Origin: Rhodobium gokarnense
GTDB taxonomy: Bacteria > Pseudomonadota > Alphaproteobacteria > Rhizobiales > Rhodobiaceae
Direction of reading: 5' to 3'
DNA length: 64,000 nucleotides
Assembly: GCF_025961475.1 (NCBI RefSeq)
Contig: NZ_JAOQNS010000009.1
Coordinates: forward strand, 148,587-212,586
This document shows, one piece after another, positions 1-64,000 of the stretch. Every line of letters starts with the position of its first letter. Positions within the stretch are counted from its first letter, which is position 1. Both the position numbers and the translations under genes were made by a program. The notes beneath the pieces were generated by a model. It saw only the letters and a program-made list of their open reading frames with translations, did no database searches and was not told where the DNA came from.

Positions 1-367
1 CGGCGACAGCCACGAGCTTAAGAATCCTTGAACCCGTAACTTGGTTGAGGACGGCGTCGACAAGGTCCGACATTGGCGTGCCGCCAACTGCATCCTCATA
101 TCCTAGGTCCAACAATTCACCGAAGTAGGATTCGCGAAGCTGGGTTGATATGGAAGGAGGTAGGGGAAGTCTTTGGATCTGCCGGACAACTCGAGGAAGA
201 ACATAGACCTTGTCGACGATATCCAGGTCGCTGGTTGCTCGTAACGCCTGAAAGACAACCTCCAGGTCCGACCCGCTTGAGTCCAAGCCGTCCGCCGCAG
301 AAAAGAATGCCAGGGTTTGCTCAACGGTCTTGTTCGCGCAGCAACAGAAAAACCAATCAACAATCAT
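1..367 (-). CDS. Hypothetical protein (3' end outside window), coupled to the SIR2 gene
   Basis: Reading the minus strand from an ATG at 367 down to base 1 gives 122 codons with no stop, so a gene enters here and leaves the window. Its ATG lies inside the end of the SIR2 gene (stop at 359-357), an 11-base overlap that implies translational coupling. The N-terminus begins MIVDWFFCCCANKTVEQTL, and the visible part is rich in short helical, acidic and hydrophobic segments, with no signal peptide or membrane span. I do not recognise the family. Being co-transcribed with a SIR2-domain effector, it is probably a partner of that protein. The open frame is firm; the function is unknown. Confidence 0.6.
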   Translation of the reverse strand, partial: MIVDWFFCCCANKTVEQTLAFFSAADGLDSSGSDLEVVFQALRATSDLDIVDKVYVLPRVVRQIQRLPLPPSISTQLRESYFGELLDLGYEDAVGGTPMSDLVDAVLNQVTGSRILKLVAVA

Positions 368-2669
368 CACGATCCACCGCAAACTTTACCGGGTTTCTAT
401 TTGCAGTTTTTTGGAAAGTATCCGGAAAATAGAGTTTTCTATTCCGACGCGCTTCCTTAATGCGCGAAAAGGTTAGGTGGTCTTTCCGCAGCTCCAGGTA
501 CTCCGCACTCTCAATAAGCCCGAAGACCGCACGGGCCGCTAAATTCTCTGTGGAACGGTTAAGGAGTTTTTTCAACCAGTGCCGCTGAATCTTCAGCCTC
601 GCTAGGTGCCACCAAACATAGGCCTGCTCGATACCGATGGTGTCCAGAACTTCTAAGCTTCCATCGTTGATCAGTCCCACAGCAACCAGGTCGGCCGTGA
701 ATTTTTGTGTCATATCAGTCGGATTTAGCTCGCCCGAGCCCACGAGTGCTTTGAAGTTAATTGCATTTTTGGAACAGCAGAGTGCATAGAGTTGGGTGAG
801 ATCGCTAAAACAGATGTGCTGGGAAGACTCTGCGCCTGCATCCCTCCCCCTGCCGCTTAGCTGTTGCTGGAGCCAGTCGTTGGCCATCTGCGAAATTGGG
901 CCATCAGCCCCGTCACGGAACAGGATATGGCAATAAGCGACCGCGAGCGTGCACCAGACAGGACGTCCTTCTGCGCCGGGTCGAGAGGTCCACTCCGGCG
1001 GTATTGGGCTGCAAAAGTAGGTTTGATGCTGGGTCAACCACTCTGCTAAGCGGACCGGGTCGACAGCGGCGGCGAGGAAACTGTTCTTATGGCCGGGTGC
1101 CGAAGACAGAGCTTCCGCTCCCTCCCCGTTTGTCATCTCCGTCGTCTCCGACACCGTCGGGCATTGAATGCGGTCGGGTTGTTCGGGTGCAGCGCGAAAG
1201 TGATCAACTCGGCCTGCCAATTGCGGGAGGCGTTTCAGCATCTCCACCAATCTCGACGCTCCAAGTTCAAAGGATAAGATAATCTTAGATTCGCGTCGCT
1301 CCCGCAGACCTATCCATTCTGCAAGCTCGCGGCACATTCGTTGCAGTTCGTAGTTCTTTTGACTCGCGATCAGGTCACGCGGAAAGTGTATTATGATCTT
1401 GGTCAAGTGGATGATCTCGTCTAAGCGAGGGCGAGCAGCTCCGGACCACCGCGTTGGGAGCGTTTCCACTTGCCATTGGTCGTCGAGGCACGGAAGATTC
1501 AGCGCACCTTCCTGAACCGCCCGAGACAGTTCACTCTCGGTGGCGTTCAAGATGCGCGCGATGGTTTCCGGTTTCCCTCCTTCGAGCACCCCCAACAAGT
1601 TTCCCCGATCCAACCCCCAGATAGTCGCCAAGTTAAAGTTCAGCCCTTTGCAACTCACGTCATCATTCCCGCACGAGGCAAAAAAGCTGTCTTGCTCCTC
1701 CTCGGAAGAATCGAGGGGATAATCTCGACGAAGCGTAGCTTCCAGAGATGGAAAGAAACGGTGGATGTCGATCCCTGGATATGTGTTCAGTTGGAATTCG
1801 TCTTCCAACTCCTTCGGCAACGCTTCGGGACGCTTGTCACTGAATGTGGCCCATATCAGTTGCGGCCGCTTGTCTAGTTGCAACACCTGCTCGATGTAGG
1901 TCTTCATGAACACATCTTCCCATCCGCCGTAGCCAAAAACTGCGACTTCGGTGGCTTGAATAATTTCCCGAATTCTCTCACCTACCTTTGGTCTTGTTCG
2001 CAGCAATTGATGGCGGGTGTGGAGCTGGTCCGTGCTCCTCCAAAAGCCGTGCAGATGCACAATAAGGGGGCCATCTTCAACGCCATTTATTGGAAGAGGG
2101 GTGTCCAAAGCGCCATTAATGGTAATTGGAGTGGCACCACAGCGCCTGAAAGCAATCTCAAGAAGTGGGTCGAAATTCGGCGTAAGGATCCGATTAGAGA
2201 AAAGTGTCCCGTAGTCGAGTGTCATGCGGGCAATCGATAAGAGAGAGTCGCTGATGTTCCAGTCCGCCTCACGCTTTTCCATGTCGAGTTTATCGTCGTC
2301 ATCCATGTAGAACGCATTTTTGAATCTAGGGCCGCGATAAACGCCCGATTCCAGGATGCCCTTGGCGAGCAGGTTGTCAGCGGCAACAGGCCCAAGACGT
2401 CTGATAGCGAGCTCATAAAGGCTACAGTAGTTTTCCGATGCTTGTCCGCTTTGCGAAGCCTGGGGGAGATCAAAAGAGCAATCAAATTCGGCGAGTGCAT
2501 CGCGTACGACGCGCGTCATTGCCTCAACCCCCGGCACCCCTTTGTCGTAACCCGTCAACGCTGACCCCAGCAACAAGGTGATTTTTTTGGGGGCAGTAGA
2601 ATCTCGAAGCTGCTTGAGCTTGAAAGCAACCATCCGTTGGATGAGCTCTCTATAGTTTGACGTTACCAA
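357..2669 (-). CDS. SIR2-domain protein, candidate NAD-consuming defence effector
   Basis: This 770-residue protein has SIR2-like NAD-site motifs in its first third: GSALTG at 35-40 with GVPGVEAM at 44-51, TPNFD at 163-167 (the TQNID position) and HLHGFW at 205-210 (candidate catalytic His). The remaining 500 residues match nothing I recognise and show no Walker A motif, so it is not a STAND-type SIR2 protein. Proteins with this SIR2 type are known NADases in phage defence (ThsA, DSR, SIR2-HerA). The frame opens with TTG at 2669 preceded by GGGAGG; an ATG at 2633 is the alternative. Codon use is less GC-rich than downstream genes. A dead IS element lies upstream and a coupled gene downstream. 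SIR2 assignment is good; the defence role is inferred. Confidence 0.75.
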   Translation of the reverse strand: MVTSNYRELIQRMVAFKLKQLRDSTAPKKITLLLGSALTGYDKGVPGVEAMTRVVRDALAEFDCSFDLPQASQSGQASENYCSLYELAIRRLGPVAADNLLAKGILESGVYRGPRFKNAFYMDDDDKLDMEKREADWNISDSLLSIARMTLDYGTLFSNRILTPNFDPLLEIAFRRCGATPITINGALDTPLPINGVEDGPLIVHLHGFWRSTDQLHTRHQLLRTRPKVGERIREIIQATEVAVFGYGGWEDVFMKTYIEQVLQLDKRPQLIWATFSDKRPEALPKELEDEFQLNTYPGIDIHRFFPSLEATLRRDYPLDSSEEEQDSFFASCGNDDVSCKGLNFNLATIWGLDRGNLLGVLEGGKPETIARILNATESELSRAVQEGALNLPCLDDQWQVETLPTRWSGAARPRLDEIIHLTKIIIHFPRDLIASQKNYELQRMCRELAEWIGLRERRESKIILSFELGASRLVEMLKRLPQLAGRVDHFRAAPEQPDRIQCPTVSETTEMTNGEGAEALSSAPGHKNSFLAAAVDPVRLAEWLTQHQTYFCSPIPPEWTSRPGAEGRPVWCTLAVAYCHILFRDGADGPISQMANDWLQQQLSGRGRDAGAESSQHICFSDLTQLYALCCSKNAINFKALVGSGELNPTDMTQKFTADLVAVGLINDGSLEVLDTIGIEQAYVWWHLARLKIQRHWLKKLLNRSTENLAARAVFGLIESAEYLELRKDHLTFSRIKEARRNRKLYFPDTFQKTANRNPVKFAVDRDDC

Positions 2670-2933
2670 GCCCCCGCCCTCCCATAAATCGAGTTTCGCA
2701 AAATGCGTCCCGGTCTCCTAAAGAAAAGACATTTGATTCAATTGCTTTTATCCCATCGTGGTTTCGACACCAAAATTCCCCGATCAGTACTTTTGCACGA
2801 AGTTACCACGGCGTGCAATCTGGGCGCCATGGAGTGGTCCCGGAAATCCGGACTGGTTGCTAGTGCCACATGGCAAGCTGGGCAAACCCCGTGTTGATGA
2901 CTGGAGTTGCCCCCGTTTCGCCGGACGGTCCGG

Positions 2934-3767
2934 CTACTTGGTCCGAGCTCGGATGAACTCCCTGGGGGAACACATCCGGAGCGCTGAGTCGGGATGGACT
3001 TCGTTGTAGTCCTCGATCCATCCGGGGATGCGCCGGAGCACGGTTTCAGCATCCGGCAGCGGTTTGACGCGAACATAGTCGCGCTTGAAGGTCTTCACGA
3101 ACGCTTCCGACATGCCGTTCGATTCCGGGCTCTGAAGTGGCGTGAAGCAAGGAATGAGGTTCAGCGCCGCGGCGAAGTCGCGCGTTTCCCTGGCGGTGTA
3201 GGGACTGCCGTTGTCCGACAGGTGTTAGATTGCGTGTGGCGCCCTTGTCATTCCAAGCCGTTTCTCGACAGCCTCCAGCATCATGTCGCGCACATCGGAG
3301 CCGCTGATGCCGGCGCCGGTAACGGCGACGAAGGCGATGATCTCGCGGTCGAAGGCGTCGATGATGAAGGCCAGGCGAACGACCTCGCCGCTCCTACAGG
3401 GGAACTCCAGGGCATCGGAACACCAGCGCAGGTTCGAGGCCATCACCATGACCTTGCCGTCATGGACGCGCCCGGGCCAGTCGGCGGTATGGCGCTGAAG
3501 CAGAAGCAGAAGCCCGTGCCGCTTCATGATCCGATAGCTGCGCTTGTAATTGGCAGCAGACCGGCCGTTTTCCGCTAGTCCCCGGTTCACCAACGCGGTG
3601 ATACGGCGATAGCCGTAGGTCGGCCGTTCACCGACGAGGCGCCGGATTAGCGGCAGCAGCGTTTCGTCGTCGGCCTTGGCGTAGGGCCCGCGCGATTTGG
3701 CCTCGCCGCGCTGCCGTTCGTAGAGATTGGATCGCGACACCTTGAGCACCTCGGCGATGCGGCTCAT
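2934..3767 (-). pseudogene. IS3-family transposase OrfB with a nonsense codon
   Basis: This is a DDE (rve) integrase-type transposase of the IS2 group. The frame starts with MSRIAEVLKVSRSNLYERQ at 3767 and contains PTYGYRRITALVNR, the RWCSDALEF motif and the AFIIDAFDREIIAF catalytic region. A TAA at 3227-3225 interrupts it where the family normally reads (V/I)EHLSDNG, so GAA has become TAA. Beyond it the same frame continues with HLSDNGSPYTARETRDFAA and SPESNGMSEAFVKTFKRDY and ends at a TAG at 2936-2934. Full-length transposase cannot be made without readthrough. Confidence 0.8.
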
Positions 3768-3779
3768 CGGGAACCGTCC

Positions 3780-4152
3780 TTTTGCTGCGACAACAGCCGC
3801 AAGCTCTGTTTTTTACCCGTGCCTTGTCGAGAGCCTCGCGCAGGATCTCGACTTCCATGGTCTTCCTGCCGAGCAGCCGTTCCAGTTCGCGCACCCGCTC
3901 TTCCAGACGGCTCACTTCGGATGCGGCAATCACATCGTCGTCCGAGCCCACGGCTACCGTTCCTCCCTAGGTCATCAGGCGGCGTCAGCGGAACAATAGG
4001 TTCGGGGCGACGCCATTGCGCCTTGCCACTTTCGAGACGCTGGCTCTGGCCTCAAAGCTTTCCTCGATGATCCGAAGTTTTTGCTCCGTCGTCCACCGCC
4101 GTCGGCGGCCCCTTCCGGTGATCACTTCAATGCGCTGATAGTCGTCCGACAT
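3780..4152 (-). pseudogene. IS3-family OrfA with two nonsense codons and an altered slippery run
   Basis: From an ATG at 4152 the frame reads [20 protein letters not shown] and a helix-turn-helix ([20 protein letters not shown]) typical of IS2-group OrfA. It is broken by TGA at 3987-3985, where the family has Trp in LFRWRRL, and by TAG at 3969-3967, where it has Glu. The leucine-zipper part (SRLEERVRELERLLGRKTME) follows in the same frame. The frame change to OrfB lies near GTAAAAAAC around 3810. The present offset is +1 (equivalent to -2), consistent with loss of one A from an original A7 slip site. The mutations are seen; the ancestral run is inferred. Confidence 0.7.
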
Positions 4153-4189
4153 AAGCCTGTCCTTGGGGATATCCCCAAGCCTTCTTGCT

Positions 4190-4867
4190 TACGTTTCGAG
4201 CGCTTCGCCGCCATTGCACATCGCGCCGGCGTGCCGGTGGTCGTCGATGCGGCCTCGGCATATGACCCGACGAGCTTCATTGCCAAGGGCGCCGATCTTG
4301 CCATCTATTCAGGGCCCAAGTTCCCTGGCGGGCCGACATCGGGCATCGTCACCGGCCGCCGGGATCTGGTGCGTGCCGGCTATCTGCAGAATGTCGGCAT
4401 CGGTCGGGGCATGAAGATCGGCAAGGAAAGCATCGCCGGGGCAATCGCGGCGTTGAAAAAATGGAAAAAGGCGCGATCATGCCGCCATTCGCAACCGCGA
4501 AGATGCCGCTTTGGTATGCTGGGCGAATGCGCTCGCTGATATCGAGGGTCGTACCGTGAGGCGGATCGCCGATCCTACGGGAAATCCCTTGGCGCGCCTT
4601 CAGGTCGACGTCGATCCGGCCGGGCTCGGTGCGAGCGCTTCCGCCGTGGCGGCACTGTTGTCGGCGCGGCAGCCCCGGATCATTGTCCGGGCCCATGAGG
4701 TCGAACTTGGCAATTTCCAGCTCTATCCATGCAATCTCTTAGAAGGGCAAGCCGAAGAGGTGGCCATAGCCCTGCGCGAGCCCCTGACCGACGGGGCATT
4801 GCTCGCGTCCGCACGCTCCGACGATGCGGCGTCGCGCAACGGATATCTGAAATGGGGGACTGTGTGA
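4190..4867 (+). pseudogene. SelA-like PLP-dependent enzyme, 5'-truncated and frameshifted
   Basis: The region encodes the C-terminal half of a SelA-like fold-type I PLP enzyme (the family with D-glucosaminate-6-phosphate ammonia lyase and similar lyases). The first part reads [20 protein letters not shown] and [20 protein letters not shown]; the lysine of GPK is the expected PLP-binding residue. The frame then breaks within the A-rich stretch near 4453-4470. The matching continuation ([20 protein letters not shown], then DPTGNPLARLQVDVDPAG) is in the next frame, ending at a stop at 4865-4867. The N-terminal half is missing because homology starts at the right edge of the IS element. It is not on the other side of the IS, so material was also deleted. 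Confidence 0.75.
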
Positions 4868-4951
4868 GAACGCCGCCGCCTGGAACAACGCGCTGGCCTG
4901 TGGTTCCGACAAAGAGGAGGGCCCCCGCTGGAGAACGTAAAGGGTCAATCA

Positions 4952-5920
4952 ATGAGTTGCTGCGGAGCCGGAAAGGCGGGGCAGGCCGAAAATGCGCAAG
5001 AGGACAGCAATTATCTGGTCGACGCCCGCTCTGTCGCCCCGGCACCGGCCGATGTTCAGGCCGCATTGAAGAGCCGGCTGACGGATATTCCGGGCAGGAT
5101 CTTCGAAATGGCCGCACGGAAATCCATATTTCCTGAAGACTATGATAACCCGCGGAGGCGTGTCCGCCTTTCCCTCTTCCTGATGTCGCCCTTTGCCTTG
5201 ACCAACAGGGACTACGCCGACGTCGTCGACGCAACGGGCTACCGGACCGTTGCCGAGAAGGAGGGGTGGAGCTACGTCTTTCATCTTCGCCTTGCCGATG
5301 CGTCGGCATGGCCGCAACACCCCGAGGGCTTGCCTTGGTAGCGGCTGGTGCGGGGCGCGAGCTGATGCGCGCCGGAAGGCCCCGGCACCGACTGGCGGGA
5401 TCGGCCGGACCGTCCGGTGACGCACATGACTTGGTACGATGCAGTTGCCTATGCGACGTGGGCCGGCCTGCGCCTGCCGAGTGAAGCGGAATGGGAAAGG
5501 GCTGCACAAGGCGGCCTCGTCAACAACAAGTTTCACTGGGGAATGAAACGCGTTCCCGGACGGTTCGCCATGAATACCTGGCAGGGGCACTTCCCCGATG
5601 AGAACACGGCCGAGGATGAGCATGTCGGGACCGCGCCCGTCGATGTCTACGAACCGAACGCCTTTGGCATGTACAACATGACGGGGAATGTATGGGAATG
5701 GGTGCAGGACTATTTTCGCGACGGGCCGAGCCCCAACACACGAATCGAGGTCGATCCGACCGGCCTTGAAACGGGTCTGGCACGCGTCCAGCGGGGCGGC
5801 TCCTTCCTGTGCCACGAGAGTTATTGCGACCGCTACTACGTCCATAGTAGGACGCGAGGCGAGTCCGACAGCTCGTCTTCGAACAGCGACTTTCGCGTTG
5901 CGGCGGATATCGAGACGTGA
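4952..5920 (+). pseudogene. Formylglycine-generating enzyme (sulfatase-modifying factor), two nonsense codons
   Basis: A full-length FGE-sulfatase domain frame of 323 codons begins MSCCGAGKAGQAENAQED and ends at 5920. FGE converts the active-site Cys or Ser of type I sulfatases to formylglycine. Visible motifs are LTNRDYADVVDATGYRT, LRLPSEAEWERAAQGG, GNVWEWVQDYF and the GGSFLCHESYCDRY core with the two copper-ligand cysteines that separate true FGE from EgtB or PvdO relatives. The frame is interrupted by TAG at 5339-5341 and TGA at 5363-5365. In intact relatives both are Trp codons (PWW and the GASW region), so each stop is explained by a G-to-A change in TGG. No frameshift is needed. No sulfatase gene is seen nearby. 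Confidence 0.8.
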
Positions 5921-5965
5921 CGGCCTGAACCGCTCTACACTTGCCGTAGGCGGGTTGATTGAAAG

Positions 5966-5988
5966 TTATTAAGTTATTGACTTAATAA
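5966..5988. repeat. Inverted repeat TTATTAAG-N7-CTTAATAA
   Basis: Perfect 8-base arms (5966-5973 and 5981-5988) around a 7-base AT-rich spacer. It lies just after the broken FGE gene, at the boundary between the decayed accessory segment and the ABC operon. It could be an old operator or the scar of a mobile element; the sequence does not decide. Confidence 0.5.
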
Positions 5989-6003
5989 GATCATTTAGGA
6001 AGC

Positions 6004-6034
6004 GGCGGCGCATCCCTCCGGCTCCGCCATTTTT
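6004..6034 (+). terminator. Weak intrinsic-terminator-like hairpin
   Basis: Five-base arms GGCGG and CCGCC around a 15-base loop, followed by ATTTTT. It could end rightward transcription of the FGE/SelA-like remnants. The stem is short and the loop long, so support is limited. Confidence 0.3.
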
Positions 6035-6095
6035 CAACGCCATGACCGCGACCCAGCGGGCGTGCCGGTCGATCGGGTCCAGCGCCGAACGACGA

Positions 6096-7745
6096 TCAGG
6101 GCTGGGGCGCGGATGTGTCCCGCCCGGGCTTTGCGGAAATCCATGCCCGGCCCGGGATCGATTTGAACAGCGATTGCGTATAGGGGTCCGCGGGGTTCTC
6201 GATGATGTCGGCGGCGGGGCCGTGTTCGACGATCCTGCCGTGGCGCATGACGGCGATGCGGTCGCAGATCTGGGCGGCGACGCACAGATCGTGGGTGATA
6301 AACAGCATCGCCAGTTGCAGCCGGTCGCGGATGTCGGCCAATAGCTTCAGCACCTGGTCCTGCACCGAGACGTCGAGCGCGGAGACCGGCTCGTCGGCGA
6401 TCAGCACTTCCGGGTCGAGGGCGAGCGCGCGGGCGATCCCGATCCGCTGCCGCTGGCCGCCGGAAAACTGGTGCGGAAAGCGCTCCGCCGCCGACGGGTC
6501 CAGACTGACGAGGTCCAGAAGGTCCGCCAGCCGGGCGTCCGCCTCGGCCTTCGAGGCTCCCTGCAGTATCATCCCCTCGGTGATGATCTGGCGCACCTTG
6601 TAGCGCGGATTGAGCGAGGCGAACGGGTCCTGGAAGACCATCTGGATGCGGCGGCGCTGGCCGCGCAGTTGCCGCCCGGAAAGCGCCAGGAAGTCCTCGC
6701 CGTCGAGGGTCACGCTGCCCTTGTCGGCCTCCAGCAGCCGGATGACGAGCCGGGCGAGCGTCGACTTGCCGGACCCGGATTCTCCGACGATGCCGAGGGT
6801 CTCGCCGCGCTTCAGCGACAGCGCGATGTCGTCGACGGCGACCACCTTGCGCTGGCTGCCGAACAGGCTGCTGCCGGAGGAAAAGGTCTTGCCGAGGCCG
6901 GCGGCCTGCAGGACCGTCGCGCCGTAGGCGCCGGTGCGTGCCGCCGTCGGCGTCAGGCTCGGCACCGCCTCGATCAGTGCGCGCGTATAGGCGTGCTGCG
7001 GGCGATAGAGGATGTCCTTCGCCGGCCCGACTTCCAGGAGATTGCCGGACCGCATCACCGCGATCCGGTCGGCGATCTCGGCAACGACGCCGAAATCGTG
7101 GGTGATGAACAGGACGCCGGTGTGGTGCTTCCTCTGGATCTCGGCGATCAGCTTGAGGATCTGCGCCTGGGTGGTGACGTCGAGCGCCGTCGTCGGTTCG
7201 TCGGCGATGATGACGCGCGGCTCCAGCACCAGCGCCATGGCGATCATGGCGCGCTGGCGCTGGCCGCCCGACAACTGGTGCGGATAGGCCGCGTAGATCG
7301 CTTGCGGGTCGGGAAGGTGGACGTCCCTCAGGATCGCGTGGACCTTGTCGCGCCGCAGCCGCGCGGTCAGGCCGGTGTGGACGCGCAGCACCTCGTCGAT
7401 CTGCCGGCCGATGGTCATCAGCGGGTTGAGCGCGGTCATCGGCTCCTGGAAGATCATGGCGATGAGGTTGCCGCGCAACTCGCGCATCGCGTCATCCGAC
7501 ACGGAAAGGAGATCCTGGCCTTCGAAGTGGATTTCGCCGGTCCGCGTGAAGAGGTCCGGCGACGGCAGCAGGCCCATGATGGCGCGCGCCAGCATCGATT
7601 TGCCGGACCCGGATTCGCCGACGACGCAGAGAATCTCGTCGGCGTGCAGATCGAGGTCGATGCCCTCAAGCGCGAACTCCCGCTCGCTGCCGGACGGCAG
7701 CCGGACGCTCAAATCGCGGATCTGGAGGCGCGCGGACCCGGTCAC
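6096..7745 (-). CDS. Peptide/opine-type ABC importer, fused double ATPase
   Basis: This 549-residue cytoplasmic protein contains two complete oligopeptide-type ABC ATPases in tandem (DppD-like then DppF-like). Walker A motifs GESGSGKS are at 43-50 and 321-328; signature motifs LSGGQ and FSGGQ are at 158-162 and 427-431; each has a Walker B ending in ADEP. It powers uptake by the upstream permeases and binding protein. The start is GTG at 7745, overlapping the permease stop by four bases (GTGA), so the two are translationally coupled. It is the last gene of the amidase-SBP-permease-permease-ATPase operon. Fusion of the two ATPases is common in this family. Substrate specificity is not readable. 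Confidence 0.92.
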   Translation of the reverse strand: MTGSARLQIRDLSVRLPSGSEREFALEGIDLDLHADEILCVVGESGSGKSMLARAIMGLLPSPDLFTRTGEIHFEGQDLLSVSDDAMRELRGNLIAMIFQEPMTALNPLMTIGRQIDEVLRVHTGLTARLRRDKVHAILRDVHLPDPQAIYAAYPHQLSGGQRQRAMIAMALVLEPRVIIADEPTTALDVTTQAQILKLIAEIQRKHHTGVLFITHDFGVVAEIADRIAVMRSGNLLEVGPAKDILYRPQHAYTRALIEAVPSLTPTAARTGAYGATVLQAAGLGKTFSSGSSLFGSQRKVVAVDDIALSLKRGETLGIVGESGSGKSTLARLVIRLLEADKGSVTLDGEDFLALSGRQLRGQRRRIQMVFQDPFASLNPRYKVRQIITEGMILQGASKAEADARLADLLDLVSLDPSAAERFPHQFSGGQRQRIGIARALALDPEVLIADEPVSALDVSVQDQVLKLLADIRDRLQLAMLFITHDLCVAAQICDRIAVMRHGRIVEHGPAADIIENPADPYTQSLFKSIPGRAWISAKPGRDTSAPQP

Positions 7746-8575
7746 GACGAGCGCTCCCTGAGGCGCGGGTTGAGGGCGTCGTTGACGCCTTCCCCGATCA
7801 GGTTGATGGCAAGGACGGTGATGAGGATGGCAAGGCCGGGAAAGGTGCACACCCACCAGGCGCTCCTCAGGATCGTCCGTCCGGCGCCGATTAGAAAGCC
7901 CCAGCTCATGACGTTGGGATCGCCGAGGCCGAGGAAGGCGAGGCCCGATTCGATCAGGATCGCCGTCGCGACCATGAGCGAGCCGGCAACGATGATCGGC
8001 GACAGGCAGTTGGGCAGGATCTGCAGGAAGATGATGCGGCCGTGCGACATGCCGAGCGTCAGTGACGCCTGCACGAATTCGCGCGTCTTCAGCGACAGGA
8101 ACTCGCCGCGCACCAGGCGCACCACCGGCGGCCAGGAGACGACCGCGATGGCGATGACGACGGACTGGATGGACGGCGACATGATCGCCACCAAAAGGAT
8201 GGCGAACAGAAACGCAGGGATGGTCTGGAACACCTCGGTAATGCGCATCAGCACGTCGTCGACCCAGCCGCCGAAATAGCCGGCGAGCGCGCCGAGCACG
8301 GTGCCGACCGTCACCGCCATCAGCGAGGCGACGAGGCCGATCATCAGCGATGTGAAGGCGCCGTGGGCAATGCCGGCGGCAACGTCGCGGCCGAGGATGT
8401 CGGTGCCGAACGGATAGTCGAGGGACGGCGGCAGCATCGGCCGGCCGACGAGCCGGAACGGGTCGCCCGGATAAATGACCGGCGCGAGCGCCGCCAGCAG
8501 GATGATGGCGACGAGAAGCGCCAGGCCGATGGCGGCCGAGCGGTTGCGGAAGAAGCGTTTCACGAAGGGGAACAT
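7742..8575 (-). CDS. Peptide-type ABC importer permease, DppC-like
   Basis: The 277-residue inner-membrane permease begins MFPFVKRFFRNRSAAIGLAL. It has the OppC-type N-terminal extension, including PFGTDILGRDV, and about six membrane spans. The coupling loop carries EFVQASLTLGMSHGRIIFLQ, the EAA-like motif that contacts the ATPase. The start at 8575 was chosen because it matches the family N-terminus; the same frame stays open far upstream without homology. Only 14 bases separate it from the DppB-like gene, and its stop overlaps the ATPase start. With DppB it forms the heterodimeric channel. Confidence 0.92.
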   Translation of the reverse strand: MFPFVKRFFRNRSAAIGLALLVAIILLAALAPVIYPGDPFRLVGRPMLPPSLDYPFGTDILGRDVAAGIAHGAFTSLMIGLVASLMAVTVGTVLGALAGYFGGWVDDVLMRITEVFQTIPAFLFAILLVAIMSPSIQSVVIAIAVVSWPPVVRLVRGEFLSLKTREFVQASLTLGMSHGRIIFLQILPNCLSPIIVAGSLMVATAILIESGLAFLGLGDPNVMSWGFLIGAGRTILRSAWWVCTFPGLAILITVLAINLIGEGVNDALNPRLRERSS

Positions 8576-8589
8576 CGCCTGCAGCCTCC

Positions 8590-9564
8590 TCAGCGCACCT
8601 CGATCCGCGGATCGAGGAAGACGTACAGGATGTCGACGACGAGGTTGACGACGACGACGAGGCAGGCCGAGACGAAAAAGATGCCGAGCAGCAGGTTGAT
8701 GTCGCGCGCGAACAGCGCATCGAAGGCGAGCAGCCCGAGGCCCGGCCAGCCGAACACGGATTCCACGATCACCGAGCCGCCGAGCAGCGCTCCCATCTGC
8801 ACGCCGGCCATCGTGACGACCGGCAGCAGCGCGTTGCGAAGAACATGGCGGTAGGTGATCGCCCGTTCCGTCAGGCCCTTGGCGCGCGCCGTGGTGACGT
8901 AGTCCATGCCCGCCTGTTCCAGCATCGAGGCGCGCATCAGGCGCGTATAGGCGGCGAGATAGAACAGCGACAGGGTCGCCGCCGGCAGGATCAGATGCCT
9001 GGCGATATCGACGACCCGGTCCCACCCTTCATAGAAGGCACCGATGGATTCCATGCCGCTCGCCGGCAGCAGGTCGAGGCGGATGGAAAAGACGACGATG
9101 AACATCAGTCCGATCCAGAACAGCGGCGTTGCATAGGAAACGAGCGCGAAGACGGAGATCAGGTTGTCGCGCCAGGTGTTCAGCCCGACCGCGGCCATGA
9201 CGCCGAGCAGGGCACCGACGCCGACGGCAATCACGAGGGTCGCTCCCATCAGCAGCAGGGTCGGCCAGAGCCGGCCGAGGATCAGGTCGGCCACCGGCAT
9301 GTCCTGGCGGAAGGAGTAGCCGAGGTCGAAGGAGAGGATATTGGTGACGTAGTGCAGGAGCTGGAACGCGATCGGCTGGTCGAGCCCGAACCGTTCGCGA
9401 AGCTGGGCGAGATATTCCGGCGTCGCGGACCCCGCCTCACCGGCGAGCACGTCGACGGCGTCCCCTTCGGCAAGCTGCAAAAGCAGGAAATTCAGCACCA
9501 CGATGGCGAGCACCACGGGAATGCTCTGGAGGACGCGGCGCAGGATATACTGGAGCTGTCGCAC
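8590..9564 (-). CDS. Peptide-type ABC importer permease, DppB-like
   Basis: The 324-residue integral membrane protein begins MRQLQYILRRVLQSIPVVLA, the typical first span of OppB/DppB permeases. The periplasmic segment includes LRERFGLDQPIAFQLLHYV, followed by five further spans. The EAA loop is DYVTTARAKGLTERAITYRH. The sequence ends LYVFLDPRIEVR, the usual C-terminus of the family. It follows the binding-protein gene after a 93-base gap that holds a strong hairpin, and is closely spaced with the DppC-like gene. It forms half of the channel. Confidence 0.92.
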   Translation of the reverse strand: MRQLQYILRRVLQSIPVVLAIVVLNFLLLQLAEGDAVDVLAGEAGSATPEYLAQLRERFGLDQPIAFQLLHYVTNILSFDLGYSFRQDMPVADLILGRLWPTLLLMGATLVIAVGVGALLGVMAAVGLNTWRDNLISVFALVSYATPLFWIGLMFIVVFSIRLDLLPASGMESIGAFYEGWDRVVDIARHLILPAATLSLFYLAAYTRLMRASMLEQAGMDYVTTARAKGLTERAITYRHVLRNALLPVVTMAGVQMGALLGGSVIVESVFGWPGLGLLAFDALFARDINLLLGIFFVSACLVVVVNLVVDILYVFLDPRIEVR

Positions 9565-9600
9565 GGATCGAGCCCAATCCCTGGCTGAAGGCGATCTACG

Positions 9601-9638
9601 GGGACGCCGGTGCCGGCACGCGGCCGCACCGGCATCCC
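9601..9638 (-). other. Intercistronic stem-loop after the binding-protein gene
   Basis: Thirteen-base arms GGGACGCCGGTGC (9601-9613) and GCACCGGCATCCC (9626-9638), with one wobble pair, enclose a 12-base loop. No U-run follows. It sits between the SBP and permease genes, a position where such hairpins often protect the SBP part of the transcript, giving more binding protein than channel. Confidence 0.6.
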
Positions 9639-9657
9639 ATGATCGTATCCGGTCCGC

Positions 9658-11250
9658 CTATTTGTCGAGCCAGGCCCGGTCGAACGACGCATAGACGCCG
9701 AGCGGGCTGACGATGGCGTCCTTGACGAAGTCCCGCTGGACCGTGATGAAGTCCATCTCGAACAGCGGGATCACCGGGACGTCCTCGGCCAGGATCTTCT
9801 GGATCTCGGCGTAGAGCTTGCCGCGCGCCTCGCTGTCCGGTTCCGTCGAGGCCTTGTCCATCAGCTCGTCGACGGTCGGATTGCTGTACTGGGCACCGTT
9901 GACGAACACCGTCCCCTTGCGGATCTGGCTGGTCAGATACTGCCGGTGCATGCCGAGCACCGGGTCGGCGAGCTGGTAGAAGAACGTCGAGTTCAGCTGG
10001 TAGTCGTAGTTGGTGTAGATCCGCTTCAGCCAGGTCGGGACGTCTTCGTAGCGCAGCGTCACCTTGATGCCGACTTCGCCGAGCGCCTGCTTGAGGTACT
10101 CGCCGAGGCGCCGCCACGATTCCCCGTAGGGCAGGATGTCGTGCACGATCTCGAACCGCACGCCGTCGGCATCGCGCTTGAAGCCGGCGTCGTCGAGCAG
10201 CTTGTTGGCGATGTCGATGCGGTCCGCCACGGCGTAGTCGCGGACATCGGAGCTATAGAGGCCGACCGATCCGAAGCTCGACAGGATCGAGCCGGTCGCC
10301 GGCTTGCCGAAGCCGAAGAAGATGTTGTCGATGATGAACTGCCGGTCGATGGCATAGGAGATCGCCTGGCGGACGGCACGGTTGTCCAGCGGCGGGCTCT
10401 TGGTGTTGACCTCCAAAAGCATCAGCGGATTGATCATGGTGTAGCCCTCGGTCGTCACCGAGATGCCGTCCATGTCGTCCAGCCGCTTGGCGTCGACGTT
10501 TGGAATGGCGTTGAAGGCCGCGAACTGGACCTCGCCCTTTTCCAGGGCGGCAGTGCGGGTGCCGGCATCGGGAATGAACCGCGCGACGAGGCGGTCGAGG
10601 TGCGGCAGGCCCTCCTTCCAGTAGTTCGGGTTCTTGTCGAGGCGGATATACTGGCCCTTCTGCCACTCCACGAACATGAACGGACCGGTGCCGACCGGCT
10701 TGTTGGCGGTCGGGTTGTCGCGCGGGTCGGTGCCCTCGAACAGCTTCTTGGAGACGATCGGCGACTCGTAGCCGGACAGCGCCCGGATCAGATAGGGCGC
10801 GGCGTTCTTCAGGTGGAAGACGACCGTCAGGTCGTCCGGCGTCTCGATGGACTCCAGTTCCTTGAAGGTGAGGGCGGCGCGGGGATGGACTTTGCGCAGC
10901 ACCTCGTTGATCGAATATTCCACGTCGGCGCTGGTGAACGGCGTGCCGTCGTGGAACGTGACGCCTTCCTGCAGCTTGAAGGTCATGGTCTTGCCGTCGT
11001 CGCTGATCTCCCAGGACTTGGCGAGGCCGGGCTGCGGATTGAGGTCGAAGTCGTATTCCAGGAGGCCTTCATAGACCTTGGTGGAGACCTGGCCGATCGG
11101 GCCGGAGGTCGACAGATAGGAGGCCAGCGTCGGAGGCTCCGGCTTGACCAGCATGATCAGCGTGCCGCCATCCTTGGCGGCCATGGCGTTCGCGGATAGC
11201 AAGAGCAGTGCGGAAAGGGCCGCACCAAGACATGTTATCAGCCGTCTCAT
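9658..11250 (-). CDS. ABC importer periplasmic substrate-binding protein, family 5
   Basis: This 530-residue SBP_bac_5 protein has a Sec signal peptide (hydrophobic LGAALSALLLLSANAMAA, cleavage near 24). The mature part follows the peptide/nickel-binding pattern: LIMLVKPEPPTLASYLS, a GLLEYDFDLNPQPGLAKSWE segment, the conserved KLQEGVTFHDGTPFTSADVE signature, and PNYWKEGLPHLDRLV. It captures the substrate in the periplasm for the downstream permeases. The ligand may be an amide, short peptide or opine, given the amidase encoded just upstream, but that is inference. The start is the ATG giving the signal peptide. Confidence 0.92.
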   Translation of the reverse strand: MRRLITCLGAALSALLLLSANAMAAKDGGTLIMLVKPEPPTLASYLSTSGPIGQVSTKVYEGLLEYDFDLNPQPGLAKSWEISDDGKTMTFKLQEGVTFHDGTPFTSADVEYSINEVLRKVHPRAALTFKELESIETPDDLTVVFHLKNAAPYLIRALSGYESPIVSKKLFEGTDPRDNPTANKPVGTGPFMFVEWQKGQYIRLDKNPNYWKEGLPHLDRLVARFIPDAGTRTAALEKGEVQFAAFNAIPNVDAKRLDDMDGISVTTEGYTMINPLMLLEVNTKSPPLDNRAVRQAISYAIDRQFIIDNIFFGFGKPATGSILSSFGSVGLYSSDVRDYAVADRIDIANKLLDDAGFKRDADGVRFEIVHDILPYGESWRRLGEYLKQALGEVGIKVTLRYEDVPTWLKRIYTNYDYQLNSTFFYQLADPVLGMHRQYLTSQIRKGTVFVNGAQYSNPTVDELMDKASTEPDSEARGKLYAEIQKILAEDVPVIPLFEMDFITVQRDFVKDAIVSPLGVYASFDRAWLDK

Positions 11251-11299
11251 TGTTCACTCCTCTGAAGTCCGGTGAAGGTGCGGCTTTGTTTGGCCGCTT

Positions 11300-12721
11300 T
11301 TATTGGCCCTTCGGGTGCGAGGGCATCTTGAACGGGAATTTTTCCTCGTAGGCCTTGGCGGCGCGCAGCACGAGGGCGTCGCCCTCCATCGGTCCGACGA
11401 TCTGCAGGCCGATCGGCAGGCCGTCGGAGGTGAAGCCGCAGGGGATCGAGCAAGCGGGCTGCTGGGTGAGGTTGAACGGGTAGCTGAACGCCGCCCATTC
11501 GGTCCAGCGCTTGCATCCGCTGCCCTCCGGCACTTCCAGGCCGGCCGTAAACGGGCGGATCGGCACCGACGGGGTGATCAGGAGATCGTAGGTGTCGAGG
11601 AACTGCCGCATGGTCCGGCCGAGGACGGCGCGCGCGTCGACGGCCGTCATGTAGTCGAGGAGGGAGTAGCCGCGCGCCTCCTCGATGATTTCGGCAAGGC
11701 CAGGGTCGAGCTCCTTCAGCGCATCGCCCGAGACGTCGCGACAGCGGTTCAGGGCGCCGGCGAACCAGTGCTTGTGAAAGGTGTCGAGCGGGCAGGCGAA
11801 GCCCGGATCGACCGTCTCGACGGTCGCGCCCATGCGCCCGAATTCGGCGACGGCCGCGGCGACGGCGGCGGCGATTTCCGGATCGACATTGACATAGCCG
11901 AGGTCGGGGCTGTAGGCGATCCGCAGCCCGCGAACGCCGTCATTGAGCCCGGCGCACGGATCGAAATCCCTGTCGATGCGGGAATACCAGTCGCGGCCGT
12001 CCGGCCGGGAAAGGATCTTCAGCATGATGGCGAGATCGTCGACGGTGCGGGCCATCGGCCCGACATGGGCGACGGTGCCGAAGGCGCTCTGGGGATAGGC
12101 CGGCACACGGCCGAAACTCGGCTTGATGCCGGCGATGCCGGTAAAGGCTGCGGGCACGCGGATCGAGCCGCCGCCGTCGGTGCCCACATGCAGCGCCCCC
12201 ATGCCGAGGGCCGCGGCGACCGCGGCGCCGCCGCTGCTGCCGGCAGGCGTCTTCGACAGGTCCCAGGGATTGCGGGTGATGCCGTTCCGCGGCGAGTCGG
12301 TCAGCGCCTTCCAGCCGATCTCCGGCGTCTGCGTGATGCCGATGACAATGGCGCCGGCCTCCTTCAGGCGTGCCACGCAGGGCGAATCCTCGGTGGCGGC
12401 CTCCGCCATGTCGAGGACCCGGCTGCCATAGGTGGTGGCATGGCCCTTGATCAGGACGATGTCCTTGATGGTGACGGGCACGCCGTCGATCGGGCTCAGC
12501 GGCGTGCCGGCGCGCCAGCGCTCCTGCGATGCCCCGGCGGCACTGAGCGCGGCCTCCCGGTCGTGGGCGACGAAGGCATTGACGGCGGCATCGAACGCAT
12601 CGATGCGTTCGAAGGAAGCGGTCACGGCATCGGCGGGTGTGAGCGATCCGGCCTTGAACAGCCTGCCGAGATCGGTGGCGGAAAGGTTCGCAATATCAAC
12701 GCCGTCGGCCGGCCGGTCCAT
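11300..12721 (-). CDS. Amidase-signature family hydrolase
   Basis: This 473-residue cytoplasmic enzyme belongs to the amidase signature superfamily, which hydrolyses amides with a Ser-cisSer-Lys triad. K86 lies in VPVTIKDIVLI. The glycine/serine signature is TPAGSSGGAAVAAALGMGA, with S162/S163, and TDGGGSIRVPAAFTG supplies the nucleophile S186. There is no signal peptide, so it probably acts on imported substrate. It heads the operon, 49 bases before the SBP gene, and is divergent from a LysR gene. Relatives include 6-aminohexanoate-cyclic-dimer hydrolase, indoleacetamide hydrolase and GatA; lack of neighbouring gatB or gatC argues against GatA. Confidence 0.9.
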   Translation of the reverse strand: MDRPADGVDIANLSATDLGRLFKAGSLTPADAVTASFERIDAFDAAVNAFVAHDREAALSAAGASQERWRAGTPLSPIDGVPVTIKDIVLIKGHATTYGSRVLDMAEAATEDSPCVARLKEAGAIVIGITQTPEIGWKALTDSPRNGITRNPWDLSKTPAGSSGGAAVAAALGMGALHVGTDGGGSIRVPAAFTGIAGIKPSFGRVPAYPQSAFGTVAHVGPMARTVDDLAIMLKILSRPDGRDWYSRIDRDFDPCAGLNDGVRGLRIAYSPDLGYVNVDPEIAAAVAAAVAEFGRMGATVETVDPGFACPLDTFHKHWFAGALNRCRDVSGDALKELDPGLAEIIEEARGYSLLDYMTAVDARAVLGRTMRQFLDTYDLLITPSVPIRPFTAGLEVPEGSGCKRWTEWAAFSYPFNLTQQPACSIPCGFTSDGLPIGLQIVGPMEGDALVLRAAKAYEEKFPFKMPSHPKGQ

Positions 12722-12807
12722 ATCCAGATCATCCCCTCGTGGAAAGCTTGCGCCGGCTTTGCGGCGTCATTGGGTGGCGCCCTTGGGTGCGCCCCGAGCG
12801 ATAGCCT

Positions 12808-12838
12808 ACCCACGGGTGGATAAAAGGGATAATATATT
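12808..12838. promoter_or_regulatory. Divergent amidase/lysR control region
   Basis: The 145-base gap between the amidase and lysR starts contains a short palindromic core ACCC-AC-GGGT (12808-12817), followed by the AT-rich GGATAATATATTTAATC, which could hold a -10 element for lysR. LysR regulators usually bind such divergent gaps. The match is short, so this is tentative. Confidence 0.35.
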
Positions 12839-12866
12839 TAATCGCTGTAGTTCCTCGGATTTTTAG

Positions 12867-13796
12867 ATGAATCTTTCCGTCCGGCAGCTCAATTACGTCC
12901 TGACCGCCGCCCGGCTGCGCAGCATCAGCAAGGCGGCGGAGAGCCTCCACATCTCCCAGTCGTCGGTGTCCAGCGCGATCAACAAGCTGGAGGCCGGGTT
13001 CAACGTCACGATCTTCGTGCGCCAGCAGTCGAAGGGGCTGATCGTCACCGCGGTCGGCGCGGAGGTGCTCGGGCGGATCGGCCGCTTGCTTTCGGAAATC
13101 GACAGCTTCGAGGAGGACCTGTCGGGGTTCGGCCAGGCCCTGGAGGGGACGATCAATGTCGGCTGCTTTGCGCCCGTGTCGCCGCATTTCCTGCCGACGA
13201 TCATCAGCGATGTGTCGCGGCAATATCCGAAGGTGCAGGTGAACCTGCACGAAGGCGACCTGCAGCAGGTGCAGGAGTTCCTGCGCGACGGCACCGCCGA
13301 TATCGTCCTGACCTACGATCTCGGCATCCGCCACCCGTTCAAGACGGAGGCCTTGACCGCGGTGCCGCCGCATGTGGTGCTCGCCCGCAACGATCCGCTG
13401 GCCGGGCGGCGCACCGTCTCGCTCGCCGAGATGATGGACCGCCCGATGATCCTTCTCGACCTGCCGGAATCGCGCACCTATTTCGAACTGCTGTTCGACA
13501 CGGTCGGCGCCCATCCGCGCATCGTCTATCGGACGATGACCTATGAAATGGTGCGCAGCCTGGTGGCGACGGGGCTCGGCTTCAGCGTGCTGAACTTAAG
13601 GCCGGTGACCGAGCACACCTATATCGGCGAGGACGTCGTCTGCCTGCCGATCCGCGAGCGGGTCCTGGCGCCGAACATCATCCTCGCCCGCCGCGCGCAC
13701 GATTTCACGACCCGCCTGATGCGCGCCTTTTCCGACGCCTGCCGGGACTATTTCCGGTCAGACCTGGCAGCGAAGCATATCGTGCTGCGCAGGTGA
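12867..13796 (+). CDS. LysR-family transcriptional regulator, likely of the amidase/ABC operon
   Basis: The 309-residue protein has the LysR winged helix-turn-helix at 1-60 (LRSISKAAESLHISQSSVSS and KLEAGFNVTIFVRQQSKGL). Its substrate-binding domain is at about 90-300 (EGTINVGCFAPVSPHFLPTI, LARNDPLAGRRTVSLAEM). It is divergent from the amidase gene, the usual layout for a LysR regulator and its target operon. The inducer is probably the imported amide or its product. The ATG at 12867 gives the standard LysR N-terminus. Family is certain; target is inferred from position. Confidence 0.9.
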   Translation: MNLSVRQLNYVLTAARLRSISKAAESLHISQSSVSSAINKLEAGFNVTIFVRQQSKGLIVTAVGAEVLGRIGRLLSEIDSFEEDLSGFGQALEGTINVGCFAPVSPHFLPTIISDVSRQYPKVQVNLHEGDLQQVQEFLRDGTADIVLTYDLGIRHPFKTEALTAVPPHVVLARNDPLAGRRTVSLAEMMDRPMILLDLPESRTYFELLFDTVGAHPRIVYRTMTYEMVRSLVATGLGFSVLNLRPVTEHTYIGEDVVCLPIRERVLAPNIILARRAHDFTTRLMRAFSDACRDYFRSDLAAKHIVLRR

Positions 13797-14253
13797 GACA
13801 GCGCCGCTGGATATCGGTCCTTCACATGCCGCCCGCTTAGTGGCAGCTTCGGGTCGCGAACCGCCCGACATCACCAGTGATTGCAAACGGCATTTCGCGG
13901 AGGAACGCCCGAGGCACCCCGGGCTCTTCCGCCGGCGCCTTTCCGAGAGTGCGGGCGAGAGGTTTCTTTGTCGGATAAGCAAGACACCGTTGCTCAGGTC
14001 TGCAGATCTGTCATCGACAGATCGTATGACACAATTTTGAATAAACAGAAGTTGTCCCGGAATAATTTGAACATCAATTGCCTAACTATTTGAGGAAAAA
14101 CATATTTATTAAATTAGTCAGCAAGAAAAGAATTCGTAAAACTGAAATCGATCACGAAGCGATCCAAAAAAGCTTCCAAAAGACCTTAACTCGAGTATAA
14201 TTCCGGAAAAAATAGTAAAAGTGTCATACTTGCTACGGCTTCGGGAGGAGTGA
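13797..14253. other. 457-base intergenic region, AT-rich right half, with cassette promoter
   Basis: No gene is visible. The left half (to about 13980) has ordinary GC. The right half is markedly AT-rich, unlike the flanks. It contains a perfect inverted repeat GATCTGTC-ATC-GACAGATC (14005-14023) and leads into the subtilase gene. The composition step suggests the left boundary of a horizontally acquired cassette lies near 13980-14030. Confidence 0.6.
14196..14201 (+). promoter_or_regulatory. Candidate -10 element TATAAT for the protease cassette
   Basis: A consensus TATAAT lies 52 bases before the subtilase ATG, in the AT-rich leader. The best -35 (TTCCAA, 16-base spacing) is weak. A strong ribosome site GGGAGGAG lies three bases before the ATG at 14254. 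Confidence 0.45.
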
Positions 14254-15819
14254 ATGAATCGAAAATCTGAAATTCGCAGCCGTCTTGCGCAGATGGAAGA
14301 ACTCGTCGGCGTATTGCCGACCCGTTTCGAGGCCTCCGAAGGCATGGGCCGCGTAGCATCCAGCCTCAAAGAAAGCGACGTGGAAACCGCACTGACGGCA
14401 TCACGTCAACAACTTGAAATGGTGACCATCGACACTCCGGTTAAGGACACGGCTCCTGAACTCTACGAAGACCCGGCATTGCGAGAGCAGATGGCTGGGT
14501 TCGCGGCCGCCGGGGTCAACTTCTTCCATAGCGACGAAGCCTTCTGGCAAATGTCCCCCGCCGAGCGCGGCGCCCGCGGCGGGAACGGCATAGTGAACCG
14601 TGTTTTCGTCGAGAATCAACGCGTCATGCTGGTGACGTCCCGGATCGTGATCCGCCTGGAAGAGGATGTGTCCGATGCCGCCCGCGATGCGGTTCTGGTC
14701 CGGCACCCCGTGACGATACTGGGCAGGAACGGCCTGCCGCCGCGTAGCTTCAGGGCCGATGTGCAGGGAACGAACGCGCTTGAGGCCTGTCTTGCGCTCA
14801 TGGCGGAAAAGGAGATTGAGTACGCCGAGCCCGACTTCGTCGAACATATTGGTCCGCGCTTGACGCCTTCGGACCCGGAATTCGGCCAGCAATGGCACCA
14901 CGGCAATATTCGCGCCGAGGCTGCCTGGGATGAGACGCAAGTCGCGGGCGTGAGGATTGCGGTAATCGACAACGGTTTCGATATCACCCACCCGGACCTC
15001 CGCTTCGGCGACGCGTCGGGATGGTTCCGATCGACGGCGGATTTTGTCGATGCCGATTTCGTTCTCGGAACGGCGAATATGCCGAACGGGAATCACGGCA
15101 CGGCCTGTGCCGGCATGATCGCGGCGATCGCGAACAACGATAGTGGCGGTTGCGGCGTCGCCTATGGTGCCGACCTCAGCATGGTGGCTTGCCTCCCCGA
15201 TCAGATCGGCACGCAGGCGACGCTGGCGCGTGCGATCGGCTATGCCGCCGATCCGTCACTCGAAGGCCGCACGGAGGAGGGCGCCGACATCGTCGCCTGT
15301 TCGCTCGGCCCGAACAGCGCCGTCTGGACGATGAGCGCGGTCCTCGACGACGCCATCGATTTCGCGGCGACGAAGGGTGGGGGCGGCAGCGGCTGCGCTA
15401 TCTTCTGGGGGTGCACCAACGGCAACCACCCGATCGAGTCCGATCAGGTCTGCTCCCATCCGCAGGTAATGGCCATCGGTCGGTCCACCCACTCGGACTC
15501 GGACCACGGGTCCGGCTTCGGACCGAAGCTGGAATTTCTCGCTCCGGGCGTCGATGTCTGGATTCCGGCCAGCGGCGGCGGCTACCACACGACGACCGGT
15601 ACGAGTTTCGCCGCCCCTTGTGCGGCGGGAATCGGTGCGCTGGCGCTATCGAAAAAGCCCGATATGACGGCGGGTGAACTGCGGCAGCTTCTTCGCGATA
15701 CCTGTGACAAGGTTGGTCCGCTCTCCTACATAGAAGGCCACAACATCCGGTTCGGCCACGGTCGCGCAAACGCCGAAACCGCGGTGTCAGAGGCAACAAG
15801 GCTTGCGACCGGGGTTTGA
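14254..15819 (+). CDS. Cytoplasmic subtilisin-like serine protease (S8) with N-terminal prodomain
   Basis: This 521-residue subtilase has all catalytic elements: D239 in AVIDNGFD, H281 in NGNHGTACAG, the oxyanion Asn in WGCTNGN (about 391) and S451 in TTTGTSFAAPCAAG. The N-terminal 200 residues include a fervidolysin-type prodomain at about 128-198 (SRIVIRLEEDVSD to EIEYAEPDFVEHI). No signal peptide or membrane span is present, so it should act inside the cell, which is unusual for a subtilase with a propeptide. It heads a three-gene cassette; the next gene starts 16 bases later and resembles this protein's own N-terminal half. A housekeeping role cannot be excluded, but isolation and context favour a conflict system. 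Confidence 0.9.
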   Translation: MNRKSEIRSRLAQMEELVGVLPTRFEASEGMGRVASSLKESDVETALTASRQQLEMVTIDTPVKDTAPELYEDPALREQMAGFAAAGVNFFHSDEAFWQMSPAERGARGGNGIVNRVFVENQRVMLVTSRIVIRLEEDVSDAARDAVLVRHPVTILGRNGLPPRSFRADVQGTNALEACLALMAEKEIEYAEPDFVEHIGPRLTPSDPEFGQQWHHGNIRAEAAWDETQVAGVRIAVIDNGFDITHPDLRFGDASGWFRSTADFVDADFVLGTANMPNGNHGTACAGMIAAIANNDSGGCGVAYGADLSMVACLPDQIGTQATLARAIGYAADPSLEGRTEEGADIVACSLGPNSAVWTMSAVLDDAIDFAATKGGGGSGCAIFWGCTNGNHPIESDQVCSHPQVMAIGRSTHSDSDHGSGFGPKLEFLAPGVDVWIPASGGGYHTTTGTSFAAPCAAGIGALALSKKPDMTAGELRQLLRDTCDKVGPLSYIEGHNIRFGHGRANAETAVSEATRLATGV

Positions 15820-15834
15820 GCCAAGCGAGGAGCC

Positions 15835-16341
15835 ATGGACAAAGCGACCGTTATTCATCGTCTGACCCAGATCAGGAAGGTCGAGAACGTCAGCGCGGTT
15901 CCTCCCGGAGCCGCGCCGTCCGGCGCCGGAGTTGCCGCGGCCGAGGCGGAAGATGTTCAGCGCCGGCTGGAAGGCGCGTCGAACGAAGCGAAGGACGATC
16001 TGCGGCTGCTGCAGGAGGCGGGCTGGACCTTCGGAGCTCCGGAACAGGCGCCTCCCGGTGCGGCGTTCGATGTGCTGATGGATGCCGACGGCCATTTGAA
16101 GCTGGCCGGACGCGCGCTGGTCGCCAAGATCGATCCAACCCTCGACCGCACGGCAGTCGAGGCGCTTCTGTCGCGCACGGGCATGAACCTGCGTCGTGAG
16201 TTGGGTTTTGCGCCCAACACCTTTCTGCTCGAGGCGCAGGACGGATCCGCCCTGAATGCCGCAAGGACGCTCAACGAGCTGCAGGAAATACTTTACGCGG
16301 AACCGAGCCTGGTGGAGCCGATACAGTCGCGCGAGGATTAG
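15835..16341 (+). CDS. Stand-alone subtilase-prodomain-like protein, candidate inhibitor or chaperone
   Basis: The 168-residue protein has no catalytic residues. Residues 93-163 (ALVAKIDPTLDRTAVEALL to EILYAEPSLVEPI) line up with prodomain residues 130-198 of the subtilase encoded upstream, sharing the YAEPx[FL]VE ending. The short helical N-terminus (MDKATVIHRLTQIRKVENVS) also resembles that protease's (MNRKSEIRSRLAQMEELVGV). Subtilase propeptides fold and inhibit their protease, so a free copy could silence it until a signal arrives. No signal peptide is seen. The ribosome site is GCGAGGAGCC before the ATG. The inhibitor role is inference; the resemblance is visible by eye and should be tested by profile alignment. 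Confidence 0.75.
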   Translation: MDKATVIHRLTQIRKVENVSAVPPGAAPSGAGVAAAEAEDVQRRLEGASNEAKDDLRLLQEAGWTFGAPEQAPPGAAFDVLMDADGHLKLAGRALVAKIDPTLDRTAVEALLSRTGMNLRRELGFAPNTFLLEAQDGSALNAARTLNELQEILYAEPSLVEPIQSRED

Positions 16342-16377
16342 TCGCGGTTTTCGTTCCGTTCGATGTTGGAGATGGCA

Positions 16378-19068
16378 ATGGAGCCTTTGTCAGTCGAGCA
16401 ACTGAAGCGAGTGTCGGCCGCTTATCGCGAACTGATCAAGATCCATCCGGAACTGGAGTTGCGGCCGGCACGGTCGAACGGGATGGCGACCCGGGCTTCC
16501 GACGGTCTGGGCAAGGTGGTGCGAAGCGCGCTGCCGGCCGAGAGCGACGCGGCGGTGGCGCGGGTCGTGAACGAACTCGTCGCCTTGTCGCAAGGACGCC
16601 CGGCTATCCTGATTAGACACGACGATTTCGACCTTACGCCCCACGAAGCCCTGCCCGACGTCCTGTCGAACCTGCTTAAGCAGAACCGCGCCGCGCTCCG
16701 CACCGCAATCCGCGGGGTCGGCCGAATCGAGGTATCGAACCATCCCTTGCGGTCATGGATCGGCACCGGATTCGTCGTAGCCTCTCCGCGCGGCGATGCC
16801 ATCGTCGTGACCAACCAGCATGTCGCCGCTGAGCTGGCGTTTCGCCGGGATGACGGGACGTTTTCCTTTGTCGAGGGACTTGAGGACGGCAGTCCCGTTG
16901 CCGCTTCGCTGGACATGGGCGAAGAAGTATCCAGCGTCTCGGGCGACAATTCGCTCACGGTCCCGATCGCCGAAGTCCTGCACATCGAAGCCGGCGGCGG
17001 GCCGGACATCGCGCTGCTGCGACTGGTGGACAGTGCGGCCACAGATGCGCTTCCGCGCATGAATTTGGCCGAAGGGTCCGGCAACGGCACCCCCGTGGCG
17101 GCGATCGGCTACCCGGCGAGGGACACGCGCGAGACCGATCTGAACGTCGTGCTCGATCTCCTCGGCGATGTGTTCAACAAGAAACGGCTCGCACCCGGCA
17201 TCCTGAAGGAGGTGATGGACCGGCGTCTGTCGCATGACTGTTCGACGCTCGGAGGCAATTCCGGCTCGCCGCTGGTGGATCTCCGGTCCGCAACGGTCGT
17301 CGGTCTACACTATGGCGGCACGTTTCCCAATCCGATCAACCACGCGGTCCCGGCGCGGATCATCGCTGACAGGCTGGCGGAAAGCGCCCGTCCCGTCCGG
17401 CGCCCTCCGGCCGATGTGATCAAAGAGGGAGGTGGAAAGGTCATGGTACCGGTTCCGGGCAGTCGGACGCTTACCGTCGAGGTTCCGCTGCGTATCACCG
17501 TCGAGATCGGCGAGCCCGCAGGCGCTGCGTCACCGCGTTCGATCGATGTGGCCGTCGACAGTGCGAATCAGGCCTACGCCGGCATGCCGGGTGTCGTGGC
17601 CGTGCGCCGCGGCATCGTCGTGTCGAACGGGCAGTACACGAACGATCCGGCCGTGATCGTCGCCATCGATTATCTCAAGCCCGGTGCCGAAGCGACGATC
17701 GCCGCTCTGCCGGCCACCCGGGACGGTTTTCCCCTGCAGGTCCGCGCGGCGACGGCAGAAGAATTGCTGCGGGTTCACCGAAGCCTCGCGGTGGAGGCCG
17801 TGCCACGCATCAACTACGTCGTGCCGCAAGATCTGTCGCTCGACCCGGTGGACGAAGAGATGTTCGCGGTCTTCCACGTCAGTCCGGATGCGGGCTGGCC
17901 GCAACTGCGGGAGTTCCTCGAACGCACCAACGAGACCTTGACGCTTGGCCTTTACAATTTTGCCACCGACCATGTCCGCCGGGTGCTCGAACAAGCCGTT
18001 GCGCCCGAACCGAAGACATTCGACCTCGTCCTCGGCGACGCTGCGATCGACCGGGAGGACACCAAGGAGTTCGAAGAAGAGCTGGTCGATGATTTCAGCG
18101 CGCTGATGGGCGACCGGTTCCGCTGCGAGCTGGCGGATGGGCAGCGCCGGTTGTTTGCGGGACACTACCACATCAAGGTCGCCATTCGGGACAGCGAGGC
18201 ATTTTGGCTCTCCAGCGGCAACTGGGAGCCGTCGAACCAGCCGGAGGTCGACCCTGTCGCCACCGGTGAGACCGGATTTGGCCTATTGCGCGACAGAAAC
18301 CGCGAATGGCACGCTATCGTCCTCAACAGGCAACTCGCCGAGACGTTCGAAAAGTACATCCGCTACGATCTCGACTCATATCGCGAGATTCGCACCGGCG
18401 TGCGCGAACTGCCGCCTGGGCTCGACATGCCGATGGTATTGGTACCGAGAGCGACCACCATTCAGGAACGATCGCCCGGCGAGGCCAGGTATTTCGCACC
18501 CCTCGTGGTGAACCGTCGCCTGAAGATCCAGCCGCTCCTGACGCCGGACAATTTCATCGGCCACGTGCAGGCGCTGGTCGATTCGGCGACGTCGTCGATC
18601 GACCTCCAGAACCAGACGTTGAAATGGCGGCATAACAACGTCGATCCGAGGTTCGAACGGCTGATGAATACGATCCTCGACAAGCACCGCAATGGGGTAG
18701 CGGTCCGATTCATCCTGCGCGGTGATTTCTCGCCGGAGATGAAAGAGCTTCTGGTCGAGCACGGTTTCGATCCTGGCCAGATCCGGTTGATCAGCCGGTG
18801 CCACACAAAGGGAATGATCGTCGACGGCAGGCGTGTCCTGTTGGGCAGCCACAATCTCAGCGAACATGGTGCAATCGTGAACCGCGATGCCAGCTTGATC
18901 GTGGACGACGAGGAAGTGGCGCAGTATTTCGCCCGGATATTCCAGTTCGACTGGAACCGCGCCTCCTCGCGGGTCCACGAAACGCCGCCGGGCATCATTC
19001 TGCATCACCGCGGCGATGCTGTTCCCGAAGGCTACGAGGTAGTTCCGCTGATGGATATCGCGGTTTGA
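16378..19068 (+). CDS. Trypsin-like protease fused to twin-HKD phospholipase D/nuclease
   Basis: This 896-residue cytoplasmic protein combines two enzymes. A helical N-terminus (1-110) precedes a trypsin-like domain with H148 (VVTNQHVA), D210 (PDIALLRL) and S295 (LGGNSGSPLVD). A region of unknown fold follows (360-480). Then come two complete PLD motifs: H598-x-K600-x4-D605, followed by SSGN, and H809-x-K811-x4-D816, followed by GSHN. Twin HKD sites form one phosphodiesterase centre, acting on DNA, RNA or phospholipid. The start at 16378 has GGAG at a suitable distance; an upstream in-frame ATG at 16363 lacks one. It closes the subtilase/prodomain cassette. A proteolytically activated nuclease is the attractive hypothesis. 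Confidence 0.85.
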   Translation: MEPLSVEQLKRVSAAYRELIKIHPELELRPARSNGMATRASDGLGKVVRSALPAESDAAVARVVNELVALSQGRPAILIRHDDFDLTPHEALPDVLSNLLKQNRAALRTAIRGVGRIEVSNHPLRSWIGTGFVVASPRGDAIVVTNQHVAAELAFRRDDGTFSFVEGLEDGSPVAASLDMGEEVSSVSGDNSLTVPIAEVLHIEAGGGPDIALLRLVDSAATDALPRMNLAEGSGNGTPVAAIGYPARDTRETDLNVVLDLLGDVFNKKRLAPGILKEVMDRRLSHDCSTLGGNSGSPLVDLRSATVVGLHYGGTFPNPINHAVPARIIADRLAESARPVRRPPADVIKEGGGKVMVPVPGSRTLTVEVPLRITVEIGEPAGAASPRSIDVAVDSANQAYAGMPGVVAVRRGIVVSNGQYTNDPAVIVAIDYLKPGAEATIAALPATRDGFPLQVRAATAEELLRVHRSLAVEAVPRINYVVPQDLSLDPVDEEMFAVFHVSPDAGWPQLREFLERTNETLTLGLYNFATDHVRRVLEQAVAPEPKTFDLVLGDAAIDREDTKEFEEELVDDFSALMGDRFRCELADGQRRLFAGHYHIKVAIRDSEAFWLSSGNWEPSNQPEVDPVATGETGFGLLRDRNREWHAIVLNRQLAETFEKYIRYDLDSYREIRTGVRELPPGLDMPMVLVPRATTIQERSPGEARYFAPLVVNRRLKIQPLLTPDNFIGHVQALVDSATSSIDLQNQTLKWRHNNVDPRFERLMNTILDKHRNGVAVRFILRGDFSPEMKELLVEHGFDPGQIRLISRCHTKGMIVDGRRVLLGSHNLSEHGAIVNRDASLIVDDEEVAQYFARIFQFDWNRASSRVHETPPGIILHHRGDAVPEGYEVVPLMDIAV

Positions 19069-19195
19069 CGGGGACGAACCAGACAGTCTTCCGTCATCCG
19101 GTTTCCATTTTCGCGGTGTTCGGCGCTTGCTTCCTGGGCTCCACCCTTCGGGTCAAGGTCGCTCGCATATGGCCGGCCGCGGCTCCCTGGAACGC

Positions 19196-19612
19196 TCACA
19201 TCTGGCCCGGGAAGATCGCCCTCGTGATGAGATAGCCGGCAAGGGCCGAGACGCCGGTCAGCACCGTGCCCCAGACGATGTCGACGGCGGTGATGATGAC
19301 CGGCCAGTTCTTCAGCGTCGCGTAGTTGGTCATGTCGTAGGTGGCGTAGGCGAAAAAGCCGAACAGCGCGCCGTAAAGGGCGGCGGTCGTGGCGCCGCCG
19401 GGACCCTTCAGCGCTGGAGCGACGGCGAAGATGACGATGCCGACGACGTAGACCGCATAGAAGAGCGCCGCCGCGCCCATCTTCGGCTTGTCGAGGACCA
19501 TGTCGCCGAGGCGGTCGAAATAGAAGCTCTTGGCGACCCTCGACAACCAGACGTAGTCTATTCCCAGAAACACGATCGCGGTGACGACATAGGCGGTGAC
19601 CATGCGGGCCAT
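19196..19612 (-). CDS. DUF2177 family membrane protein
   Basis: The 138-residue protein has four membrane spans. It starts MARMVTAYVVTAIVFLGIDY and contains VWLSRVAKSFYFDRLGD and GFFAYATYDMTNYATLKNW, the conserved DUF2177 pattern. The start at 19612 has GGAGGAGAGG seven bases upstream. The biochemical function of the family is not known. It is divergent from the FAD oxidoreductase/CFA operon, and both directions carry a TGATCC-N18-TA promoter, which suggests joint control as part of a membrane or photo-oxidative stress response. Confidence 0.85.
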   Translation of the reverse strand: MARMVTAYVVTAIVFLGIDYVWLSRVAKSFYFDRLGDMVLDKPKMGAAALFYAVYVVGIVIFAVAPALKGPGGATTAALYGALFGFFAYATYDMTNYATLKNWPVIITAVDIVWGTVLTGVSALAGYLITRAIFPGQM

Positions 19613-19640
19613 GGAAACTCCTCTCCTCCAGACTTTCGTA

Positions 19641-19670
19641 GAAATACGTAGAAATGAGGCGGGCGGATCA
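19641..19670 (-). promoter_or_regulatory. RpoE (ECF11)-type promoter for the DUF2177 gene
   Basis: On the minus strand TGATCC (19670-19665), an 18-base spacer and TATTTC (19646-19641) match the TGATCC-N18-TA pattern of RpoE/ChrR-regulated promoters known from Rhodobacter. It ends 29 bases before the start codon, a sensible distance. Confidence 0.55.
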
Positions 19671-19737
19671 CCAAGTGACAACGGCGCTGGACAGCACCGG
19701 TGAAGCCGGCCGGAGCAGAAAACGCTCCCCCGGCCGG

Positions 19738-19767
19738 TGATCCGGATCGGGAAATGCGTCGTAGATC
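19738..19767 (+). promoter_or_regulatory. RpoE (ECF11)-type promoter for the FAD oxidoreductase-DUF1365-CFA operon
   Basis: TGATCC (19738-19743), exactly 18 bases, then TAGATC (19762-19767), 30 bases before the ATG at 19798. The same hexamer and spacing occur in the divergent promoter and before the ChrR-like gene. Confidence 0.6.
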
Positions 19768-19797
19768 AAGGGTGTGCGGGGCCAGTCGGGAGTAGCC

Positions 19798-21123
19798 ATG
19801 CCAGAGTTGACAATCGCCGTTGTCGGATCCGGGATTGCCGGACTGTCCGCCGCGTGGCTGCTGGCAAAGCGCCACCGGGTCGCGCTCTATGAGGCGGACG
19901 CACGGTTCGGCGGCCACGCCAACACGGTCGACGTCACCGGACCGGACGGCACCCATCCCGTCGATACCGGCTTCATCGTCTACAACACCCGCAACTACCC
20001 GAACCTCATCGGCCTGTTCGATGCCCTCGGCGTCGAAACGGAACCGACCGAGATGAGCTTTGCCCTGTCGCTCGACGGCGGGCGCTATGAATATGCCGGG
20101 GCCGGCCTCAACGGCTTCTTCGGCCAGCGGCGCAACCTCGCCAGGCCGTCCCACTGGCAATTGCTGCGCGACATCGCCCGCTTCTTCCGCACCGCCGAGG
20201 AGAGGGTGTCCGCCTATCCGGCCTCCGTCACCCTCGGCGAGTACCTGGAACGCGAAGGCTTCGGAAAGGCGTTCGTCAGGAACCACATCGTGCCGATGGG
20301 GGCGGCGATCTGGTCGACGACGATGACCGAGATGCTGGCCTTTCCGGCGCAAAGCTTCGTCAGGTTCTACGCCAATCACGGCATGCTGCAGTTCCGCGAC
20401 CGGCCGGCCTGGCGCACCGTCAGCGGCGGCAGCCGGAATTACGTCCAAAGGCTCCTCGACGATTCCCCGATCGAGCGCCTCGTCGGCAACCCCGCCGCCC
20501 GCATCGAGCGGCGCCCGGACGGCGTCACCGTCGTCGATGCTTCCGGCGCCGCGCGCGGCTTCGACCATGTGGTCATCGCCGCCCATGCCGACCAGGCGCT
20601 TTCACTCCTCGACCGGCCGAGCCCGCTGGAAGCCAAGCTCCTGTCGCCCTTCTCCTACCAGACCAACCGCGCCGTGCTGCACCGGGACCGCACCTGGATG
20701 CCGAAGCGGCGCCGGCTGTGGTCGAGCTGGAACTATCTGAAGAGCGCTGCCGGCGACGACACGGACTTGTGCGTCACCTACTGGATGAACCGGCTGCAGA
20801 ACCTTGAGGCTGCCGACGACTATTTCGTCACCCTCAATCCGACCGCGCCGATCGACCCAAGCCTGACGGAGCGGGTCATCGACTACGACCACCCGGTCTT
20901 CAACGGCCCGGCGATGGCGGCCCAGGCCGCGCTGCCGGAGCTTCAGGGCGCCAACCGCACCTGGTTCTGCGGAAGCTATTTCGGCTACGGCTTCCACGAG
21001 GACGGCGCGGCAAGCGGCATCGCGGTCGCCGAGCGGCTCGGTGGCCTCAAACGGCCCTGGACGGTGACGGGGGAGGAGCGGCTCGTCGCGGTCGCTCCGC
21101 CCGCGGCCGAGGCGGCCCAATGA
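19798..21123 (+). CDS. FAD-dependent amine oxidase/desaturase-like oxidoreductase
   Basis: The 441-residue flavoprotein has the dinucleotide-binding motif VVGSGIAGLSAAWLL (GxGxxG at 10-15) and an ADARFGGHANTVDV segment typical of NAD(P)/FAD amine-oxidase-like proteins. The C-terminal FAD contact is ANRTWFCGSYFGYGFHEDG. Proteins of this type are commonly encoded with DUF1365 and cyclopropane-fatty-acid synthase homologues. In Rhodobacter, RpoE-controlled genes of this sort act on phospholipid acyl chains (methylation, desaturation, furan formation), so an acyl-chain desaturase role is plausible. The start at 19798 has GGGAG upstream and directly begins the FAD motif. Its stop overlaps the next start by four bases. 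Confidence 0.85.
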   Translation: MPELTIAVVGSGIAGLSAAWLLAKRHRVALYEADARFGGHANTVDVTGPDGTHPVDTGFIVYNTRNYPNLIGLFDALGVETEPTEMSFALSLDGGRYEYAGAGLNGFFGQRRNLARPSHWQLLRDIARFFRTAEERVSAYPASVTLGEYLEREGFGKAFVRNHIVPMGAAIWSTTMTEMLAFPAQSFVRFYANHGMLQFRDRPAWRTVSGGSRNYVQRLLDDSPIERLVGNPAARIERRPDGVTVVDASGAARGFDHVVIAAHADQALSLLDRPSPLEAKLLSPFSYQTNRAVLHRDRTWMPKRRRLWSSWNYLKSAAGDDTDLCVTYWMNRLQNLEAADDYFVTLNPTAPIDPSLTERVIDYDHPVFNGPAMAAQAALPELQGANRTWFCGSYFGYGFHEDGAASGIAVAERLGGLKRPWTVTGEERLVAVAPPAAEAAQ

Positions 21124-21920
21124 CGACCGCCGCGTTTTCGGAAGGCATCTACAACGGCACCGTCGTGCACAAGCGCGTACGGCCGAAGCGCCATGCGCTC
21201 TCCTACCGCGTCTTTTCCTGCCTGTTCGACGTCGACCGGCTTTCCGACCTCGACCGGCGGCTGAGGCTCTTCTCCTATAATCGCTTCAACCTCGTCTCCC
21301 TCAACGACAGGGACCATTCCGGCAGCGAGCCGCTCGGCGCGTACCTCCGCCGGGTGGCCGAAGAGAGTGGCCATGGCGACGGCGTCACGCGGTTCCTGAT
21401 GCTGTGCTATCCGCGGGTGCTCGGCTACGTCTTCAATCCGTTGACCGTCTATTACGGGCTCGACGGCGAGGGCCGCGTCGCCCTCATGGTCTACGAGGTC
21501 AGCAACACCTTCGGCGAGCGCATGACCTATGTGCTGCCGACGGAACCGGAGGCCGAGGGCGTCATTTTCCAGGAATGCGAAAAGCGGTTCTACGTCTCGC
21601 CGTTCAATGCGGTGGAGGGCCGCTACCAGTTCCACGTCACGCCGCCGGCGGAAACGGTGACCGTCGGCGTCGCGCTGCGCACCGGCGAGGGTCCGCTGCT
21701 GTCGGCGCATTTTTCCGGCGACTTCGCCCCGTTCACCGACGGGCGGCTCCTGAAGGCGCTCGCCCGCACCGGCTGGCTGACGGCAAAGGTCATCGCCGGC
21801 ATCCATTACGAGGCGCTGCGATTGTGGCTGAAGGGGTTGCGCCTGAAGCCGCGGCCGGCAGCGCCGAACCCCCCGATCACCTTTGTTCGGCACCCCAGGG
21901 AGGAAGGGCAGGAACGATGA
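21120..21920 (+). CDS. DUF1365 domain-containing protein
   Basis: The 266-residue protein fills the whole DUF1365 family: GTVVHKRVRPKRHALSYRVF near the N-terminus, LCYPRVLGYVFNPLTVYYGL in the middle, and FHVSPFN-like and HYEALRLWLKG segments later. The fold and reaction are not firmly established. The family consistently sits between an FAD oxidoreductase and a CFA-synthase-like methyltransferase, as here, with ATGA overlaps on both sides, so the three products probably act together on membrane acyl chains. No signal peptide is evident. Confidence 0.88.
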   Translation: MTTAAFSEGIYNGTVVHKRVRPKRHALSYRVFSCLFDVDRLSDLDRRLRLFSYNRFNLVSLNDRDHSGSEPLGAYLRRVAEESGHGDGVTRFLMLCYPRVLGYVFNPLTVYYGLDGEGRVALMVYEVSNTFGERMTYVLPTEPEAEGVIFQECEKRFYVSPFNAVEGRYQFHVTPPAETVTVGVALRTGEGPLLSAHFSGDFAPFTDGRLLKALARTGWLTAKVIAGIHYEALRLWLKGLRLKPRPAAPNPPITFVRHPREEGQER

Positions 21921-23152
21921 TTACGGAGTTGACGGCGGGACCGCCGACCCGAACGGATATCTTGACCCGGGCGCTGACGCCCCTCGTCACAAGCAGCGCC
22001 CGGCGCATGCTGCGCTGGACCCCGAAGGGCTCGGTGCTGGTGGAGCTTCCGAACGGCCACAAGGCCCTGTTCGGCAAACCCGGCATCGGCGCGGACGCGC
22101 ATCTTCGCATCAACAGCTACCGGGTGATCGGCAAGGCGCTGCGGCGCGGCACGCTCGGCTTTGCGGAGGCCTATATCGACGGTGATATCGACAGCGCCGA
22201 CCTCACCGCCCTCTTCCGCTTCTTCGTCCACAACATGGACGGCTTCGAGGAGGCCGGGCGCGGGCTCTTCAAGCGCCGCATCGCCGACAAGCTCGCCCAT
22301 CGCCTGCGCCGCAACACCAGGCGCGGCAGCCAGCGCAACATCTCCGAGCACTACGACCTCGGCAACGATTTCTACAGGCTCTGGCTCGATGCGGAGATGA
22401 ACTATTCGAGCGGCATCTATCCGGACCGAGACGGCGGTTCCCTGAAGGCCGCGCAGGACGCCAAGCTCGACCGGGTGCTCGACCTTCTGGAGCTTTCCGG
22501 CGGCGAGGAGATTCTTGAGATCGGCTGCGGCTGGGGCGCGTTCGCCCGGCGCGCGGCTTTGCGCCACGGTGCCCGGATCACCGGGCTGACGCTTTCGCGC
22601 GAGCAACTCCAGCATGCCGAAGATTCCGCGCAGGCGGCGGGTCTCGACGACGCCTGCACCTTCCGGCTCGAAGACTATCGCGACACCGGCGGCACCTACG
22701 ACCGCATCGCCTCCATCGAGATGATCGAAGCCGTCGGCGAGGAGAACTGGCCGCGCTATTTCCGCACCCTCCACGACCGCTTGCGCCCGGGTGGTTCCGC
22801 GGTCGTCCAGGCGATCACCATCGACGAGGCGCGCTATGAGCGCTATCGCCGCAAGCCGGACTTCATCCAGCGCTATATCTTTCCAGGCGGCATGCTGCCG
22901 ACGGCGACGATCATCGCCGGCCAGGCGGCGCGTGCCGGCCTCACCCTTGACCGGATCGAGCGCTTCGGCGCGTCCTATGCAAGGACGCTGGCAGACTGGC
23001 GCGACCGCTTCGAAAAGGCCTGGCCGCAGATCGCCCGCCTCGGCTTCGACGAGGCGTTCCGCCGCAAGTGGCACTATTATCTCTGCTATTGCGAGGCGGG
23101 ATTTCTGGAAGGGACGATCGACGTCGGCCTCTACCGCATGAAGAAGGCCTGA
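21917..23152 (+). CDS. Cyclopropane-fatty-acyl-phospholipid synthase family methyltransferase
   Basis: The 411-residue SAM-dependent enzyme acts on the double bond of membrane phospholipid acyl chains, either forming a cyclopropane or adding a methyl group. Motifs are EHYDLGNDFYRLWLDAEMNY, the SAM-binding LEIGCGWGAFARRAA, and the C-terminal WHYYLCYCEAGFLEGTIDVG containing the family's conserved cysteine. The true start is ATG at 21917, overlapping the DUF1365 stop; the frame stays open upstream without homology. Context with FAD oxidoreductase, DUF1365 and RpoE-type promoters resembles photo-oxidative stress lipid genes of Rhodobacter. Cyclopropane versus methylated product cannot be decided from sequence alone. 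Confidence 0.9.
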   Translation: MITELTAGPPTRTDILTRALTPLVTSSARRMLRWTPKGSVLVELPNGHKALFGKPGIGADAHLRINSYRVIGKALRRGTLGFAEAYIDGDIDSADLTALFRFFVHNMDGFEEAGRGLFKRRIADKLAHRLRRNTRRGSQRNISEHYDLGNDFYRLWLDAEMNYSSGIYPDRDGGSLKAAQDAKLDRVLDLLELSGGEEILEIGCGWGAFARRAALRHGARITGLTLSREQLQHAEDSAQAAGLDDACTFRLEDYRDTGGTYDRIASIEMIEAVGEENWPRYFRTLHDRLRPGGSAVVQAITIDEARYERYRRKPDFIQRYIFPGGMLPTATIIAGQAARAGLTLDRIERFGASYARTLADWRDRFEKAWPQIARLGFDEAFRRKWHYYLCYCEAGFLEGTIDVGLYRMKKA

Positions 23153-23165
23153 GGGCGCGTAAGGA

Positions 23166-23191
23166 AGCCGGGCCGCGCAACGCGCCCGGCT
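23166..23191. terminator. Hairpin between convergent CFA and SDR genes
   Basis: Perfect 8-base arms AGCCGGGC and GCCCGGCT enclose a 10-base loop, with ATTT following on the plus strand. It overlaps the SDR stop codon. It probably serves as a bidirectional, weakly U-tailed terminator. Confidence 0.45.
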
Positions 23192-23954
23192 ATTTGGCCT
23201 TCGTCAGGATGAATTTCCGCACGATCCAGAAAAAAAGCGCGTTCGGCAGCAGCCGCAAAACCTTCATGCCCATGACGAAGCCGGTCGGAAAGACGATCTC
23301 GTAGCGGCCCTTTTCAAGGCCTGAGAGCAGCGCGCGTGCCGCGTCCCTGGCCGGAATGATGCCGGGCATGGGGAACGGATTGTCCCTGGTCATCGGGGTG
23401 TCGACGAAGCCCGGATTGACGACCGAGACCTTGATGCCGTGCGGGGCGAGTTCCGCCTTCAGCGTCTCGGCAAGGTTGATCAGCGCCGCCTTCGTGGGTC
23501 CGTAGGCGACCGCCTTCGGCAGGCCGCGATAGCCGGCGACGGAGGCAACGATGACGATATGCCCGCTGCCGCGCGAAAGCATGCCCGGCAGCAGCGCGGC
23601 CACCGCATTGGCAACGCCCATATAGTTGACCTCCATGCCGGTACGCACGGCGGCGAGATCGAAGTCCTCCGCATCCATCAGCTTCCAGGTGCCGGCGCCG
23701 AGGACGGCAAGGTCTATGGGGCCGGCCTCGGCCGTGATCCGCTCGGCGGTGGCCTTCACCGCGTCGGCGTCGGTGACGTCGAGCGGATAGGCGGCGAGCG
23801 CGGCATGGCTTGCAGCGGCCGCTTCCAGCGCGTCGGCCGAGCGGGCCGAGATCGCCACATGCGGCGCCTCGTCCGCCATCAGCCGCGCCAGTTCCAGGCC
23901 GATGCCGGAGCTGGCGCCGGTGATCCAGACGGAGTTCCAGGGGGTGTCTGCCAT
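23190..23954 (-). CDS. Short-chain dehydrogenase/reductase
   Basis: The 254-residue classical SDR has the NAD(P) motif WITGASSGIGLELARLM near the N-terminus, a central IVIVASVAGYRGL strand and the catalytic AYGPTKAALINLAETL (YxxxK). The C-terminus has a short hydrophobic stretch (LPNALFFWIVRKF), suggesting membrane association. The start at 23954 is an ATG four bases after the stop of the ChrR-like gene, so the two form an operon. SDR genes accompany CFA-like methyltransferase and ChrR genes in RpoE regulons of alphaproteobacteria. Substrate unknown. Confidence 0.88.
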   Translation of the reverse strand: MADTPWNSVWITGASSGIGLELARLMADEAPHVAISARSADALEAAAASHAALAAYPLDVTDADAVKATAERITAEAGPIDLAVLGAGTWKLMDAEDFDLAAVRTGMEVNYMGVANAVAALLPGMLSRGSGHIVIVASVAGYRGLPKAVAYGPTKAALINLAETLKAELAPHGIKVSVVNPGFVDTPMTRDNPFPMPGIIPARDAARALLSGLEKGRYEIVFPTGFVMGMKVLRLLPNALFFWIVRKFILTKAK

Positions 23955-23958
23955 ACCG

Positions 23959-24618
23959 TCAGATGCCAAGGACCGGCTGCAGGAGGCGGCCGATCAGGCC
24001 CTTGAAGCGGGCCGGTGTCTCGGAGGCGACGACGCTGATGCAGGGCGCGCCGGGGTCGACATGGGGCTGGTGCTCGAGATCGGCGTCGAGGTCGGCAACG
24101 TCGCCGGGGCCGTAGCAGCCGAGATGGTCGCTGTAGGAGCCGGACAGCACCATGGTCAGTTCGGTGCCGCCGTGGCCGTGTTCCGGCACCCGCTTTCCGG
24201 GGGCGATCTTCAGGAGAAACAGCCGCCCGCGGCTGCCCTTCGGCGTCGGCAGGTCGTGCTTGGCAACGCCGGGGGCAATCGGTTTCCAGCGCACGGCAGA
24301 AAGGTCGTCGCCGATCATCGCGTCGAGCGGTGCCGGCACCGAGCCCTCCTGCAATGCGATCGGCCGGTGCGTCGGCGCGTCGGTCGCTTTCGGGGCCGCG
24401 TCCAGGGCCGCCAGCGTGCGCTCGCGCAAGGTGGCGGAAACGGGTTCCGGCGCGATCTCGTCGAGGAACACGCCGCCGGCGTCTTCGATCGCGGCGAGCG
24501 CGCTGTCGCAGTCCGGGCAGCAGCCGATATGGGTGCGGGCGACGAGGGCCAGCACCGGGTCGAGACTGCCTCCGGCGAGCCTCAGGATCGTTTCGGATTC
24601 CAGATGATGAGTCGTCAT
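23959..24618 (-). CDS. ChrR-like anti-sigma factor with zinc and cupin domains
   Basis: The 219-residue protein combines an N-terminal zinc anti-sigma domain (H30-x3-C34-x2-C37 in ARTHIGCCPDC, with H4/H5 as the fourth ligand) and a C-terminal cupin (PEHGHGGTELTMVLSGSYSD). This is the layout of ChrR, which holds the ECF sigma factor RpoE inactive until singlet oxygen or peroxides appear. ChrR genes normally follow their sigma gene directly. None is present here: upstream sequence to 24980 has no sigma frame, and the gene is preceded by an RpoE-type promoter. It may be a second anti-sigma or a diverged sensor. The ATG at 24618 fits the family N-terminus. Confidence 0.88.
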   Translation of the reverse strand: MTTHHLESETILRLAGGSLDPVLALVARTHIGCCPDCDSALAAIEDAGGVFLDEIAPEPVSATLRERTLAALDAAPKATDAPTHRPIALQEGSVPAPLDAMIGDDLSAVRWKPIAPGVAKHDLPTPKGSRGRLFLLKIAPGKRVPEHGHGGTELTMVLSGSYSDHLGCYGPGDVADLDADLEHQPHVDPGAPCISVVASETPARFKGLIGRLLQPVLGI

Positions 24619-24980
24619 TACGCTACGTCTCAACGCTTGTTCGTCGGCCCGGTTCCCCCGCCGACCGGCCGGAGCCGCAGCCGGCCGGTCTCGGCGGGGG
24701 TGCCCCCGCGTCGGATTGCCACCCCGGCGGGAGGGAAACCGGAGGATGCGCTCCAAAGGGGCCTTCGAGCCTTTTACTCTCCCCTGATTACGCGAGAACG
24801 GCGCCATCGGATCAGTTTTCCAGCGCCTGACGCGAATCCTCGCCCCGGCGCCGGCCCGCGGGCAGCCTCTTTCCACCCGAAATCTGCCCCGATGCGGCGG
24901 CGCAGTTGCCGGCCGGTTTGCATCTTCGTCGATTTCTGACTAGTTCTTGTCGCAATCAGACCACTAGAGGGAAACTTGTC
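24619..24980. other. 362-base divergent intergenic region between ChrR-like and methyltransferase genes
   Basis: No coding region is supported here. It holds the RpoE-type promoter for the leftward ChrR/SDR operon (24785-24814), leaving a leader of about 160 bases. Nothing convincing was found as a rightward promoter for the methyltransferase. Confidence 0.5.
24785..24814 (-). promoter_or_regulatory. RpoE (ECF11)-type promoter for the ChrR-like/SDR operon
   Basis: Minus strand TGATCC (24814-24809), 18 bases, TAATCA (24790-24785). This is the third copy of the TGATCC-N18-TA arrangement within 5.2 kb, each upstream of a gene of the lipid/stress set. Confidence 0.6.
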
Positions 24981-25604
24981 ATGGAGCCGAACAATCCGCT
25001 CTTGAAGCGCGCCTATGAACTCTCCGGCGATCCGGAGGAGATCCGGCGCCTTTATGCCGACTGGGCCGACGATTACGATCGCGACACCCTGGAGGGCATG
25101 GGCTATGTGGCGCCGGCGATCGCCGCCGAGGTGCTGTCGAAGTCCCTTTCGGGCAGCGACCGGGTGCTCGATGCGGGCTGCGGCACCGGCCTCGTCGGCC
25201 AGGAGCTTGCCAAGCGCACCGACGCCGACCTGCACGGCATCGACCTCAGCGCCGACATGCTGGAAGCGGCCGCAAAAAAGGACGTCTACAGCACCCTCAA
25301 CGAGGCCGACCTGACGCGCCCGCTGGAGATCGCCGACAACAGCTTCGACGGCGTCATCAGCGTCGGCGTCTTCACCAGCGGCCATGTGCGCCCGGACGCC
25401 CTCGCCGAACTGGCGCGGGTCGCCAAGCCCGGCGCCCCGGTTGTCGTCACGGTGCACGAAAATGTCTGGGACAAGGACGCCTACGCAAAACAGATCGAGG
25501 CCATGAAGGCGGCAGAGCACATCCGCGCCTGCGCCATCACCGACGCGCCCTATCACGACAAGGAGAACTACTCCTGCAAGCTCTGCGTCATGGAAGCGGC
25601 CTGA
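24981..25604 (+). CDS. Class I SAM-dependent methyltransferase
   Basis: The 207-residue soluble methyltransferase has the SAM motif RVLDAGCGTGLVGQELAKR, followed by the acidic DLHGIDLSADMLEAA strand. Its N-terminal LYADWADDYDRDTLEGMGY is typical of the Williams-Beuren-like methyltransferase group. Substrate is unknown. The ATG at 24981 has AGAGGG upstream; the frame stays open further left without homology. It is divergent from the ChrR-like gene. No downstream partner is in the same orientation. Confidence 0.85.
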   Translation: MEPNNPLLKRAYELSGDPEEIRRLYADWADDYDRDTLEGMGYVAPAIAAEVLSKSLSGSDRVLDAGCGTGLVGQELAKRTDADLHGIDLSADMLEAAAKKDVYSTLNEADLTRPLEIADNSFDGVISVGVFTSGHVRPDALAELARVAKPGAPVVVTVHENVWDKDAYAKQIEAMKAAEHIRACAITDAPYHDKENYSCKLCVMEAA

Positions 25605-25829
25605 ACGGCGGGACCGGTTACGGCCTGATGCCGTAACGCAGGCAAGGTCATTGTCACCATCGACGTCGTGCGCCGATCCACACACGGCACGTCTGCGCGC
25701 CGGACATGACGAGGCAGGCATTGCCCACATGCCAACAACCGCCGAAGCACAATGGCTCCGGCGGCTGCGAGGCTGTGGTCTTCAGGTCTTTTGGCCGTGG
25801 GAGGAGGCGACCAAAGACCGGTCTGCCTC

Positions 25830-26576
25830 CTATTCGGGCTGGACGGTCGGGCGGAACAGGATCTCGCTGACGTCCACATTCTCCGGCTGGGAGATGGCGA
25901 AGGCGACCATGTCGGCCATGGTCGTTGCCGGCACGGCGATCTTCTTGACGAGGTCGCGCACGGTGTCGCCGAGCTCCTGCTCGGAGATGTGCTGGGTCAG
26001 TTCGGTGTCGACCGCGCCCGGCGAGATCACCGTCACGCGCACATTGTAGGGCTTCACTTCCTGGCGCAGGCCTTCGGACAGCGAGCGCACCGCATGCTTG
26101 GTCGCGCAATAGACCGCGCCGGTCGCCACTGTCTTGTGGCCATAGACCGACGAGACGTTGATGACCTGGCCGGACTTCTGCTCCTTGAAGATCGGCAGCA
26201 CGGCGGCGATGCCGTAGAGCGTGCCCTTCATGTTGACGTCGATCATCTGGTCCCACTCGTCGATCTTCAGGCTCTCCAGAGGCGACAGCGGCATTAGGCC
26301 GGCATTGTTGAAGATGACGTCGACCCGGCCGAAGGTCTCCCTGGCGGTGTCGACCAGCTTCTGCACCTGGTCCAGCTTGGTGACGTCGGTGGCGACGGCA
26401 ACGGCCTCGCCGCCGGCGTCCTTGATCTCTTTGACGAGCGCATCGAGCCGGTCGGCGCGGCGGGCGCCGAGCGCAACCTTTGCGCCCTTGGCGGCGAGGT
26501 CACGGGCGGTCGCCTCGCCCATGCCGCTGGACGCGCCGGTGATGACGATGACTTTTCCGGTGATGTTGTCTGTCAT
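25830..26576 (-). CDS. Short-chain dehydrogenase/reductase
   Basis: The 248-residue SDR starts [20 protein letters not shown] with the TGxxxGxG cofactor motif, an NNAG motif ([13 protein letters not shown]), and the catalytic [20 protein letters not shown] (Ser, Tyr and Lys). It resembles NADP-dependent oxidoreductases of the YdfG type. The gene lies 33 bases downstream of a Gfo/Idh/MocA gene in the same direction, so the two may be one transcript for interconversion of a sugar or polyol. Substrate not readable. Confidence 0.9.
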
Positions 26577-26609
26577 GGGTGTCTCCTGTGTTTCTGATGT
26601 CCGCCGCGC

Positions 26610-27752
26610 TCATTCGGGCAGCGGAAGGGCCCGGTTCGACGGCGTTAGCGTGACGCGCGCGCCCGACCGGGAGGATTCTTCGATGGCATCGATCAGCCGC
26701 TGGATGCCGACGCCGTCCTCGAAGGTCGAGGCGCTGTGGCTGCCGGTGCGGATGTCCCGGGCCATCCGGGCGTAGTTGCGGGCGACGTTGCCCGGCACGG
26801 GATCGGCCGTGAGGCCTTCGGCGCAGGCGTCCGGCACCTCGATCGGTGAGAGCGCCCCGGCCCCGGTCTTGGCTCCGGCGAGCGAAAGCTTTGCCATCTG
26901 GCCGTGGCCGAAGGGCGCCGTGATGCGGATGTCGCCTTCCGTGCCGTGGATATCCCAGACGAAGCCCTCGGTGCCGTTCGGCATGCCGCCCTGGTAATGG
27001 ATCGCCAGCGGCGTGCCGCTTTCCATCCGCGCGGTGACGAGGATCTGGTCCGGCGCGGTCATGGCCAGCATGCTGCCGTCGTCCTCGGAACGGACCTCGG
27101 ACACGCGGGTGTCGAGGAGCGCGGAGACCTCAGTGACGTCGCCGAGCACGTCGCGCAGCGCAGCCAGCGTGTGGCCGAGCGGGATGGTCAGCATGGTGGC
27201 GCCGTTGGCGGCATCGAGCAGGTAGCCGAGACGGGCGACGTTGCTCGTCGTCTGGCCCCAGTTGCCGCCCCAGCCGGAGAGGCTGGAGGAGAGCACGCGG
27301 CCCACATAGCCATCGTCCAGAAGCTTGCGCAGATGGAAGACCTCCGGCGCGACGCGGGCCTGCAGGCCGACGACGGCGACGAGGCCCTTGTCGCGGGCAA
27401 GCGCGGCCATCTCTTCGGCCTCTTCCAGCCCGTTGCCGAGCGGTGCCTCGCAATAGACGTGCTTTCCGGCCTCGAGCGCCGCCTTCACCACGGCAAGGTG
27501 TTGCGGCACCGTGATCGTCACGGTGACGGCATCGATTTCCGGCGACGCGATGAGGTCATCGGCGCTGGCGAAGGCATTCGGGATGCCGATCGCCGCGGCA
27601 GCGGCCTTGCTGCTGTCGAGAGTGCTGTTGGCGACGCCGGCAATGACGAAGTCGTCGGCCAGCGCCTGCAGCGACGGGACATGGGCGACGCCGGCCCAGC
27701 TCGAACCGGGCTTGAGGCCGATGATCCCGACCCTGATTTTCCCCTGTGTCAC
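26610..27752 (-). CDS. Gfo/Idh/MocA family oxidoreductase
   Basis: The 380-residue oxidoreductase has an N-terminal Rossmann motif (IRVGIIGLKPGSSWAGVAHV) and the family's EAGKHVYCEAPLGNG, equivalent to the usual EKP region with Pro retained and Lys changed to Ala. A C-terminal alpha/beta substrate domain follows. The start is GTG at 27752 with AAGGAGC five bases upstream; the frame stays open beyond it without homology. It is followed by an SDR gene. The missing lysine of EKP is notable, since it often contributes to catalysis or cofactor binding, so the reaction may differ from that of typical sugar dehydrogenases. Confidence 0.88.
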   Translation of the reverse strand: MTQGKIRVGIIGLKPGSSWAGVAHVPSLQALADDFVIAGVANSTLDSSKAAAAAIGIPNAFASADDLIASPEIDAVTVTITVPQHLAVVKAALEAGKHVYCEAPLGNGLEEAEEMAALARDKGLVAVVGLQARVAPEVFHLRKLLDDGYVGRVLSSSLSGWGGNWGQTTSNVARLGYLLDAANGATMLTIPLGHTLAALRDVLGDVTEVSALLDTRVSEVRSEDDGSMLAMTAPDQILVTARMESGTPLAIHYQGGMPNGTEGFVWDIHGTEGDIRITAPFGHGQMAKLSLAGAKTGAGALSPIEVPDACAEGLTADPVPGNVARNYARMARDIRTGSHSASTFEDGVGIQRLIDAIEESSRSGARVTLTPSNRALPLPE

Positions 27753-27795
27753 TTTTTGCTCCTTGTTTTTCTCGTTTGCGCCGCCACGTCGTCCG

Positions 27796-28260
27796 TCAGT
27801 CGGCGAGCTCGAAACGGGCCTGGAACGGCTTGTTCTTGACGAGCGCGTCGATCGGCCCGTCGAAGCTTCCGAGCCGAACAAGGCCGCTCGCCGCCTGGAA
27901 GGGCTTGTAGAAGATCGCGATGTTGCCCCAGGGGGCATAGAACGTGATGTCGCCGGTCTTGCCGGCATAGCTTGCGGGCGCGCCGGTGGTGTCGAGAGCC
28001 CGCGGCAGGTCGGCGATCTTCTCGTTGCCGTGAAAATCCCTCAGGGTGAGGTCGAGGGGCAGGAGCTTCGCAAAATCGCGCCCCGCGGCGGTGTCGTCGA
28101 GGGTCGCGGTGAGCGTGTCATCGCCAACGATGACGGTGATCTTCGTCATGCCGGTTTCTTTCGTTGTTTGCGAATGGGCGGCCGGGCCAAGGGCAAGGCC
28201 GGAAAAGAGAACGGCGACCGCAAGGCCCGCCCGGACGGTTTGTCTCCACTGCAAGAGCAT
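27796..28260 (-). CDS. Exported cyclophilin-like fold protein
   Basis: The 154-residue protein has a signal peptide (VRAGLAVAVLFSGLALGPAAHSQ). The mature domain, with ITVIVGDDTLTATLDDTAAG, LPLDLTLRDFHGNEKIADL and FYAPWGNIAIFYKPFQ, matches the cyclophilin-like family often found with oxidoreductases and cupins. Its role is unknown, and prolyl isomerase activity is not implied. It is divergent from the exported cupin gene. An ATGAG-N5-CTCAT site lies about 90 bases before its start, so both genes may share LysR control. Confidence 0.8.
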   Translation of the reverse strand: MLLQWRQTVRAGLAVAVLFSGLALGPAAHSQTTKETGMTKITVIVGDDTLTATLDDTAAGRDFAKLLPLDLTLRDFHGNEKIADLPRALDTTGAPASYAGKTGDITFYAPWGNIAIFYKPFQAASGLVRLGSFDGPIDALVKNKPFQARFELAD

Positions 28261-28350
28261 TTCCGCAACCCCTTCGCCTGTCTGTGCCTGTCACCATGGA
28301 ATGTAAGCCAGGCCGCGCACGGGATTAGCCCCTGCGCGTGCCTTTCGCTC

Positions 28351-28365
28351 ATGAGCCATGCTCAT
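28351..28365. promoter_or_regulatory. LysR-type box, site A: ATGAG-CCATG-CTCAT
   Basis: A perfect dyad that contains T-N11-A, the LysR consensus spacing. It lies between the divergent cyclophilin-like and cupin genes. The overlapping GCTCATGAGC (28347-28356) extends the symmetry, and a related ATGAA-N5-TTCAT follows at 28397-28411. Three further ATGAG-N5-CTCAT copies occur within 4.4 kb. Confidence 0.6.
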
Positions 28366-28534
28366 CAATGAACCGGCGAAACAGCGCTCGCGACTGATGA
28401 ATCGTCTTCATGACCGCTTCCCGTCAGCGCCGCATTAAATCCCGCCGCTTCAGGCCCAGCTAAGTCCGATGGCACGGAATGACCCGCTGCCGGAGGCCTC
28501 CAGGCCGATCGACGACCTAAGGAGACACACCGTC

Positions 28535-29014
28535 ATGACCCGCATCCTTGCAGCAGCCCTCGGGCTCAGCCTGATCGCACCCGCCGCCCTCGTCGCCCCG
28601 CCGGTGATGGCCCAGTCCATGGAAGTCACCCGCGCCGGCGACCGCGAAGGCTTCGTCGGCCCCGCCGACAAGTTCTCCGGCACGGCCTATATCGAGCCGG
28701 TGTTCCCCAACACCGACCCGTTCGTCGTCAATGCCGGCAAGGTGACCTTCCTGCCGGGCGCCCGCTCGGCCTGGCACACCCATCCGGCCGGTCAGATGCT
28801 GGTCGTCACCTCCGGCACCGGCTGGGTCCAGGAGCGCGGCCAGGAACGCCAGGTCATGCAGGCCGGCGACGTCGTCTGGTGCCCGCCCGGCGTCGAGCAC
28901 TGGCACGGCGCCACCGACAAGACCGCCGTTTCCCATATTGCCGTCCAGCAGTTCAAGGACGGCAAGAACGTCGTCTGGGGCGATCTCGTCACCGACGCCG
29001 AATACGCCGAGTAG
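28535..29014 (+). CDS. Exported cupin domain protein
   Basis: The 159-residue protein has a Sec signal peptide (LAAALGLSLIAPAALVAPPVMAQ). The small cupin that follows has metal-ligand pattern [20 protein letters not shown] (His, His, Gln) and EHWHGATDK (His). It is clearly paralogous to the cytoplasmic cupin at 31677 and to Mn-dependent cupin hydroxynitrile lyases such as the Granulicella enzyme. The start at 28535 has AAGGAG upstream and gives the signal peptide. It lies next to a LysR gene and downstream of site A. The reaction in the periplasm is unknown. Confidence 0.87.
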   Translation: MTRILAAALGLSLIAPAALVAPPVMAQSMEVTRAGDREGFVGPADKFSGTAYIEPVFPNTDPFVVNAGKVTFLPGARSAWHTHPAGQMLVVTSGTGWVQERGQERQVMQAGDVVWCPPGVEHWHGATDKTAVSHIAVQQFKDGKNVVWGDLVTDAEYAE

Positions 29015-29102
29015 CGCCGGCGTCGGCCGGCGGGCACGTCCCGTTGCCGCATAATGAAGTGGACCTATGAGTCCTGCGCATATATCTTGAGGGAAGCCGA
29101 AG

Positions 29103-30032
29103 ATGATCCCCGACACCCAGATCAAGGCTTCCCTCATGCTCAAAGAGAACATCAACGACCTGATCGCGCTGGCGACCGTCGCCGAGGAGCGCAGCTTCAC
29201 CCGCGCCGCCGCGCGGCTGAACGTGTCGCAGTCGGCGCTCAGCCACACCATCAAGGGCCTGGAGGAGCGCATCGGCCTGAGGCTCCTGACCCGCACCACG
29301 CGCTCCGTCGCCCCGACGCTGGAGGGCGAGGACCTTCTCGCCACGATCAATCCGTGCTTCGAGAAGATCGAGGCGCGGCTTCAGGCATTGAACGACCGCC
29401 GCGCCGAGCCCGCCGGAACGGTCCGCATCGCCGCCACCGAATATGCCATCGAGACCCTGCTCTGGCCGAAGCTGTCGCCGGTCCTGAAGGAATACCCGTC
29501 CGTGAACGTCGAAATGGTCATGGACTACGGCTTCACCGACCTTGCCACCTCGCAGTGCGATGCGGGTGTGCGCTACGGCGAGCAGGTCAGCGACGGCATG
29601 ATCTCCGTGCGCATCGGGCCGGAGGAACGCATGATCTGCGTCGGCGCCCCGGACTATTTCGCCGACAGGGGCGTGCCCCGGACGCCGCAGGAACTCGATA
29701 ATCATCGATGCATCAATCTGCGCCTGTCCACCCACGGCGCCCTTTATGCCTGGGAGTTCGAGGACGAGAAGGGCCAGGAGATCCGCGTCAAGGTCAAGGG
29801 CCAGACCTGCTTCAACACGATCAATCCGGTGCTGCGCGCCGCCCTCGACGGGCACGGCCTCGCCCTGGTGCCCGAACGCCTCGCCGCCGCCGACCTTGCG
29901 GCCGGGCGCCTGCAGATCTGCCTCGACAAATATTCGCCCTACTTCCCCGGCTTCCATCTCTACTATCCGAGCCGGCTGCGGCCGTCCTCCGCCTTCGAGG
30001 TCGTGCTCGGCGCGCTGAGGGAGCGGGGATAG
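29103..30032 (+). CDS. LysR-family transcriptional regulator, likely of the cupin/CMD/P460 genes
   Basis: The 309-residue LysR protein has its DNA-binding domain at about 12-72 (SFTRAAARLNVSQSALSHTI, RIGLRLLTRTTRSVAPTLEG) and a sensor domain with TVRIAATEYAIETLLWPKLS. It belongs to the DsdA/GcvA-like group that often controls redox genes. It lies among genes whose upstream regions share ATGAG-N5-CTCAT, so it is the best candidate to bind those sites. The start used is ATG 29103; an ATG at 29136 (MLKENIND) is an equally plausible start with the standard LysR N-terminus. Confidence 0.9.
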   Translation: MIPDTQIKASLMLKENINDLIALATVAEERSFTRAAARLNVSQSALSHTIKGLEERIGLRLLTRTTRSVAPTLEGEDLLATINPCFEKIEARLQALNDRRAEPAGTVRIAATEYAIETLLWPKLSPVLKEYPSVNVEMVMDYGFTDLATSQCDAGVRYGEQVSDGMISVRIGPEERMICVGAPDYFADRGVPRTPQELDNHRCINLRLSTHGALYAWEFEDEKGQEIRVKVKGQTCFNTINPVLRAALDGHGLALVPERLAAADLAAGRLQICLDKYSPYFPGFHLYYPSRLRPSSAFEVVLGALRERG

Positions 30033-30069
30033 GGCAGGCCACGCGGTCTCTCGCGGCAGTCGCCGTCTT

Positions 30070-30088
30070 TCATGAGCCAGCCTCATGA
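30070..30088. promoter_or_regulatory. LysR-type box, site B: TCATGAG-N5-CTCATGA
   Basis: Perfect 7-base arms around CCAGC, about 85 bases before the CMD gene. It has the same ATGAG-N5-CTCAT core and T-N11-A spacing as sites A, C and D. Confidence 0.6.
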
Positions 30089-30172
30089 GTGCTTTGGGAG
30101 ATCGGCGCATTAAGCCCGGCGCCTCGGCACCCCAAATGAATCGGGTCACCGTTCCGCACCAAGGAGACCCCG

Positions 30173-30934
30173 ATGAAAACGCATCTCGCCGCCTCGGTCC
30201 TCATGCTGATGAGTTCCGGCGCCTTTGCCGAGGACCTCGGCCGCACCCTGCCCGGCGAGGTCGGCCGCGTCGCCCCCGCGCTCGAGGCCTATTCCAACAA
30301 CGCCCTGTTCGGCACCGTCTGGCAGAAGGACACGCTGTCGGCGCGCGACCGCGCCCTCGTCACCTTCGCCGCCCTGATGACCCGGCACGAGACCGAGGCG
30401 CTCGGCGCCCATGCGGCGCTCGCGCTCGATGCCGGCGTCACCCCTGCGGAGATTTCCGAGACCATCACCCACCTTGCCTTCTACACCGGCTGGGGCAACG
30501 CCACCGCTGCGGCCACGGCCGTCGCCCCCGTCTTTGAGGAGCGCGGCGTCAAAGCGGAAGACCTGCCGGCGGTGGAGCCGGACCTTCTGCCGCTCGACGA
30601 GGAGGCCGAGGCCAAGCGCCAGGACTTCGTCTCCAGCACCTATGGCGACGTCAGCAAGGGCATTGTCGACAACACCCAGCAGCTCCTGTTCCTCGACCTC
30701 TGGCTGCGCCCGGGGCTCGAGCCGCGCGACCGCAGCCTCGTCACCGTCGCCGCGCTGATCGCCGCCGGCCAGCCGGAGCAGATGACCTTCCACCTCAACC
30801 GGGCGATGGACAACGGCCTCAGCAAGGAAGAGGCCGGCGCCATGCTCTCGCACCTTGCCTTCTATGCCGGCTGGCCGAAGGTCTTCTCCGCCCTTCCGGT
30901 CGCCAAGGAAGTCTTCGCCTCGCGCGCCGAATAA
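30173..30934 (+). CDS. Exported carboxymuconolactone decarboxylase family protein, two domains
   Basis: The 253-residue protein has a short signal peptide (LAASVLMLMSSGAFAEDL) and two CMD/AhpD-like repeats. Each has a helix pair of the form ALVTFAALMTRHETEALGAH / LVTVAALIAAGQPEQMTFHL and HLAFYTGWGNATAA / HLAFYAGWPKVFSA. The AhpD CxxC motif is absent, so it is not a thiol peroxidase of that type. It lies downstream of LysR and of site B, followed by an NAD(P)-binding protein and the cytoplasmic cupin, forming a probable operon. Periplasmic export of a CMD protein is unusual; function unknown. Confidence 0.87.
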   Translation: MKTHLAASVLMLMSSGAFAEDLGRTLPGEVGRVAPALEAYSNNALFGTVWQKDTLSARDRALVTFAALMTRHETEALGAHAALALDAGVTPAEISETITHLAFYTGWGNATAAATAVAPVFEERGVKAEDLPAVEPDLLPLDEEAEAKRQDFVSSTYGDVSKGIVDNTQQLLFLDLWLRPGLEPRDRSLVTVAALIAAGQPEQMTFHLNRAMDNGLSKEEAGAMLSHLAFYAGWPKVFSALPVAKEVFASRAE

Positions 30935-30940
30935 CGCGCA

Positions 30941-30972
30941 CCGGCCGGCGGAAACCCATTCCCGCCGGCCGG
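30941..30972 (+). other. Strong hairpin after the CMD gene
   Basis: Perfect 11-base arms CCGGCCGGCGG and CCGCCGGCCGG around a 10-base loop, without a U-run. It may attenuate or stabilise the transcript before the downstream NAD(P)-binding protein gene. Confidence 0.5.
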
Positions 30973-31016
30973 CACTCCCATAGATACCCCCACGGACATC
31001 GGCACAGGTAAGACAG

Positions 31017-31655
31017 ATGAAGATCGGCATTCTCGGATCGGGCCTGATGGGCGCCAAGCTGGGCCGGCTCTGGGCCGCCTGCGGCCACGATGTGACCTTT
31101 GCCTATTCCCGCAGCCCGGCAAAGCTGGAGCGGCTGGCGCGCGACTGCGACGCTGCCCACGGCACCGTTGCCGAGGCCGTCGCGGACGCCGACGCGCTGC
31201 TTCTCGCCGTCCACTGGTCGCGCATCGACGACGTGCTGCACCAGGCCGGCGACCTTGCCGGAACGGTCGTCCTCAATTGCTGCGTCCCGCTCGACGACAG
31301 CAACACCGACATCGTCGTCGGCATGACCACCTCCGGCGCCGAGCAACTGGCCCGCAAGCGCCCGAAGGCGCGCTGGGTTTCGTGCTTCAACACCAGCCCG
31401 TCGGAGAGCTTTGCCGGCGTCTTTGCCCGCAAGGCCGAGGAGCCGCGGCCGCACCTGCTGGTCTATGGCGACGATGCCGGTGCCAAGAAGATCGCCGGCG
31501 AACTCGTCCTCGACATCGGCTTCGAACCACTGGAGGCCGGCGGCCTCCGCACGGCCCGCTTCGTCGAACCCTTCGCCATGGTGACGGCCGAACTCGCCTA
31601 TGGTCAGCCGGGCGGTCCGGCCCTGACCTATCGTTTTGACAAGCTGCGCACATAG
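31017..31655 (+). CDS. NAD(P)-binding reductase, F420-dependent NADP reductase-like
   Basis: The 212-residue Rossmann protein begins MKIGILGSGLMGAKLGRLWA (GxGxxG) and continues VTFAYSRSPAKLERLARDC, the pattern of NPD/F420-oxidoreductase-like proteins that act on small-molecule hydride carriers. VVLNCCVPLDDSNTDIVVGM and the C-terminal LEAGGLRTARFVEPFAMVTA fit the family. There is no signal peptide. It lies in the CMD-reductase-cupin run and is followed by the cytoplasmic cupin after 21 bases. True F420 use is unproven; NADP-only relatives are common. Confidence 0.85.
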   Translation: MKIGILGSGLMGAKLGRLWAACGHDVTFAYSRSPAKLERLARDCDAAHGTVAEAVADADALLLAVHWSRIDDVLHQAGDLAGTVVLNCCVPLDDSNTDIVVGMTTSGAEQLARKRPKARWVSCFNTSPSESFAGVFARKAEEPRPHLLVYGDDAGAKKIAGELVLDIGFEPLEAGGLRTARFVEPFAMVTAELAYGQPGGPALTYRFDKLRT

Positions 31656-31676
31656 GTGCGCAGGAAAGGAGAAAAA

Positions 31677-32072
31677 ATGAAAATTGTCAGATCAGGAAGC
31701 AACCCTTCCAACCCCGGCCCGGACGATTATTTCTCCGGGACGGCGCGGATCGATCCGCTGTTCGCCGCTGAGGAGCCCGGCCGCACGAGCTGCGCGCTGG
31801 TGACCTTCGAGCCCGGCGCCCGCACCGCATGGCACACCCATCCGGCGGGCCAGACGCTGATCGTCACCTTCGGGCGCGGCCGCGTCCAGCGTGAGGGCGG
31901 CCCGGTGGAGGAAATCCGCCAGGGCGACGTCGTCTGGTTCCCGGCCGAGGAAAAGCACTGGCACGGCGCGGCCCCGGAGACCGCGATGAGCCACATCGCC
32001 ATCCAGGAAAGCATCGACGGCAGCCCCGTCACCTGGATGGAAAAGGTCAGCGACGAAGACTACAACGGCTGA
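31677..32072 (+). CDS. Cupin, Mn-dependent hydroxynitrile-lyase-like
   Basis: The 131-residue single cupin resembles the Granulicella-type (R)-selective hydroxynitrile lyase. Metal ligands H53, H55 and Q59 in [15 protein letters not shown], and H94 in EKHWHGAAP, fall at the same numbers as I recall for that enzyme. There is no signal peptide. The start at 31677 has AAGGAG before it; a GTG in frame at 31656 lacks one. It is paralogous to the exported cupin at 28535, sharing FSGTA, GDVVW and SHIA. The physiological substrate is probably not a cyanohydrin, as no cyanogenic genes are near. Last gene of its run. Confidence 0.87.
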
Positions 32073-32086
32073 CCTTGGCCTTGAGA

Positions 32087-32109
32087 CGCCGGGCGCACGC
32101 CGCCCGGCG
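32087..32109. terminator. Hairpin between convergent cupin and cytochrome P460 genes
   Basis: Perfect 9-base arms CGCCGGGCG and CGCCCGGCG with a 5-base loop lie in the 38-base gap between the two stop codons. It probably ends transcription from both sides, although no U-run follows. Confidence 0.45.
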
Positions 32110-32110
32110 C

Positions 32111-32551
32111 TCAGTCCATCATCCGGTCGCGGGTGAAGACGTAATCGTTGGCCGCCTCCGAGGCATGGCACGATTCGCAGCGCTTGCCGTCCTCAGCGGC
32201 ATTCGGCGTCCCGTCGGGCGCGAACTCCCGGTACATCCAACTGCCTGACGCCGACCGGTCGGCCCATTCGGCCCGCTTCTCCATGACGAGGATGCGGGTC
32301 AGCTTGCCGCCGCGGAAATCGTCCATGGTGATCACCGTGCCGTCCGGAAACGGCGCTCCGGCCCGCGCCGCGTCAACGGCCTCCTGGGAGGTGTAGATCT
32401 CCTCGGTGATGCCGCCGCGCACGAAGGTCGTGTAGTGGACGGCGTCACGGTAGCCGTCCGGCAGCGCGACCTCGTCATTGTGCATCTGGGCAAGAACCGG
32501 CATGGCAAAGACGACGCCGCCAAGGACGATGAGGGCTTTTCTGGCAGTCAT
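32111..32551 (-). CDS. Cytochrome P460 family protein
   Basis: The 146-residue exported protein starts MTARKALIVLGGVVFAMPVL (signal peptide) and continues ALPDGYRDAVHYTTFVRGGI and LPDG/AFPDGTVI-like segments. It ends with a single c-type heme site, CESCHASEAANDYVF. P460 proteins are periplasmic heme enzymes, some oxidising hydroxylamine; many of this short type have no assigned reaction. The start at 32551 has GGAG upstream. Sites C and D lie in the gap to the divergent DHFR-like gene. Confidence 0.87.
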   Translation of the reverse strand: MTARKALIVLGGVVFAMPVLAQMHNDEVALPDGYRDAVHYTTFVRGGITEEIYTSQEAVDAARAGAPFPDGTVITMDDFRGGKLTRILVMEKRAEWADRSASGSWMYREFAPDGTPNAAEDGKRCESCHASEAANDYVFTRDRMMD

Positions 32552-32628
32552 GGTGGTCTCCTCGGGATCGGGCCCCAAGACTACCCGCGGACGCCCGCAA
32601 GGATTATCGGGTGATTGGCGAAGCCGGA

Positions 32629-32645
32629 GATGAGCTTTGCTCATC
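32629..32645. promoter_or_regulatory. LysR-type box, site C: GATGAGC-TTT-GCTCATC
   Basis: Perfect 7-base arms, containing ATGAG-N5-CTCAT. It lies about 80 bases before the P460 start on the minus strand. Confidence 0.6.
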
Positions 32646-32671
32646 AATAGGTCCCGCCGGCGCCGTGCATT

Positions 32672-32688
32672 CATGAGATGACCTCATC
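32672..32688. promoter_or_regulatory. LysR-type box, site D: ATGAG-ATGAC-CTCAT
   Basis: Fourth copy of the dyad, 43 bases from site C centre to centre (four helical turns), and about 115 bases before the DHFR-like gene on the plus strand. Paired sites suggest cooperative binding of a LysR tetramer. Confidence 0.55.
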
Positions 32689-32800
32689 AGTGCCAGCGGC
32701 CGTGACCCCATTCCGCTTGCCCGGTTGCCGCTCTATGTCACGCCTATCGCACCGTCCTTGGCGGCGGCGCGAGCAACCCATCGAACCAACGAGCACCCAC

Positions 32801-33481
32801 ATGCCGAGACCGGAAATCATCTGCCACATGGTCACGTCGCTGGACGGACGGCTGCTGCCGGACCGCTGGCCGGTCTGCCAGGAGAGCCTTTCGAGCCTCT
32901 ACGACAGCGTCGCCGACCGGTTCGGCGCCGACGGCTGGATCGTCGGCCGCAAGACCATGGAGCACTACCTTGCCACCGGACCGTGTTCCACGGTGCCCGA
33001 GGCGCAGCCGCGCGCCGACGTCGTCGCCGACGCTGCGGGCCGCGATATCGGCATCTGCTTCGACCGCCAGGGGCGCCTGCGCCCCGAAACCGGCGAGGTC
33101 GACGGTGACCACCTGGTCCTGGTGCTGTCGGAACGGGTCTCCAAAGAGCACGCGGACGATCTTGCCGCGCGCGGCGTCTCGGTGTTTTTCGCCGGACCCG
33201 ACGGCGACGACATCGCCGGCGTCCTGCCGCGGATCGCGGAGGCCTTCGGCGCCCGGCGCCTGCTCCTGGAAGGCGGCGGACAGCTCAACGGCGCCTTCCT
33301 TGCGGCGGACCTCATCGACGAGACCAGCACGCTGATCCTGCCGGTGATCGACGGCAAGAGCGACGTCCCGGCGATCTACGACAACCACGACGACGCCAGG
33401 GCGCTGCACCTCGATCTCATTTCGGTGAAAGACCTCGACGACGGCACCGTCTGGCTGCGCCACAGCGTCAAGCGCGCCTGA
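32801..33481 (+). CDS. Dihydrofolate reductase/RibD C-terminal family reductase
   Basis: The 226-residue protein has the RibD_C/DHFR-like fold. MPRPEIICHMVTSLDGRLLP opens the family, GWIVGRKTMEHYL follows, and ARRLLLEGGGQLNGAFLAAD contains the GGG nucleotide motif. It probably reduces a pteridine- or flavin-like small molecule with NADPH. Start ATG at 32801; earlier in-frame codons lack homology. It is divergent from the P460 gene and followed 34 bases later by an MFS transporter, so the two may be co-transcribed. Confidence 0.87.
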   Translation: MPRPEIICHMVTSLDGRLLPDRWPVCQESLSSLYDSVADRFGADGWIVGRKTMEHYLATGPCSTVPEAQPRADVVADAAGRDIGICFDRQGRLRPETGEVDGDHLVLVLSERVSKEHADDLAARGVSVFFAGPDGDDIAGVLPRIAEAFGARRLLLEGGGQLNGAFLAADLIDETSTLILPVIDGKSDVPAIYDNHDDARALHLDLISVKDLDDGTVWLRHSVKRA

Positions 33482-33514
33482 CCGGTGCGGCGTTTCCCCA
33501 GCAAGGACCGAGAC

Positions 33515-34885
33515 ATGAATTCTTCCGGCAACGACCGACCCTCGAACGGGCCTCTGGTGGTGGTGGCGCTGGCCACGCTCTTGGCGCTCGTCGTCTTTAC
33601 CGCCCCGCTGACGACGCTGGAGGCGATGACGGCGACCTTCGGCATGTCGTCCGGACTGCAGGCCTGGGTGATGAGCGGCACGCCGCTCGGCGCCGCGGCG
33701 GGGCTGCTCACCGCCGGCGCCCTCGGCGACACGCTCGGCCGCAGGCGCACCTTCATAGGCGGCATCTGGCTGACGGCCGTCGCCTCGGTGGTCGCGGCCC
33801 TTGCGCCGGAAGCGGTGTTCCTCATCGCCGCACGGATCGCCCAGGGTCTCGGCACGGCCGGCGTGATGGCCTGCGGCCTCGGCCTCCTCGGCCAGGTCTA
33901 TAGCGGCGAAGCGCGGCGGCATGCAGCCGGCGTCTGGGCCGCTTCGATTGGCGCCGGCGTTGCCGTCGGTCCGATCCTTGCCTCCCTGACGATGAATTTT
34001 GCCGGCTGGCAGGCCATCCACTGGCTGCTCGCCGCGATCTGCGCTGCGCTCGCCGTCCGGGCCGTGTCGATGTTGCCGGAAAGCCCGCGGGCGGACGAGC
34101 GCGTCGACATCGCCGGCAGCGTCCTTCTGGTGACCGGCCTCGGCGCCCTTTTGGCGGCGCTGATCGAGGTGCGTTTCGGCCTCACCGTTCCGGTCATCGG
34201 CCTCATTGCCGCCGGAGGCATTCTCATCGGGCTCTTCCTCAGGGTGGAGCGCCGCGTCGCCAATCCGATCCTGCGGCTCGACCTCTTCCGGCGGGCCGAC
34301 TTCACCGGCGCGACCATTGCCGCCTTTGCCTCCGGCGCCGGCGTGCTGGCGCTGATGTCGATGGTGCCGACCCTTCTGGAGCGCGGCTACGGGGTCGCCC
34401 CGCTCATTGCCGCTTTCGTGCTTCTGGCGTGGTCCGCCGTGACGATCTTTTCCGCGCTCGGCGCGCGCTATCTGCCCGACACGCTGTCGGCCCGCACGCT
34501 TGCCGTCGTCAGCATTCTCGGCTGTGCGGCGGGCCAGCTCCTGCTCATCCTCGCCGATCGTGGATCGGGCTGGTGGGTGGTGCTGCCGGGGCTCTTCGTT
34601 GCCGGCGTCTCCAACGGCATCCTCAACGCCTCGCTCGGCCATGCCGCCGTCGAGACCGTGCCGGAAGAGCGATCCGCCATGGGCTCGGCCGCCAACAACA
34701 CGGCGCGCTATCTCGGATCGGCGATCGGCATTGCGCTGATTTCCATCCTGATCGCCGGGACGCACGGCAAGGGCCTCTTTGTCGGCTGGCACGAATCCGT
34801 CATCGCCACCTCGGCCCTCGGTGTTCTCGGCGCGCTGGCGATGGTCCGGCTCTCCGGCGCCGAGGCCGACGCCCGGGCGTCCTGA
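33515..34885 (+). CDS. MFS transporter, drug-efflux type
   Basis: The 456-residue membrane protein has about 12-14 spans. It carries the MFS motif A variant GALGDTLGRRRTFIGGIWL between spans 2 and 3, and motif C-like LGLLGQVYSGEARRHAAGVW. NGILNASLGHAAVETVPEER lies near the C-terminus, as in DHA-type multidrug exporters. The start at 33515 has AAGGA upstream. It follows the DHFR-like gene and converges with a LysR gene 48 bases downstream. Substrate is unknown. Confidence 0.87.
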   Translation: MNSSGNDRPSNGPLVVVALATLLALVVFTAPLTTLEAMTATFGMSSGLQAWVMSGTPLGAAAGLLTAGALGDTLGRRRTFIGGIWLTAVASVVAALAPEAVFLIAARIAQGLGTAGVMACGLGLLGQVYSGEARRHAAGVWAASIGAGVAVGPILASLTMNFAGWQAIHWLLAAICAALAVRAVSMLPESPRADERVDIAGSVLLVTGLGALLAALIEVRFGLTVPVIGLIAAGGILIGLFLRVERRVANPILRLDLFRRADFTGATIAAFASGAGVLALMSMVPTLLERGYGVAPLIAAFVLLAWSAVTIFSALGARYLPDTLSARTLAVVSILGCAAGQLLLILADRGSGWWVVLPGLFVAGVSNGILNASLGHAAVETVPEERSAMGSAANNTARYLGSAIGIALISILIAGTHGKGLFVGWHESVIATSALGVLGALAMVRLSGAEADARAS

Positions 34886-34933
34886 CCGCCGCAGGGCGGG
34901 GCGAACAGCCCGGCTTGCCGGCCGCGCCGGCCG

Positions 34934-35851
34934 CTACGCCTGGCCGCGCTTTTCAGCGATGAAGTCGATGAACGCGCGCAATACCGTCGGCATGAAGCGG
35001 CTGGAAAAATAGAGCTTCGGCCCGTCGAACTCCTGCCACCAGTCGGCGAGGACGGGAACGAGCGCGCCGCTTTGCATGTGCGGCTCCAGCCAGTTGCGGA
35101 ATGTATGCACCATGCCGTGCCCGGCGATGGCGAGGTCGATCATCGCCGCTGCGCCGCCCGACGCCATGACGATCCGCGCCGGCGGATCGACGATCAGAAC
35201 CTCGCCGTCGCGCTCGAACTCCCACTCCGAAAGCGCGCCGCTGGCAAAGCGGGCGCGGATGCAGTCGTGGTCCATCAGGTCGCGCGGGTGCCGGGGCGTG
35301 CCCCGCCGTTCCAGATAGCCGGGCGCGGCGGCCAGCGCGGCCCACTGGGTCCGCGGGCCAATCGGCACCGCGATCATATCCTGGGCCAGGTGCTCGTCGT
35401 AGCGAATGCCGGCGTCGCAGCCGACCGCGGTGATGTCGACGAGGCGGTCGTCGACCATGATCTCGGCCTGGACATCGGGATGGCGGGCCAGGAAGCCGTC
35501 GAGCAGCGGCGGCAGGATGTCGACCATCACTGCGCCCGGAACGTTCAACTTGATGCGGCCGCGCACCTGGCCCTTCGAGCTTGCCGCCTCGTCCAGCGCC
35601 GCACGCGCTTCCGACATCACCGGTTCGATGCGCTCGGCGAGGGCCCGTCCGGCCTCGGTGAGCTGGACGCTCCGGGTGGTGCGCGTGAACAGCGGCACGC
35701 CGAGGCCCGCCTCCAGCCGCGACACCGTCTCGCTCACCGTCGACGGCGACAGGTGCAGCCATCGCGCCGCGACGCGAAAGCCGCCGGCACGGCGCACGGC
35801 CAGGAAGACGGCGAGGTCGTCCATCGGGGGAAAGGGGCTATTGTTCGCCAT
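34934..35851 (-). CDS. LysR-family transcriptional regulator, divergent from aldo/keto reductase
   Basis: The 305-residue LysR protein begins MANNSPFPPMDDLAVFLAVR. Its winged helix reads AARWLHLSPSTVSETVSRLE, and the sensor domain begins near residue 95 (RGRIKLNVPGAVMVDILPPL). It is divergent from the aldo/keto reductase gene with an 82-base gap. Its own start codon sits at the centre of a 20-base palindrome, which suggests direct autorepression by blocking translation initiation or elongation at the start. ATG 35851 is chosen because it gives the normal LysR N-terminus. Confidence 0.88.
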   Translation of the reverse strand: MANNSPFPPMDDLAVFLAVRRAGGFRVAARWLHLSPSTVSETVSRLEAGLGVPLFTRTTRSVQLTEAGRALAERIEPVMSEARAALDEAASSKGQVRGRIKLNVPGAVMVDILPPLLDGFLARHPDVQAEIMVDDRLVDITAVGCDAGIRYDEHLAQDMIAVPIGPRTQWAALAAAPGYLERRGTPRHPRDLMDHDCIRARFASGALSEWEFERDGEVLIVDPPARIVMASGGAAAMIDLAIAGHGMVHTFRNWLEPHMQSGALVPVLADWWQEFDGPKLYFSSRFMPTVLRAFIDFIAEKRGQA

Positions 35852-35860
35852 GGCGAACAA
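35841..35860. promoter_or_regulatory. 20-base palindrome TTGTTCGCCATGGCGAACAA over the lysR start codon
   Basis: A perfect inverted repeat whose centre is the ATG of the minus-strand lysR gene. A half-site, GCGAACAAA, recurs at about 35895 towards the aldo/keto reductase gene. It is the likely operator of this divergent pair. Confidence 0.6.
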
Positions 35861-35933
35861 ATTATTCGGCAACAGATCGGTTATCAATGGCAGAGCGAAC
35901 AAACATCTTTGGGGGGAGACAAAAGGAGCCCCC

Positions 35934-36821
35934 ATGACCGAACACACCTCCGCAGCCTCCGCCGGACGCTTTACCCTTGCCGGCACCGACATCACCGTCA
36001 ACCGCATGGGCTATGGCGCCATGCAGCTTGCCGGTCCCCAGGTCTTCGGCGACCCCCGGGATCCCGACGAGGCGCGCGCCGTGCTGCGCGAGGCTGTCGA
36101 TCTCGGCGTCGACCATATCGACACCAGCGACTTCTACGGACCGCACGTGACCAACCGGCTGATCCGCGAGACGCTTCATCCCTATCCGGACAACCTCGTC
36201 ATCGTCACCAAGATCGGGGCACGGCGCGGCGACGACGGTGCCTGGCTGCCGGCCTTCGGGGCGTCGGAGATCGAGCGCGCGGTGGAGGATAACCTGCGCA
36301 ACCTCGGGCTCGACGCCCTCGACGTGGTCAATCTGAGGATCATGTTCGGCATCCACGCGCCGGCCGAAGGATCGATCGCCGAACCGCTCACGGTTCTGGC
36401 GGGTTTGCAGGAAAAGGGCCTCGTCCGCCACATCGGGCTCAGCAACGTGACCGAAACGCAAATCCGTGAGGGCCGCAGCATTTGCGACATCGTCTGCGTC
36501 CAGAACCAGTACAATCTCGTCTTCCGCTCGGATGACGCGCTCATCGAGGCGCTGGCGCGGGACGGCATCGCCTATGTCCCGTTCTTCCCGCTCGGCGGCT
36601 TTTCGCCCCTGCAGACCGACGAGCTCAACGAGGTCGCCCGGGAGATCGGCGAGGCGCCGCAGACCGTGGCGCTTGCCTGGCTGCTGCGGCGCAGCCCCAA
36701 CATCCTGCTCATTCCCGGCACCTCCAGGCGCGCGCATCTGCGCGAGAACATCGCCGCCGCCGGGCTGACCTTGAGCGACGACCAGATGCAGCGGCTGAAC
36801 GCGATTGCCGCGATGCAATAA
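35934..36821 (+). CDS. Aldo/keto reductase
   Basis: The 295-residue NADP-dependent aldo/keto reductase has a TIM-barrel fold. The catalytic Asp and Tyr are in DHIDTSDFYGPHVTNRLI, Lys in LVIVTKIGARR, and the usual His position in the DALDVVNLRIMFG strand appears replaced. SNVTETQIREGRSICDIVCV and LLIPGTSRRAHLRENIAAAG form the cofactor end. The ATG at 35934 has AAAAGGAG six bases upstream. It resembles oxidoreductases of the YdbC type. The divergent LysR gene probably regulates it. Loss of the catalytic His is worth checking, since it affects substrate choice. Confidence 0.88.
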   Translation: MTEHTSAASAGRFTLAGTDITVNRMGYGAMQLAGPQVFGDPRDPDEARAVLREAVDLGVDHIDTSDFYGPHVTNRLIRETLHPYPDNLVIVTKIGARRGDDGAWLPAFGASEIERAVEDNLRNLGLDALDVVNLRIMFGIHAPAEGSIAEPLTVLAGLQEKGLVRHIGLSNVTETQIREGRSICDIVCVQNQYNLVFRSDDALIEALARDGIAYVPFFPLGGFSPLQTDELNEVAREIGEAPQTVALAWLLRRSPNILLIPGTSRRAHLRENIAAAGLTLSDDQMQRLNAIAAMQ

Positions 36822-36833
36822 CGGGGCGCGATG

Positions 36834-36866
36834 AAAAAAAGCGGGCCGCCCCATGAGGGCGACCCG
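36834..36866 (-). terminator. Intrinsic terminator for the leftward cytochrome/Rap1a transcript
   Basis: Arms CGGGCCGCCC and GGGCGACCCG, with one mismatch, enclose a 5-base loop. On the minus strand the stem is followed by seven T. It lies 60 bases after the Rap1a-like stop. Confidence 0.75.
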
Positions 36867-36925
36867 TATTAGTGTCCGCCACACGCCGCATGCGGCGGTC
36901 TCGCTTCCTGCCCTGTCCGAGCCCG

Positions 36926-37333
36926 CTATTGTCCGGTGCTGGCCTCTTGCGCCGAACAGGCGAATTTGGCCTTCAGCGTGTCGAGCAGGACGGCACCGGC
37001 CGGCAGATGGCGGCGATCGTAATCCTCGTTGACATAGCGCATGAAGGCCCAGCGGATCTCGTCGGGCAGGTTCAATTCCGGCAGGCAGATGTCGTGGCCC
37101 CGGCCGGTCATGCCGGCCAGTTGCAGGGCGTCGACGAAGCCTGAGATGTACTGTTCGCACTCGGTTTCGGCATAGCTGCCCCAGCGGGCGTCGTTGTCGG
37201 CTTCCATGCAGGGCGCCAGGAGGCCGCCGGCCGAATAGGGCAGGCCGGCCTTGCCGTCGTCCTCGGCCAAGGCCGTGCCGGCGAGGACCGTGCTGGCGGC
37301 AGCGGCCAGGATCAGGGTTCGAATGGGGACCAT
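36926..37333 (-). CDS. Exported Rap1a/Tai-like small protein
   Basis: The 135-residue protein has a signal peptide (IRTLILAAAASTVLAGTALA). The domain that follows has a paired-cysteine pattern: TECEQYISGFVDALQLAG, HDICLPELNLPDEIRWAFMR and YVNEDYDRRHLPAGAVLL, ending KAKFACSAQEAS. The Rap1a/Tai family was named for immunity proteins of type VI effectors, but similar proteins are common without them. No type VI gene is near. It lies 145 bases downstream of the 12-heme cytochrome in the same orientation and may be its periplasmic partner. ATG 37333 has GGAGG upstream. Confidence 0.75.
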   Translation of the reverse strand: MVPIRTLILAAAASTVLAGTALAEDDGKAGLPYSAGGLLAPCMEADNDARWGSYAETECEQYISGFVDALQLAGMTGRGHDICLPELNLPDEIRWAFMRYVNEDYDRRHLPAGAVLLDTLKAKFACSAQEASTGQ

Positions 37334-37477
37334 CGGGATTTCCTCCCTTCCTCGGTTGTCGCCCCGGCGGCGGGGTTCTTGCGCGCCGCATGCGGGACAC
37401 CGGACTGTTAGGCGCCGGGGCATCCTGACCCAGGGGGGTGGGCAGGATGCCCCGGCTGCGGTGCGGCGAGGGCCGTC

Positions 37478-39874
37478 CTACTTGGCGCCTGCCTCCTCGT
37501 CGGCAGCCTTCTTTTCGGCATAGGCCTGCAACGCCGCGTTCATGACCGCTTGATGCTGGTCGTTGTTGACGAAGGTCGGCGAGTTGACCTTCGACCACAG
37601 TTCCTCATTGGTCATATTCTGGTGGCAGCCCATGCACAGGCCGGTGCGCTCCATCTTGTTGCGCATCTCCTGCGGCAGCGGGCCGGTCAGTGGCCAATGC
37701 GAGCCGATCGTCACCAGTTGCTTGCCCTCGCGCGTCACGATCTGCGACAGGTCGTGGTCGAGCTTCGGGATCGGCTGCGACTGCACCTGGGTCTTGGCCG
37801 GGATGATCTCGCCCAGCGCCGTTTCCAGGTCGACGGTGAAGCCCTTGTCGTAGCCCTTCAGGTAGCGACCGTCCTGGATGCCATACCCCAGTGTCTTCGG
37901 GTTGTTGTGGCAGCTCTCGCAGTCGCGGGCCTGGCGTCCGGCGGTGTGCGGCTGCACGGCGGCGTGGTCGAGACCCTTGGTGCCGCCGGCATCCGGCGTC
38001 ATCCAGATCTCGTTGTTGGCCACCGTGTTGCCGTCCTTGTCGATCACCGTGGTGATGACTTGGCAGCCGGGCATCAGCGGGCTGACGCGGCCTTCGCCGT
38101 TGATGCCGAGGATCGGCTCTTCCCAGCGCAGGTAGGAGCGCGTCTCGGAGACCTTGCCGGCCGACTTCAGGCCGTTGGTGCCGAGCTTGTTGTCCTCGGT
38201 CAGGCCGTTTTCCTCACGCGAATTGGCGTTGTGGATCCAGTCGACGTCGGTCTTGCCCTCGGAGTAGTCGACGGTGATATGGCAGCCATAGCACTGGGGC
38301 GCCCAGTCCGCGTGGCAGGCATAGCATTCCATCGATTCCATGTGCTTGCCGACATTCATCATGGCGACCTGGGCCTTCAGGTTTTTCCAGGTGTTGTCGG
38401 TGGCGATCTGTTTCAGCACCGGGATCTCGAAGTCGAGGCCCGACGCGGAGTGCAGGATCACCTTCTTGCCGCTCTTGACGACGTTGCCGAACGGGTTGCC
38501 GCGGGCGGTCAGGAGATAGCCGTCCTCCGGCTCGTAGACCGTGGCGTTGTACATGAAGTCCGGCAGGTCTTCGGTCAGGCCGCGACCCGTGTCGCCGACA
38601 TCCTTGTTATGCTCCTCGCCATAGCCGACGGGCAGCTCCCAGGGATATTTCGACACCGTGCCGTGGCAGTCCTCGCACTCGATCTCGACCTGGGCGAGGG
38701 TCGTGCCCGGCAAATTGCCGTCGCCATGCATGTCGATCGAGGTATGGCAGTCCTGGCACAGGAGCCCACCCTTCGGGTTGCCCGGCCGGCTTTCGATCTG
38801 GTGGTGCAGGTCGTCCTTGATGAACAGGTAGTTCTTGGTGTGCAGCTTCGGCTGCTTGCCGCCCTTGGCGTCATAGGGAGAGCCGTAGGGGAACTCCATG
38901 ATGCCCTGGTAGCTGACGCCGATGCGCTTGCCGCGGTTGTGGCACGAGTTGCAGCTTTCCGACGGGATGCCGGAATATTCCACATCGGCGTGCTTGACCT
39001 TGGTCTTGCGGGTCGCCTGCATCTTGTGGATCAAAAGCTTGCCCGGCTGGTCCTTGGCGATTGTCGGATCCTTGCCCTCGTAAAAACCCTCGTTGGAATA
39101 GGGCACGTGGCAGGACGAGCAGCCGGAGCCGCGGAAATCGCCGCGCTTCTCGCGGCCGGTAACGCCCACATGGCAGCGCTGGCACTGCTGGCGCGAATAG
39201 GTGATGCCGGCCATTTCCGGATGCTTGGAGATGGCGTCGACGTCGACATCCGGCACCTGCTCGACCGCGCTCGGCATCTGGTCCGGGTGGTCGGTGGCGA
39301 ACTTGGTCATATACGCCTTGTAGACGTCGGTGCCGACCGCGGGGGTCGATCCGTCCTCGTCCTTCAGGTTGTAGTTGGCCCAGACCACCTTGTGGTCCTT
39401 CTGCACAGACCAGGACCACAGGTTGCCCTGCAGCTTGCCGGCCTCGGTGTTCATCAGGGCCTTGGAGAGGCGCTCCGAATAATCGCCGTGGCACTGGCCG
39501 CAGGCGCGCTCCGAGGCACCCCACAGCGCCCCCGGATCGGGATAGAACATGTGCGGGCCGCCGGCTTCCGTGAGCTCGGCCGGGGCGCCGGTGTGGGCGG
39601 CTTTCTTGGTGGTCGCCGCCGGGTCGCCGCCATGGCAGACGACGCAGCCGCCCGGATCGCCATAGTCGACGCCGGTCGCCTCGATGGTCTCCATCATGTC
39701 GCCCTCGGAGAACCTCTCGATGCCCTCATGGCAGGACAGGCAGCCCTTTTCCTTGGCGAGTTCGGTCGAGACCGTCTCGAATTTCGGCTTTTCAGCCGGT
39801 TTCTCGTCGGCGGCAAGGGCGGGCCCCGCCATCATCGCCGTCAAGACACCCAGAAGCGCAAGTTTGCGTATCAC
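37478..39874 (-). CDS. Dodecaheme c-type cytochrome, exported
   Basis: The 798-residue periplasmic protein has a signal peptide (LALLGVLTAMMAGPALAADE) and twelve CXXCH heme sites: CLSCH, CVVCH, CGQCH, CQRCH, CSSCH, CNSCH, CQDCH, CEDCH, CYACH, CYGCH, CESCH and CMGCH. This many hemes implies an electron-transfer or reductase function, probably on a sulfur or nitrogen compound. No active-site signature of nitrite, hydroxylamine or tetrathionate enzymes is obvious, so the substrate is open. The start is GTG at 39874 with GGAGGG six bases upstream. An FNR-like box lies about 130 bases upstream. Heme attachment needs the Ccm proteins encoded 2-6 kb away. Confidence 0.88.
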   Translation of the reverse strand: MIRKLALLGVLTAMMAGPALAADEKPAEKPKFETVSTELAKEKGCLSCHEGIERFSEGDMMETIEATGVDYGDPGGCVVCHGGDPAATTKKAAHTGAPAELTEAGGPHMFYPDPGALWGASERACGQCHGDYSERLSKALMNTEAGKLQGNLWSWSVQKDHKVVWANYNLKDEDGSTPAVGTDVYKAYMTKFATDHPDQMPSAVEQVPDVDVDAISKHPEMAGITYSRQQCQRCHVGVTGREKRGDFRGSGCSSCHVPYSNEGFYEGKDPTIAKDQPGKLLIHKMQATRKTKVKHADVEYSGIPSESCNSCHNRGKRIGVSYQGIMEFPYGSPYDAKGGKQPKLHTKNYLFIKDDLHHQIESRPGNPKGGLLCQDCHTSIDMHGDGNLPGTTLAQVEIECEDCHGTVSKYPWELPVGYGEEHNKDVGDTGRGLTEDLPDFMYNATVYEPEDGYLLTARGNPFGNVVKSGKKVILHSASGLDFEIPVLKQIATDNTWKNLKAQVAMMNVGKHMESMECYACHADWAPQCYGCHITVDYSEGKTDVDWIHNANSREENGLTEDNKLGTNGLKSAGKVSETRSYLRWEEPILGINGEGRVSPLMPGCQVITTVIDKDGNTVANNEIWMTPDAGGTKGLDHAAVQPHTAGRQARDCESCHNNPKTLGYGIQDGRYLKGYDKGFTVDLETALGEIIPAKTQVQSQPIPKLDHDLSQIVTREGKQLVTIGSHWPLTGPLPQEMRNKMERTGLCMGCHQNMTNEELWSKVNSPTFVNNDQHQAVMNAALQAYAEKKAADEEAGAK

Positions 39875-40002
39875 TTGTTTCCCTCCATGCCGGATGGACC
39901 TGTTCATGCGCCTGCATATGACCAGCGGCGTGCAAAGAACCGATTCCACAAGGAGAAATGCTAGAGAGGGAACGCGCAAACGACCCTGACGTGGGTCAGG
40001 AA

Positions 40003-40016
40003 TTGACGATTCTCAA
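40003..40016 (-). promoter_or_regulatory. FNR/FixK-like box TTGA-N6-TCAA upstream of the dodecaheme cytochrome
   Basis: On the plus strand TTGACGATTCTCAA, which keeps both TTGA and TCAA half-sites of the FNR/FixK consensus. It is centred about 135 bases before the cytochrome start. A second dyad, CCTGAC-GTGG-GTCAGG (39985-40000), lies between it and the gene. The FNR-type regulator at 45758 is a natural candidate to bind it. Confidence 0.5.
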
Positions 40017-40080
40017 TATGTGAATGGGAGGTCGGCAAGCACGTAGTGCGCGTGGGTCGACTCATTCGCACCAATGACCT

Positions 40081-40110
40081 TTGAGTCTGAAAACTATCAC
40101 GTGATATACG
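40081..40110 (+). promoter_or_regulatory. Candidate promoter with palindrome for the DUF262 gene
   Basis: TTGAGT (40081-40086), 18 bases, TATACG (40105-40110). The 12-base palindrome TATCACGTGATA (40095-40106) sits in the spacer and could be an operator. A strong AGGAGG precedes the ATG at 40137. Confidence 0.45.
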
Positions 40111-40136
40111 CGATCCAATTTCAATAGGAGGATTAA

Positions 40137-41804
40137 ATGCAGCTCAACCCATTGCATCTAACGATCGCAGGCCTTGTAGAAGGACGCTTATTCCGTATCC
40201 CCGGTTATCAGCGAGCGTACTCTTGGCAGAAACGACAAAGACAGGACCTTTTTGCCGATATCGATGAGGCTTATCGGTCCGGACGGGAGCATTTTATGGC
40301 GACGGTAGTCGCCCTTGCTCGCGAGAAACGGACTATTGTTGCCGACGAGTTCACCGCGGTGGAACTTGTGGACGGCCAGCAGCGCGTCACGACCCTCATC
40401 ATCCTTCTTAAGGCAATTGAAAAAAGCCTTTCAAGCGTTGAAGATGGGGAAGTCCGTGCCAAACGTGACCTTTGCGATCTTTTGGTCAAAGGGGACGAGC
40501 ACTCGCTCGTGCTTCTCCAGACCAATCATGACAGTAGCAACGTCTTCACAAGCTACGTTCGTACTGGAAAATTTGATGAAAATTGCATTGCGACTGCCTC
40601 GGATCAAAACCTCGTAGAAGCTTTCCAAGATTGCGAGAGGTTCGTAGCCAGTTGGGCTAATAAGGGAAAGCTAATTGAATTACTAGCTACAATTCGTAAC
40701 CGATTATCTTTAATATACCACGAGCTCTCCAACGAAGCGACTGTCTACCGCGTATTTGAAGTACTTAATAGCCGTGGCCTTGATGTGCGTTGGGTCGATA
40801 AGACTAAAAGCCAAATGATGGCCTCAATTTTTGAATTTTCCGAAGAAGGCGCCCGCGACGATAGTCTGTGCGAAATGCGAACCATTTGGCAGGACATATA
40901 TAGAATTCTGGGTATGAAGCCGTTGTTGGGCACCGAGGCACTCCGCTTCGCTGGCACGTTGTTGGCGGCCTCGCAGCCGAATCGGATCTTAGGTGAAGAG
41001 GATGCATCGGTCGCACTAATCCGGCACGGCGGGAAAGAGCTTGCCAAGATCGTCGAAACCGCGGAGTGGCTTCGAAAGGTTGTCCGGTTCGTGAACGAGA
41101 TCAGTTCCGATGAGCGACGAGCTGCGGTGACCAAGATTGCCCACGCCCGTTTCCTAGCGATTGCGATCATGTTACGCGACTTCAATAAGGAGACCCAAGA
41201 TCGATTATTACTCGGTTGGGAAAAGGTGACTTTCCGCATCTTTGCTCTTGGCGGGGCGGACTCGCGTATGAAAGTTGGCGAGTACGTCAGATTGGCCTAC
41301 GATATTTGGGCGAAAAAACTTACAGATACTGAAATCTTCGAAAAACTCAGGATCATTGGTGAGGACTATAACCTCAAGAGCATGTTTAGAGATAAGCATT
41401 ATTGGGAATACTGCTATGATGGATGGGCTGAAGAGCTGCGTTACCTTCTCTTCCGCTACGACGAGCACCTTTCTGAGCAAGCTGGCGAACAAATAAATAT
41501 ATCGCAATGGAATAAGATTTGGACGGTCGAGCCTTCAAAATCGATAGAACATATCGTGCCACAAAGCGCTGCCCCTGATTTCGAACACCATCTCGGCAAT
41601 CTGACGATGCTCGCACCGGGCGTAAACTCGTCGCTTCAAAACAAGTCGCCCGACAAAAAAGCTGACGCGTATCTCAGCTGTGGCATTCGTGAGACCATGA
41701 CAGTCGGCAAGCGAATCAAAGAGACGGGTGAATGGACCGAATCGGAGGTCAAAGATCGGGCGAAACGGATTGAACAGTTTGCGTTAGCGGAATGGGGCGA
41801 ATGA
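40137..41804 (+). CDS. DUF262/DUF1524 protein, GmrSD-like type IV restriction enzyme
   Basis: The 555-residue single-chain protein has an N-terminal DUF262 (RIPGYQRAYSW at 20-30, LVDGQQRVTTL with DGQQR at 79-83, the NTP-binding signature). The C-terminal DUF1524 is a His-Me-finger nuclease (SIEHIVPQS with H472, then HHLGNLTMLAPGVNSSLQNK). GmrSD and related enzymes cut DNA with modified bases, such as glucosylated hydroxymethylcytosine in phages, or act in other phage defence. Codon use and intergenic DNA are clearly less GC-rich than both flanks, so this single-gene module was probably acquired. It separates the multiheme cytochrome from the ccm genes. Nuclease target is not readable. Confidence 0.88.
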   Translation: MQLNPLHLTIAGLVEGRLFRIPGYQRAYSWQKRQRQDLFADIDEAYRSGREHFMATVVALAREKRTIVADEFTAVELVDGQQRVTTLIILLKAIEKSLSSVEDGEVRAKRDLCDLLVKGDEHSLVLLQTNHDSSNVFTSYVRTGKFDENCIATASDQNLVEAFQDCERFVASWANKGKLIELLATIRNRLSLIYHELSNEATVYRVFEVLNSRGLDVRWVDKTKSQMMASIFEFSEEGARDDSLCEMRTIWQDIYRILGMKPLLGTEALRFAGTLLAASQPNRILGEEDASVALIRHGGKELAKIVETAEWLRKVVRFVNEISSDERRAAVTKIAHARFLAIAIMLRDFNKETQDRLLLGWEKVTFRIFALGGADSRMKVGEYVRLAYDIWAKKLTDTEIFEKLRIIGEDYNLKSMFRDKHYWEYCYDGWAEELRYLLFRYDEHLSEQAGEQINISQWNKIWTVEPSKSIEHIVPQSAAPDFEHHLGNLTMLAPGVNSSLQNKSPDKKADAYLSCGIRETMTVGKRIKETGEWTESEVKDRAKRIEQFALAEWGE

Positions 41805-41820
41805 GCTGTCATGGAAGATC

Positions 41821-41835
41821 GCTAGTTAAACTAGC
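41821..41835. repeat. Palindrome GCTAGTTAAACTAGC at the end of the DUF262 module
   Basis: Perfect 7-base arms around a single A, 16 bases after the DUF262 stop and before the end of ccmI. It may be a boundary repeat or a short terminator stem. Confidence 0.45.
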
Positions 41836-41850
41836 ATTGTTGCATGAACC

Positions 41851-43284
41851 TCACTCCCCAATCCCCAACTCCCTCGCCGTCTCATCCAGCGCCGCCAGCA
41901 CCGTCTCGTTCCCCTCGAAATGCCCTCGCGCCTTTTCAAGTGCCGTGGCGGCGCGCGCGCGTTCGTTCAGGACCGAGTAGGAGCGGATGAGCATGATCCA
42001 GCCGTTGGGGTTGTCGGGCTTTTCGCTGAGCTTGGCTTCCAGGCCCTCGACCATGCCGTCGATCATGGCCGCGCGGGTCTCGTCGGTCATCTCTGAGGCG
42101 GCGGCGATGTCGGTGGCGGTCGGGCCGTTCACCGCGGGCACCTCAAGATTGTCGAGGCCGAGGCTGCGGGCGGTGGCGTCTAGCTGTTGCAGGATGAAGG
42201 GCGCGGCGGCGTAGCGGGTGCGGGCCTTGTTAAGGGCGTCGAGCGCCTTGGCGTTGGCGCCGGTTTCGGCCCGAAGGGTCGCCAGTTCGATCCAGCCCCG
42301 AAAGTCCTTGGGCTCGGCCGCGAGCTTTTTCTCAAGCTCTTTGATGCGCGCGGAGGCGTCCTTGCCGCTACTCTCAGACGCGGCGGCATTGCCGGCGCGG
42401 GCGAGCTCGGCCTCGGTGGCGTCGGGCATCAGGGCTTTCAGGTCGCGTTTCAGGAACCGCGCCATGTTGGCGATGTCGCGGCGGACCAGCGCCAGCCAGG
42501 GCGCGCCCGGTGCGGACTCGGCCTTCAGCGCCATCCAGTCCTGTAGCGCGCCGTCGAAATCCTGCCGCTGGGCCTTCGCCAAAGCGAGGTAGTAGCGGGC
42601 GCGCGGGTCCTTCGGCCGCTTCTCGCGGACCTTGTGGAAGCTGATCTCGGCGATTGAACTGACCTTGTTGCCGTTGGCGAGCGTGACGGCCTCGGCATAG
42701 GCGGCAAGCACTCCCGGGTCATCGTCGGAAAGTTCCACGGCGTGCTTCAACGCGCCCGCCGCCTCGGTCGGGTTGTCGAGGGCGAGATAGGCGCGCCCGA
42801 GCGTCCACCAGGTCTCGAAATCCTTAGGGTCGGCCCTGGTCCGCTCGACGAGGAGCGCGATCTGGGCCGTCCTGTCGCCCCCGGCCGCCCGGCGCTGCAG
42901 CACTTCGGCCTTGCGTTCGGCAAGCGGCTGGTCCGGCAGGCCCGGCACGCCGAGGAGGAGATAAAGCCCGAGGGAGCCACCGGCGACGAGGAGCATGACG
43001 AGGGCCCCCGCCAGCGGCGCCCGGTGCGCCACATGGGCGACGGGGTCGAGCCGTTTGGCGGCCTTCAGCGTGCGCGCCTCGATCTCGGCGCGCGCGGCCT
43101 CGGCCTCGGCCGGCTCGATGCGCCCCTCGGCCTCGTCCCGGTCGATCTCGTCGAGCTGGTCGCGGTAGACCGAGATGGAAAAGTCCGCCTCGCCGACGAC
43201 GCCGGCGGTGCGGCGCAGGAACGGCCGGCCGAGCCAGAGGGCGGCAAGGACGAGGCAAAGGCCGATGGCGATCCAGAGCGTCAT
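41851..43284 (-). CDS. ccmI: Cytochrome c biogenesis protein CcmI
   Basis: The 477-residue protein has two N-terminal membrane spans (TLWIAIGLCLVLAALWLG and LAGALVMLLVAGGSLGLYLL) joined by an acidic leucine-zipper-like loop (YRDQLDEIDRDEAEGRIEPA). Periplasmic TPR repeats follow (DFETWWTLGRAYLALDNPTE, DPRARYYLALAKAQRQDFDG, NPNGWIMLIRSYSVLNERAR). CcmI is the apocytochrome c chaperone of System I. Its ATG at 43284 overlaps the ccmF-ccmH stop by four bases, so it is translationally coupled as the last gene. The gene ends 46 bases from the convergent DUF262 gene. Confidence 0.9.
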   Translation of the reverse strand: MTLWIAIGLCLVLAALWLGRPFLRRTAGVVGEADFSISVYRDQLDEIDRDEAEGRIEPAEAEAARAEIEARTLKAAKRLDPVAHVAHRAPLAGALVMLLVAGGSLGLYLLLGVPGLPDQPLAERKAEVLQRRAAGGDRTAQIALLVERTRADPKDFETWWTLGRAYLALDNPTEAAGALKHAVELSDDDPGVLAAYAEAVTLANGNKVSSIAEISFHKVREKRPKDPRARYYLALAKAQRQDFDGALQDWMALKAESAPGAPWLALVRRDIANMARFLKRDLKALMPDATEAELARAGNAAASESSGKDASARIKELEKKLAAEPKDFRGWIELATLRAETGANAKALDALNKARTRYAAAPFILQQLDATARSLGLDNLEVPAVNGPTATDIAAASEMTDETRAAMIDGMVEGLEAKLSEKPDNPNGWIMLIRSYSVLNERARAATALEKARGHFEGNETVLAALDETARELGIGE

Positions 43285-45761
43285 GCGGCATCGCCCTTCA
43301 GGATTTCTTTGGCCCGGGCGCGCTCCGCATCGGAAAGGCCAGGTGCGCCGGCGCGCGTCTGGGCGGCAAGCACGCGCTGGCCGAGGAGGAGGGCGAGCAC
43401 GAGAAACAGCGCCGGGGCGACCCACAGCACATAGGTCAGCGGCTTCACCGGCGGCTGCAGCAGCACGTAATCGCCATAGCGGGCGACGACATATTGCTTG
43501 ACGCTGTCGGCGTCGTCGCCGGCCGCAACCCGCTCGCGCACCAGCACGCGAAGGTCATGCGCAAGGGTCGCGTTGGAATCGAAGATCGACTGGTTCTGGC
43601 AGACGAGGCAGCGCAGCTCCTTGCCGATGTCACGGGCTTTCTCTTCCAGTTTCGGATCGGCGAGGAACTCGTCGGCCTGCAGCCCGGCGGCCGTTGCCGG
43701 GTGCGCGGCAAGGACGGCAAGGCCGAGCGCGATGACCGTAATCGTGCCGGCGGCGACCGCCGCATGGCCTCCGCGGCGCCCCAGTTTCGGGCGCGCTCCC
43801 TTGCCCGTCCTGGGCCGGGAGGGCGCTCCGACCCTGAGGCGCCGGTCCGTGAGCGACACGAGGCCGCCGAGGGCCATGACGATGGCGCCGACCCACATCC
43901 AGGCGACGCCGGCATTGTAGTAGTAGCGGGTGACGAAGCCGCCGTTGCCGTCGGGCTCGCCGATGACCGCGTAGAGATCGCCGTGCCAGCGCGTGTCGAT
44001 GGCCGCTTCCGTCGTCGCCTTGGCCTCGACCGGATACCAGCGGCGCTCCGGCTTCATGACGCCGTCGATCTCGCCGTGGCGCGCGACCTCGATGGTGGCG
44101 ATTTCGGAGCGGTAGTTCGGGCCGCTGGCGTTCTTGACGCCGAGCAGCGTGAAGTCGTAGCCGCCGACGCTGACGGTCTCGCCCGGGCGCTGGACCTGGA
44201 TCGCTTCCTCCGACCACGTGGAGGCCAGGGCGATGCCGCAAATGGCGATCGCAAGGCCGGCATGGCCGAAAAGGAGGCCCCAGGCGGTGCGCGGCAGGCC
44301 GATCAGCCGCCTGAGGCCCGTGAGAAGGCCGGCCCTTCGGAAGCCGGCCCGGGAGGAAAGGTCGAAAAGGGTCGCAAGCAGCAGCCAGACGCCGACGGCA
44401 AGCCCGGCAACGCCGAAGGGATTCTTGAACCCGTCGAGGAAGGCAACGACGACGGCGCCGGCGACGACGAGGCCGAACAGCGCGCGCAGGCGCCGGGCGA
44501 GCGGGCTGAGGTCCGCGCGCTTCCAGGTGAGGAACGGACCGATGCCGGCAACGAAGGCGACCGGCAGGAACATCGGCACGAAGGTCAGATTGAAGAACGG
44601 CGCGCCGACGGTGATGCGGGCGCCGGTCGTGATCTCCAGGAACAGCGGATAGAGCGTGCCCATGAAGACGGTGCCGCAGGCGGCCGCCAACAGAAGATTG
44701 TTGAGGAGGAGCCCGCCCTCGCGCGAGACCGGCTGAAACAGCCCGCCGCCTCGGATCTCCGCTGCCCGGTAGGCAAAGAGGCCGAGCGAGCCGCCGATGG
44801 CGAGCGCCAGGAGACCCAGGATGAAGACGCCGCGCTCCGGGTCCTGGGCGAAGGCGTGCACGGAGGAAAGGACGCCGGAGCGGACCAGGAACGTGCCGAT
44901 GAGACTCAGCGAAAAGGTCAGGATGGCGAGCAGGATCGTCCATTTCTGCAGGGCATCGCGCTTTTCCGCGACCATGGCGGAGTGGAGCAGCGCGGTGCCG
45001 AGCAGCCAGGGCATGAAGGAGGCGTTTTCCACCGGATCCCAGAACCAGAAGCCGCCCCAGCCGAGCTCGTAATAGGCCCACCACGAGCCGAGCGCGATGC
45101 CGAGCGTCAGCCCGGCCCAGGCGACCAGGATGAAGGGCCGCATCCAGCGCGCCCAGCTCGGGTCGATGCGCCCGGCAAGGAGCGCGCCGACGGCAAAGGA
45201 AAAGGCCGTCGAGAAGCCGACATAGCCGAGATAGAGGAAGGGCGGGTGGATGGCGATGCCCGGGTCCTGCAGCAGCGGGTTCATGCCTTGTCCGTCGATC
45301 GGCGGGGTGGCAAGGCGCAGGAACGGGTTGGAGGTGACGAGGATGAAGGCGAGGAAGCCGGTGCCGATCATCGCCTGGACGGAAAGCACACGGGCGCGCA
45401 TGGAGGTCGGGATGTTGCCGCCGAAAAGGGCGATCAGCGCGCCGAAGAGGGCGAGCATCAGCACCCACAGCAGCATGGAGCCTTCGTGGTTCGCCCAGAC
45501 GCCTGAGATCTTGTAGAGCAGCGGCTTCGTGGAGTGGGAGTTGGCGGCGACCGTTGCGACGGAAAAGTCCGACTGCACATAGGCCCAGGTGAGCGCGGCA
45601 AAGGCGGCGGCGATCGCCAGGAACTGGACCTGGGCGGCCCGGTCGGCAAGCTGCATGGCGCCGGCGTGGTCGCGGGCGACGCCGATCAGCGGCACCACCG
45701 CCTGGGCGAGCGCGACGACCAGCGCCAGGCACAGCGCGAAATGTCCGAATTCGACGATCAT
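43281..45761 (-). CDS. ccmF: Fused heme lyase CcmF-CcmH
   Basis: One 826-residue frame encodes both subunits of the System I heme ligation complex. Residues 1 to about 650 are CcmF, with HEGSMLLWVLMLALFG, the tryptophan-rich heme-handling loop WGGFWFWDPVENASFMPWL, and the late TMs and periplasmic domain (RWYPVEAKATTEAAIDTRWH). Residues about 667-826 are CcmH/CycL: a span that would be its signal peptide, then RCLVCQNQSIFDSNATLAHD with the LRCxxC redox motif (C718, C721), and a C-terminal anchor. No stop or frame change separates them. Usually these are adjacent genes. The start at 45761 overlaps the FNR-type regulator stop (ATGA). CcmE is not between them. Confidence 0.88.
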   Translation of the reverse strand: MIVEFGHFALCLALVVALAQAVVPLIGVARDHAGAMQLADRAAQVQFLAIAAAFAALTWAYVQSDFSVATVAANSHSTKPLLYKISGVWANHEGSMLLWVLMLALFGALIALFGGNIPTSMRARVLSVQAMIGTGFLAFILVTSNPFLRLATPPIDGQGMNPLLQDPGIAIHPPFLYLGYVGFSTAFSFAVGALLAGRIDPSWARWMRPFILVAWAGLTLGIALGSWWAYYELGWGGFWFWDPVENASFMPWLLGTALLHSAMVAEKRDALQKWTILLAILTFSLSLIGTFLVRSGVLSSVHAFAQDPERGVFILGLLALAIGGSLGLFAYRAAEIRGGGLFQPVSREGGLLLNNLLLAAACGTVFMGTLYPLFLEITTGARITVGAPFFNLTFVPMFLPVAFVAGIGPFLTWKRADLSPLARRLRALFGLVVAGAVVVAFLDGFKNPFGVAGLAVGVWLLLATLFDLSSRAGFRRAGLLTGLRRLIGLPRTAWGLLFGHAGLAIAICGIALASTWSEEAIQVQRPGETVSVGGYDFTLLGVKNASGPNYRSEIATIEVARHGEIDGVMKPERRWYPVEAKATTEAAIDTRWHGDLYAVIGEPDGNGGFVTRYYYNAGVAWMWVGAIVMALGGLVSLTDRRLRVGAPSRPRTGKGARPKLGRRGGHAAVAAGTITVIALGLAVLAAHPATAAGLQADEFLADPKLEEKARDIGKELRCLVCQNQSIFDSNATLAHDLRVLVRERVAAGDDADSVKQYVVARYGDYVLLQPPVKPLTYVLWVAPALFLVLALLLGQRVLAAQTRAGAPGLSDAERARAKEILKGDAA

Positions 45762-46750
45762 CCGGGGGCTTCCTCCGCCGGGTCGGCGGCATGCCAGCCG
45801 AACAGGATGCGCCCGAACAGCGATTCGGTCGGTTGGCCCGCGGTCGGCAGGCGGCGCTCCAGCGCGGCGAGGTCGTGGACGATGAACTCCGTCGGCGAGA
45901 TGAAGGTCACCAGGCGCGTCTTGCGGATGCGGCTGAACAGCCGGCTGACGGTCTCGGAATTGAGGCCGAGATAGTCCGCGATGTCCTCGCGGCTCATCGG
46001 CAGGTCGACCCGGTAGCCGCCGACGCCCTGCCGGCCGAGCCGCCGCGTGATCTCGACCAGGAACTGCCAGACCCGCTCCATGCCGTCGAAGCGGCCGAGC
46101 ATGACCATGTTGCCGTTGTGGCGTTCGAGCTGGCGGTGGGTGTGGCGGAAGAGCCCGGCCATCAGGCTGTGGGCGTGGCCGTTGAGCGCCATCAGGTCGC
46201 CGAGCGCGACCTGGCAGACGATGGAGGCACCGAGGGCCTCGACCCAGCTTTCGGCGCCGATGACGGCGCCGACCGGGCAGATGACGTCGCCGGGTGCGCT
46301 GAGGTCGGTGATCTGGCGCCGGCCGTCGGGCAGCACGGTGGCAAGCGCCACGAGGCCCTTGACGACGACCCAGATGCGCTTGCAGGACGGGCCGTCCTCG
46401 ATGATGCGTTCGCCGCGCGAAATCGCGTACTGGTGCTGCGGCCGTGGGGTCCGGCGCGCCGCCGCCTCGGCGACGACCGCGCGAAAGCTGCAACCCGCGA
46501 GCGGACAGGCCGGACAGTCGTGGCCGGCCGTCACCGAACGGGCAAGCCGATCTGGCTCTTCCTGCGGCACGGCGGGATCTCCAACGAATTGTTGTTCTGG
46601 TTGGCGCCCCTGGCGCTTTTTCGGCCGGCCCCGTTTGCCGGCGCCTGGCGGCATTTCGGAACTTTTGGGAGCGTTCCGTAGAGACGACGATCGGCCGCCA
46701 GGCGCCTGCTGCTGCGGGGGAGGCAACGGAAGCCATGCTAAGTCTTGCAT
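45758..46750 (-). CDS. FNR-type Crp-family regulator with candidate iron-sulfur cysteines
   Basis: The 330-residue Crp/Fnr protein has a DNA-recognition helix SREDIADYLGLNSETVSRLF, in which ETVSR matches FNR-type specificity for TTGAT half-sites. Four cysteines are placed like those of FNR: C79, C82 and C87 (HDCPACPLAGC) and C179 in SIVCQVALGDLM, 92 residues later (93 in FNR). This suggests an oxygen-labile 4Fe-4S sensor. The first 70 residues are an unusual basic, proline-rich extension; the true start could be internal, near residue 33 or later. It is coupled to ccmF by a four-base overlap, so oxygen sensing and cytochrome maturation are physically linked. Confidence 0.87.
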   Translation of the reverse strand: MQDLAWLPLPPPQQQAPGGRSSSLRNAPKSSEMPPGAGKRGRPKKRQGRQPEQQFVGDPAVPQEEPDRLARSVTAGHDCPACPLAGCSFRAVVAEAAARRTPRPQHQYAISRGERIIEDGPSCKRIWVVVKGLVALATVLPDGRRQITDLSAPGDVICPVGAVIGAESWVEALGASIVCQVALGDLMALNGHAHSLMAGLFRHTHRQLERHNGNMVMLGRFDGMERVWQFLVEITRRLGRQGVGGYRVDLPMSREDIADYLGLNSETVSRLFSRIRKTRLVTFISPTEFIVHDLAALERRLPTAGQPTESLFGRILFGWHAADPAEEAPG

Positions 46751-46794
46751 GTAACGCCGGTTTTTCCGGCGAAACGCCCAATTGTTAAAAAATG

Positions 46795-49098
<2,304 letters not shown>

Positions 49099-49314
49099 GC
49101 CGGTTCCTTCCGTGGATCGCAAAAGAAGCGCATGCTTTGCACGCGGACGCCGCTGAAGGTGTCGGACCCGTCCGGCGGGCTCTCCAAATCCTTTGCCGGA
49201 TTTCACCGGCTGCGTTTATCCTCGCAAGACGGAGCGGAAATGCAAGCCCGCCGACGATACGACCAAAGCGTGCAATGTCCGAATATAATGCGCGCAAAGA
49301 GGGCGCACACCTGA

Positions 49315-50025
49315 ATGGCCGACCACATCCTCGTCGTCGACGACGATCCACAGATCACCGACTTCCTGCAGCGGTATCTCACCAAGCTCGACTACCGGGT
49401 GACGACGGTGGCGACCGGAGAGGCCATGCTGGAGGCATTCGAGGCGACGCCCGTCGATCTCGTCATCCTCGATATCGGCCTGCCGGACCGCGACGGGTTC
49501 GAACTGACGCAGGAGCTGCGCCGGCGCTCCAACCTGCCGATCGTCGTGCTGTCGGCCCGCGACGAAGCCTTCGACCGCGTGATCGGGCTGGAATTCGGCG
49601 CCGACGACTATGTCACCAAGCCGTTCGAGCCGCGCGAGCTCGCCGCCCGCATCAAGTCGGTGCTGAGGCGCTACCGGGCGCCCGAGCAGGAGGCGCAGGA
49701 GGCCGCGGCCGAAGCGGAGCGGGTGTTCGGCCCGTGGTCGCTGAAGCTGGCGCAGCGGGCCCTGGTCAATCGGGAGAGCGGCATGGATGCCGGCCTGACG
49801 ACGGCGGAATTCGACATCCTCGCCGCGCTCCTGGAGCATCCGGGGGCGGTGCTGAGCCGCAACCAGCTCCTCGACATCGCCCGCGGCCGGGCCTCCTATG
49901 TGGGCGACCGGTCGGTCGACGTCCACATCATGCGTCTGCGGCGCAAGATCGAGGAAGACCCGGCCAATCCGCGCTACGTCAAGACCGTGCACGGCGTCGG
50001 CTACGTCTTTCCGGCCGGGGGATGA
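49315..50025 (+). CDS. OmpR/TorR-type response regulator
   Basis: The 236-residue regulator has a receiver (DDD near residue 10, phosphorylated Asp in VDLVILDIGLPDRDGFELTQ, Lys in DDYVTKPFEPRELA) and a winged-helix DNA-binding domain (TTAEFDILAALLEHPGAVLS, DVHIMRLRRKIEEDPANPRY, VKTVHGVGYVF). It resembles TorR and PrrA-adjacent regulators of the OmpR group. It is divergent from the hybrid kinase across a 216-base gap, which could hold shared control sites. Probably autoregulated; target genes are not evident. Confidence 0.9.
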   Translation: MADHILVVDDDPQITDFLQRYLTKLDYRVTTVATGEAMLEAFEATPVDLVILDIGLPDRDGFELTQELRRRSNLPIVVLSARDEAFDRVIGLEFGADDYVTKPFEPRELAARIKSVLRRYRAPEQEAQEAAAEAERVFGPWSLKLAQRALVNRESGMDAGLTTAEFDILAALLEHPGAVLSRNQLLDIARGRASYVGDRSVDVHIMRLRRKIEEDPANPRYVKTVHGVGYVFPAGG

Positions 50026-50423
50026 GGGCGGTGTCCGGGAAGGGCGGCAAGACGCCCGGATTGCGCCGGGGCTTGTGAATTTTGCCGAACGCCATTATTT
50101 AGACCGCATGGATATTGGCCGGATGGCTGGGCCGCTTTGCTCCACCCTGTCGGGGCGCGCTCGTTTCAGACTTCCCTCCAGAATGCATTCATCCGGGTAT
50201 TGGCCGCGACCCGCGCGTGCCAGTTCGTATCCAGACCGTGTTCGAACGCGATAGGGGCGCCGCCCGCGAATAGGGGCAGCTTGGGGTTTTCGCCGGCCGG
50301 GCCGGCCGCAACCCCATACGGCCCGAGGATGGCGACCGGACGCGGACACACAGACCGGACACCGACCGGGGCGCTGCCGACGGGCAGGCCGCCCCGCCAC
50401 GCATAGCCAAGTTAGGAGAGAAT
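50026..50423. other. 398-base gap before rpsU
   Basis: No gene is supported. A GGGGTT/AACCCC dyad with GC-rich inner repeats lies at 50283-50315, roughly 110 bases before rpsU, and could be a structured leader. No clear terminator for the response regulator is seen. Confidence 0.4.
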
Positions 50424-50678
50424 TTGCAGATCCTCGTCAGAGACAACAACATCGACCAGGCGCTCCGCGTCCTGAAAAAGAAAATGCAGCGCGAAGGCGT
50501 CTTCCGCGAGATGAAGGCACGGCGCGCCTACGAAAAGCCGTCCGAGAAGCGCGCGCGCGAAAAGGCCGAGGCCGTCCGGCGCGGACGCAAGGCGGCGCGC
50601 AAGCTCGCCCAGCGCGAAGGCCTCATCCCCGGACGCAAGAAGAAAGCTCCGGCACGACGGGCCGGCGGCGCGTCGTAA
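50424..50678 (+). CDS. rpsU: 30S ribosomal protein S21
   Basis: The 84-residue basic protein starts [20 protein letters not shown] and continues [20 protein letters not shown], the standard alphaproteobacterial S21 sequence, with a lysine/arginine-rich tail. S21 binds near the 3' end of 16S rRNA and helps initiation. The start codon is TTG at 50424 with GGAGAG seven bases upstream, the only start that gives the conserved N-terminus. It is a single gene. A hairpin CGCCGGGC-GCT-GCCCGGCG (50695-50713) follows, without a U-run. Confidence 0.93.
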
Positions 50679-51031
50679 TTGCGGGCGCGGCGGACGCCGG
50701 GCGCTGCCCGGCGCCGCCCCCGCGGGCGGGCAAACTCGGTCTCTCATGGGGACGGCCGCCCCATTCATGTCCTGCATTCATAAATCAAATCAATTTTTGC
50801 CGGATTATCCGACGCCCCGATCGCATTAGATAGGGAGCATGGATCCGGACGACCCGCATCCGGCACGCATCGGCCCGCCGCCGCGCTGTTTTTGAAAGCG
50901 CGCCCTGCGGCCACGGATATTTCCGTTCCGATGCCGGCTGCCGGCAGGGCGGTCCGACGCGGCGCACGCGTACCGGGCCGCCGGATCCGACTCGCGATTC
51001 GGTCACACACCTTGAGACGAAAGACAGTCAC
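50679..51031. other. 353-base gap between rpsU and the aldo/keto reductase
   Basis: The gap contains the post-rpsU hairpin (50695-50713) and an AT-rich island near 50775-50810 (CATAAATCAAATCAATTTTTG), which may hold a promoter; no convincing hexamer pair was found. No gene is supported. Confidence 0.4.
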
Positions 51032-51892
51032 ATGATCCTGCAAGAAACCTTCACCCTCGCCAATGGCGTCAAGATCCCCAAGCTCGGGCTCGGCACCTGG
51101 ATGATCGACGACGGCGCGGTTGCCGACGCCGTCCGCACCGCCGTCGACCTCGGCTATCGCCACATCGACACGGCCCAGGCCTATGCCAATGAGCGCGGCG
51201 TCGGCGACGGCATCCGCAATTGCGGCGTCGCCCGCGACGAGCTGTTCGTGACGACCAAGCTGGCCGCCGAGATCAAGGACTATGAGGGCGCCAAGGCCGC
51301 GATCGACGGCTCGCTGAAGACCCTCGGCCTCGACCGCATCGACCTGATGATCATCCATAGCCCCAAGCCCTGGGCCGAATTCCACGGCGACGATCACCAT
51401 TTCGCCGGCAACCTTGAAGCCTGGCGGGCGCTGGAAGAGGCGTATGAGGCCGGCAAGCTCAGCGCCATCGGCGTGTCGAACTTCCAGAAGGAGGATCTCG
51501 ACAACATCCTCGACAACGGCTCGGTCAAGCCGATGGTCGACCAGATCCTCGCCCATGTCAGCAACACGCCGTTCGACCTGATCGACTACGCCAGCGGCAA
51601 GGACGTCCTCATCGAGGCCTATTCGCCGATCGGCCACGGCAAGATCCTGAACAATGCCGAGATCGCCGCGCTCGCCGAAAAATACGGCGTCAGCGTCCCG
51701 CAGCTCTGCATCCGCTACGTCCTCCAGCTCGGCCTCGTCGCCCTGCCGAAGACGGCGAACCCGGAGCACATGAAGACCAACGCCGCCGTCGATTTCGAGA
51801 TCTCCGGCGCCGACATGGAAACGCTGAAGAATGCCGAGCCGATCAAGGATTACGGCGATGCCAGCGTCTTCCCGGTCTATGGCAAGGTGTAA
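51032..51892 (+). CDS. Aldo/keto reductase, 2,5-diketogluconate reductase-like
   Basis: The 286-residue NADPH-dependent reductase shows the full catalytic set: Asp and Tyr in YRHIDTAQAYANERGVG, Lys in LFVTTKLAAEI and His in IDLMIIHSPKPW. SNFQKEDLDNI, SPIGHGKILNN and ALPKTANPEHMKTNAAV follow the AKR5/AKR3 pattern. Start MILQETFTLANGVKIPKLGL. It is a single gene, ended by a 28-base palindrome shared with the convergent phosphodiesterase gene. Likely reduces small aldehydes or ketoses; the natural substrate is not evident. Confidence 0.9.
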   Translation: MILQETFTLANGVKIPKLGLGTWMIDDGAVADAVRTAVDLGYRHIDTAQAYANERGVGDGIRNCGVARDELFVTTKLAAEIKDYEGAKAAIDGSLKTLGLDRIDLMIIHSPKPWAEFHGDDHHFAGNLEAWRALEEAYEAGKLSAIGVSNFQKEDLDNILDNGSVKPMVDQILAHVSNTPFDLIDYASGKDVLIEAYSPIGHGKILNNAEIAALAEKYGVSVPQLCIRYVLQLGLVALPKTANPEHMKTNAAVDFEISGADMETLKNAEPIKDYGDASVFPVYGKV

Positions 51893-51908
51893 GGCAACGG
51901 CACCCTCC

Positions 51909-51936
51909 GATCGCTGGCGGTCGACCGCCAGCGATC
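51909..51936. terminator. 28-base perfect palindrome between convergent genes
   Basis: Arms GATCGCTGGCGGTC and its reverse complement touch without a spacer. It lies 16 bases after the aldo/keto reductase stop and 37 before the phosphodiesterase end. Probably a factor-assisted bidirectional terminator stem; there is no U-run. Confidence 0.5.
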
Positions 51937-51973
51937 ACACCCGCGTCCCGGAGCGTTCTTCCGGTCACTCTCC

Positions 51974-52804
51974 TCACCGCACCATCGTCGCGCGGTCCCA
52001 GCTCGCATAGTCGGGCGCGTTCTCGGCCCACAGTTCCCCGTCATAGCCGAATTCGACCATGTGCACGGTGACGTAGTCGTCGGCGACGAAGGCGACGCCA
52101 TAGGCCGGCGGCAGGTCCGAACCGGTCAGCAAGCTCATTTCCGCAAAATTCGCAAAGCCGGCGTGGTTGGTGCCGCGCAGGCTCGTCACCGGCACGCCGC
52201 CGGCCGAGCCGGCCATCGGCAGGTGGCAATGGCCGTGGAAAACGTGGCGGACCTTGTCCCGGTGGCGGGCGACGATCCGCCGGAACGCGACATCGTCCTT
52301 GAGGCGGATCTCGTCGAGCGGCGCGACGTGGGTCGGCACCGGATTGTGGTGCATGAAGAGGAACACCGGCCGCTCGCTCGCCGCCAGTTGCTCTTCCAGC
52401 CAGGCCTGCCGGGCCGCGCAGTAATGGCCCTCATGGGTCTGAGGTCCCCAGGTGTCCAGGAAGAGGCAGCGCCCGGCCGAGGTCTCGCGGACGGTCTGAA
52501 CGAATCCCCCCTCACCGGCATATTCCGGAAACACCTCAAGGAAGGTCGGCCGGTCGTCGTGGTTGCCGATGCACAGCGCCACGGGCATCGGGATGCCCTC
52601 GATCAGCTCCCGCAGGCGCTCATAGTCCGCGCGGTCGCCCCAGTCGGAGAGGTCGCCGGTGATCGCCATCAGTTCCGCATCCGGATGATGCGCCAGCGCG
52701 TGGTCGACCGCGGCCTGGAAATTGGCGTTGGGATCGCGGCCGGCAATGGTCTGGCCCGGCGTGGTGAGGTGGATGTCGGTGAGGTGCAGCAGCTTCATCG
52801 GCAT
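51974..52804 (-). CDS. Calcineurin-like phosphodiesterase, GpdQ/CpdA type
   Basis: The 276-residue binuclear metallophosphoesterase has all motifs: LLHLTDIHL (DxH), ITGDLSDWGDR (GD), CIGNHDDRP (GNHD), FLFMHHNPVP and HVFHGHCHLP (GHxH). It most resembles GpdQ glycerophosphodiesterase and cyclic-nucleotide phosphodiesterase CpdA. It lies 166 bases downstream of the binding-protein gene of a Ugp-like ABC importer in the same orientation. A role in hydrolysing an imported glycerophosphodiester is therefore a fair inference. Start ATG at 52804, with AAGGA upstream. Confidence 0.87.
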   Translation of the reverse strand: MPMKLLHLTDIHLTTPGQTIAGRDPNANFQAAVDHALAHHPDAELMAITGDLSDWGDRADYERLRELIEGIPMPVALCIGNHDDRPTFLEVFPEYAGEGGFVQTVRETSAGRCLFLDTWGPQTHEGHYCAARQAWLEEQLAASERPVFLFMHHNPVPTHVAPLDEIRLKDDVAFRRIVARHRDKVRHVFHGHCHLPMAGSAGGVPVTSLRGTNHAGFANFAEMSLLTGSDLPPAYGVAFVADDYVTVHMVEFGYDGELWAENAPDYASWDRATMVR

Positions 52805-52907
52805 GTCGGAAACGCATTCCTTGTCGTGCGGGCGGCGGCCCGCCGGTCAATCGGCGGTCGGAGGATCGGGGAAAGGCAAACGGGCAGGCGCGGACGCGTC
52901 GGCGTAG

Positions 52908-52933
52908 GGGGCCGGCACGATCTAGCCGGCCCC
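52908..52933 (-). terminator. Hairpin after the Ugp-like binding-protein gene
   Basis: Perfect 9-base arms GGGGCCGGC and GCCGGCCCC with an 8-base loop, between the SBP stop and the phosphodiesterase start. It may separate the two or lower expression of the downstream gene. Confidence 0.45.
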
Positions 52934-52970
52934 TGTCGCCTGTCTTGCGGACGCCCGCTGCGGGCGCGGC

Positions 52971-54230
52971 CTACTTCTTCGGCAGCAGGTCCGAGACTTC
53001 CTCGACCATTTCTTCCTGCAGCTCCTGCATGTCATCGTTCTCGCCGGTGACGATGCCCTCGATGCCGTCATAGATGACCTGGGTGATGGCAAGGCCGTTG
53101 TCGCCCGGATAGGCGATCCAGTCCTTCAACAGGTCGGCCTGGCGCACCGCGGTCTCCTTGCTGGGGTTCTTCTTGTAGAAGTCGGCAAGGAGATCGTTGG
53201 CGGCCTTGTTCGGCGGCATGTAGCCGGTGGTCTCGGCAACGACCGAGGCGCCGACGCCGGAGGTGATGAACTTCAGGAACGTCCAGGCCGCGTGCAGCCG
53301 GGCGGGATCTTCGGAGGTGGAAACCAGCATCGCCGCGTTGCCGCCCGCCGGCAGGCCCTTCGGCGGCGCGCCGATGCCCGGGAACTCGTGGGTGACGAGG
53401 GGGAAATCGCCCTTCGTGCGCTCGATCGCGCCGACCGAGGAGGTCGACCAGTAATACATGGCGATCTCGCCGGCGGCGAAGGGCAGGCCGGCCTCGGTGC
53501 CCGACAGGTTCTTCATGTGGCACTCGCGGAACAGCTTGTGCATGGTCTTGAATGCGGTCAGGCCGGCCTCGCCGTCGAAGTTGACGCGGCCGTCGGCGGT
53601 CAGGATCGGCTCGCCCTGGGACCACATCAGCGCCTGCAGGAACCAGTTGCCGGTGATGCTCCAGCCCCAGAACAGCGGGTTCTCGATGCCGATCTCGTGG
53701 AATTTCTTGCAGTTGTCGGTGACCTCGTCCCAGGTCTTGGGCAACTGCGAGGCCTCGGTGATGCCGATCTTGGCCATCAGGTCCATGTTGTAGTAGCCGA
53801 CCGGCAGCGACACGGCGAAGGGCAGGCCGTAAACCGCGCCGTCGAAGGTGCCGAGGTCGAGCATCGCCTTGTGGTAGCCGTCCCTGGCGAAGTCGGCTTC
53901 CTTGGCGATGAACGGCTCGAGCGAGCGGGCGATGCCCTTTTCGACGAGGATCGCCTGGCGGTTGAGGCCCTGCATGGTGACGTCCGGCAGGGTGCCGGCG
54001 ACGGCCTCGCGCAGGATCGTGTTGGTACCGTCCTCGTAGTCGTCGTAGGTTGCCCGGAATTTCACCTCGATGTTAGGGTATTGTTCGTTGAACATCGGCA
54101 TGATCTTCTCGAACGTCACATCGAACAGGGCCGAATACGGGTAGCCCACTTCGATGGTGACCTTGTCCTGCGCAAGCGCGGTCGAGGACAGGGCGGCTGC
54201 AAGGATTGCAGCGATCGTCAAACGCTTCAT
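52971..54230 (-). CDS. Ugp-like ABC importer periplasmic binding protein, family 1
   Basis: The 419-residue exported protein has a signal peptide (LTIAAILAAALSSTALAQDK). The SBP_bac_1 fold follows: IEVGYPYSALFDVTFEKIMP, MFNEQYPNIEVKFRATYDDY and LPDVTMQGLNRQAILVEKGI. It resembles UgpB-type binding proteins for glycerol-3-phosphate or glycerophosphodiesters. Together with the neighbouring ATPase, two permeases and a phosphodiesterase, this points to a phosphodiester substrate, though sugars cannot be excluded. ATG 54230 has GGAG upstream. It is the fourth gene of the ATPase-permease-permease-SBP operon. Confidence 0.9.
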   Translation of the reverse strand: MKRLTIAAILAAALSSTALAQDKVTIEVGYPYSALFDVTFEKIMPMFNEQYPNIEVKFRATYDDYEDGTNTILREAVAGTLPDVTMQGLNRQAILVEKGIARSLEPFIAKEADFARDGYHKAMLDLGTFDGAVYGLPFAVSLPVGYYNMDLMAKIGITEASQLPKTWDEVTDNCKKFHEIGIENPLFWGWSITGNWFLQALMWSQGEPILTADGRVNFDGEAGLTAFKTMHKLFRECHMKNLSGTEAGLPFAAGEIAMYYWSTSSVGAIERTKGDFPLVTHEFPGIGAPPKGLPAGGNAAMLVSTSEDPARLHAAWTFLKFITSGVGASVVAETTGYMPPNKAANDLLADFYKKNPSKETAVRQADLLKDWIAYPGDNGLAITQVIYDGIEGIVTGENDDMQELQEEMVEEVSDLLPKK

Positions 54231-54337
54231 GTGTTGCTCCTTCGCTGTAAAGAGACCCTGATTGGCTTGCCGGCGGTCAGGGTCTCGCCGTTCAGCCGCC
54301 ATCGGCGGCCGATTGTTGTGCGACCGGGCGGGGCGCG

Positions 54338-55228
54338 TCATTTCATGCCGGTCAGGGTGATGCCTTCGATGAACCGCCGCTGGGCGATCAGGAACGCCAC
54401 CACCAGCGGCGTGACGATCACCGTGGCGATCGCCATCATCGGACCGTAGTCGTTGCCGTCGAGATCGCCCCGGAAGTCCCTGAGCCCGAGCGGCGGGGTG
54501 AACAGGTCCTGGTTTCCGGTGATGACGACGCGCGGCCAGAAATAGTCGTTCCAGTGCGCGACGACGGAGAAGATGGCGAAGGCCAGTAGCGCCGGGACGG
54601 CCGTCGGCAGCATCACCCGCCAGACGATCGAGAACTCGCTCATGCCGTCCATCCGCGCAGCATCGATCAGCTCGTCCGGGACCGTCATGAAGAACTGGCG
54701 CATCAGGAAGATGCCGAAGACCGAGATCGTCCACGGCACGATGAGGGCGGCGTAGGAATTGATGAGGCCGACCTTCGACAGCATGATGTAAAGCGGCAGC
54801 GCGATCGCGTGGACCGGGATCAACAGGCAGAACAGCACCAGCGAGAACACCACGTCGCGGCCGTAGAAGGTCAGCTTCGACAGCGCGTAGGCGCAGGGCA
54901 GGGCGACGACGACCTGGATCAGGAAGATCGAGACGGTGACGACGACGCCGTTGAGGAGGTAGCGGAGGAGCGGTGCCTTGGAGAACGCGGTGACGTAGTT
55001 GTAGACGGCCGGACGCACCTTGCAGGCGGTCTCCGGATTGCCGAGCTTGACGCAGTACTCGTCGACGAAGGGCTGTTGGCTGCCGGCGAAACCGCCCGAC
55101 CCGGTCTGGATCTCCGACGGACTTTTCAGCGAATAGCTGACCATCATGTAGAACGGCGCGATGACGATCACGACGCCGATCAGAAGCACAATGTGCTTGA
55201 AGGTTTCCCCGACCCCGGACCGCATCAT
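54338..55228 (-). CDS. Ugp-like ABC importer permease, UgpE/MalG type
   Basis: The 296-residue permease has about six spans, beginning HIVLLIGVVIVIAPFYMMVS. A large periplasmic loop contains two cysteines (DEYCVKLGNPETACKV) that could form a disulfide. The EAA coupling motif is ELIDAARMDGMSEFSIVWRV, and the protein ends RRFIEGITLTGMK, as in the MalG class. It overlaps the upstream permease stop by four bases (ATGA) and lies 107 bases before the SBP gene. Part of the heterodimeric channel. Confidence 0.9.
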   Translation of the reverse strand: MMRSGVGETFKHIVLLIGVVIVIAPFYMMVSYSLKSPSEIQTGSGGFAGSQQPFVDEYCVKLGNPETACKVRPAVYNYVTAFSKAPLLRYLLNGVVVTVSIFLIQVVVALPCAYALSKLTFYGRDVVFSLVLFCLLIPVHAIALPLYIMLSKVGLINSYAALIVPWTISVFGIFLMRQFFMTVPDELIDAARMDGMSEFSIVWRVMLPTAVPALLAFAIFSVVAHWNDYFWPRVVITGNQDLFTPPLGLRDFRGDLDGNDYGPMMAIATVIVTPLVVAFLIAQRRFIEGITLTGMK

Positions 55229-56184
55229 GAGTAGTGCACCCGCTTTTCGACGTAGTGTCGCTGGATCAGCGTCACGACCATGACGAAGATGAGGAACACC
55301 ACCGTGATCGCCGCGCCGATGCCGATGAGGTTCTGCCGGATCGCCTTTTCGTAGATCGCGTACATCATCACATAGGTGGACTTGGACGGGCCGCCCGCGG
55401 TCAGCGCCTCGACGGAATCGAAGACCTGGAACGAGCGGATCGTGGTGATGGTGACGACGAAGACGGTGGTCGGGCCGAGCAGCGGCCAGGTGACCAGCCG
55501 GAACCGGTCCCAGGCCGAGGACGCGCCGTCCATCTCGGCCGCGTGGTAGAGCTCGCGCGGGATCGCGGTCAGCCCGGCGAGGTAGAGCACCATGTTGAAG
55601 CCGAAGGCCTGCCAGACGCCGATGAAGCACAGCGTCCACAGCGCATAGGCGCGGTCGCCCAGCCAGAGCGGAAAGCCGGTGGCGCAGGCATTGCCGTACC
55701 ACGTCGTCGCCGGGTCGATGCCGAGGAAGGCGCCGGTGAGGAGGCCATGCCAGAACGGGCTGCCGCAGCCGGCCGACAGCAGTGCGTTGATCGAGCCGAT
55801 GGTCGGGTTCAGCATGAATTCCCAGACGATCGCCATCGCCAGCAGTGCCGCCATGGTCGGCAGGAAGAACACGGCCTTATAAAAATCCTGGGCAAAGCGC
55901 AGCGAGGAAATCAGCAGCGCCGCGCCGAGGCCGATGGAGGCCGGCACCACGACGCCCGCATAGAGGAGAGACGAGGCGATCATCTTGCCGTAGGTGCGGC
56001 GGCTGAAGATGTCCTCGTAATTGTCGATGCCGACGAAGGAAAAGTCCGCATTGCCGAGGCTGTAGTCGGTGAACGACAGGAGGACGGCAATCGCCACCGG
56101 CACCAGCAGGATGACCACCATCAGCGCCACCGCCGGGGCGACGAAGAGATAGGGGACCGTTCTTGCGTGCGCCCCGGCCGTCAT
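55225..56184 (-). CDS. Ugp-like ABC importer permease, UgpA/MalF type
   Basis: The 319-residue permease starts MTAGAHARTVPYLFVAPAVA. It has six or more spans, a long loop with TGAFLGIDPATTWYGNACAT, and the EAA motif ELYHAAEMDGASSAWDRFRL, typical of UgpA/MalF. Its ATG at 56184 overlaps the ATPase stop, and its own stop overlaps the next permease start, so the three are tightly coupled. Periplasmic cysteines near CGSPFWHG and GNACATG are unusual for the family and may form a disulfide. Confidence 0.9.
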   Translation of the reverse strand: MTAGAHARTVPYLFVAPAVALMVVILLVPVAIAVLLSFTDYSLGNADFSFVGIDNYEDIFSRRTYGKMIASSLLYAGVVVPASIGLGAALLISSLRFAQDFYKAVFFLPTMAALLAMAIVWEFMLNPTIGSINALLSAGCGSPFWHGLLTGAFLGIDPATTWYGNACATGFPLWLGDRAYALWTLCFIGVWQAFGFNMVLYLAGLTAIPRELYHAAEMDGASSAWDRFRLVTWPLLGPTTVFVVTITTIRSFQVFDSVEALTAGGPSKSTYVMMYAIYEKAIRQNLIGIGAAITVVFLIFVMVVTLIQRHYVEKRVHYS

Positions 56185-57374
56185 TGCGCGGCCCCGGCCG
56201 GCGCGAGAGATATGTCCGCGGCCGCAAAACCGCGCGGCTCGTCGCTGGCGTAGATGCGGCGGTTGTCGCTGCTGAACACCACCGCCCGGTCCTCTTCCGA
56301 CCAGATCTCCGCCGCGCCCTGCAGCGGCAGGGCCTGCGCCGTGTGCGGCTCGGTGCGCACGATCATGGTGTGGTCCGTGTCGCCGACATTGGCGTGGATG
56401 TAGAAGTCGGAGCCGAGGTTCTCCTTGTGCCGGACGGTGACCTTGATGGCGCGCCCGTTCGGGGCCTTTGGCGCGATCGCCAGGTGCTCCGGCCGCAGCC
56501 CGACGGTGACCGTTTGCGGCGGCCCGTCGAAGGCGCGCGCGAAGGTGTAGCCGCCGACCGTGGAGACGGCGCCGCCGCTGCCGAGCGCACCGGGCAGCGT
56601 GTTCATCTTCGGCGAGCCGATGAACTGGGCGACCCGGAGGTCCGCCGGGTCGTGATAGACCTCGTCGGGCGAGGCGAACTGCAGCACCTCGCCGTCCATC
56701 ATCACCGCGATGCGGTCCGACATGGTCAGCGCCTCGGCCTGGTCGTGGGTGACGTAGACGAAGGTGGTGGCAAGGTCCCGGTGCAGTTCGGCGATCTCCG
56801 CGCGCATATGGACGCGCAGCGCGGCGTCGAGGTTCGACAGCGGCTCGTCCATCAGGAAGGCGACGGGCTTTCGGACCATCGCCCGGCCGACCGCCACGCG
56901 CTGGCGCTGGCCGCCGGAAAGCTGGCCGGGCTTGCGCGCCAAAAGGTCGCCGATCTTCAGCGTCTCGGTGGTCTCCTCGACGAGGGCGCGGATGCGGCGC
57001 ATCTTCTGCCGGCGGCTCGGCATCAAATGGCCGAGGCCGGGCATCAGTTCCAGCCGGGTCAGGCGGCGCAGCTTCAGCGGCACCATCAGGTTTTCCTCGA
57101 CCGTCAGATGCGGATAGAGCGCATAGGACTGGAACACCATGGCCAGGTCGCGCCGGCTCGGCCGGATGTGGTTGACCACGCGCCCGCCGATGGCGACGTC
57201 GCCGCTGTCCTGGGGCTCCAGGCCGGCGAGGATCTTCAAGAGAGTAGACTTGCCGCAGCCGGACGGGCCGACGAGCGACACGAACTCGCCGTCGGCGATG
57301 TCGAGCGAGACGCCCTTCAGGACCTCGGTGGTGCCAAAACTCTTGCGGATATTGTGAAGGGTGACGGTTGCCAT
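56181..57374 (-). CDS. Ugp-like ABC importer ATPase, UgpC/MalK type
   Basis: The 397-residue ATPase has Walker A GPSGCGKSTLLKILAG, signature LSGGQRQRVAVGRAMV, Walker B VAFLMDEPLSNLDAAL and an H-loop THDQAEALTMSDR. A C-terminal OB-type regulatory domain follows (TVTVGLRPEHLAIAPK) as in MalK/UgpC. A 30-residue insertion between Walker A and the signature (LTRLELMPGLGHLMPSRRQK) is longer than usual. It is the first gene of the importer operon and is divergent from a LysR gene. Confidence 0.92.
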   Translation of the reverse strand: MATVTLHNIRKSFGTTEVLKGVSLDIADGEFVSLVGPSGCGKSTLLKILAGLEPQDSGDVAIGGRVVNHIRPSRRDLAMVFQSYALYPHLTVEENLMVPLKLRRLTRLELMPGLGHLMPSRRQKMRRIRALVEETTETLKIGDLLARKPGQLSGGQRQRVAVGRAMVRKPVAFLMDEPLSNLDAALRVHMRAEIAELHRDLATTFVYVTHDQAEALTMSDRIAVMMDGEVLQFASPDEVYHDPADLRVAQFIGSPKMNTLPGALGSGGAVSTVGGYTFARAFDGPPQTVTVGLRPEHLAIAPKAPNGRAIKVTVRHKENLGSDFYIHANVGDTDHTMIVRTEPHTAQALPLQGAAEIWSEEDRAVVFSSDNRRIYASDEPRGFAAADISLAPAGAAQ

Positions 57375-57450
57375 GCTGCCCCATCCGTTGTCGCCGGTGC
57401 TGCGATCGCGGCTGTGGTAGCAAGTACGATTGACATTCCTGTGAAGTGTT

Positions 57451-57465
57451 ATTAGCGGAGCTAAT
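57451..57465. promoter_or_regulatory. LysR-type dyad ATTAGC-GGA-GCTAAT between ugpC-like and lysR
   Basis: Perfect 6-base arms with internal T-N11-A spacing, in the divergent gap between the importer operon and lysR (57552). TTGACA at 57430-57435 lies just to the left and could serve as a -35 element for lysR. Confidence 0.5.
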
Positions 57466-57551
57466 GGCCAGCCGGACCCCCGCTTGTCCGCCGGCGGCGG
57501 TCTCTGCTTGCCAGGGCCGGGTCACCCGAGCACAAGCCCTTGGAGGACATC

Positions 57552-58430
57552 GTGAAAGTGAGTTCGCCGCAGATCGCCGCCTTCACCCATGCGGCCCGCG
57601 AACGCAGCTTCTCCAAAGCCGCCGAGGTGCTTGGCATCACCCAATCGGCGGTGACCCAGCACGTCGCCAGGCTCGAGCGGCAGATGGGAACGCAGCTTTT
57701 CCTGCGCACGCGGGGCGGCCTGGAGTTGACCAAGCCGGCGCTGGAACTGTTCGCCCTGTCGGACCGCATGCGCACCGCCGAGCAGCTCATCGCGGAAAAG
57801 ATCGCCGCCTACGGCACCCTGTCCGCCGGCCATCTCGACGTCGTCGCCAACGCGCCGCGGCCGGCGCTGCCGCTGATCCGCAGCTATTGCCGGCGCTTCC
57901 CCGACGTCAAGCTGACCTTCACGCTGGCGAGCTGGACGCTGGCGATGGACAAGCTGCGCAAGCGCGAGATCGACGTCGCAGTCATCACCGAGCCGGACCT
58001 GACCGACGACCTCGTCGCGGTCGAGCTGGCGCGGGTCCGCTACATGGCCTATATGCGCGCCGACCATCCGCTCGCCGGGCGTCCCGAAATCTCGCTGCGC
58101 GAGCTGGAGAACGAACCGCTGGTGCTGCCGGAAGCCGGTTCGCTGACCCGGCGCATCGTCGGCGAATGCCTTGCCGCGCACGGGCTGCAGCTCCGGCGCA
58201 TGATCGAGATGACGACCTTTCCGGTGGTCAAGGAGGCGATCCTGCACGGCATCGGCGTCGGCATCCTCCTGGAGGAGAGCTTCTATCCGTCCGGCCAGCT
58301 CGTGATGCGCCCGATCCGCGAGCTGCCGGAGAGCTACCGGACCTGCCTCGTCGCCGCCGCCGACCGCAGCGAATTGCGGACCGTGCGCGAATTCATCGAC
58401 ATCGCCGAGGAAGCGCGGCCCGGGGAATAA
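57552..58430 (+). CDS. LysR-family transcriptional regulator of the Ugp-like importer
   Basis: The 292-residue LysR protein has its winged helix at 5-62 (RSFSKAAEVLGITQSAVTQH, VARLERQMGTQLFLRTRGGL) and a sensor domain beginning AGHLDVVANAPRPALPLIRS. The start is GTG at 57552 with GGAGG five bases upstream; an in-frame TTG at 57540 has no ribosome site. It is divergent from the importer operon, the usual LysR layout, with a candidate operator between. Family certain, target inferred. Confidence 0.9.
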   Translation: MKVSSPQIAAFTHAARERSFSKAAEVLGITQSAVTQHVARLERQMGTQLFLRTRGGLELTKPALELFALSDRMRTAEQLIAEKIAAYGTLSAGHLDVVANAPRPALPLIRSYCRRFPDVKLTFTLASWTLAMDKLRKREIDVAVITEPDLTDDLVAVELARVRYMAYMRADHPLAGRPEISLRELENEPLVLPEAGSLTRRIVGECLAAHGLQLRRMIEMTTFPVVKEAILHGIGVGILLEESFYPSGQLVMRPIRELPESYRTCLVAAADRSELRTVREFIDIAEEARPGE

Positions 58431-58586
58431 TCGGCGCGGAGCGGGCAAGCGGTCGCGGACCGGCCCGTTTCGCGGGGCCGATCCCGGCCGAGGTCTGCGC
58501 TCGGCGTCCTCCGCTTGCTCCCGTCGCGCCGCCTGTCCTGCCCCTCCGGCACACGCGGAGGGCGATCCGTCGCAGTGACAAACCCC

Positions 58587-58611
58587 AACTTGTCTGATGA
58601 GTAGACAAGTT
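58587..58611. promoter_or_regulatory. GntR operator AACTTGTCT-N7-AGACAAGTT
   Basis: Perfect 9-base arms with a 7-base spacer, 47 bases before the GntR/FCD start. The TTGTCT...AGACAA type fits FadR/UxuR-family operators. Autoregulation and control of the downstream MBL/TRAP genes are likely. Confidence 0.65.
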
Positions 58612-58657
58612 AACAAGAAAATCTTCACCGTGCTTGAAGCCTGGGAGGGGCGACGGC

Positions 58658-59353
58658 ATGGACCGGGTCATCAGAGTCAGGCTATCCCAAAGCGCCGTCG
58701 ACGCTATCAAGCAGATGATTGCGGATGACGGCTTTGCGCCGGGTGACAAGTTCTATTCGGAAAACGACCTCAAGACCCGTCTCGGGGTCAGCCGGTCGTC
58801 CGTTCGCGAAGCCGTCCGCATTCTGGAAGCCCAGGGCCAGCTTTCGGTCAAGCACGGCAAGGGCATCTTCATCACCGACAATGAGAGCCAGTCCTTCGAC
58901 GCCTTCGTCGAGTGGCTGAAGACCAACGAGGTCTCGCTGCGCGAGAACTTCGAGGTCCGCCTGATGATCGAGCCCCAGGTCGCGCGGCTGTCGGCGATCA
59001 ATGCGACGCCCGAGGACATCGCGCAGCTCTCCGCCGCCCATGAGCAATTGCTGTGCACGGCGAATGCGGGAAATGCGGCCGAGACGATCGTCCACGACCG
59101 CGAGTTCCATCGACTGCTCAGCCAGGCGACCCGCAACAAGGTGCTGTTCGCCCTCGTCCGCTCGCTGGTGCGCTCGCAGATCGACGGCTGGATTTCCAGC
59201 CTGCACATACCGAACCGTCTTCAAAAAACCATGGTCGAGCACAGCCGCATACTTGACGCCGTCAAGGACCGCGATGGCGAGAAGGCCATGCTGGAGATGA
59301 CGGCCCATCTCAACAACGCATTGGAGGACGTCATCGCTTCGTCGAAGCGGTGA
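58658..59353 (+). CDS. GntR-family regulator with FCD domain
   Basis: The 231-residue FadR-subfamily regulator has a wHTH (YSENDLKTRLGVSRSSVREA, QLSVKHGKGIFITDNES) and a C-terminal all-helical FCD domain with metal-binding residues (NFEVRLMIEPQVARLSA; HDREFHRLL; MVEHSRILDAVKDRDGEKAM). It binds small organic acids or sugar acids. The start at 58658 has GGGAGGGG upstream. It precedes an MBL-fold protein and TRAP importer, suggesting control of carboxylate uptake. A strong operator lies just upstream. Confidence 0.9.
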   Translation: MDRVIRVRLSQSAVDAIKQMIADDGFAPGDKFYSENDLKTRLGVSRSSVREAVRILEAQGQLSVKHGKGIFITDNESQSFDAFVEWLKTNEVSLRENFEVRLMIEPQVARLSAINATPEDIAQLSAAHEQLLCTANAGNAAETIVHDREFHRLLSQATRNKVLFALVRSLVRSQIDGWISSLHIPNRLQKTMVEHSRILDAVKDRDGEKAMLEMTAHLNNALEDVIASSKR

Positions 59354-59375
59354 CCCGTCCGGCTTGGAGGATTGC

Positions 59376-60203
59376 ATGATCCAGATCACCACCGTCGTCG
59401 AAAACAGCCCGGGAGAGCACAAAGCGCTCCGGCACGAGCACGGGCTCTGCTTCCACATCGATACGGGTAGCGACCGGATCCTGTTCGACACCGGCGCCTC
59501 GGACGCGCTGCTTCACAATGCCGAGCACCTGCGCCTCGACCTCAAGCGCGTCGGCACGGTCGTCCTCAGCCACGGCCATTACGACCATACCGGCGGTCTG
59601 CGCCATCTGGCCTCGGTGAATGACGGCTTCGAACTCGTCACCGGCAAGGGCTTCTTCGTTGAAAAATATGCGGCCCTCGATGCGGCCTATGAATTCCTCG
59701 GCAACGATTTCGACGAGGCGTGGCTGGCCGCCAAGGGCATCACGTGCAGAACCGTCTCCGAGCCGATCAGCGAGCTCGTGCCGGGCGTTCACATCATCAC
59801 CGATTTCGAGCGCACCCATGGCGATGAGGTCGTCAATCCGCGCTTCAAGCTGCGCACCGACGACGGATTCGTCAACGACACGTTCTCCGACGAGGTGATG
59901 CTGGCGATCGAGACGCCGCCCGGCATCGTCGCCGTGGTCGGCTGCTCGCATCCGGGCATCAGAAACCTGCTCGACACCGCCGAAAAGCGGCTGGGGCGGC
60001 CGATCCACGCCGTCCTCGGCGGCACCCACCTGATGGAGGCGACGCCGGACCGCATCGCCGCGACGCTCGACTATCTCGACCGGAAGGGAATCTCGGTGAT
60101 CGGCGCGTCGCACTGCACCGGCCCGAAGGCCACGGAACAGATGAAGGCCCTCGGCGCCCGCCACTACCACAACCGCACCGGCACCTCTCTGGTCTTCCAC
60201 TAG
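59376..60203 (+). CDS. Metallo-beta-lactamase-fold hydrolase
   Basis: The 275-residue MBL protein has LFDTGASDALLHNAEHLRLD, the metal motif VVLSHGHYDHTGGLRHL (HxHxDH), a further ligand in VVGCSHPGIRNLLD and a late HCTGPKATEQ. It resembles the beta-ribofuranosylaminobenzene 5'-phosphate synthase/teichoic-type MBL group annotated as 7,8-dihydropterin-like hydrolases. The start ATG at 59376 has GGAGGA upstream. It lies between the GntR regulator and the TRAP SBP, so it probably acts on the imported compound, for example opening a lactone. Substrate unproven. Confidence 0.87.
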   Translation: MIQITTVVENSPGEHKALRHEHGLCFHIDTGSDRILFDTGASDALLHNAEHLRLDLKRVGTVVLSHGHYDHTGGLRHLASVNDGFELVTGKGFFVEKYAALDAAYEFLGNDFDEAWLAAKGITCRTVSEPISELVPGVHIITDFERTHGDEVVNPRFKLRTDDGFVNDTFSDEVMLAIETPPGIVAVVGCSHPGIRNLLDTAEKRLGRPIHAVLGGTHLMEATPDRIAATLDYLDRKGISVIGASHCTGPKATEQMKALGARHYHNRTGTSLVFH

Positions 60204-60273
60204 GTGCCGGAAAAAGGCGTCGCGAGAGCAGAAATCCGCGGCGAACAGACAGCATGACCAAGGAGGAAATGAA

Positions 60274-61326
60274 ATGCTGACGAGAAAACAATTCCTGCGC
60301 TTCGGAGCCCTGGCCGGCGCCGCGCCGCTGGCCGCGCCGTTCGTCGTCACCGCCAAGGCGGCCGACAAGATCACCTGGCGCTCGTCGGGCCATGGCCCCG
60401 CGTCCGATCCCTCGCAGATCTACCACGACATGCTGTGCAAGGCGATCACCAAGGCCAGCGACGGCCGCCTGACCGTGAAGCCGTTCGTCGGCGGCTCCAT
60501 CGTGCCGGCCTACCAGGAACTCGACGCCGTCGAGCAGGGCGTCCTGCAGATGGCCTACACCTGCCCGATGTACAATCTCGACAAATGGCCGGCCGCCGGT
60601 CTGATCAGCTCGCGTCCGGGCTGCCTTGCCGGCAATGCCCTGAGGAGCTGGTTCGACTTTGCCGGCGGCGCCGACCTGATGAACAAGATGATGGGCGACA
60701 GCTACAACGCCATCACCTTCCCGGGTGCCCTGTCGCCGCTGCCGCCGGAGGTCTTCTTCCACTCCAAGGTCGAACTGAACAGCATGGACGACGTCAAGGG
60801 CCTGAAGGCCCGCTGCATGGGCGACGGCGGCGAGATCTTCAAGCGCCTCGGTGCGGCCACCGTCATCATTCCGGGCGGCGAGCTCTACGAGGCCATGCAG
60901 CGCGGCACCATCGACGCGTTCGAATACTCCACGCTGGCGTCGAACTGGAAGATGCACTTCAACGAGGTGGCGAAATACGTCTACGTCTCGCCGGCCCGCG
61001 CGCCGAGCGATCCGCAGGTGTTCTTCGTCAACAAGGAGGCCTGGGCGGCCCTGCCGGAAGACCTGAAGGAACTCGTCCAGGGCCTGGTCGCGCGCTTCAC
61101 CCAGGACCAGCACGAGTACCTGGAATACGAGTCGATCAAGGCGGTCGAGGAGTTCCGGGCGGCCGGCAACGAAGTGCGCCGCGTACCGGACGAGATCGTC
61201 GCCGCCCTGACGGCCGAGGCCGACACCTTCTACGCCGAAAAGAGCGAGAAGGAATCGCCGATCTTCAAGGAGATCTACGATTCCATGACCTCGTATCGCT
61301 CGGCCTACGAGGCGGCCAACGCCTGA
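60274..61326 (+). CDS. TRAP transporter periplasmic binding protein, DctP-like
   Basis: The 350-residue exported protein begins MLTRKQFLRFGALAGAAPLA, a twin-arginine-like leader lacking the second arginine. The DctP fold has VKPFVGGSIVPAYQELDAVE and the carboxylate-binding arginine region GLKARCMGDGGEIFKRLG. VIIPGGELYEAMQRGTIDAF and WAALPEDLKELVQGLVARF follow. It captures an organic acid. A strong AAGGAGG precedes the ATG. It is separated from the small permease by a long stem-loop. Confidence 0.9.
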   Translation: MLTRKQFLRFGALAGAAPLAAPFVVTAKAADKITWRSSGHGPASDPSQIYHDMLCKAITKASDGRLTVKPFVGGSIVPAYQELDAVEQGVLQMAYTCPMYNLDKWPAAGLISSRPGCLAGNALRSWFDFAGGADLMNKMMGDSYNAITFPGALSPLPPEVFFHSKVELNSMDDVKGLKARCMGDGGEIFKRLGAATVIIPGGELYEAMQRGTIDAFEYSTLASNWKMHFNEVAKYVYVSPARAPSDPQVFFVNKEAWAALPEDLKELVQGLVARFTQDQHEYLEYESIKAVEEFRAAGNEVRRVPDEIVAALTAEADTFYAEKSEKESPIFKEIYDSMTSYRSAYEAANA

Positions 61327-61369
61327 CGCGCGGAAGGACTTTCCGGACAATCAATCGCGTGAAAACGAC

Positions 61370-61419
61370 GGCCCGAAGCGTGCCGCGCCTTCCAGACGAA
61401 GCGCGACACGCTCCGGGCC
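61370..61419 (+). other. Long stem-loop between TRAP binding-protein and permease genes
   Basis: Outer arms GGCCCGAAGCGTG (61370-61382) and CACGCTCCGGGCC (61407-61419) pair with a single mismatch. An inner CGCGC/GCGCG stem is also possible. No U-run follows. Its position after the SBP gene parallels the hairpin in the peptide ABC operon and suggests SBP-biased mRNA stability. Confidence 0.6.
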
Positions 61420-61467
61420 CGCAAGCCAGCCAGCAGAAAAACGTCCGATAAGGGCAGGGAGGACCAT

Positions 61468-61986
61468 GTGACCTTCATACGAAAGCTACCGCGAATGATC
61501 GACCGCCTGAGCGCATTGTCAGGCGCGGTGGGCAAGTGGTTCGCCGTTCTCCTCGTCCTTGTCGGCACGTTCGAGACCGTCTCCCGGCACTTCTTCAACG
61601 CGCCGACCATCTGGGCCTACGACTCCATGTGCATGGCCGGCGGCGCGATCTACCTGCTCGGGGCGTCCTACACCTACATGAAGGACTCCCACACCCGGGT
61701 CGACCTCCTCTACAGCCGCTGTTCGGACCGGACCAAGGCGCTGATCGACGTCATCGGTGCCGCCGTCTTCCTGTTCCCGCTGATGATCGTGATGTTCCAG
61801 ATGTCGGTCACCTGGGCGATCCGGGCCTGGCGGATCAACGAGGTCATGTTCAACAGCTTCTGGTATCCGCCCGCCGCCCCCTACCGCACCCTGTTCGCGA
61901 TCGGGTTGTTCCTGCTTCTCCTGCAGGCCGCCGCGAAATTCGCGCGTGACCTCTACTTCCTGGTAAGGAACGAGACCCTTGATTGA
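61468..61986 (+). CDS. TRAP transporter small permease, DctQ-like
   Basis: The 172-residue membrane protein has four spans and the DctQ pattern: NAPTIWAYDSMCMAGGAIYL, LLGASYTYMKDSHTRVDLLY and RINEVMFNSFWYPPAAPYRT. It forms the scaffold of the TRAP channel with DctM. The start is GTG at 61468 with GGGAGG upstream; the overlapping ATG at 61466 is followed directly by TGA. Its stop overlaps the DctM start by eight bases. Confidence 0.9.
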   Translation: MTFIRKLPRMIDRLSALSGAVGKWFAVLLVLVGTFETVSRHFFNAPTIWAYDSMCMAGGAIYLLGASYTYMKDSHTRVDLLYSRCSDRTKALIDVIGAAVFLFPLMIVMFQMSVTWAIRAWRINEVMFNSFWYPPAAPYRTLFAIGLFLLLLQAAAKFARDLYFLVRNETLD

Positions 61987-63325
61987 GCTCAGCCCCGAAC
62001 TCGTTGCCATCCTCATGCTGGGTGGCGTCTTCGTTCTCGCCCTGTCCGGATTTCCCATCGCCTTTGTCATCGGCAGCATCGCCTTTTTCATCGGCCTTGT
62101 GACCTTCGGCACGACGACGACCTTCCACATCCTCTATTCCCGCTTCTACGACCTGTCGCTCAACTATCCTTACCTGGCGGTGCCGCTGTTCACCTTCATG
62201 GGCGTGGTTCTGCAGAAGTCGGGCATTACCAAGGAGCTCTACCAGCGCCTTTACGAGGCCCTCGGCTCGTTCCGGGGCGGGTTGCTGCTCGTCACCATCA
62301 TCTTCGGCACCATCCTCGCCGCCTGCCTCGGCGTCATCGCCGCCTCGGTGACGATCCTCGCCCTGATCGCACTCAGCCCGATGGTCAGCCGCGGCTATGA
62401 CCGCTCGCTGGCGGCCGGCACCATCGTCGCCTCGGGTACCCTCGGCATCCTCATTCCGCCGAGCATCATGCTGGTCGTCTATGCGCCCCAGGCAGGCCTT
62501 TCGATCGGCCAGATGTTCATGGGTGCGGTGTTCCCCGGCCTCATCCTGTCGAGCCTTTACATCGTCTATGTGGTGACCCGCTGCCAGCTCAATCCCTCCC
62601 TCGGACCACCGATCCCGGCCGAGCAGATGACGCCGTTCACCGTTGACAAGGTCGGCAAGCTGCTGATGGCGCTGGTGCCGCCGGTGGCGCTGATGGTGGC
62701 AGTCCTCGGCACAATCTTCGCCGGCGTCGCGCCGCCGACGGAGGCCGCCGCCGTCGGCAGCTTCGCCTCCATCCTGCTCGCCGTCGTCTACGGCAAGTTC
62801 AGCTGGGGCATGATCCGGGACGCCAGCATCGAGACGCTGAGGGTCAGCGCCTTCGTCGTGCTGATCGCGGCGCTCTGCTACGCCTTCGTCGGCATCTTCA
62901 TGAATGCGGGTGCGGGCGACGTCGTCGCGGAAATGATCCTCGCCGTCCCGGGCGGCAGGTGGGCGTCGTTCCTCGTCATCATGATCATCGTCTTCATGCT
63001 CGGCATGTTCATCGAGTGGATCGGCATCGTCTTCATCATCGTGCCGATCTTCTCGCCGATCCTCGCCCAGCTCGGCTTCGACCCGCTGTGGGCCGGCATG
63101 ATGATCTGCATCAACCTGCAGATGGCCTTCCAGACGCCGCCGATGGCGATGTCGATCTTCGTCCTCAAGGGCGCCGCGCCCGAGGAGGTCGGCCTGACCA
63201 TGGGCGAGATCATCCGGGGCGTCCTGCCCTTCGTCGGCATCATCGTGTTCTCGCTGATTCTGTTCACCCTGTTCCCGGAAATCATCACCTGGCTTCCGGC
63301 CCAGATGATCGGACCCTCGCATTAA
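61979..63325 (+). CDS. TRAP transporter large permease, DctM-like
   Basis: The 448-residue permease has about 11-13 spans. It contains the DctM signatures LAACLGVIAASVTILALIAL, GTLGILIPPSIMLVVYAPQA and AGVAPPTEAAAVGSFASILL, and a late MQMAFQTPPM-type motif (NLQMAFQTPPMAMSIF). It carries the transport path and uses a sodium or proton gradient. The start is TTG at 61979, inside the DctQ end, so coupling is likely. It ends 90 bases before the convergent ROK gene. Confidence 0.9.
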   Translation: MIELSPELVAILMLGGVFVLALSGFPIAFVIGSIAFFIGLVTFGTTTTFHILYSRFYDLSLNYPYLAVPLFTFMGVVLQKSGITKELYQRLYEALGSFRGGLLLVTIIFGTILAACLGVIAASVTILALIALSPMVSRGYDRSLAAGTIVASGTLGILIPPSIMLVVYAPQAGLSIGQMFMGAVFPGLILSSLYIVYVVTRCQLNPSLGPPIPAEQMTPFTVDKVGKLLMALVPPVALMVAVLGTIFAGVAPPTEAAAVGSFASILLAVVYGKFSWGMIRDASIETLRVSAFVVLIAALCYAFVGIFMNAGAGDVVAEMILAVPGGRWASFLVIMIIVFMLGMFIEWIGIVFIIVPIFSPILAQLGFDPLWAGMMICINLQMAFQTPPMAMSIFVLKGAAPEEVGLTMGEIIRGVLPFVGIIVFSLILFTLFPEIITWLPAQMIGPSH

Positions 63326-63375
63326 CGCGGCCTTGGCGACGAGCCCGCGGCCCGTTCGCTACCGACTGCGCATGT

Positions 63376-63401
63376 ACCGCGCCGGAACGCTCCGGCGCGG
63401 T
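63376..63401. terminator. Hairpin between convergent DctM and ROK genes
   Basis: Perfect 11-base arms ACCGCGCCGGA and TCCGGCGCGGT with a 4-base loop. It is a stable bidirectional terminator stem, although no U-run follows on either side. Confidence 0.5.
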
Positions 63402-63415
63402 CATCGTCGCACCGG

Positions 63416-64000
63416 TCAGGCGAACATGTTCTCGTCGGAGTAATGCGGATTGAGGCGGCTGAGGACCGGCAGGATGGCCGCCCCCTGGATCACCGCGTCG
63501 GCACCGAGCTCGGCCTTCATCAGGCGGGGGACCTTGCGGCTCTCCTGGGAGACGGACGGATAGAGCGGCTGCGTGCGCTCGATGAACGCATCGATCAGCC
63601 AGTCCGGAGCGTCGCCGCCGAGCATGATGGTCTCCGGGTCGAACAGGTTTTCCAGCGCGTTGACGCCGATGCGCAGGGGCTCGGCGCCGATGTCGATCCA
63701 TTCCGACACGGCCGGCATGTCGGCTGAAAGGGACTCCAGCTCGCCGACATTGGCGATGCCGTGGCCGCGTTCCTCCAGGAACCGCCCCAGCGAGTCGATC
63801 GACACATAGGTCTCCAGGCAGCCGCGCTTGCCGCAGATGCAGGGATGGCCGTCGGTGATGGCGATGGTGTGGCCGAGTTCGCCGGCATTGCCGTTGCTGC
63901 CGCCGAAGGCCGCGCCGTCGACCATGATGCCGGTGCCGAGGCCGTTGCCGAGATAGATGTAGACGAAATTGTCGAGGGTGCGCGCCGTCTCGCCGAACCG
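63416..64000 (-). CDS. ROK-family protein (5' end outside window)
   Basis: The visible 194 residues are the C-terminal part of a ROK sugar kinase or regulator. Reading from 64000 the frame includes NFVYIYLGNGLGTGIMVDGA (glycine-rich sugar site), GNAGELGHTIAITDG and the zinc motif CICGKRGCLETYVS (CxCGxxGCxE). The N-terminal part, which would show whether a DNA-binding domain is present (NagC/Mlc type) or not (kinase), is beyond the window. It converges with the TRAP operon. Repressor versus kinase cannot be decided here. Confidence 0.85.
   Translation of the reverse strand, partial: RFGETARTLDNFVYIYLGNGLGTGIMVDGAAFGGSNGNAGELGHTIAITDGHPCICGKRGCLETYVSIDSLGRFLEERGHGIANVGELESLSADMPAVSEWIDIGAEPLRIGVNALENLFDPETIMLGGDAPDWLIDAFIERTQPLYPSVSQESRKVPRLMKAELGADAVIQGAAILPVLSRLNPHYSDENMFA

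What the first reader, a model, noticed from the sequence alone, without database searches (positions are those of the whole stretch)
14254..19068. Three-gene subtilase / free prodomain / trypsin-PLD cassette, possible new defence system
Seen: a cytoplasmic subtilase with a complete triad, a small protein resembling its own N-terminal prodomain, and a trypsin-like protease fused to two intact HKD motifs, tightly spaced (16 and 36 bases) after an AT-rich promoter region and inserted between unrelated metabolic genes. Known: proteases and PLD nucleases occur in bacterial conflict systems, and subtilase propeptides inhibit their proteases. Inference: the subtilase, held by the free prodomain, is released by infection, processes the trypsin-PLD protein, and unleashes a nuclease or phospholipase. 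I know no named system with this exact gene set.
Basis: partly seen in the sequence, partly recalled or inferred. Interest (0 to 1): 0.85.

Follow-up and report, generated by a model that had tools for sequence, protein, structure and literature searches.

The report
Subtilase, free prodomain, trypsin-PLD operon
Three adjacent bacterial genes encode an intracellular subtilisin-type protease, a separate copy of the prodomain that normally restrains such proteases, and a protease fused to a phospholipase-D-type enzyme; similar sets recur in other bacteria and look like a variant of known protease-cascade conflict systems, with function untested.

Summary
Three co-directional genes encode an S8 subtilase without visible export signal (D239/H281/S451), a 168-aa protein with a subtilase-prodomain fold, and a trypsin-PLD fusion with intact motifs. 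The middle protein is a genuine free prodomain: a Marinovum plasmid carries the S8/free-prodomain pair (68% and 55% identity); profile comparison with the subtilase's own prodomain gives E 2e-7; the model's best structural matches are subtilase propeptides.

The set is not unique. S8 – small gene – PLD recurs with a second, sequence-unrelated small protein, also modelled as a prodomain, in Rhizobium, Agrobacterium, Variovorax and Schlegelella; a third type follows S8 in Asticcacaulis and in a gene run with trypsin-PLD in strain M00.F.Ca.ET.205. PLD is not obligatory: four S8/small-gene pairs have none nearby. The trypsin half is homologous to trypsin-endonuclease proteins like those of Kaur et al. 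2020 'System 3', a predicted proteolytic-cascade conflict system. I call this a new variant of a known kind: PLD replaces NucA, and a free prodomain, probably inhibitory, is added. Infection-triggered defence is unproven; no sensor was identified and no defence-gene enrichment was tested.

The parts
13970..14253 (+). AT-rich leader (37.7% GC) before the operon, one sigma-70-like match at 14037-14066
   Evidence: promoter match no better than chance
14254..15819 (+). S8 subtilase (P0001, 521 aa), triad D239/H281/S451, oxyanion N391
14581..14862 (+). the subtilase's own N-terminal prodomain (about residues 110-203); the mature enzyme starts near residue 204 by match to thermitase
   Evidence: borders approximate
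15835..16341 (+). free prodomain protein (P0002, 168 aa)
16096..16332 (+). prodomain core of P0002 (residues 88-166, beta-alpha-beta-beta-alpha-beta) with product-like C-terminal tail
16363..19068 (+). trypsin-PLD fusion (P0003, 901 aa); likely true start at 16378
16762..17307 (+). trypsin-like peptidase domain (residues 134-315; H153, D215, S300)
17524..17802 (+). domain in front of the PLD part (about residues 388-480), shared with trypsin-less PLD relatives; NAL1_N-like in one relative (below cut-off)
18169..18192 (+). first HKD motif (HIKVAIRD)
18574..18954 (+). PLDc_2 domain with second HKD motif (HTKGMIVD at 18802-18825)
19207..19207 (.). point from which the window is syntenic (89% identity) with a congener that lacks the cassette at this place

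Best explanation
A protease-gated effector operon of the trypsin/subtilase conflict type. Shown: P0002 is a free subtilase prodomain homologous to the prodomain of the neighbouring subtilase; the S8/free-prodomain pair is conserved in Marinovum; PLD proteins lie directly behind S8/small-gene pairs in several other bacteria; active-site residues of the trypsin and PLD parts are kept in relatives. Inferred: P0001 matures by cutting off its own prodomain; P0002 then sits in the same active-site cleft in trans, with its C-terminal tail (IQSR-ED) lying where the cut end of the own prodomain (IGPR) lay, and keeps the mature protease silent, perhaps also helping it fold. When P0002 is lost (the trigger is unknown; it could be short-lived and vanish when translation stops), the subtilase acts on P0003, either freeing the PLD part from the trypsin part or switching on the trypsin, and the freed hydrolase damages nucleic acid or membranes and stops the cell.
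For: Prodomain identity: hhalign E 2.1e-7; the free-protein profile also finds the prodomain of a Leisingera caerulea subtilase, E 2.8e-6; Foldseek hits 1-4 are PC1/3 prodomains (E 2.4e-4 to 3.4e-3); VIA-align rows 1-7 are subtilase prodomains, one of them in an unprocessed proprotein, best 3whi_B Z 8.8, rmsd 2.4, 63 aligned. Maintained, not decaying: Marinovum copy 55% identical, dN 0.31 against dS 0.86. Recurrence: S8 - 85-aa-type protein - PLD in L005, L009, L010, L052, L062, L063, L184; that small protein also models as a subtilase propeptide (VIA rows 1-21 are subtilase entries, many of them the same Tk-subtilisin propeptide; best Z 7.6, rmsd 2.5, 58 aligned). A third small-gene type follows S8 in L070 (PLD next) and in L088, where the run is trypsin-PLD, M15-type gene, S8, small gene. 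Trypsin kinship: 36% over 322 residues to a P. aeruginosa plasmid trypsin-endonuclease protein; S8 and a trypsin of this family fused in one 930-aa R. phaseoli protein, followed by a trypsin gene and an AAA gene. 28 of 80 PLD loci have a further S8, trypsin, caspase or M12 gene within 10 kb; a small control of 8 stretches, 7 of them chosen for S8, had one caspase-type and no trypsin-type hit. Catalytic residues: trypsin H/D/S in 40 of 40 fusions; HKD1 H and K in 80 of 80, its D in 64 of 80; HKD2 in 80 of 80, but loci were partly picked by that motif. P0001 matches the PADLOC model 'subtilase' (E 1e-12) and P0003 'nacht' (E 1.7e-13); what systems these models stand for I did not check.
Against: S8/small-gene pairs exist without PLD nearby in Marinovum L171, G597 L183, Azospirillum L188 and Rhizobium TH2 L189, so PLD is not needed for the pair. 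72 of 80 PLD loci have no S8 within 10 kb at my threshold (several contigs are shorter than that). No infection sensor was identified among the three proteins. No complex between P0002 and P0001 was modelled. The second and third small-gene types are not linked to their own S8 prodomains by sequence at a convincing level (P 0.003 and 0.21), the second has no Foldseek hit below E 0.05, and the third type's fold was not predicted. A terminator-like site lies between genes 2 and 3 (16330-16346), at chance level. In LypABC the endonuclease half is dispensable (PMC13236601, section 9 read), so the PLD half here may not be the killer.
Confidence: 0.45

Rival explanations
1. P0002 is mainly a folding helper for the subtilase, as ORF2 is for Aeromonas sobria serine protease; the pair is a housekeeping or nutritional protease, and the trypsin-PLD gene is an independent neighbour.
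For: [quoted passage not shown] the ASP:ORF2 complex 3wqb_B is among the matches (Z 7.1, rmsd 4.5, 89 aligned); the pair stands without PLD in Marinovum, between dehydrogenase and beta-galactosidase genes.
Against: ASP lacks its own propeptide (title of its reference 17 seen), whereas P0001 has one; ASP is secreted, and no secretion signal was seen here; S8 - small gene - PLD recurs with different small-gene families, which an accidental neighbour would not predict.
Confidence: 0.25
2. The set works as an addiction or stress module of the toxin-antitoxin type: P0002 is the labile antitoxin, the subtilase (with or without PLD) the toxin, and phage infection is not the specific trigger.
For: The S8/small-gene/PLD sets found outside the genome scan are on plasmids, though that collection holds only plasmids; the pair occurs without PLD.
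Against: The cassette here lies in a 5.1 Mb assembly on a contig that continues into DNA syntenic with a congener, not on a recognisable plasmid; no toxicity data.
Confidence: 0.17
3. No functional link: three genes thrown together in a strain-variable stretch.
For: The stretch left of 19207 has no match in the corresponding region of a congener, and third-position GC of the three genes (0.74-0.77) differs from two flanking genes (0.88-0.89); close homologues of the whole set were not found.
Against: Tight spacing, and recurrence of the same three kinds of gene in other lineages.
Confidence: 0.1

Closest known systems
Kaur et al. 2020 'System 3' (peptidases coupled to NucA-like endonuclease), PMC7159879, section 32 read in full, other passages seen
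   Same: Mostly alphaproteobacterial; trypsin-like peptidase fused to a hydrolytic effector; S8 peptidase sometimes present; predicted proteolytic cascade. The trypsin half of P0003 is homologous to that of plasmid proteins annotated as DNA/RNA non-specific endonucleases.
   Different: PLD in place of NucA (no PF01223 in the host genome); a separate free prodomain gene, not mentioned in that section.
CARD-NLR systems and Caulobacter LypABC, PMC13236601, abstract and section 9 read, other passages seen
   Same: LypC is an N-terminal trypsin-like domain plus C-terminal endonuclease, the layout of P0003 with another effector; P0003 residues 14-320 match the PADLOC model named 'nacht' (E 1.7e-13).
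   Different: No LypA- or LypB-like ATPase is part of this three-gene set.
Aeromonas sobria ASP with its external chaperone ORF2, PMC5638518, passages read
   Same: Subtilase gene followed by a gene for a prodomain-fold protein (3wqb_B) whose C-terminus blocks the active site.
   Different: ASP is secreted and lacks its own propeptide; P0001 has one and shows no export signal.
SUB1-ProM of Plasmodium (PMC6993865, abstract and outline read) and POIA1 (structures 1v5i, 1itp)
   Same: Stand-alone propeptide-like protein; SUB1-ProM inhibits SUB1, a subtilase that has its own propeptide.
   Different: Eukaryotic; no PLD partner known to me.
HamMAB, AVAST and canu nuclease-protease pairs (Tuck et al. 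2025, PMC12799240, abstract and passages read)
   Same: Protease-activated effector in antiphage defence.
   Different: MBL-fold nuclease there; PLD and S8 here.

Membership tests
Subtilase prodomain (Fervidolysin_NPro / I9-like) | ferredoxin-like propeptide fold and homology to a subtilase prodomain | tested here: met
   Marinovum orthologue over Pfam cut-off, window copy below it
Subtilase prodomain (Fervidolysin_NPro / I9-like) | binds and inhibits the cognate subtilase | not tested
   no complex prediction or assay run
Kaur 2020 System 3 | trypsin-like peptidase of the NucA-associated kind | tested here: met
   the nuclease partners are NucA-type by annotation only
Kaur 2020 System 3 | NucA (Endonuclease_NS) domain as core effector | tested here: not met
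   PLD instead; PF01223 absent from host genome, 0 of 1
Kaur 2020 System 3 | S8 peptidase as occasional partner | tested here: met
   S8-trypsin fusion in L014
Kaur 2020 System 3 | EAD1 or Death-like domain on a component (only in a subset) | tested here: inconclusive
   no such Pfam match in the three proteins at E 1; the N-terminal 125 residues of P0003 were not modelled
CARD-NLR / LypABC | NLR-type ATPase gene in the operon | tested here: not met
   no ATPase domain in the three genes or in the tested adjacent LysR and DUF2177 genes
ASP-ORF2 external chaperone pair | prodomain-fold protein encoded just downstream of the subtilase | tested here: met
ASP-ORF2 external chaperone pair | subtilase lacks its own propeptide | tested here: not met
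   own prodomain at about residues 110-203
Two-HKD phospholipase D superfamily | two HKD motifs with H, K and following N | tested here: met
   relatives: HKD2 in 80 of 80 (loci partly picked by that motif), HKD1 H and K in 80 of 80, D in 64 of 80
Established antiphage system | phage protection or enrichment among defence genes | not tested
   no assay and no enrichment statistic; a SIR2_2 gene and a GmrSD/DUF262-like gene lie 11.6 and 21 kb away

The most novel reading that the evidence does not exclude
Bacteria repeatedly and independently split off free prodomains as separate genes behind intracellular subtilases (two sequence-unrelated types supported by fold here, a third and fourth suspected), creating inhibitor-gated proteases that work like toxin-antitoxin pairs and are often wired to a PLD effector: a general 'protease plus free propeptide' switch for programmed cell arrest.
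Probability: 0.33. Interest if true: 0.78.

Novelty: new variant of a known kind. Interest (0 to 1): 0.6.

Why it matters
Proteolytic switches are a growing theme in bacterial immunity, but how the proteases are kept off is often unclear. A dedicated free prodomain beside an intracellular subtilase would give a simple, testable answer and link bacterial systems to the way eukaryotic subtilases are restrained. It also adds a PLD branch to the trypsin-NucA conflict family and a search rule: look for a small gene right behind an intracellular S8 gene.

Tried and rejected
Viral origin: P0003 and the PLD alignment found no confirmed relative in viral contigs (0 of 1 and 0 of 14 candidate stretches) and P0003 none in phage records. 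PHROGs matched only the subtilase, to a protease family.

Window prodomain as orthologue of the 85-aa type: no profile similarity; nor between the 85-aa type and P0001, the 85-aa type and L070's small protein, or the S8 prodomains of the 85-aa group and P0001. Proving the 85-aa and 113-aa types as prodomains by sequence: weak (P 0.042; 0.003 and 0.21); only the 85-aa type was then modelled. The 75-aa ORF behind S8 in Ensifer L040 looks like a prodomain by eye only; Pfam gave nothing relevant.

Clean insertion site: not obtained; only the right edge aligns to a congener.

Read-through of the in-frame TGA between P0001 and P0002: considered, because both genes share a frame, but the Marinovum pair does not (coordinates); not pursued.

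Solved-structure search with the prodomain profile A4: nothing relevant. NCBIfam: no match over a cut-off. Only 80 of 272 PLD relatives were examined, near-identical ones not merged. ORF calling in loci was mechanical, so spacing and neighbour lengths there are approximate. In the neighbour count hits with E above 1e-5 were not counted. Weak P0002 matches were dropped: 4 genomes at E 0.005-0.009 and Celeribacter at E 0.4.

Literature: ten searches of the held PMC library listed no paper that I could recognise as describing S8 plus free prodomain plus PLD; mostly titles and abstract starts were seen (ranked 36,787 papers and listed 12), and the CARD-gasdermin paper of 2025, known to me from recall, is not held.

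Full report
What is there. Three co-directional genes lie at 14254-19068 on the + strand: an S8 subtilase (521 aa), a 168-aa protein and a 901-aa trypsin-PLD fusion. The gaps are 15 bases and 21 bases (36 if the third gene starts at ATG 16378, which has a GGAG at better distance). The S8 motif residues are D239, H281, N391 and S451, and the HKD motifs start at residues 603 and 814 of the third protein. The subtilase matches mature thermitase-like enzymes from residue 204 on, so about 200 residues precede the catalytic domain. None of the three proteins shows a long hydrophobic stretch.

The middle gene is a free prodomain. A direct BLASTP with the subtilase gives E 2e-5. The strongest evidence came from Marinovum algicola plasmid pMaD2, which carries a 68%-identical subtilase followed at once by a 55%-identical copy of the small gene. 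With these two pairs, profile comparison of the free proteins with the subtilase N-termini gives probability 93.6 and E 2.1e-7 over 83 columns, ending at the point where the catalytic domain begins. The free-protein profile also finds the prodomain of a Leisingera caerulea subtilase (E 2.8e-6). The Marinovum free protein passes Pfam's cut-off for Fervidolysin_NPro-like; the window copy does not. The AlphaFold2 model of P0002 (two-row alignment; mean pLDDT 60.5, block means 72-86 over residues 91-160, best of five models, the others 37-54) has the beta-alpha-beta-beta-alpha-beta order of subtilase propeptides. Foldseek hits 1-4 are PC1/3 prodomains; unrelated ferredoxin-like folds (ribosomal protein S6, RRM) follow among further propeptides. 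VIA-align rows 1-7 are subtilase prodomains (3whi_B Z 8.8; 1spb_P 8.2; 1scj_B and 3cnq_P 8.0), row 8 is the ORF2 chaperone of A. sobria protease (Z 7.1), and POIA1 follows at 6.6. The lower of these Z values are shared with unrelated folds and prove little alone. The tails agree: own prodomain ...EHIGPR then LTPSD, free protein ...EPIQSRED end; Marinovum ...EHIGQR then LTPND, free ...EAMQTRR end. dN 0.31 and dS 0.86 between the two free proteins indicate a maintained gene (simple counting method).

The third gene belongs to a wide family. tblastn of P0003 found 38 plasmid records, mostly rhizobial (30 were listed), in three forms: trypsin-PLD, PLD without trypsin, and trypsin in proteins annotated as DNA/RNA non-specific endonucleases. 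A scan of the genome collection with the PLD part gave 272 relatives, of which 80 were kept, from Alpha- and Betaproteobacteria, Bacteroidota, Planctomycetes, Chloroflexi, Acidobacteria and others by their record titles. In 40 of 80 a trypsin domain lies in the same ORF. In those 40 the trypsin H, D and S are all kept; of the first HKD motif H and K are kept in 80 of 80 and D in 64; H, K, D and N of the second are kept in 80 of 80, but the scan used that motif as one of its two patterns. No relative was confirmed in viral contigs or phage records. Full-length relatives are rare near the host: in 385 class genomes 4 had a match at E 1e-10, only the host's own being full-length, and in 101 relatives 5 matched at E 1e-5, one of them (G422) nearly full-length at 35%.

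Does the gene set recur? Yes, with qualifications. Seven records show S8 - 85-aa-type protein - PLD in that order: A. leguminum p4 (L005), A. salinitolerans (L062), Rhizobium TH2 (L009), R. leguminosarum WSM1325 (L010), R. etli Mim1 (L184), Variovorax boronicumulans (L052) and Schlegelella koreensis (L063). These were found through the PLD part or through the 85-aa protein, so they are not an unbiased sample. The 85-aa protein shows no sequence relation to P0002, and its link to the prodomain of its own S8 is weak (P 0.003 over 59 columns), but its model (block pLDDT 88-92 over residues 31-80) has subtilase entries in VIA rows 1-21, many of them the same Tk-subtilisin propeptide (best 2z58_B, Z 7.6, rmsd 2.5, 58 aligned; row 22 is a 'PAM Protease' chain I did not check, row 23 the unrelated NapD), and 8 of Foldseek rows 1-9 are subtilase propeptides or proproteins (the ninth is the PAM Protease chain), although no Foldseek E-value is below 0.05. 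A third small-gene type follows S8 in Asticcacaulis L070 (with PLD next), in L088 (run: trypsin-PLD, M15-type gene, S8, small gene), in Azospirillum lipoferum L188 and at a second place in Rhizobium TH2, L189; its fold was not predicted and sequence does not prove it a prodomain (P 0.21; one member has a weak Inhibitor_I9 match, E 0.14). In L040 (Ensifer adhaerens) a 75-aa ORF overlaps the S8 stop; its prodomain look is by eye. Within the 80 genome loci, 8 have an S8 gene within 10 kb of PLD, and 5 of these 8 carry a small gene of the second or third type behind S8 (the profiles were built from four of these five).

Is PLD needed? No. Queries with the free proteins, which do not depend on PLD, give the less biased view. 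P0002 in plasmids: Marinovum as the only strong hit, without PLD (the gap behind the pair contains a transposase-like tail, recognised from recall, so a third gene may have been lost). The 85-aa protein in plasmids: 5 records, 4 with S8 and PLD (one is the query's own record), 1 orphan between transposases in Leisingera M658. The same profile in 369 genomes of the phylum: 1 match, G597, with S8 in front and a transporter gene behind, no PLD. The 113-type in plasmids: 2 records, both with S8, neither with PLD in the annotated stretch. Together 4 of 9 have PLD.

Surroundings. Upstream lie a LysR gene and, on the other strand, an amidase and peptide-transporter genes; downstream is a DUF2177 gene. 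In a congener (G386) DNA from window 19207 rightward is 89% identical for about 9.3 kb, to the end of the stretch fetched, and nothing to the left aligns there. Window 1-14253 has no long syntenic match in two congeners; one 90% match (2901-4193) covers a transposase-type gene, the rest are mostly 65-80% matches scattered over many contigs, as expected of transporter paralogues. Third-position GC of the three genes is 0.74-0.77 against 0.88-0.89 for LysR and the downstream FAD gene. The cassette thus sits at the edge of a strain-variable stretch. A SIR2_2 gene and a GmrSD/DUF262-like gene are in the window but 11.6 and 21 kb away; I made no test that would call this a defence island. The host genome has 3 caspase-type matches, 2 S8 matches and no NucA match.

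How it most likely works. Known parts: subtilase prodomains help fold, then inhibit, their proteases; SUB1-ProM is a stand-alone inhibitor of SUB1 (abstract), and ORF2 blocks ASP with its C-terminus (IC50 84 nM; passages). The trypsin half belongs with trypsin-endonuclease proteins of the kind for which Kaur et al. proposed a proteolytic cascade (section 32 read), and in R. phaseoli L014 an S8 and a trypsin of this family are one protein, next to a trypsin gene and an AAA gene. I infer that P0002 restrains P0001, and that P0001, when freed, acts on P0003. The trigger, the cut site and the PLD substrate are unknown. LypABC warns that the peptidase half, not the fused nuclease, may matter most (section 9 read).

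Verdict. Observation confirmed; interpretation partly supported; new variant of a known kind. What is new, as far as the searches named under Tried and rejected can tell, is the recurrent small, prodomain-type gene behind intracellular subtilases and its repeated pairing with PLD.

Noticed in passing
window:357-2669 (-): SIR2_2-domain protein (E 2.6e-8) with weak PADLOC matches to SIR2-type and pAgo models, 11.6 kb left of the cassette.
   Followed up: partly
window:2901-4193: Transposase-type gene (HTH_21, rve in ORF 3225-3767) with a 90% identical copy on another contig of a congener.
   Followed up: partly
window:40137-41804 (+): 555-aa protein matching PADLOC HEC-06, Orf5 and SspE models, best E 1.9e-47; 'GmrSD/DUF262-like' is from recall.
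   Followed up: no
window:15817-15834: The subtilase stop (TGA) and the small gene are in one frame, five codons apart; the Marinovum pair is not, so read-through is unlikely to be conserved.
   Followed up: partly
L014:4159-12397: R. phaseoli plasmid operon: S8-trypsin fusion, trypsin-like protein, AAA ATPase; looks like a CARD-NLR-type relative.
   Followed up: partly
L189:1-4800: Rhizobium TH2 S8 annotated over 4956 bases, followed by a 113-type small gene, about 8 kb from an S8 - 85-aa - PLD operon on the same plasmid.
   Followed up: partly
L182:5950-6216: Leisingera M658: 85-aa-type free protein with no S8 found within the 12 kb stretch, transposase genes nearby.
   Followed up: no
L040:15598-17213: Ensifer adhaerens S8 gene overlapping (ATGA) a 75-aa ORF that looks by eye like a further prodomain type, about 4 kb from a trypsin-PLD gene.
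   Followed up: partly
L010:5974-7578: The region in front of the PLD part resembles the plant NAL1_N domain (E 8e-4, below cut-off).
   Followed up: no
L002, L007, L008 (plasmids): Trypsin-PLD proteins with long further N-terminal regions and, just upstream, caspase-type genes plus M12 metallopeptidase (L002, L008) or alpha/beta-hydrolase (L007) genes.
   Followed up: partly
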